Shown here piece after piece: positions 1 to 20,252 of a DNA stretch of 20,252 nt; within the stretch, counting starts at the first letter, position 1; every line of letters starts with the position of its first letter. This stretch comes from a virus: IMG/VR virus record IMGVR_UViG_3300010354_000890, positions 1 through 20,252 of that record. One strand, written 5' to 3'. Position numbers and translations under genes: made by a program. The notes under the pieces were generated by a model. It was not told the origin of the DNA. It ran no database searches and was given only the letters and a program-made list of their open reading frames with translations.

Positions 1-333
1 AAGCAAATCGAAGTGAAACATGGGAAAAAATTTCCCAAAGACGTTATTGAGCACTGGCCAGAAGTATTTGGAGAGATAACTTTAAATGTTATCCCTTTAA
101 AGTATCTTGATAAAATTTCAATCCGATTTAAAAATCAAAAAATTTGGGAAGTGAACGTTCGATCAAAAAAGGTAGAACCAGATTGGGAAACTATAGAAAA
201 AAATATAAAAGAAATACTTCATTCTTATGAATCTCAAATCGATAATATAGATTTTAAATTAGATACAGATCAAATCAAAAAAGATATGATAAAAGAATCT
301 AGACGTTTTTTAAAAAAAAGAAAATTACTATGA
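1..333 (+). CDS. Hypothetical phage protein, 5' end outside window
   Basis: The frame is open from base 1, so the gene almost certainly starts upstream. A GTG at 13 could be read as a start, but four in-frame codons precede it and no clear Shine-Dalgarno is visible. The visible 110 residues are basic and include the stretch HWPEVFGEITLNVIPLKYL, then a short beta-like segment (IRFKNQKIWEVNV) and a Lys-rich helical tail ending in FLKKRKLL. I do not recognise a characterised family; the sequence has the look of a small conserved protein of T4-like marine phages, from memory only. Its stop overlaps the thyX start by 4 bp (ATGA), so the two are probably translationally coupled. No function is assigned. 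Confidence 0.6.
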   Translation, partial: KQIEVKHGKKFPKDVIEHWPEVFGEITLNVIPLKYLDKISIRFKNQKIWEVNVRSKKVEPDWETIEKNIKEILHSYESQIDNIDFKLDTDQIKKDMIKESRRFLKKRKLL

Positions 334-989
334 ACGTTAAACTAATTTCTTCTAGCGAACCTACCGAAGAATTGAAACAAATTGGCATAGAAGACGCCCT
401 AGACCTAGTGGCGTTTTGTGCTAGAGTAAGTAATCCTAGTAATCAACTAAACACGGAAACTAGCGAAAAATTGATCAAATACTTAATCAAGCATAGGCAC
501 TGGTCTCCTTTAGAAATGGTCAGCGCCTGTTTAGAAATTACTACCACACGAGATATTGCTAGACAAATACTACGTCATCGCAGTTTCAGTTTTCAAGAGT
601 TTAGCCAACGCTATGCAGACCCAACAAAAGATCTTAATTTTGTCTATCGAGATGCTAGATTACAGGATCCTAAAAATAGACAAAATAGTATAGAAACCGA
701 TGACGAAATGCTAAAGGCCAAATGGGAAAATATTCAAGCCTCTGTTATACAGGCAAGTAGATCGGCATACGAATGGGCTATCGAGCATGGTATAGCTAAA
801 GAACAGGCTCGTGCAGTCCTTCCAGAAGGACTGATGGAAAGTAAGTTATATATGAATGGAACCATACGTAGTTGGGTTCATTATATTGAACTCAGGAGCG
901 AAAATGGAACACAATTAGAGCATCAAGAAATAGCTTTATCTTGTGCTAAAGTTATATCTAAAATATTTAAAGTCAATTATGAAACCTGA
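330..989 (+). CDS. thyX: Flavin-dependent thymidylate synthase ThyX
   Basis: ThyX makes dTMP from dUMP using methylene-tetrahydrofolate, FAD and NADPH. The 219-residue protein is a normal full length for the family. It carries the exact ThyX signature RHRx2Sx4SxR as RHRSFSFQEFSQR (residues 82-94), with the conserved RHWSPLEM region just before it (55-63) and the C-terminal EQARAVLPEGL and RSWVHYIELR segments that help form the substrate pocket. The ATG overlaps the upstream stop (ATGA). Phages often carry thyX to raise thymidine nucleotide supply during replication. It is the only gene here with a confident core-metabolic role. The downstream rSAM gene overlaps its last 11 bp, which places them in one + strand transcript. 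Confidence 0.96.
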   Translation: MNVKLISSSEPTEELKQIGIEDALDLVAFCARVSNPSNQLNTETSEKLIKYLIKHRHWSPLEMVSACLEITTTRDIARQILRHRSFSFQEFSQRYADPTKDLNFVYRDARLQDPKNRQNSIETDDEMLKAKWENIQASVIQASRSAYEWAIEHGIAKEQARAVLPEGLMESKLYMNGTIRSWVHYIELRSENGTQLEHQEIALSCAKVISKIFKVNYET

Positions 990-2259
990 TAAAAATAATA
1001 CTTACTGTCACTATCCTTTCAGAGAATTAGCTATGAAAGAATACGAAAACGACAAACTTATTGCGGTATGGCCTTGCTGTATGATGGGAAATATAAGACC
1101 AGACGGTAAACCGCTAAGTGTTATCGAAGATCCAAGCAACCTTACCCCGCAAGAAATCTATGATCATCCCAGGATGCAGCAGTTAAGAGAAAACATGATA
1201 AATGGCAAAAGGGATGAGTTATGTAAAGTTTGTTGGGATCAAGAAGATAGGGGTTTATTATCGTTTAGACACTTTTCTGAGTCTAGCGAAATAGAAGAAG
1301 ACAATACCAGACTATCTTCAGTCGACATTTCTGCAAGTAATCTATGTAACTTAAGGTGTAGAATGTGTACGCCGAGGTCTAGTCATTCACTTATGATAGA
1401 TCACGATTTTTTTAAAAAAGCAGGAGAAAGCGATAAAACTTACCCATTTAATTTTATTTTAAGAGATGTAGCAGAAACTACTCAATTTTTTTCAGTTTGG
1501 GAAACAAATACCCCTATTCCATGGAGAATGACTGATTCTGTCCAATGGAAATGGCTAATGGAGAATACTGATAAAATAAGAACTATTAAGGCAAGCGGTG
1601 GCGAGCCATTTTATGATAACAAAGTAATAAAATTAATTGATAGATACATTGAAACAGATAATGCCAAACATACTACTTTATCATTCCATACTAATGGAAC
1701 TTTATTAAGCGACGAACTAATTAATAAGTTGAATAAATTCAAAAGTAATCTTCATAATTTTAGTATAGATGGTTACAGGTCTACCTATAATTATGTAAGG
1801 TATCCAGGAAATTTTGACGACTTAGATAAAAATTTAAGGAATTATTGGACGAAAATAAATCCTAAAGGTATTTTTAGAGTTAACATGGTTTTAACTAGTT
1901 TAAATTTATTATCAGTAATAGACTTCGTTAAGTGGATCGACTCGATCTACACTGACAATTCTATAAATTTTGCTGAAGTTTATGGTTTTGATCGTGGAAC
2001 AAGCATCAATCGACTACCGATTTTTATCTTACAACAAGTTAAAAACGATATTGAAAAATTTTATTCTACGTTTAAAAAAGGTCTTTTGAAAGACGATCAT
2101 AAAACTAAAAATTTAATTCAGCAAATTAACAATGCTATAGAAAATAATAAAGAAGATAAAAGACTTATGCTAAAGGAAATTGGATTTTTTGATGTATCAA
2201 GAAATCAAAAATTTACCGATTATTTAGATCCAATTTTAATTAACTGGCTGTCTTCTTAA
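979..2259 (+). CDS. Radical SAM protein with N-terminal twitch-like Cys domain
   Basis: The 426-residue protein is an rSAM enzyme: CNLRCRMC at 123-130 supplies the CxxxCxxC that ligates the 4Fe-4S cluster, and GGEP at 207-210 is the SAM-binding motif. Before the core lies a Cys-rich region with C10, a CC pair at 33-34 and CxxC at 82-85, which probably binds an auxiliary Fe-S cluster; this matches the N-terminal-twitch rSAM architecture. The C-terminal third has no Cys cluster. I chose ATG 979 because the N-terminus then aligns with its paralogs; the frame is open from an earlier GTG at 943, which would add 12 residues inside thyX. It is the only rSAM gene on the + strand. Its last 20 bp overlap the opposing rSAM gene. 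Substrate unknown. Confidence 0.9.
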   Translation: MKPDKNNTYCHYPFRELAMKEYENDKLIAVWPCCMMGNIRPDGKPLSVIEDPSNLTPQEIYDHPRMQQLRENMINGKRDELCKVCWDQEDRGLLSFRHFSESSEIEEDNTRLSSVDISASNLCNLRCRMCTPRSSHSLMIDHDFFKKAGESDKTYPFNFILRDVAETTQFFSVWETNTPIPWRMTDSVQWKWLMENTDKIRTIKASGGEPFYDNKVIKLIDRYIETDNAKHTTLSFHTNGTLLSDELINKLNKFKSNLHNFSIDGYRSTYNYVRYPGNFDDLDKNLRNYWTKINPKGIFRVNMVLTSLNLLSVIDFVKWIDSIYTDNSINFAEVYGFDRGTSINRLPIFILQQVKNDIEKFYSTFKKGLLKDDHKTKNLIQQINNAIENNKEDKRLMLKEIGFFDVSRNQKFTDYLDPILINWLSS

Positions 2260-3418
2260 AAGATTTATCTCCTGGCCATAGAGGTAGTTTCGTTCCGGGA
2301 GCTCTTTTAGGAATTTTACTATCTGCACTGCTAACACAGCTAGGACTGGTGCAAACCTTAGGGCCATCATATAATTGAAATCCAGTTTCTATGTTGCCTA
2401 TAGGAGGATCATAACAACTATAACTTCTTTTAATACTTCCATCTGGTTCTCTTATAATAATACCTCTATAGCCACTACTACACTCCCAACCATTAAACTT
2501 ATTAAAATTAAAAGCATTAAACCGTTCTGCTTGATCCATATACCAAATTTTTCCAATACTGTCTACAAACTCTACTTGAAAATGTTGTGGAATTTTAGAA
2601 TTTTCTTCTTTAAAGATTGGATCAGGAGTTTTAAAAAAACGTGGTTCGGGACGTTTAACTTTTTTAGCTCTAACTGCTTTATCTTCTGTATATGCTCTTT
2701 GAGGCATTCCGTTATGTAGTCTTTTAAGCATGTCTTCTGTATAGCCATCTACTACACGGCTAGCTGTAGGATCACTTTGTGGTTTCAAAGTAACATTTAT
2801 TCCTTGATTATGAAAAAATAAAGCATTGTCAAAATCTCTATCAAACCATTCAGGAACCATAACCATGTTGATAGTAATTTGAACATCATGCTCTTGACAA
2901 AGTATCAATTTATCTGCGAAATCTTGCATTTTTTCTTTAGTATCAACATGCTCAGTATGTAAACTAGCTGTAATACTAGCTCTATGGAATTTACTAACCG
3001 CAGCACAATATTTTTCTTCAAACCATTTTATAGGTCTGCTCATATTGCTTGTCATATGAACACTAGTGTAATTAGTGTTATCAACGTCATCATTAAGATA
3101 GGCTAAAATATCTATATACCCTGGATGAAATGTAGGCTCACCACCGCTTAAACTAAAATGAAAGCTATTAAAGTTTCTTTCTCTAGCTTGTCTTTTTATT
3201 TCATCTATCGTTTTTAAACAAAGTTCTGTTGGTCTATGATCTTTAGTATCACTCCGAGCATAAGGCCAACAATAGCTACATCTATAATTACAATACCTTC
3301 CTAATAACCAGCTCACTGTAAATAAATCCTTATAAAGCATGGTTCTCTGGCCAACTCTCACTAAATCATCGTAAGGTATAGCAGTAAAATCGTAGGCACT
3401 CCAACTTAAATTTTCCAT
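2240..3418 (-). CDS. Radical SAM protein with C-terminal Cys-rich auxiliary domain
   Basis: The 392-residue protein starts with a short leader, then has CNYRCSYC at 43-50 (CxxxCxxC) and SGGEPTFHPG at 91-100, so the rSAM core is N-terminal. After a basic linker (about 245-265) comes a SPASM-like tail with cysteines at 313, 335, 356 and 361, enough to ligate one auxiliary cluster. This order is the reverse of the neighbouring N-twitch proteins. It is the intact counterpart of the split pair at 5600-6304 and 5130-5603, which shows the same CNYxCxYC, GGEP and FxGWxCS signatures in order. An AAGAGA element sits upstream of the ATG. It is the last gene of the minus-strand block. Substrate unknown. 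Confidence 0.9.
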   Translation of the reverse strand: MENLSWSAYDFTAIPYDDLVRVGQRTMLYKDLFTVSWLLGRYCNYRCSYCWPYARSDTKDHRPTELCLKTIDEIKRQARERNFNSFHFSLSGGEPTFHPGYIDILAYLNDDVDNTNYTSVHMTSNMSRPIKWFEEKYCAAVSKFHRASITASLHTEHVDTKEKMQDFADKLILCQEHDVQITINMVMVPEWFDRDFDNALFFHNQGINVTLKPQSDPTASRVVDGYTEDMLKRLHNGMPQRAYTEDKAVRAKKVKRPEPRFFKTPDPIFKEENSKIPQHFQVEFVDSIGKIWYMDQAERFNAFNFNKFNGWECSSGYRGIIIREPDGSIKRSYSCYDPPIGNIETGFQLYDGPKVCTSPSCVSSADSKIPKRAPGTKLPLWPGDKSFKKTAS

Positions 3419-3437
3419 TATATTTCTCTTATTTTGT

Positions 3438-3445
3438 AATTTATA
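3438..3445 (-). promoter_or_regulatory. Possible T4-type late promoter element
   Basis: The only gap in the 17-kb minus-strand gene run (3419-3458, 40 bp) contains TATAAATT on the minus strand, one base from the T4 late promoter consensus TATAAATA and about 20 bp before the ATG at 3418. In such AT-rich DNA a chance match is likely, so this is only a suggestion that the last gene could be transcribed separately. The rest of the gap shows only the ribosome site. Confidence 0.22.
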
Positions 3446-3458
3446 AGCCTACTTAAAT

Positions 3459-4562
3459 TTAACTATATATCCAATTATATAAATCTGTGTTAAAATCTTT
3501 CCAAGTTTCATTTCTTAAATTGTTAACTTTACTATCTTTATCTTTAAATAAACCTATGTCTCCTTGTTTCTCAAACTCGGAATATATCATACTTAACGTA
3601 TGTTTTGATGATTTACCTATAAGATGATTTAAAACTTTATCTTTAATATCTTTTGGAAGATTACAAGGCTGCATCCAATTAGGACCGTCTACCATTTGCC
3701 ATTCGGTAAGTAGATTACCTTTAAATGTTTCTTTTACAAACTCTTCTAAAAGATAAAATTTGTTCACATTGTATATGCTTATTATTCCATGTATTTTCGC
3801 TTTCTTTGGAAAATTATCGGCAAACCATGACATAGTTTTTACAACATTCTCCCACTTACTACCTTTACGTAAAAAGCTATTTAGATCGCCATAAGCATCA
3901 ACACTAAGATTGACCCAAACTACTTCGCATTGTTTTAATAAACTATGTAACTCTTTGCTTGGTATAATTGTAGAATTAGTTGTAAGTAAAATTCTAAGTT
4001 TTGATAAGTTACATCTTTTTAATAAATTTATAAATTTATCTTGCTCCATAAGAGGTTCACCGCCAATTAATTTTAAATATTTTAATTGGCTTAAATCATA
4101 ATTTTCTAAAATAGGCTTACTGTTTATTATTCCTGATAACTTTATAGGAGGAAAAAACTCTTCACCTAACTTTTTAGCATCATTATACCAGTTAGTAGAT
4201 AACTCAGGATTGCACATCCTACATCTATTGTTACATACATTACTTAATGCTAAATCAACATGTGTTAGAATAGGAGACTTAGGAATATCAGATCCTAGAT
4301 CTCTAACAAAATCTAATCTCATGCTTTTAGTTCCATTACTAATTCTTTCCTGATCGTAACACATTTCACAACCAGGATGAGGTTCATCATTAACCATCGC
4401 ATGTCTAAGTTCTTGCATAAACGGATGATTAAAAACATCACTATAATCTAGATGAAGATCTTTCGGGGTGTGCTCATGTCTAAACTGACAGCACGGATAA
4501 ACCTGATTATTTGGCCTTATGGCAATATGATGAAATGGCAATAAGCATCGATGTTTATACAT
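3459..4562 (-). CDS. Radical SAM protein with N-terminal twitch-like Cys domain
   Basis: The 367-residue protein is the shortest of the five N-twitch rSAM proteins here. The N-terminal Cys domain has C6 in the CLLPFHH context, CC at 24-25 and CEMC at 65-68. The core has CNNRCRMC at 110-117 and IGGEPLM at 166-172, followed by the conserved VNLSVDAYG strand. No C-terminal Cys cluster is visible; the tail ends in the aromatic sequence DLYNWIYS. The ATG at 4562 overlaps the SDR-like gene by 8 bp and has AGAGAG about eight bases upstream. The reaction is unknown; the auxiliary-cluster domain points to a peptide or a small metabolite rather than tRNA. Confidence 0.9.
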   Translation of the reverse strand: MYKHRCLLPFHHIAIRPNNQVYPCCQFRHEHTPKDLHLDYSDVFNHPFMQELRHAMVNDEPHPGCEMCYDQERISNGTKSMRLDFVRDLGSDIPKSPILTHVDLALSNVCNNRCRMCNPELSTNWYNDAKKLGEEFFPPIKLSGIINSKPILENYDLSQLKYLKLIGGEPLMEQDKFINLLKRCNLSKLRILLTTNSTIIPSKELHSLLKQCEVVWVNLSVDAYGDLNSFLRKGSKWENVVKTMSWFADNFPKKAKIHGIISIYNVNKFYLLEEFVKETFKGNLLTEWQMVDGPNWMQPCNLPKDIKDKVLNHLIGKSSKHTLSMIYSEFEKQGDIGLFKDKDSKVNNLRNETWKDFNTDLYNWIYS

Positions 4563-5133
4563 TATTATTCTCTCTATTATACCAATATCCTGTTTGCATA
4601 GGATCTATACTGAGTTCATTTATACATATGTTTGTTGGCTGATTTATTAACCATTCTACATATTTTGCAGCCTGTTCGATTGGCATACACTTCCTATCTG
4701 GGTGTTTATGCTGAACATTACTTAAACTACCAAAGCTAATTAAACTTACCTTTGGACCATGGCTCCACACGCCGTTTATCCCTAATGTATTTGTATAATC
4801 TCGTAGGGCTTTTTTCTCTGCATTATATAACCAAGCACCTCCTTTTTTTACTCGATCTGTTGTTGATCCTATACAAATTATATAACAAGCATGATTATTA
4901 TCGACACAAGATTTATAAACTAAATCTAGTAAGACAGTCTGATTAAATTTCCATAAAGCACTGCAATTTATAAACACGTCATATTCTAATACAAGCTTTG
5001 CACATTTTTTTTGATCTTCTAAATTTGTAAGATCAAACCCAGTGTTTCTACTCAAGAATTTAGCTGTCGGGAACAATTTAAATAATTCCTTAGCTAGACC
5101 ATAATTTGAATTCCCTGCAATTAATATTTTCAT
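4555..5133 (-). CDS. Short-chain dehydrogenase/reductase-like protein
   Basis: The protein of 192 residues has a Rossmann-like N-terminus MKILIAGNSNYGLAKEL (Gly at 7 and 12, the cofactor-binding loop), an acidic position at D34 (FDLTN, as in the SDR DxxD region), INCSA at 55-59 in the place of the usual NNAG, S90 in ICIGST, and YNAEK at 103-107 giving the YxxxK catalytic pair. It is short for an SDR (usually about 250), with most of the C-terminal substrate region missing, so it may be a reduced NAD(P)-dependent oxidoreductase or epimerase. I chose ATG 5133 because it makes an ATGA overlap with the gene before; a TTG four codons upstream is also in frame. It sits within the rSAM run and may act on the same product. 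Confidence 0.75.
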   Translation of the reverse strand: MKILIAGNSNYGLAKELFKLFPTAKFLSRNTGFDLTNLEDQKKCAKLVLEYDVFINCSALWKFNQTVLLDLVYKSCVDNNHACYIICIGSTTDRVKKGGAWLYNAEKKALRDYTNTLGINGVWSHGPKVSLISFGSLSNVQHKHPDRKCMPIEQAAKYVEWLINQPTNICINELSIDPMQTGYWYNRENNNV

Positions 5134-5603
5134 CGAGTCATCCAAATCACACGTTCTTTAGCAGGATGAGCTTCTTCAGTTAAACTATTATTAAACACAT
5201 TCATATCGACATGATTTTTTAACACATTCTTATAATTTTCTTTATACATACTCTTAGGAGCACACAAGCCACAACCGCAAACTTTTTTAGGACAAATTAT
5301 TGTAGGCATAGTTTCTGATTTTAACCTAGCTTCTAATTCTTCAAGAATTTTATCAGACTCACTTAATTTTCCTATAGGCCCCCGCTTACCGCCAAAATCT
5401 GCCTGACAAGTTTGATGATGATAAACACTGTCACTATGCTGTTCAATGTGCATAAAAAACCAATTCACACTGCAATACCATCCTTCAAACTCTCTAAACT
5501 CAACAAATTTACTCTTACGGCTTTCTGCTCCTTCGCTAAGACACATTGTTCTTGACCCGCAACAAGGCCTGCCTATAGCCATTCCTAGTTTTTTATCGCT
5601 CAT
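5130..5603 (-). CDS. Free-standing Cys-rich SPASM-like domain protein (split rSAM, C-terminal part)
   Basis: The 157-residue protein has no rSAM core but many cysteines: GRPCCGSRTMC (14, 15, 21), GWYCSVNW (44), HHQTC (66) and CPKKVCGCGLC (104, 109, 111, 114). The FxGWxCS element lines up with FNGWECSS in the C-terminal domain of the 2240-3418 protein. The gene follows the 234-residue core protein with a 4-bp ATGA overlap. Together they equal one complete rSAM/auxiliary-domain enzyme of about 390 residues. It probably binds one or two Fe-S clusters and associates with the core protein; this is inference. Its own AAGAAGG ribosome site seven bases before the ATG argues that it is truly made as a separate protein. 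It could instead serve several rSAM cores. Confidence 0.78.
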   Translation of the reverse strand: MSDKKLGMAIGRPCCGSRTMCLSEGAESRKSKFVEFREFEGWYCSVNWFFMHIEQHSDSVYHHQTCQADFGGKRGPIGKLSESDKILEELEARLKSETMPTIICPKKVCGCGLCAPKSMYKENYKNVLKNHVDMNVFNNSLTEEAHPAKERVIWMTR

Positions 5604-6304
5604 ACATTAACCTTCTTAGTATCTTTATTCCAATAATCTTTAAACCATTGTAGCTGCTCGTCAGTATATTGATGTGCAAAACTACTTTTGCTATCCGGTT
5701 CTTCTCCTATTATTCTTGGAACATAACGTATTTCATTATTGTCTAACCAATAACATAATTCTTTGCATTCATCAAAATAAGCAGCATGAAACATAACATT
5801 TATACTTACATTCATTCCATGGTCCGGGCCTTCTTTACTAAACTGTAACATACGTCTTTTGACCTGTTCTTTCAATCTTTTATCTGCTTCAGCATGATAA
5901 CTTATAGTTATATGATTAAAGTTATCAAGAACAGCATCAGCTATTTTCTTACTCATTGCTCCATTACTTGTAACAGTAAAACTACATTCGTATAAATCTG
6001 CATATTCTTGATTATATAAGCTTCTTATATACTCTGCAAATTCTATAAACTTAGGATGAACTGTGGGTTCTCCACCAGTAAAATTAATACTGGCTTTTTT
6101 ATAATATCTATATTGCATGTATAACTTTATATACTTGAATACAAATTCAGCATTCTTTTTAAGATCATCTAAAGGTGCATGGGGGCTCCAATTATCGTGC
6201 CGGTGACTGGGACAATAAGTGCAATCATAGTTACATCTCCTTCCTAAATCCCAAGTAATTTGTAATTGGTTACCATCTAACAAATCTACCGTATCAAAAC
6301 TCAT
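5600..6304 (-). CDS. Radical SAM core-only protein (split rSAM, N-terminal part)
   Basis: The 234-residue protein has CNYDCTYC at 24-31 (CxxxCxxC) and FTGGEPTVHP at 75-84, and then stops after the TIM-barrel portion. It lacks any C-terminal Cys domain. Its first 100 residues share the LGRxCNYxCxYC, SxNFTGGEP and HPxxIxxxxY pattern with the 392-residue protein at 2240-3418, whose chain continues into an auxiliary domain; here that domain is the next gene, overlapping by ATGA. The ATG at 6304 itself overlaps the gene before by 4 bp and has AGAGAT upstream. It is most likely the catalytic half of a two-subunit enzyme. An older frameshift that became fixed would give the same picture. Confidence 0.9.
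   Translation of the reverse strand: MSFDTVDLLDGNQLQITWDLGRRCNYDCTYCPSHRHDNWSPHAPLDDLKKNAEFVFKYIKLYMQYRYYKKASINFTGGEPTVHPKFIEFAEYIRSLYNQEYADLYECSFTVTSNGAMSKKIADAVLDNFNHITISYHAEADKRLKEQVKRRMLQFSKEGPDHGMNVSINVMFHAAYFDECKELCYWLDNNEIRYVPRIIGEEPDSKSSFAHQYTDEQLQWFKDYWNKDTKKVNV
5611..5617 (-). promoter_or_regulatory. Shine-Dalgarno of the detached auxiliary-domain gene
   Basis: AAGAAGG on the minus strand lies seven bases before the ATG at 5603, inside the end of the core gene. It is one of the better ribosome sites in the window and supports independent initiation of the auxiliary-domain protein rather than a sequencing frameshift. Confidence 0.6.
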
Positions 6305-7611
6305 ATATAATCTCTAAACATTGGTTCTACATTAACTAAACTTTCATTCCTAATTTTATCTAAACCTCTTGTATATTTCACAAAATGATCCCATTCTGTC
6401 TCGTAATAACTTTCACTATTCATATAGTTTATAATGCCTTTTGAGATCGACTCAGCTTGCTCTATAATATTAGAATTAAAATTGTTATCTATTACCCATT
6501 GATTAAATTCATCGAATTTTTTTGTAACATCTTGCTTAAATTTTGTCGGTAAAACCCTTACATTGAGATGCTTAGGATGATGAGCAACATGATGTGTAAC
6601 AATTGGTTTAAGCAAACTAGGATTGATTCTTTTAAATCCGCTTTCTATTAGTTTCCATTTCATAAAATCAACCATATGATTAACATTATAAGCCGTTACG
6701 GTAAATGCCAACCAACTAAACACATTATTAGGTAGCTGATCTAATATTTGCAAATTTTTATAGATTTTATCCCATTTTGCAGGATGCCTTTGATATTCAA
6801 CAACAGAACCAAAACCGTCAACACTAGCTCCAACTCGGACTTGTTTAAATTGCTTCCATAGATTAGTTACTCTAGAAGGCAATGTGCTCATATTAGTATT
6901 ATACTCAACAACAATATGTTTAGCAGCATCTTTTTCGACACATCTTTCAAGAAAGTCATAATGCCTTTCAATTAACATAGGTTCACCACCAGCAAAGTAA
7001 ACGTGCTCAATATTATGAATATTTGCTTCTAATTGTTCCCAAAAAGGTTCATACTCTGGCCAGTTAAATGCTTCTACTTGTAGACCTTTTTTGGTTTCTT
7101 TAATTTCCATTATTCCAGAAGTATCTTTAAATTTATTACTTCCGGTTAATTCAATCCAATCATCATACCATGCACTACTATCGGTAGGACCACACATACG
7201 GCATTTTAAATTACAAAAATTACCAAAACGTAAATCATAATAGACTACAGGACATTCATCAAGATCGATACTACCATCTTCTTTTGTTTTAGATCTAGCC
7301 TGTTCAACTGTAAGCTTCCAATTACGTTGTTCATACTGTCGTCTACTATTAAGTCCATTCTCTTCTTCACTCCTACATCTGCCACATTCGTCATTCCAAA
7401 CTCCGTTTAACATGTTAAGTCTCATTATTTTTAACATATTAGTATTTCTTGCGTCAACTAAACTGTCACGTCCTGCATTATAAGCAGTGCCATCATCCTT
7501 TCTGATTACACCCTGATTTTTTGTAACATTAGCTTGACAACATACTCTCAAATCACCGTTCGCTCGAATAGCTTGAAAATTCCAAGGAATAGGACAAAAA
7601 GTATTATTCAT
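6301..7611 (-). CDS. Radical SAM protein with N-terminal twitch-like Cys domain
   Basis: The 436-residue protein begins MNNTFCPIPW, with C6, CC at 24-25 and CGRC at 76-79 forming the N-terminal auxiliary domain. The core has CNLKCRMC at 133-140 followed by the DSSAW element, and FAGGEPM at 206-212. It is closest to the 9832-11241 protein: both have YxDLRFG before the Cys motif, a DSSxW element after it, and a C-terminal HPxHLNVxVLPxxFK block. The pair looks like an old tandem duplication. The gene overlaps the PP-loop gene by 8 bp and the downstream split core by 4 bp; no clear Shine-Dalgarno precedes its ATG, so it may depend on translational coupling. Substrate unknown. Confidence 0.92.
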   Translation of the reverse strand: MNNTFCPIPWNFQAIRANGDLRVCCQANVTKNQGVIRKDDGTAYNAGRDSLVDARNTNMLKIMRLNMLNGVWNDECGRCRSEEENGLNSRRQYEQRNWKLTVEQARSKTKEDGSIDLDECPVVYYDLRFGNFCNLKCRMCGPTDSSAWYDDWIELTGSNKFKDTSGIMEIKETKKGLQVEAFNWPEYEPFWEQLEANIHNIEHVYFAGGEPMLIERHYDFLERCVEKDAAKHIVVEYNTNMSTLPSRVTNLWKQFKQVRVGASVDGFGSVVEYQRHPAKWDKIYKNLQILDQLPNNVFSWLAFTVTAYNVNHMVDFMKWKLIESGFKRINPSLLKPIVTHHVAHHPKHLNVRVLPTKFKQDVTKKFDEFNQWVIDNNFNSNIIEQAESISKGIINYMNSESYYETEWDHFVKYTRGLDKIRNESLVNVEPMFRDYI

Positions 7612-8452
7612 AATATTGACGCAGTTTGTTCATAGTATCAGGAAGTTTACTAACTGCCCAGTCCCTTTCTAAGCACCAAAAACAAGCACCGCACACAGGA
7701 ACATCCATACCCGGTTTATAAGACTCAAGTGTGGGAACCACAGGATTTATATGATTACCATCATTAATATCTCCCTCGCAACCTCTTGTGGTATTAAATA
7801 AGTCTTCTGCTCCATGAATGAAATACTGTGCAACTATCCAGTCTTTTTGCACGAATCTATACGGATGTATAAACCAAGTTCCTTTATCATGATACATAAT
7901 GTCTCGAAGAGTTCCTTGTTCAGATGTTTTATCTCGCTCTTTCATTCTATTGTCAAATACCTCGTCGCTTGGGTTCATACTTGTCCCATTAAAAATTGCA
8001 CTAAGTTTGTGCTTATATGCAACGTAACTATTAAAGCTCGATCCTTCTATTTGATCACCGCTGCGACCTTTAATTATTGGTCCTATAACACCGTATTCTA
8101 ATTCAGGAGGTATATAATTCTCATAGCGGTTACCTATAATTTTTGGAAACATAGATTTTAATTTTTGATAAACTTCATGACCTTTTGGTTCTTGCCATGG
8201 TCGTGTAGTCCAGCATCTCACAAATGTTATTACATGAATTTTACATTTATAGTTATTTTCTTTTATAATTTTACAAAGCAATAAACACAAACTTGCACTA
8301 TCTGCTCCTCCCGAAATGTTAATTCCAATTTGTCTCCATGTAAGACTAAATGGAATAGTTAAACCGCATACTTTATGAAAAACAAAATTATCGGCATCTT
8401 CAGGAAAATATTTGTATAAATCATTGTATAGTGAATTTGAAACTTCAAACAT
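7604..8452 (-). CDS. PP-loop ATP pyrophosphatase, QueC-like
   Basis: The protein of 282 residues carries the PP-loop SGGADSA at 47-53, which binds ATP and adenylates a substrate with release of pyrophosphate. Near the C-terminus are C225 (TTRGCEGD) and CGACFWCLERDW (C254, C257, C260), resembling the zinc site of QueC (7-cyano-7-deazaguanine synthase). QueC makes a nitrile from a carboxylate and ammonia. The middle of this protein is unlike what I remember of QueC, and no queD, queE or folE partner is seen, so it probably activates another carboxylate or amide. I chose ATG 8452 because GAAAGGG stands six bases before it; an in-frame ATG at 8476 would overlap the previous gene by 23 bp and has no ribosome site. 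Confidence 0.82.
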   Translation of the reverse strand: MFEVSNSLYNDLYKYFPEDADNFVFHKVCGLTIPFSLTWRQIGINISGGADSASLCLLLCKIIKENNYKCKIHVITFVRCWTTRPWQEPKGHEVYQKLKSMFPKIIGNRYENYIPPELEYGVIGPIIKGRSGDQIEGSSFNSYVAYKHKLSAIFNGTSMNPSDEVFDNRMKERDKTSEQGTLRDIMYHDKGTWFIHPYRFVQKDWIVAQYFIHGAEDLFNTTRGCEGDINDGNHINPVVPTLESYKPGMDVPVCGACFWCLERDWAVSKLPDTMNKLRQYYE

Positions 8453-8453
8453 T

Positions 8454-9842
8454 TTAAACCCTTTCAATTTTTCCATTATTAAATTTATAATTTACATAAT
8501 ACTCATTAAAATCTTGTCCCCAAATCTTATCAGTTTTTCTTATATAAGTTTGAAAAGCATCCAATATTCGTTCATAACTTAAATCATTATGACCAAGACT
8601 CTTAGCATAAGATTCTAAATTAGTGTTTAATGTGTAAACCTTAATGTCATTTAGTGCTCTTTTAGCCATATGTATATCAGTAAATAATTCTGCACAACCT
8701 GAGTTATATGATCTACGAGTAGTGTTTTCATTTCTTTTCAATCTGTTAAATGTTTCTTTTTCTAAAATTTTAGCAGTTTCATCTAAATCGTTAAGTATAT
8801 AATCTCTAAATTTTTGATTCATAAGAGACGGATTAAGATATATCGGACTATAAACCATCGATGCGTCAATACTATAAAAATCTAGCTGTAACAAACTATA
8901 AAAGATATTTTGCAAATCCATTATTTGATAAGCACTAGTAGTTATAACTGCTACAAAAACAGCAGTATTATTATACTCTCTAAAAATCTTAATATTATTT
9001 TCTAGTTTAGCCCAATCTCCTGTTCTAAAATAAGGATAAATGTTTGTTCCAGCATCAACACTTACATGAATGATAGCTTGTTTAAACGGAATTAACAAAT
9101 CATGTAACTTTTTAGGATCGAAATTGGCATTGAAATTTGAGTGGAAAGAAATTACAATCTCATTAGCAGCAGGATGCTCTTTTAATAATTCTAAAAAATA
9201 AAAAAATTGTTTTTGATTTAAAACTTCTCCCCCAGCAAATTCTACCCTTCTAATGTTTAACGCATTTTCGCACAAGTCGTGAACAATTTCTTTGACTTGA
9301 TCCAACGTAATTTCTAATTCACCGGTATCATCGTCACTTTCTCTATGTTCGGTGCGTAGTAATTGTTTTAAATCATAAAATTTTACTTCTTCATCGGGAA
9401 CATAATGTTTTAATTTACTAACCCATCCACTAGAATATACAGTACTACAATGTCTACACGCCATATTACAACTATTGCTGAATCGTAATTCTATATGTTT
9501 GAGTCCAGATAACTTAGAGGTTCCAGCCGAATATAATTTTCCATCTATAGTAGTATCATTAAAATTATATAAGTCTGATTCTGCTTCATAATCTTGCCTC
9601 ATAGACTTACTTCCTATAGCTTCGGGCTCTTTACATAAATGACATCCCCTGCTCCATTGACCATTCATCATTTCCAGCCTATGCTGAACAAATCCTTTTG
9701 AATTAAAAATCTCGCTAGGCTTAATAGACTGAGTCATAGAGATCAACTGATCTGGATTTTGCGGACAACTTGTTACAAAACCATTTTTGTAATTTATTCC
9801 GTGTAAAGTAAAATAACATAAAATAGGATCTTTAGATTCCAT
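8454..9842 (-). CDS. Radical SAM protein with degenerate N-terminal Cys domain
   Basis: The 462-residue protein has the rSAM motif CNMACRHC at 125-132 and FAGGEVL at 202-208. The N-terminal domain follows the layout of the other N-twitch proteins (C9, then CHLC at 67-70), but the usual CC pair is a single Cys in TSCPQNP (C26). The auxiliary cluster may therefore have a different ligand set or be lost. After the core Cys motif comes SSGW, as in the 9832-11241 protein, and then an acidic stretch (ESDDDTGE, about 168-175). The C-terminal part is rich in Tyr and Asn and has no Cys cluster. AAGGG lies about nine bases before the ATG. The gene overlaps the upstream rSAM gene by 11 bp. Substrate unknown. 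Confidence 0.9.
   Translation of the reverse strand: MESKDPILCYFTLHGINYKNGFVTSCPQNPDQLISMTQSIKPSEIFNSKGFVQHRLEMMNGQWSRGCHLCKEPEAIGSKSMRQDYEAESDLYNFNDTTIDGKLYSAGTSKLSGLKHIELRFSNSCNMACRHCSTVYSSGWVSKLKHYVPDEEVKFYDLKQLLRTEHRESDDDTGELEITLDQVKEIVHDLCENALNIRRVEFAGGEVLNQKQFFYFLELLKEHPAANEIVISFHSNFNANFDPKKLHDLLIPFKQAIIHVSVDAGTNIYPYFRTGDWAKLENNIKIFREYNNTAVFVAVITTSAYQIMDLQNIFYSLLQLDFYSIDASMVYSPIYLNPSLMNQKFRDYILNDLDETAKILEKETFNRLKRNENTTRRSYNSGCAELFTDIHMAKRALNDIKVYTLNTNLESYAKSLGHNDLSYERILDAFQTYIRKTDKIWGQDFNEYYVNYKFNNGKIERV
8459..8465 (-). promoter_or_regulatory. Shine-Dalgarno deciding the PP-loop gene start
   Basis: GAAAGGG on the minus strand lies six bases before the ATG at 8452. The alternative in-frame ATG at 8476 has only A/T upstream. 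The site therefore favours the shorter protein starting MFEVSN. Confidence 0.6.
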
Positions 9843-11241
9843 TAAAAATGCCCTTCATTTCTGGAAATATATTGTTAAAACTTAAATTTCTATGTGCATC
9901 TAATTTTTCTAAATATTCTTTCATTTCTGGTAGCCTCATACTCCAATCTTCACTCTCCATAAACTTAAGCATACCTTCTAGCCTATCCAGTCCGTAACCA
10001 GCTTTAAGCCATTTTTCTTTTGTAATTTTACCTTTATGCCATTCAGGAACACCAAGCTCCCAGTTATCTTCCCACCATGGATAAAATTCTTCAAACTTAC
10101 GACGACATTCTGCTTTAAACCATTTAGGCAATACTTTTACATTTAAATGTGGTGGATGATATACAAAATGATAATTTATACCCCCAGCTCCAAATGGAAA
10201 CATATTAACCTTCTTAAACCCTTGAGTTAACTTCCATTTTAAAAAATCTGGCAGGTAGTAAATATTTAATGCTTGCACTGCACAGGCAATTGTAACTTCA
10301 ACATTATCACTTGTTTCTTTATCTAATATATGAAAAACTTCATTAGTTCGTTCCCATTTACTAGGATACCTAATATATTCATTCATTTCACCTATACTAT
10401 CAACACTATAATGAAATCTTACTATTTTAAAATGCTTCCATAAATCAAATAAGTCATCTCTCCATTCCACACCATTACTATTATATCTTATTTCTAAATT
10501 AGGCGCATGTCCTTGTCTAATAACCTCTTCAAGTATATCATAATGTTCTTCAATTATTAAACTCTCACCGCCCGCAAAATATAGCTGCTGCATATGCGGA
10601 ATTTGATCATAAAATTGTTGCCAAAATACAGGATTAGTTTTATGCCAATTATAACTAGACCCATTAATACTGCCTTTATTATTCCATTGCCAAGTTTCTT
10701 TTAAACTTTTATTTTCTAACTGAGGATAAACAGCTTGCCATTCTTTAATCCACCCTGAACTGTCGTGTGGACTACACATAACACAGGCTAATTGACATTT
10801 AGTTCCAAATCTTAAATCAATATAACTTACTTTAGGAGGAATACTCCCGTCTTCTGCTGTATTTTTAATAAGATCAGGAACACTTACCCGCTCACTCCAA
10901 TATTTTGTTTCCCATTGTCTTTTACTATTGTGGCCAGCTTGTTCTTCTTTATAGCATTTAGTGCAACTTGGAGGTTCTTCTCCATTAAGCATTTGCAATC
11001 TTACATTTTTCATATAAGTGCTATTCCAGCTACTTAAAAAATCTGCTACATTTAAATTACTTGGTCTTCCTTCATCATCCTTTAAAACACCTATCATACC
11101 CCCGTGGCTTTTATCATTAGTTGGTCCTACGCTGCTAGCATTAGCTGTGCAGCATACCCGCATACTACCATCGGGACGTGTCGATAAATGAATCCATGGA
11201 AGGATGCAAAATGTTTTAGAAGGGCTATTATTTGTTGTCAT
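9832..11241 (-). CDS. Radical SAM protein with N-terminal twitch-like Cys domain
   Basis: The protein of 469 residues has the fullest N-terminal Cys domain: C12 in FCILPWIHLS, CC at 30-31 after TRPDGSMRV, and CTKC at 93-96. The core follows with CQLACVMC at 149-156, the DSSGW element, and FAGGESL at 222-228, where the usual Pro after GGE is Ser. A C-terminal HPPHLNVKVLPKWFK block is shared with the 6301-7611 protein. I chose ATG 11241 because the FCxLPW element then sits near residue 12 as in its paralogs; another in-frame ATG at 11265 would add eight residues (MRLALKKK) and overlap the previous gene further. Trp content is high in the C-terminal third. Substrate unknown. Confidence 0.9.
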   Translation of the reverse strand: MTTNNSPSKTFCILPWIHLSTRPDGSMRVCCTANASSVGPTNDKSHGGMIGVLKDDEGRPSNLNVADFLSSWNSTYMKNVRLQMLNGEEPPSCTKCYKEEQAGHNSKRQWETKYWSERVSVPDLIKNTAEDGSIPPKVSYIDLRFGTKCQLACVMCSPHDSSGWIKEWQAVYPQLENKSLKETWQWNNKGSINGSSYNWHKTNPVFWQQFYDQIPHMQQLYFAGGESLIIEEHYDILEEVIRQGHAPNLEIRYNSNGVEWRDDLFDLWKHFKIVRFHYSVDSIGEMNEYIRYPSKWERTNEVFHILDKETSDNVEVTIACAVQALNIYYLPDFLKWKLTQGFKKVNMFPFGAGGINYHFVYHPPHLNVKVLPKWFKAECRRKFEEFYPWWEDNWELGVPEWHKGKITKEKWLKAGYGLDRLEGMLKFMESEDWSMRLPEMKEYLEKLDAHRNLSFNNIFPEMKGIFNGI

Positions 11242-11584
11242 TTTTTTCTTCAAAGCTAATCTCATTCATTCCAGATTGGTTGAATGAGCATGTTGTAATA
11301 CAAACTGAAAAATGTTGTGGATGAGTAGGATCCCAACTTTTTTCAAGATCCTTGGCAAAATAATCATCGGTAATTATTTCATCTATGGTTCTATCTTTTA
11401 AATTATTCCAATTTTTCTGATAATGCATTTTAGATTCAAATTCATCAGGATATTTTATACTATGAGTCCATAAAAAACAACAAGGCCATAAAGTTTTATT
11501 TGACGCAATGTAAAGTTCATTTTGATGGACAAATTTACACTTTATAGTAGATGCTGCTTTATTAAGAAGTTCGTTTTTGCTCAT
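11228..11584 (-). CDS. Free-standing SPASM-like domain protein (split rSAM, C-terminal part)
   Basis: The 118-residue protein consists of a Cys-rich module: C16 in IKCKF, CC at 35-36 in LWPCCFLWT, and C95/C99 in VCITTC. The same order (IKCK, SLYIS, QPCCW, ICAKIC) occurs in residues 283-376 of the full-length 12308-13474 protein. It follows the 249-residue core gene with a 23-bp overlap, so the two together rebuild a normal SPASM rSAM enzyme. TAGGAT stands six or so bases before its ATG. It probably binds an auxiliary Fe-S cluster and docks on the preceding core; that is inference. The tail is acidic (EISFEEKND). A frameshift origin is possible, but the frame shows no obvious repair site. Confidence 0.75.
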   Translation of the reverse strand: MSKNELLNKAASTIKCKFVHQNELYIASNKTLWPCCFLWTHSIKYPDEFESKMHYQKNWNNLKDRTIDEIITDDYFAKDLEKSWDPTHPQHFSVCITTCSFNQSGMNEISFEEKNDNK

Positions 11585-12311
11585 TTGTAATCCTAAAAAG
11601 TTCTTTAAGCAAGTCTGCTTTAGAATGTGCTAACTCTTGTGTTGAATGTAGCCGCTTTTGATCAATAGTTGTAACTCTGGTTTCTTTGTCCTTTACTCTT
11701 TTTTTCTGCACAAATCCTAACGAATTACCTATCCCTTTTCTAGTGGCAAACTTTATACCTAACCTTTCTGCATGAGCACGAGCTAAATCTAATTCATATT
11801 CATTGTGATCAAAAACATTATACATCCATGTGGCATTAGGAAATCCTTGTTTTCCATCTTTACTACCCTGAACATACGATTCAATGTTTCTTATTATTGT
11901 TTTAAAATTAGCATTTACTCTATAGATATCATTAGTTTCTTCATAACCATCTACACAAAACCAAATGCTGCCTTTTCCAGAATCGCTGCTAAGTTTGCCT
12001 AAATTATACCACCACTTAGATGTTTCAAGACTAGTATTACTATTAAGCTCAACCCATCCATTGTTAGATATTAAATACTCTACTATACTAAAACAATCTT
12101 TATTAGCTACAGGATCTCCCAAAGCTCCACATAGTAAAAAAAATTTGTTATCTATTGATTGTTTAGTCGGAAACATATCTTTTATGTCTTGTATTGTTAG
12201 ACTAGTCAATTCATATCTTCCCATTTCTTTAGTTCTGTGACAAAGACCGCATTCTAGATTACATAAGCTAGTAATTTCTAGTTCAATAAATCTGATATCA
12301 TCTAACTTCAT
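11562..12311 (-). CDS. Radical SAM core-only protein with CGxxGDP motif (split rSAM, N-terminal part)
   Basis: The 249-residue protein has CNLECGLC at 17-24 very near the N-terminus, and CGALGDP at 61-67 where other rSAM proteins have GGEP. It is a paralog of the first 250 residues of the 12308-13474 protein: both show the IxxxHLExT or FIELEIT lead-in, CGxxGDPxA, a VDGYEETN/LDGLEDTN strand and NxxWxYxVFxHNE. Here the chain ends after a Lys/Arg-rich tail without a SPASM domain, which is encoded by the next gene (23-bp overlap). GGAG precedes the ATG by about nine bases. It is likely the catalytic half of a two-component enzyme. Confidence 0.88.
   Translation of the reverse strand: MKLDDIRFIELEITSLCNLECGLCHRTKEMGRYELTSLTIQDIKDMFPTKQSIDNKFFLLCGALGDPVANKDCFSIVEYLISNNGWVELNSNTSLETSKWWYNLGKLSSDSGKGSIWFCVDGYEETNDIYRVNANFKTIIRNIESYVQGSKDGKQGFPNATWMYNVFDHNEYELDLARAHAERLGIKFATRKGIGNSLGFVQKKRVKDKETRVTTIDQKRLHSTQELAHSKADLLKELFRITNEQKRTS
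11591..11594 (-). promoter_or_regulatory. Shine-Dalgarno of the detached SPASM-like gene
   Basis: AGGA on the minus strand, within TTAGGATT, lies six bases before the ATG at 11584 and inside the end of the core gene. It supports independent translation of the 118-residue protein. Confidence 0.5.
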
Positions 12312-13474
12312 TTGAATTGCTCCGAAAAGGCATCATATTTAGCTCCACAAATTTTAGCACAAATAGATAATTTACCATCTGCACAAGACGGTTTATTCCA
12401 ACTTTCAGGAATTAGTTTTTGAAAAAACAATCCATCTACAATTTCTTGTAAAGGATTATGAATCGCGTTTAATTTTTCTTTACCGATTTGATCTATTAAC
12501 TTCCATATTTGTGTTGATCTTGGAGTATGATACCAAATATACATTTGTCCCGCTGTCCAACAACAAGGTTGAACTATTCCTTCTGCACTTATATACAAGC
12601 TTTTTTCTTCAGAAACCTTACACTTAATGACTGCTTCGTCCCAAACTTTCTCAATTGGTTTTTTCTTACCTATATCTTTGGTAAAAAATTGAGGATATAC
12701 TTCAATGTCTTCTACTTTACTAGGTATAAACTTTACTCCTTCATCTCCTTTAGCAAATTTACTTAATTCATCTAGCACACTATTACGATATTTTAAATTC
12801 TTAGGCGCTTGGAGAAGTGCTGTAGAAATCCCTTTTCGATTTCCAGCCTGATGCATTTCTTTAGTAACACCACTTACATTACTAAAAAATCTAGCAGATT
12901 TTTTATATTGAAACTTTTCAAATTTCATTTGTTTAGACAATAATTCAGCCTGCTCTACTTGATGCTCGTTGTGAGCGAAAACTATGTAATCCCAGCGAGC
13001 ACGACCTCCGGCATCAATAAATGCTTGAGCATTGCTCATAATCTTTGACCAAATTGTATTTTGTCTATATAGATGATTAGTATCTTCAAGCCCGTCAAGG
13101 CTGAATACCACATAGCCTTTGCGACCAATGGTCTGAGCCAGCTCCGCCCACCATTCAGGCCTCTTTGCTGACCCGTTTGTATGCATACTCAGCATCATCT
13201 TAGGGTTATACTCTCTGAAATATGCAAATGTTTCTAGCGTATCTCGAGCAGCAATCGGATCCCCGTAGTTTCCACACATATACATTCTTTCTAATTGTGC
13301 AATAAACTCGGGCTTGAAGATTTGTTTTATATCATTTAAGGATAATTCTGTGCCAGGTAGTTGAGGATTATCTTCTCCTCCGTTAATATTACGGGCACAC
13401 ATTGGGCAGGCTGCATTACAAGCATCTGTCATTTCAAGATGAATTGTTTTTATTTCATCATATTTATATAACAT
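12308..13474 (-). CDS. SPASM-type radical SAM protein with CGxxGDP motif
   Basis: The 388-residue protein has CNAACPMC at 19-26, CGNYGDP at 67-73, VFSLDGLEDTN around 123-133, and a C-terminal SPASM-like domain with C285, CC at 304-305, C364, C372 and C376. This is the usual layout of rSAM/SPASM maturases that modify peptides or proteins, though the substrate cannot be read from sequence. It is the intact version of the split pair just downstream. The gene overlaps its neighbours by 1 bp (TAATG) upstream and 4 bp (ATGA) downstream. Its N-terminal half is unusually GC-rich: 62 of the 120 bases at 13081-13200 are G or C, against 18 of 60 at 12181-12240. This points to a recombined or recently acquired segment. 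Confidence 0.9.
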   Translation of the reverse strand: MLYKYDEIKTIHLEMTDACNAACPMCARNINGGEDNPQLPGTELSLNDIKQIFKPEFIAQLERMYMCGNYGDPIAARDTLETFAYFREYNPKMMLSMHTNGSAKRPEWWAELAQTIGRKGYVVFSLDGLEDTNHLYRQNTIWSKIMSNAQAFIDAGGRARWDYIVFAHNEHQVEQAELLSKQMKFEKFQYKKSARFFSNVSGVTKEMHQAGNRKGISTALLQAPKNLKYRNSVLDELSKFAKGDEGVKFIPSKVEDIEVYPQFFTKDIGKKKPIEKVWDEAVIKCKVSEEKSLYISAEGIVQPCCWTAGQMYIWYHTPRSTQIWKLIDQIGKEKLNAIHNPLQEIVDGLFFQKLIPESWNKPSCADGKLSICAKICGAKYDAFSEQFK

Positions 13475-13698
13475 TATTCCATCACTAACTTTATATCTTT
13501 TGCAGGTCCAACGCGACTAGGTAAATCTCCATATTGTTCAATATAATCTTTTATAACTACTTTATACCAATTTTGACTGTTATGGTAAGCTTGAGCATTA
13601 TATTTGTAAATATTGTTATTAGTCGCTTCTATAACACTAAGAGCACGAGCAGCTTCTTTTTGCAAATCCCTCAACTCTAAAACATCCAAATCTATCAT
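13474..13698 (-). CDS. Small hypothetical protein, 74 residues
   Basis: The protein is not recognised. The N-terminal half is predicted helical and charged (LELRDLQKEAARALSVIEA), the middle is rich in Asn, Tyr and Gln (NNNIYKYNAQAYHNSQNWY), and the end has DLPSRVGPAKDI. There are no cysteines, no signal peptide and no membrane segment. It sits between the repeat-methyltransferase gene (4-bp ATGA overlap) and the intact SPASM rSAM gene (1-bp overlap, TAATG), with AGGA six bases before its ATG, so it is certainly translated with them. It could be a partner or adaptor; a role as peptide substrate is possible but no leader or cleavage motif is seen. Confidence 0.7.
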   Translation of the reverse strand: MIDLDVLELRDLQKEAARALSVIEATNNNIYKYNAQAYHNSQNWYKVVIKDYIEQYGDLPSRVGPAKDIKLVME

Positions 13699-15449
13699 GG
13701 AGTTCCTATCAACATAACCCTCTTATACCCTTTTAGCTGTAGCTCGCCCTCGAATAAAATCTTAGACATAGGAAACTTTTTCTTCATATGATCTATACTA
13801 TAAACGCAATTTACATGTTCATGCATTTCAAATAAGTTATTACTTTGAATAGCTATTATCGGAGGAGTTTCGAGAATTTTAAATCTTATTTGATGAAACC
13901 ATTCTTCAGACATATGTTCAGCACTAGTATTTACAATTAAATTAGGCAAAAATTTTTCGGTAAATTTTGAGCCATCTTTAAAATTCTCAACCGCCCACTC
14001 ATAACCATTTTGATGTAAAACTAACTCATTAATATCAGCGTTAACACTTTTAACCTTATAATTTTCTAAATTACTTAAATTAAAAACATAATCACTTATT
14101 TCACAGGCTAATTTATCTAATTCAACATTTCTAACTTTAGAATAAGTCATCTTTGACGAGTATATAATTCTTAACTGGCCAAACCAACCACCAAAGATAG
14201 CCACATTAGGAAAGTGATTAGAAATTTTAGAAAGTTCTTCAACTAGCCATATTTTACTCTTAATTTGGCTTCTGCTAAAAGCATCGTTTAAAACATCCCT
14301 GTCGTAGTCTGATTTAATGTAAGTATTGATACCCCTAAAGATTTTATCTTGTAAAAACTGCTTATCTAACATCGACAAATAGCTTTTAATAAAATCATCC
14401 CTATAATTGCTAGAATCGGCCACTCTAGATATTGCCATAGATAAAGATGCCATAGAGTTATAATCTTCTTGAGTAACTTTTCCTAAAAAATGTAATAAAG
14501 ATTTATAATAATCTAATCTTGTTTCACCTTTTTTATAACCATGAATAATATCTAATATGTCAACATTTAAATTTTCTACTTTAGGTATTAAGTCTAATAA
14601 AATTTGATACCTATTATCTAAACTTACATCTTTTTTAATTTCAAATGCCAACCAAGAATTTACACCTTGTTCTACCTTTCCTAAATACTGCAATAAGCTT
14701 TTTAAACATCCTTCTTTATTTGTTGACTTGAGTATTGAATATATTAAATCTTTTTGTTCTTGTTTTGAAACTTTTTTACCTAAATAATGTAAAACTACTC
14801 TAAACAAAGAATAAAAATCCTTAGATTTAGTTACTCCAAATATTAAATCTTTTTCATCTTTTTCAATCTGAGCTAAATTACCTATATACTTTAGTAAAGT
14901 TTTATAAGATAATTCATTACCGGTAGACTTTATCAATGCAAATATAAAATCTTTTTCATTTTCCGCAAAGTCACCAACTTTACCTACATATTGCAATAGA
15001 ACCTTAAACACAAATTCATCATTACTCGATGCTTTTGTCAATGCAAATATAAAATCTTTCGTATCAATATTATCTACATTTTTTCCGATATATTTTAAAG
15101 CTTCATTTTTAAGTTCAACAGATGAATTTACTTTTAATGCAGCGAAAATAAAGTCTTTTATATCTTGGTTAATAACAACTGATTTTCCTAAATAATGAAG
15201 TAAAGACTCCTTAAAATCTTCTAGCATTTCCGCCTTAACTGCACCATGCATTAGATCTGCCAAATCAATATTAGACATATCTCCTCCAAAATCTTGAAGA
15301 AAAATCTTTATAGTTTCTTCTTCCGAATTTGAAAGATTAATTACTCTACTTAAAGAATGAACAGTTTGAGACATCCTATCATAGTTTAAATACTTTAAAT
15401 ATTCTTCTATTCCTAATAAAAATTCTGATTCACCTGAACTTTCAGCCAT
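13695..15449 (-). CDS. Helical-repeat protein fused to class I methyltransferase-like domain
   Basis: The 584-residue protein has two parts. Residues about 61-329 are eight helical repeat units of 32-36 residues. Residues about 400-584 look like a class I SAM-dependent methyltransferase: NVAIFGGWFGQL at 415-426 fits motif I, NVELD at 441-445 gives the acidic end of strand 2, NADIN at 470-474 fits the next SAM-pocket acidic position, and NTSAEHMSEEW at 507-517 matches the NTSxEHM motif I remember from phage methyltransferases of this kind. Target unknown; the repeat array may bind protein. GAGGA stands seven bases before the ATG, a strong ribosome site. It lies between the glycosyltransferase and rSAM groups. 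One reservation: FGGWFG is less Gly-rich than many motif I loops. Confidence 0.8.
   Translation of the reverse strand: MAESSGESEFLLGIEEYLKYLNYDRMSQTVHSLSRVINLSNSEEETIKIFLQDFGGDMSNIDLADLMHGAVKAEMLEDFKESLLHYLGKSVVINQDIKDFIFAALKVNSSVELKNEALKYIGKNVDNIDTKDFIFALTKASSNDEFVFKVLLQYVGKVGDFAENEKDFIFALIKSTGNELSYKTLLKYIGNLAQIEKDEKDLIFGVTKSKDFYSLFRVVLHYLGKKVSKQEQKDLIYSILKSTNKEGCLKSLLQYLGKVEQGVNSWLAFEIKKDVSLDNRYQILLDLIPKVENLNVDILDIIHGYKKGETRLDYYKSLLHFLGKVTQEDYNSMASLSMAISRVADSSNYRDDFIKSYLSMLDKQFLQDKIFRGINTYIKSDYDRDVLNDAFSRSQIKSKIWLVEELSKISNHFPNVAIFGGWFGQLRIIYSSKMTYSKVRNVELDKLACEISDYVFNLSNLENYKVKSVNADINELVLHQNGYEWAVENFKDGSKFTEKFLPNLIVNTSAEHMSEEWFHQIRFKILETPPIIAIQSNNLFEMHEHVNCVYSIDHMKKKFPMSKILFEGELQLKGYKRVMLIGTP
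14463..15269 (-). repeat. Eight tandem helical repeat units within the methyltransferase fusion
   Basis: Units of 32-36 residues start with (I)KDFIFALxKS or a variant and contain LLxYLGK in the second helix: residues 61-96, 97-130, 131-165, 166-199, 200-232, 233-265, 266-297 and 298-329. The middle five are the most alike (KDFIFAALKV, KDFIFALTKA, KDFIFALIKS, KDLIFGVTKS, KDLIYSILKS). Each unit reads as a two-helix hairpin, similar in idea to HEAT or TPR solenoids but not matching their consensus. Confidence 0.8.
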
Positions 15450-16119
15450 AAATTTCCTCGTATTTTTCTTTTAACCAATCAAAATCATTAATTTTTTTTA
15501 ATTGCTCTAAGTTTCCTCTATACAGCATACCGTATTTTTTACCTTCCTTGGCTCCTGCTATAGAAAATTCACCAAAAGGTCTATCAAGTCCTCTACTACA
15601 CCAAACATCTAATCTTTGATTAGTTTCGTCGTCCTTTTGCCTATCAATCACTTTACTACCCAATTTGCAACATTCTCTAAAAGCGCTCTTCCAAGTATTA
15701 AATTCGTCAGTATTAAAAGAAGTAATATTACTTACTTCCATTACAGGTTTAAATTTTTCACTTATACTAGTAGTCATATCGGGTTTAGAAAGATCCATAT
15801 TAACAGTCATTAAACGAGGAAGAAGCTTAACTCCGCCATTTCCATATATTAAATCATTAACAGGATTTTTACTCCTCCATACATGCACAGTATCTCTAAT
15901 ACGAGTCATGTAGTCAAAATAAAATGTGTCAGAAATGATTGCATCTCCATCGACTACCCAAAACATTTCAGTATGACATTGTTTAGCAGCTTCTATATGC
16001 GCCTGATGAATTCCTTTAATTCCGTGTATTCTTTTAGCTGTAGGAAATCTTAGGAACAAATTCTTCCAATTTTCTTCGGCATTTTCTTCTTGATAACTTA
16101 TAAAAACTATATCAAACAT
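15442..16119 (-). CDS. Glycosyltransferase-like protein (GT-A type), first pair
   Basis: The 225-residue protein starts DIVFISYQEEN, then has FPTAKRIHGIKGI, AHIEAA and FWVVDGDA, where D57 and D59 form a DxD-like metal/nucleotide-sugar site after a beta strand. LIYGNGGVKLL at about 90-100 is shared with the next paralog. This is the pattern of GT-A glycosyltransferase-like proteins seen in T4-like phages, from memory. Donor and acceptor are unknown; virion protein, DNA or host surface are all possible. It overlaps the methyltransferase gene and its own paralog by 8 bp each. At 225 residues it is shorter than the paralog (309), which has an extra C-terminal region. Confidence 0.7.
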   Translation of the reverse strand: MFDIVFISYQEENAEENWKNLFLRFPTAKRIHGIKGIHQAHIEAAKQCHTEMFWVVDGDAIISDTFYFDYMTRIRDTVHVWRSKNPVNDLIYGNGGVKLLPRLMTVNMDLSKPDMTTSISEKFKPVMEVSNITSFNTDEFNTWKSAFRECCKLGSKVIDRQKDDETNQRLDVWCSRGLDRPFGEFSIAGAKEGKKYGMLYRGNLEQLKKINDFDWLKEKYEEIYG

Positions 16120-17041
16120 TTTCGATCACCCAATCATTTGCCATTCTAGGAGGATTAGTATATAATTCTTTAAAAAACTTACTTAAATTAGGATCTAGAT
16201 AATTAGAACTAGTAGGAATATCTAAATTGTCTTTTAAACTTTTCCCCAACCGTCCTATTTCTGAAATTAATTTGTTTTCATTTTTAGGCGCCAGATCATT
16301 AAAAAGATCATTTAAGTAACTAAATGTTCTTACATTTAAAAAGTCCCAGTTTTCTAACATAGTCATATGACATCCTAAACGTGCTCCATATATAGCCCAT
16401 AATCCATTCTTCACATCACTACCTACATTTAACCAAGTAAGCAACCGATGATAATTTTTCCAATGAATTTGTTTGTTAAAAGGCTTATTTAGATCAGGCT
16501 TAGATCCCTCAAGCAGACACATTTTTACACCTTCTCTAAATCCAGCTCTCCAAGCTTGCCGAGGACTATCATTATTATATACCCAACTCATCCAATTTTT
16601 CATTTGAAGATATTTTATTTCCCAGCAGAAATCAACTTGAGTTTTTCCGTTTTCTGATTCTGCGTTTTCGTGTGTTTTCATATCTAGTATAAGTTGTGTA
16701 TGCCAATTTTTAATACTGCCATTTCCATAAATTAAACCATTTACTACATTGTAAGCTGGAAATGATAAAACACATTTAGACAAATCTGCATGATCATGAA
16801 ATTCAATTACTTGATCTATCAACTCATGCTTAACTATATTATCTCCGTCAACAATGGTTACACGTTCAGTTTCTGCTAACTTTGCACATGCCTTATGAGC
16901 ACTATCGCTACCATGAACTCCATCTACCCTTTTAGCCCAAGGAAATTTCTTTTTTAAATCAGCAAAATTTTTTTCCTTGTTCGGCTCGTCATAGCTTAAA
17001 AAAATTAAATCATTATCTATTATTTTAACTTTTTTTGTCAT
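16112..17041 (-). CDS. Glycosyltransferase-like protein (GT-A type), first pair
   Basis: The protein of 309 residues is a paralog of the 15442-16119 product: DLIFLSYDEPN, FPWAKRVDGVHG, VTIVDGDNIV (D65 and D67 as the DxD-like pair) and NGLIYGNGSIKNW match in order. It has about 85 additional C-terminal residues, including a Leu-rich helix region (SYLNDLFNDLAP) of unknown role. I chose ATG 17041; a TTG seven codons upstream is in frame but is a poor start and lies further inside the previous gene. It overlaps that gene by 17 bp. The reaction is inferred from fold-level motifs only; no sugar specificity can be given. Confidence 0.7.
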   Translation of the reverse strand: MTKKVKIIDNDLIFLSYDEPNKEKNFADLKKKFPWAKRVDGVHGSDSAHKACAKLAETERVTIVDGDNIVKHELIDQVIEFHDHADLSKCVLSFPAYNVVNGLIYGNGSIKNWHTQLILDMKTHENAESENGKTQVDFCWEIKYLQMKNWMSWVYNNDSPRQAWRAGFREGVKMCLLEGSKPDLNKPFNKQIHWKNYHRLLTWLNVGSDVKNGLWAIYGARLGCHMTMLENWDFLNVRTFSYLNDLFNDLAPKNENKLISEIGRLGKSLKDNLDIPTSSNYLDPNLSKFFKELYTNPPRMANDWVIENV

Positions 17042-17573
17042 AATATAATCCGTAAGACTCAAATTCTCCAGATGTTACTACAATTTCAGAATTAGCATCA
17101 AATTTATAAGGAAATTTTATGCCTCTAATAAGTTCACTCATTTTACAAGAAAACTCTTTACAAATAAAATTTAGGTTATTCTTTTTAACTATGTAGAATT
17201 GATAAATTTTTTTATTGCTTATTGCGAAGTTTTTTTCGAAATTATGCAATTTAAATTTTAAATTAGATTTTTGAATTTGAATTGTGCATCGAGCTTGCTT
17301 AAAATCTTTTACTATAGTATAAGTATAAAAATTTTTAAGCACAATATCTTTTTGTTCTAGCCGAACTTGATCAGATATTTTGACTTTAAAATTTTTTATT
17401 TCCTTTTTACTTTCGACAAAATCAATGACAAATTTCTCTGAAACTTGAATAAAATTACCGTCGGCAAGCTTTTCATTTGTTAAAGAGATTATATCACCGT
17501 CATCATTATAATACAAATAAAAATTATTTGGTGATAAAACTAATGGAGGTAGCTCAATTACTCTGTAATTCAT
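17025..17573 (-). CDS. Hypothetical beta-rich protein
   Basis: The 182-residue protein is not recognised. It begins MNYRVIELPPLVLSPNNFYLYYNDDGD-type sequence with alternating hydrophobic and polar residues through most of its length, which suggests beta strands, and is Lys/Asn/Phe-rich. No signal peptide, membrane helix or catalytic motif is visible; there are three cysteines without pattern. AAGGA precedes the ATG by seven to eight bases, and the start overlaps the previous gene as ATGA. It sits between the two glycosyltransferase pairs, so it may be a virion or carbohydrate-binding accessory protein, but that rests on position alone. Confidence 0.7.
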   Translation of the reverse strand: MNYRVIELPPLVLSPNNFYLYYNDDGDIISLTNEKLADGNFIQVSEKFVIDFVESKKEIKNFKVKISDQVRLEQKDIVLKNFYTYTIVKDFKQARCTIQIQKSNLKFKLHNFEKNFAISNKKIYQFYIVKKNNLNFICKEFSCKMSELIRGIKFPYKFDANSEIVVTSGEFESYGLYYDKKS

Positions 17574-18391
17574 GCATTATCCTTTAACATATTAATAATA
17601 TCTTCCGTTAAGAAACTATCTTCAATATAATGAAATAATCCGCTCTGCATAAAATTACCTACAGATAATTGAAAATCATCGTTTAGATAACTTATTACAT
17701 ACCTTTGCCAACTATCTACATCAGCTATTCCCCAACCTTGAACACCAGGTTTCATATGAGTAAAAGACAAAATTTTATTAATAGGTATTCCAAGAATCTT
17801 AGTTGCTATAGATGCACTTACATCCATACTACAAAATTTTTGTTTCGAGATGGGAGCGAATAAAGAGTAAAATCTATCATGATCTTTCATGATACACTCA
17901 ACCCATCTAAAAAATTCAAAAGACTTTTTACCTTTTTTGAAATAAAAAAATCCGCAGTAGACATCTGGAAGGTTATTATCAGCAAATGTTTTCCTATATG
18001 GATTATTGATTTTTTCTACTTTAGAACCTTTATAGTTATACACCGTAGAAGTCAAAACTATATCATTTCCATCTAACCAATACCATAGATGATCGTTAGT
18101 TTCTAACAATAACATATCAGAATCATATACTAGCGTTTCTTTAAATGGACTACAATGAATAATTTTCCATCTATTTTCTACTTTCCAATCTGATTTTTCA
18201 GCCATATCTCCCCAGGGAAATTTAACAATATGATCGAAAACACTTATGTATTCTAAAGGAACTGGATCATTGGTAACAAGACAAACTTCATTGATAGTAT
18301 TAAATTTCTTAATACTTAAAGCCAAAGCATACGCCTGTCTAATATAATCTATGTTAGAATTTTGTGCAAAAATTAGATGGCCTTTACTCAT
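17570..18391 (-). CDS. Glycosyltransferase-like protein (GT-A type), second pair
   Basis: The 273-residue protein starts MSKGHLIFAQNSNIDYIRQA and has LVYDSDMLLLE around 87-97, where D90 and D92 form the DxD motif of GT-A glycosyltransferases (resembling GT8-type enzymes). DVYCGFFYFKKG and a C-terminal THMKPGVQGWG segment also fit a sugar-nucleotide transferase fold, the His being a possible metal ligand. Donor and acceptor are unknown. GAGTGA lies just upstream of the ATG, and the gene overlaps its paralog by 8 bp. The opening MSKGxLIFA is shared with the 18384-19199 protein. Confidence 0.72.
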   Translation of the reverse strand: MSKGHLIFAQNSNIDYIRQAYALALSIKKFNTINEVCLVTNDPVPLEYISVFDHIVKFPWGDMAEKSDWKVENRWKIIHCSPFKETLVYDSDMLLLETNDHLWYWLDGNDIVLTSTVYNYKGSKVEKINNPYRKTFADNNLPDVYCGFFYFKKGKKSFEFFRWVECIMKDHDRFYSLFAPISKQKFCSMDVSASIATKILGIPINKILSFTHMKPGVQGWGIADVDSWQRYVISYLNDDFQLSVGNFMQSGLFHYIEDSFLTEDIINMLKDNA

Positions 18392-19199
18392 TTATCACTC
18401 GCAAAATACTATTTTTATTCATTACATGGACATCCAGGTTATTGACTGACACAGGCTGAAGCTTATTATCTATTGTATTTGTAAGTAAAAAACTAAGTTT
18501 TGATCCACTGACCTTGATTAAAGTATCCTTGTCAATACTATAACAAATTTTCCCTGGGATAAAGCCAAATAATTTACTTACTTTGTGATTAAAGATTACA
18601 TGAATAGCTATACTAAAAGCAAAATCGTTTCGGAATTTAGGGTCCTTAATTTGATATAATGAACAAAAGTAACTCCAATTGTTTTTTATATATTCAACAA
18701 AACTAAAAAATACCCTATTTAACGGTGTTTTTTTAAAATAAAACACAGTAGCCCAATAAAATTGTATTGAAAAAGGATTTATGTCAACAAATTCATTTAA
18801 GCGTCTATTTTCTGAGAGATCAAAACTGCTGTTAAAAACTAAAAAATCCTTATTCATATCGAAACAAAGACTAAGATGGTTACTTGAAATAAGATAATCT
18901 GCGTCAATAACTAAAGTTTGATTATATGGGGATAAATCATAAGCTTGGCACCGAGTAAAATTTAGCCATTGTATGTTTGTAAAGCTATTAAGACCATCAT
19001 GCAATACTCTATTTTGACCGATATCGCTTTCAATTTTAATGATTTTATCAAAAATTAAACCCGAGTCAACATAATCAGTATTAACAACCAGAGTAATAGG
19101 AAGATTTAAGAATTCTTTTACACGTTTAGCTGCAATTTCAGCTAAACTTGTATATTTAAAGTTTCCATCTAAAGCAAAAATTAATACACCTTTAGACAT
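18384..19199 (-). CDS. Glycosyltransferase-like protein (GT-A type), second pair
   Basis: The 271-residue protein opens MSKGVLIFALDGNFKYTSLA and has LVIDADYLI around 96-104 (D99 and D101 as DxD). It is a diverged paralog of the 17570-18391 product: the strand order, the Q-L/F-Y strand before DxD, and a VFYFKK strand at about 172-177 correspond. The C-terminus ends in VHVMNKNS, which may supply the late metal-binding His. It overlaps the upstream small gene by 8 bp. A nucleotide-sugar transferase is the best call, but the C-terminal half is divergent and activity could be altered. Confidence 0.65.
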   Translation of the reverse strand: MSKGVLIFALDGNFKYTSLAEIAAKRVKEFLNLPITLVVNTDYVDSGLIFDKIIKIESDIGQNRVLHDGLNSFTNIQWLNFTRCQAYDLSPYNQTLVIDADYLISSNHLSLCFDMNKDFLVFNSSFDLSENRRLNEFVDINPFSIQFYWATVFYFKKTPLNRVFFSFVEYIKNNWSYFCSLYQIKDPKFRNDFAFSIAIHVIFNHKVSKLFGFIPGKICYSIDKDTLIKVSGSKLSFLLTNTIDNKLQPVSVNNLDVHVMNKNSILRVINE

Positions 19200-19542
19200 T
19201 ATCTAATATACTCTCAATAGTTTTAGATGTCATAATCTTTTTATGCTTATAATACATTAAATTAGTTGCTTCTTTATACCGAGCTAGAAGCTCAGTCGTA
19301 AAAGACTTTATATCATCGACAAGTATAGGTGTTTGATTGTCGTCTAAAAGAACTATAGATTCAATTTTTTTATTAACTAATCCAAACAAAAATGCTAATC
19401 TTTGCTCATTTGCAGTGAAAGTGCCGCCATTAAAGTAATAAAGTAATGTTTGATTATATTCTTCATTTAAAATTCTTATTTGGCTACTTAAAGTAGCTAC
19501 AATACTTGCTACTTGATATGCTTTTTCAACTTGTGGATCCAT
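19192..19542 (-). CDS. Small helical hypothetical phage protein
   Basis: The 116-residue protein starts MDPQVEKAYQVASIVATLSSQ and is mostly helical, with a short beta-like LLDDNQTPILVDD stretch in the middle and a basic end (YKHKKIMTSKTIE). It lacks cysteines and transmembrane segments. I recall similar short proteins beside tail genes of T4-like marine phages but cannot name a function. It is the first gene of the minus-strand run, with a good GGAG ribosome site five bases before the ATG and a promoter-like sequence upstream, so it heads the transcript. Confidence 0.72.
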   Translation of the reverse strand: MDPQVEKAYQVASIVATLSSQIRILNEEYNQTLLYYFNGGTFTANEQRLAFLFGLVNKKIESIVLLDDNQTPILVDDIKSFTTELLARYKEATNLMYYKHKKIMTSKTIESILDNV

Positions 19543-19550
19543 GAAATCTC

Positions 19551-19579
19551 CATAATTATAGTTGTATATTATAATTATG
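19551..19579. repeat. Perfect 10-bp inverted repeat at the head of the minus-strand unit
   Basis: CATAATTATA at 19551-19560 and TATAATTATG at 19570-19579 are perfect inverted copies around a 9-base spacer. Each arm also holds the palindrome ATAATTAT. The dyad covers the -10 region of the putative promoter, and its arm nearest the gene ends in the first G of the GGAG ribosome site (19548-19551). It could be an operator or an mRNA hairpin; a chance dyad in AT-rich DNA cannot be excluded. Confidence 0.55.
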
Positions 19580-19594
19580 CAAAAAAAATGTCAA
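19566..19594 (-). promoter_or_regulatory. Sigma70-like promoter for the minus-strand unit
   Basis: On the minus strand TTGACA (19594-19589, an exact -35 match) is followed after 17 bases by TAATAT (19571-19566), or after 15 bases by TATAAT (19573-19568). An 8-T run lies in the spacer. It stands in the 61-bp gap between the structural gene and the first gene of the block. This is the best promoter candidate in the window. Confidence 0.5.
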
Positions 19595-19603
19595 GTTATA
19601 TGA

Positions 19604-20252
19604 TTATGAAGTGCCTGTAGAAAAAGAAATAGATCCATAAGTAGGAGTAGTAACTGACACATAACTGCCTGAAGGCCTATCTTGAGTTAAAGAAAAAGTC
19701 AAGTTTCCATCCACTGCTTCATCTACTGCTGGCCCTGGCAAAGTTCCAGGACGTTGATCTCCTGTATCTAAATCATAACATTTCAATGTAAAAATAATAG
19801 CAGTTTGATTTACGTCTGTAAATCTTGCATTTATAATAAAGTAGTTTTCTGAATAAACACCACTACCCACATCTTTTCTAAAGATTTGTTGATCTGAAGT
19901 AGTTAAGTCAATTCCCCCAATCGAACTTGTAGTGCCCGTTCCTGAACAAGTAGTTTGCGTATAATCCATGCTGATGGTGCCAGCTCCACTGAATAAATCA
20001 GCCCACTTTTGTCCTTTTCCTTGACCAGCTGGGTCTGCTGCTGTTGTAAACCCTGTTAAAGACAATGCAAATTTAATTTTGCCTCCAGCATTAAAAAAAT
20101 AACGAAGACCTCTTCGACTACCATCGCCGTTCATATCTGCACCAGTAACAGTGCAAGTAGCTGTCAATACATGATTATTTGCGCTTTGCTGCCCCCAAGT
20201 GCCACTTACACTACTTTGTCTTGTTGCAGAAGCTTTTGCTTCATCTGGAGTA
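19604..20252 (-). CDS. Probable virion structural (tail-fibre-like) protein, C-terminal part
   Basis: The frame runs without a stop from the right edge to TAA at 19604, giving 215 C-terminal residues. There is no real start within the window; an in-frame TTG at 20167 is simply an internal Leu codon. The sequence is Gly/Thr/Ser-rich with many short beta strands: SGTWGQQSANNHVL, LRYFFNAGGKIKFALS, AGTISMDY, ENYFIINARF, and a C-terminal PTYGSISFSTGTS. The FFNAGGxI-type strand with a following W and AGTI recurs, as I remember, in large repetitive structural proteins of marine myoviruses. Attachment or baseplate/tail-fibre role is inferred. Being next to the glycosyltransferase genes makes it a candidate target of glycosylation, but nothing proves it. 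Confidence 0.72.
   Translation of the reverse strand, partial: TPDEAKASATRQSSVSGTWGQQSANNHVLTATCTVTGADMNGDGSRRGLRYFFNAGGKIKFALSLTGFTTAADPAGQGKGQKWADLFSGAGTISMDYTQTTCSGTGTTSSIGGIDLTTSDQQIFRKDVGSGVYSENYFIINARFTDVNQTAIIFTLKCYDLDTGDQRPGTLPGPAVDEAVDGNLTFSLTQDRPSGSYVSVTTPTYGSISFSTGTS

Follow-up and report, generated by a model that had tools for sequence, protein, structure and literature searches.

The window analysed here, an IMG/VR virus record of 20,252 bases, carries nine radical SAM (rSAM) cores within the region studied, positions 979-13474. Comparison with related loci shows a conserved multi-enzyme set whose core comprises genes C, G/F, I, K, N and P together with glycosyltransferase-like genes. 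The region forms a single operon-like block in a T4-type phage: tail-fibre-like neighbours, followed by glycosyltransferase-like, methyltransferase-like and rSAM genes. We see about an even chance that this tail-linked island builds or tailors an unusual glycan.

Radical SAM genes of the block

A sequence-only reading had described nine CxxxCxxC cores of three architectures in phage DNA, each core with a GGE or a CGxxGDP motif, and this description stands. All nine proteins lie where they had been placed, against 0.07 CxxxCxxC proteins expected by residue shuffling of the 24 window proteins. In each, the motif falls inside a radical SAM domain. When the products were searched against rSAM models, eight of the nine exceeded the PF04055 cut-off; the exception and weakest case, M, scores 15 bits, under that cut-off, but is backed by matches to NCBIfam N_Twi_rSAM (NF033640; 40 bits, 2e-10) and PHROG 21308 (phrog_21308, 3e-13). 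The three architectures correspond to three sequence families: N-terminal-twitch enzymes (B, D, H, J, K), C/G and M/N. GGE is present in B, C, D, G, H, J and K, and CGxxGDP in M and N.

The minus-strand genes from V (19542) to C (2240) overlap by 1–38 bases, with a single exception, a 40-base gap. Eight of the rSAM genes are on this strand and the ninth, B, is on the opposite one. In three relatives (G001, G002, G003) the block adjoins tail-fibre-like and structural genes, and G001 encodes a T4-type late sigma factor, a baseplate wedge and a tail lysozyme, which bears out the assignment to phage. The conserved flank of the cluster, outside the pathway, is a ThyX thymidylate synthase (330..989, plus strand; PF02511, 4e-42), whose junction is the same in G001, G002, G007 and several further loci. 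Since the gene set recurs in the same order, this junction included, in independent contigs, a chimeric contig is ruled out. Promoter scans were of little help: allowing one mismatch, the T4-type late promoter TATAAATA matched at 87 sites where 105 were expected, and is therefore uninformative, and scans for sigma-70-like promoters and terminators were near background.

The N-terminal-twitch (N-twitch) enzymes are defined by NF033640, with a curated cut-off of 170 bits. B (979..2259, plus strand; 233.7 bits), D (3459..4562, minus; 220.3 bits), H (6301..7611, minus; 374.5 bits), J (8454..9842, minus; 198.6 bits) and K (9832..11265, minus; 421 bits) exceed it, spanning 198.6–421 bits, and each has four to five N-terminal cysteines ahead of the core. 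C, G, M and N fall under it, at 37.6–46.5 bits, with the match confined to the core region. For the SPASM model PF13186, D and K are slightly under the cut-off. Among solved structures, the closest to the N-twitch set is that of the sactipeptide enzyme SkfB (5.6e-6). The reading frame of B is also open from a GTG at 943.

The five N-twitch genes form five separate clades with support of 0.998–1.0 (B and D each in a clade of their own, that of B with support 1.0; K with 0.998), which rules out recent tandem duplication. Of the five, only K belongs to a clade that extends over both types of locus described below. In comparisons with G001, G006 and G007, dN/dS was 0.04–0.23 for the rSAM genes where estimable, values that are approximate because synonymous sites are near saturation in several pairs. 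The cluster genes are under purifying selection. Together with syntenic orthologues and the well-supported clades, this agrees with the earlier view that the genes are not a single recent expansion.

Split enzymes and their partners

C (2240..3418, minus strand; PF04055, 1e-14; dN/dS 0.04) combines an rSAM core with a C-terminal cysteine-rich auxiliary domain, and N (12308..13474, minus; PF04055, 1e-8; phrog_21308, 4e-24) has C-terminal SPASM-type cysteines, with no match to SPASM PF13186. Both are core genes of the two locus types. In G and M, the core and the auxiliary domain are encoded separately. G (5600..6304, minus; PF04055, 2e-13) is followed by F (5130..5603, minus), a cysteine-rich domain with nine cysteines and no Pfam match, PF13186 included. 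F is 57–73% identical to the C-terminus (118–138 residues) of fused G-F proteins in 33 loci, and G is 234–246 aa long where split from F and 369–405 aa where fused. Likewise, M (11562..12311, minus) is followed by L (11228..11584, minus), a detached SPASM domain (PF13186, 22.6 bits against a cut-off of 21.5). In most relatives L and M are one protein of about 345–378 aa; they are separate in the window and in G006.

The two detached auxiliary domains noted by the sequence-only reading are therefore real, L being a SPASM domain and F aligning to fused G, but they are best read as the C-terminal domains of G and M, subunits of split enzymes and not additional enzymes. Since each pair is a single protein in relatives, the window has two natural two-gene rSAM enzymes, with separate core and auxiliary-domain genes. 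Their fusion in relatives and the overlap of the genes suggest that G-F and M-L work as complexes. A frameshift artefact is not favoured as the source of the detached domains, since the splits recur in relatives (G/F in a dozen, M/L in G006 at 57% identity) with dN/dS near 0.11. Such pairs would offer enzymology rSAM cores and auxiliary domains that are naturally separate subunits.

Among the rSAM genes lies I (7604..8476, minus strand), a QueC-like PP-loop ATP ligase by alignment and fold search. Among 19 homologues, the SGGxDS motif (SGGADS in I) is invariant at S47, G48, G49, D51 and S52, as are four cysteines, at 225, 254, 257 and 260. Like QueC, Cap9 and QatC (PF06508), I has a PP-loop ATPase fold, SGGxDS, and a C-terminal CxxCxxC with one upstream cysteine. 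Unlike them, it sits among rSAM genes, and its first cysteine lies 28 residues before CxxCxxC instead of the 8 of the family zinc motif, C(x)8CxxCxxC (PMC13329287). In a term search of that recent PF06508 survey, radical SAM did not come up. Matches of canonical QueC models to the family are marginal: I of the window has no Pfam match, and the PF06508 gathering score is passed in 1 of 19 related records. A fold search with the predicted model (pLDDT 91.3) placed QueC on top (Z 14.1 and 14.0), with other PP-loop enzymes close behind (MesJ/TilS 12.9, Cap9 12.3). We call I QueC-like because its cysteine spacing and Pfam score miss the QueC definition; it probably works like QueC, though outside the formal family. 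QueC-type enzymes use ATP to activate a carboxylate, which is joined to ammonia or to a protein N-terminus (PMC13279940).

The remaining genes of the run are also on the minus strand. E (4555..5145) is an SDR-like NAD(P) oxidoreductase, assigned by weak SDR models. O (13474..13698) is a 74-aa protein predicted to fold into a compact helical bundle (pLDDT 94.8); its best PDB match has an E-value of 2.5, that is, none, which does not make the fold new. We can only guess that O is a scaffold or partner protein. P (13695..15449) has N-terminal repeats and a conserved C-terminal part of about 200 aa that by inspection resembles a class I methyltransferase, with no Pfam or PDB family match. Q and R (15442..17062) are glycosyltransferase-like by alignment, with a conserved DxD and weak Glycos_transf_2 matches. 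T and U (17570..19199) are GT8-like, with a profile match to glycogenin at 6e-4 and a conserved DxD. For the glycan reading, the window thus offers T/U and, weakly, Q/R; sugar-nucleotide enzymes are seen in relatives only.

Recurrence across viruses and possible products

Searched as a single sequence, I returned five viral loci. A profile search found 113 stretches in IMG/VR viral contigs and, in about 85,000 genomes, one contig from a bacterial bin, which is probably itself phage; these counts are lower bounds because the scan relies on short conserved motifs. Among 50,697 records of isolated phages, tblastn found none with I, C or Q. The 80 loci fetched from the 113 stretches fall into two types. 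Type-1 loci (n = 46) contain between 4 and 12 rSAM genes, nine at the median, usually arranged as Q P O N M K J I H G (F) E D ... C. In type-2 loci (n = 34), of which many are fragments, the median is six, and I, K, G, N, C, P and Q are for the most part retained. Common to both types are C, G, I, K, N and P, usually with glycosyltransferase-like genes, which are present in 36/46 type-1 and 20/34 type-2 loci, many loci being fragments. P is present in 41/46 and 28/34, respectively; O, conserved end to end, in 38 type-1 loci and no type-2 locus. E is kept in 31 type-1 loci, and B, F and E vary among relatives. The set recurs in many related viruses but is all but absent from bacterial genomes, and so has the look of a dedicated viral assembly line.

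What might such a pathway make? The strongest single pointer to glycan chemistry is the sugar context of bacterial N-twitch loci, though the sample is small. In bacteria the N-twitch family is rare: of 299 Pseudomonadota genomes, 3 have an N-twitch rSAM enzyme above the cut-off, and of 385 genomes in the class of G008, 2 do. With the phage-like contigs of G008 set aside, three chromosome-like loci remain (G084, G119, G661), and all three sit among sugar genes. G084 has four N-twitch copies beside WbsX, TylF, RmlC and RmlD, one of them fused, within an 854-aa protein whose domains are ABC ATPase, Wzt_C, SPASM and radical SAM. Wzt is the ATPase of an O-antigen exporter, and its C-terminal domain recognises the chain end. 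In G119 and G661, epimerase/dehydratase and GT2 genes lie nearby. The viral relatives add sugar genes of their own: near its rSAM genes, G001 has a nucleotidyltransferase with a kinase-like domain and a mannose-phosphate-isomerase-type cupin, and it further carries GatZ-like and shikimate-dehydrogenase-like genes. G003 has a carbamoyltransferase and a GDSL hydrolase.

We propose that the rSAM enzymes would act in succession on a sugar or glycan precursor, altering it by radical chemistry, that I would activate a carboxylate with ATP to give an amide or conjugate, and that the glycosyltransferase-like enzymes would place the product on the virion tail or on the surface polysaccharide of the host. 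A likely benefit would be altered receptor recognition, superinfection exclusion or tail protection; the choice among these is a guess. Besides the glycosyltransferase-like genes in the run and the sugar genes of viral and bacterial relatives, this glycan reading draws on the related islands of phages CP220, Mosig and K566, the scant space for a precursor peptide and the low dN/dS. Against it, the window has no demonstrated sugar-nucleotide enzyme, Q and R only weakly resemble glycosyltransferases, and the bacterial context consists of three loci. A stronger version seems to us possible but doubtful: that a virus-specific pathway, near-absent from cellular genomes, makes a modification of no known cell on the tail or host surface, using at least four conserved rSAM enzymes (a locus can have as many as twelve), of which two are split, and a new lineage of QueC-like ligase.

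SPASM/twitch enzymes are best known as peptide maturases, a role that counts against the glycan reading, as does SkfB as nearest solved relative of the N-twitch set. Both would suit the maturation of a protein or peptide, with rSAM cross-links or other changes made on a tail fibre or on O and the product capped by I in the manner of Cap9 on its partner protein. The conservation of O within the operon fits this, as does the Asp_Arg_Hydrox domain of many type-2 loci, since hydroxylases of this Asp/Asn type might just as well have protein substrates; QueC-like enzymes are able to conjugate to the N-termini of proteins, and Cap9 appears in the fold search with I (PMC13279940). Nonetheless, we consider maturation unlikely, though a serious alternative. 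Between N and I, the median free space in 28 loci is 0 bp and the largest single gap is 117 bp, so that within the overlapping operon, which is all that this count covers, no precursor peptide gene fits beside a maturase. O is disfavoured as a universal peptide substrate: it is predicted to be folded and is absent from all 34 type-2 loci. The bacterial relatives, moreover, are in sugar clusters. Hence, of the modification pathway put forward by the sequence-only reading, the multi-enzyme and probably multi-step character holds, and its leaning towards peptide maturases is not supported, given the lack of precursor room in nearly all 28 loci and neighbours mainly of sugar chemistry.

A small-molecule pathway, yielding a free metabolite or a modified base (7-deazaguanine-like or other) that protects DNA or serves host takeover, would account for I, for a QueE-like gene with a SIQGEG motif in relative G002, and for the class III aminotransferase and, by inspection, amidinotransferase-like genes of type-2 loci. 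We judge it improbable, though likewise a serious alternative: the QueE-like motif occurs in one contig only, canonical QueC models barely match I, and QueD/PTPS is above the cut-off in only 1 of 19 related records, themselves fragments, which disfavours the canonical 7-deazaguanine route. It is very unlikely that the genes are independent auxiliary metabolic genes that came together in a hypervariable region without forming one pathway. In pelagimyophages, regions next to the tail genes are indeed hypervariable (PMC7029224), and B, F and E come and go among relatives, but the conserved order, the overlapping genes, the core common to both locus types, the purifying selection on each gene and the co-conservation across diverse phages all argue for joint function.

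Other phages with many radical SAM genes

The sequence-only reading took one rSAM gene to be usual for a phage, which published genomes contradict (PMC2853527, PMC5332604, PMC7029224). Campylobacter phages CP220 and CPt10, T4-related like the window phage, have 11 and 12 rSAM proteins (PMC2853527). The marine T4-like genome TARA_ERS488813_N000010 has 12 rSAM genes, counted in the context of Fe-S genes (PMC5332604); the likeness to the window phage is one of published counts alone. In pelagimyophages, rSAM cassettes occur together with glycosyltransferases in a hypervariable region next to the tail genes, which the authors take to alter host O-chains (PMC7029224). The phenomenon is thus known in outline. 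Many-rSAM phages have been mentioned since 2010, with a general metabolic advantage as the only explanation so far. In these papers we found no description of the conserved core, the split enzymes or the QueC-like partner; a narrow full-text search of open-licence papers, which is weak evidence, returned no prior description as a viral biosynthetic cluster. With a core set, a gene order, split enzymes and a candidate ATP ligase defined, it can be tested which of some seven genes are required and what they make; the answer may include a new means by which phages change their own tails or the surface of the host.

Related islands share parts of this set in different combinations. Vibrio phage K566, like the window, has five N-twitch rSAM proteins within about 17 kb, with no match to C, G, I, N, O or P in the 31 kb compared. 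Pelagibacter phage Mosig EXVC030M shares N-, G- and P-family members and has a carbamoyltransferase and an ArnB-like aminotransferase; the stretch compared has no N-twitch, I or O match. The stretch of CP220 compared is without a match to the N-twitch, QueC-like I, O and P families, and similarity is about 26–30%. Like the present loci, CP220 has members of the N and C/G families as well as an amidinotransferase with a relative in these loci, and its rSAM cluster lies beside nucleotide-sugar transferases, with a tail-fibre gene in the neighbourhood.

Repeats and long reading frames

In the methyltransferase-like gene P (13695-15449), units of ~40 residues, LLxYLGK-like by eye, are repeated N-terminal to the conserved C-terminal domain. 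This stretch is mostly absent in relatives such as the phage contigs G002 and G003. A related phage contig, G001, has a reading frame of 4,417 aa that adjoins baseplate genes (C1:38303-51556). Long proteins of 537–603 aa, encoded in loci L076 (2268-3878), L075 (124-1932) and L065 (227-1870), resemble Q/R-type glycosyltransferase-like domains fused in tandem.

QueC-like and QueE-like genes

Between the N-terminal-twitch radical SAM (rSAM) genes K and J, locus L011 (7722-8654) and many type-1 loci have an extra, diverged copy of the QueC-like gene, with ~30% identity. A QueE-like protein with a SIQGEG motif is encoded in G002 (C1:20732-21580; L022/L023), ~10 kb away from the rSAM cluster.

Bacterial and bacterially binned contigs, and type-2 neighbours

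On bacterial contig G084:C19, an O-antigen-like cluster includes a gene (L123, 8582-11143) whose product combines ABC ATPase, Wzt_C, SPASM and rSAM domains in one chain. Short contigs L117 and L125, from a Rhodobacteraceae bin (G008), carry QueC-like, N-twitch and P-like genes as well as stand-alone SPASM-like genes, and are probably phage DNA placed in a bacterial bin.

Next to their rSAM genes, type-2 loci (L112 and L101, left halves) have several oxygenase-like genes, together with amidinotransferase-like and SDR-like genes and one for a class III aminotransferase. Campylobacter phage CP220, which has rSAM modules, has a homologue of the amidinotransferase-like gene.
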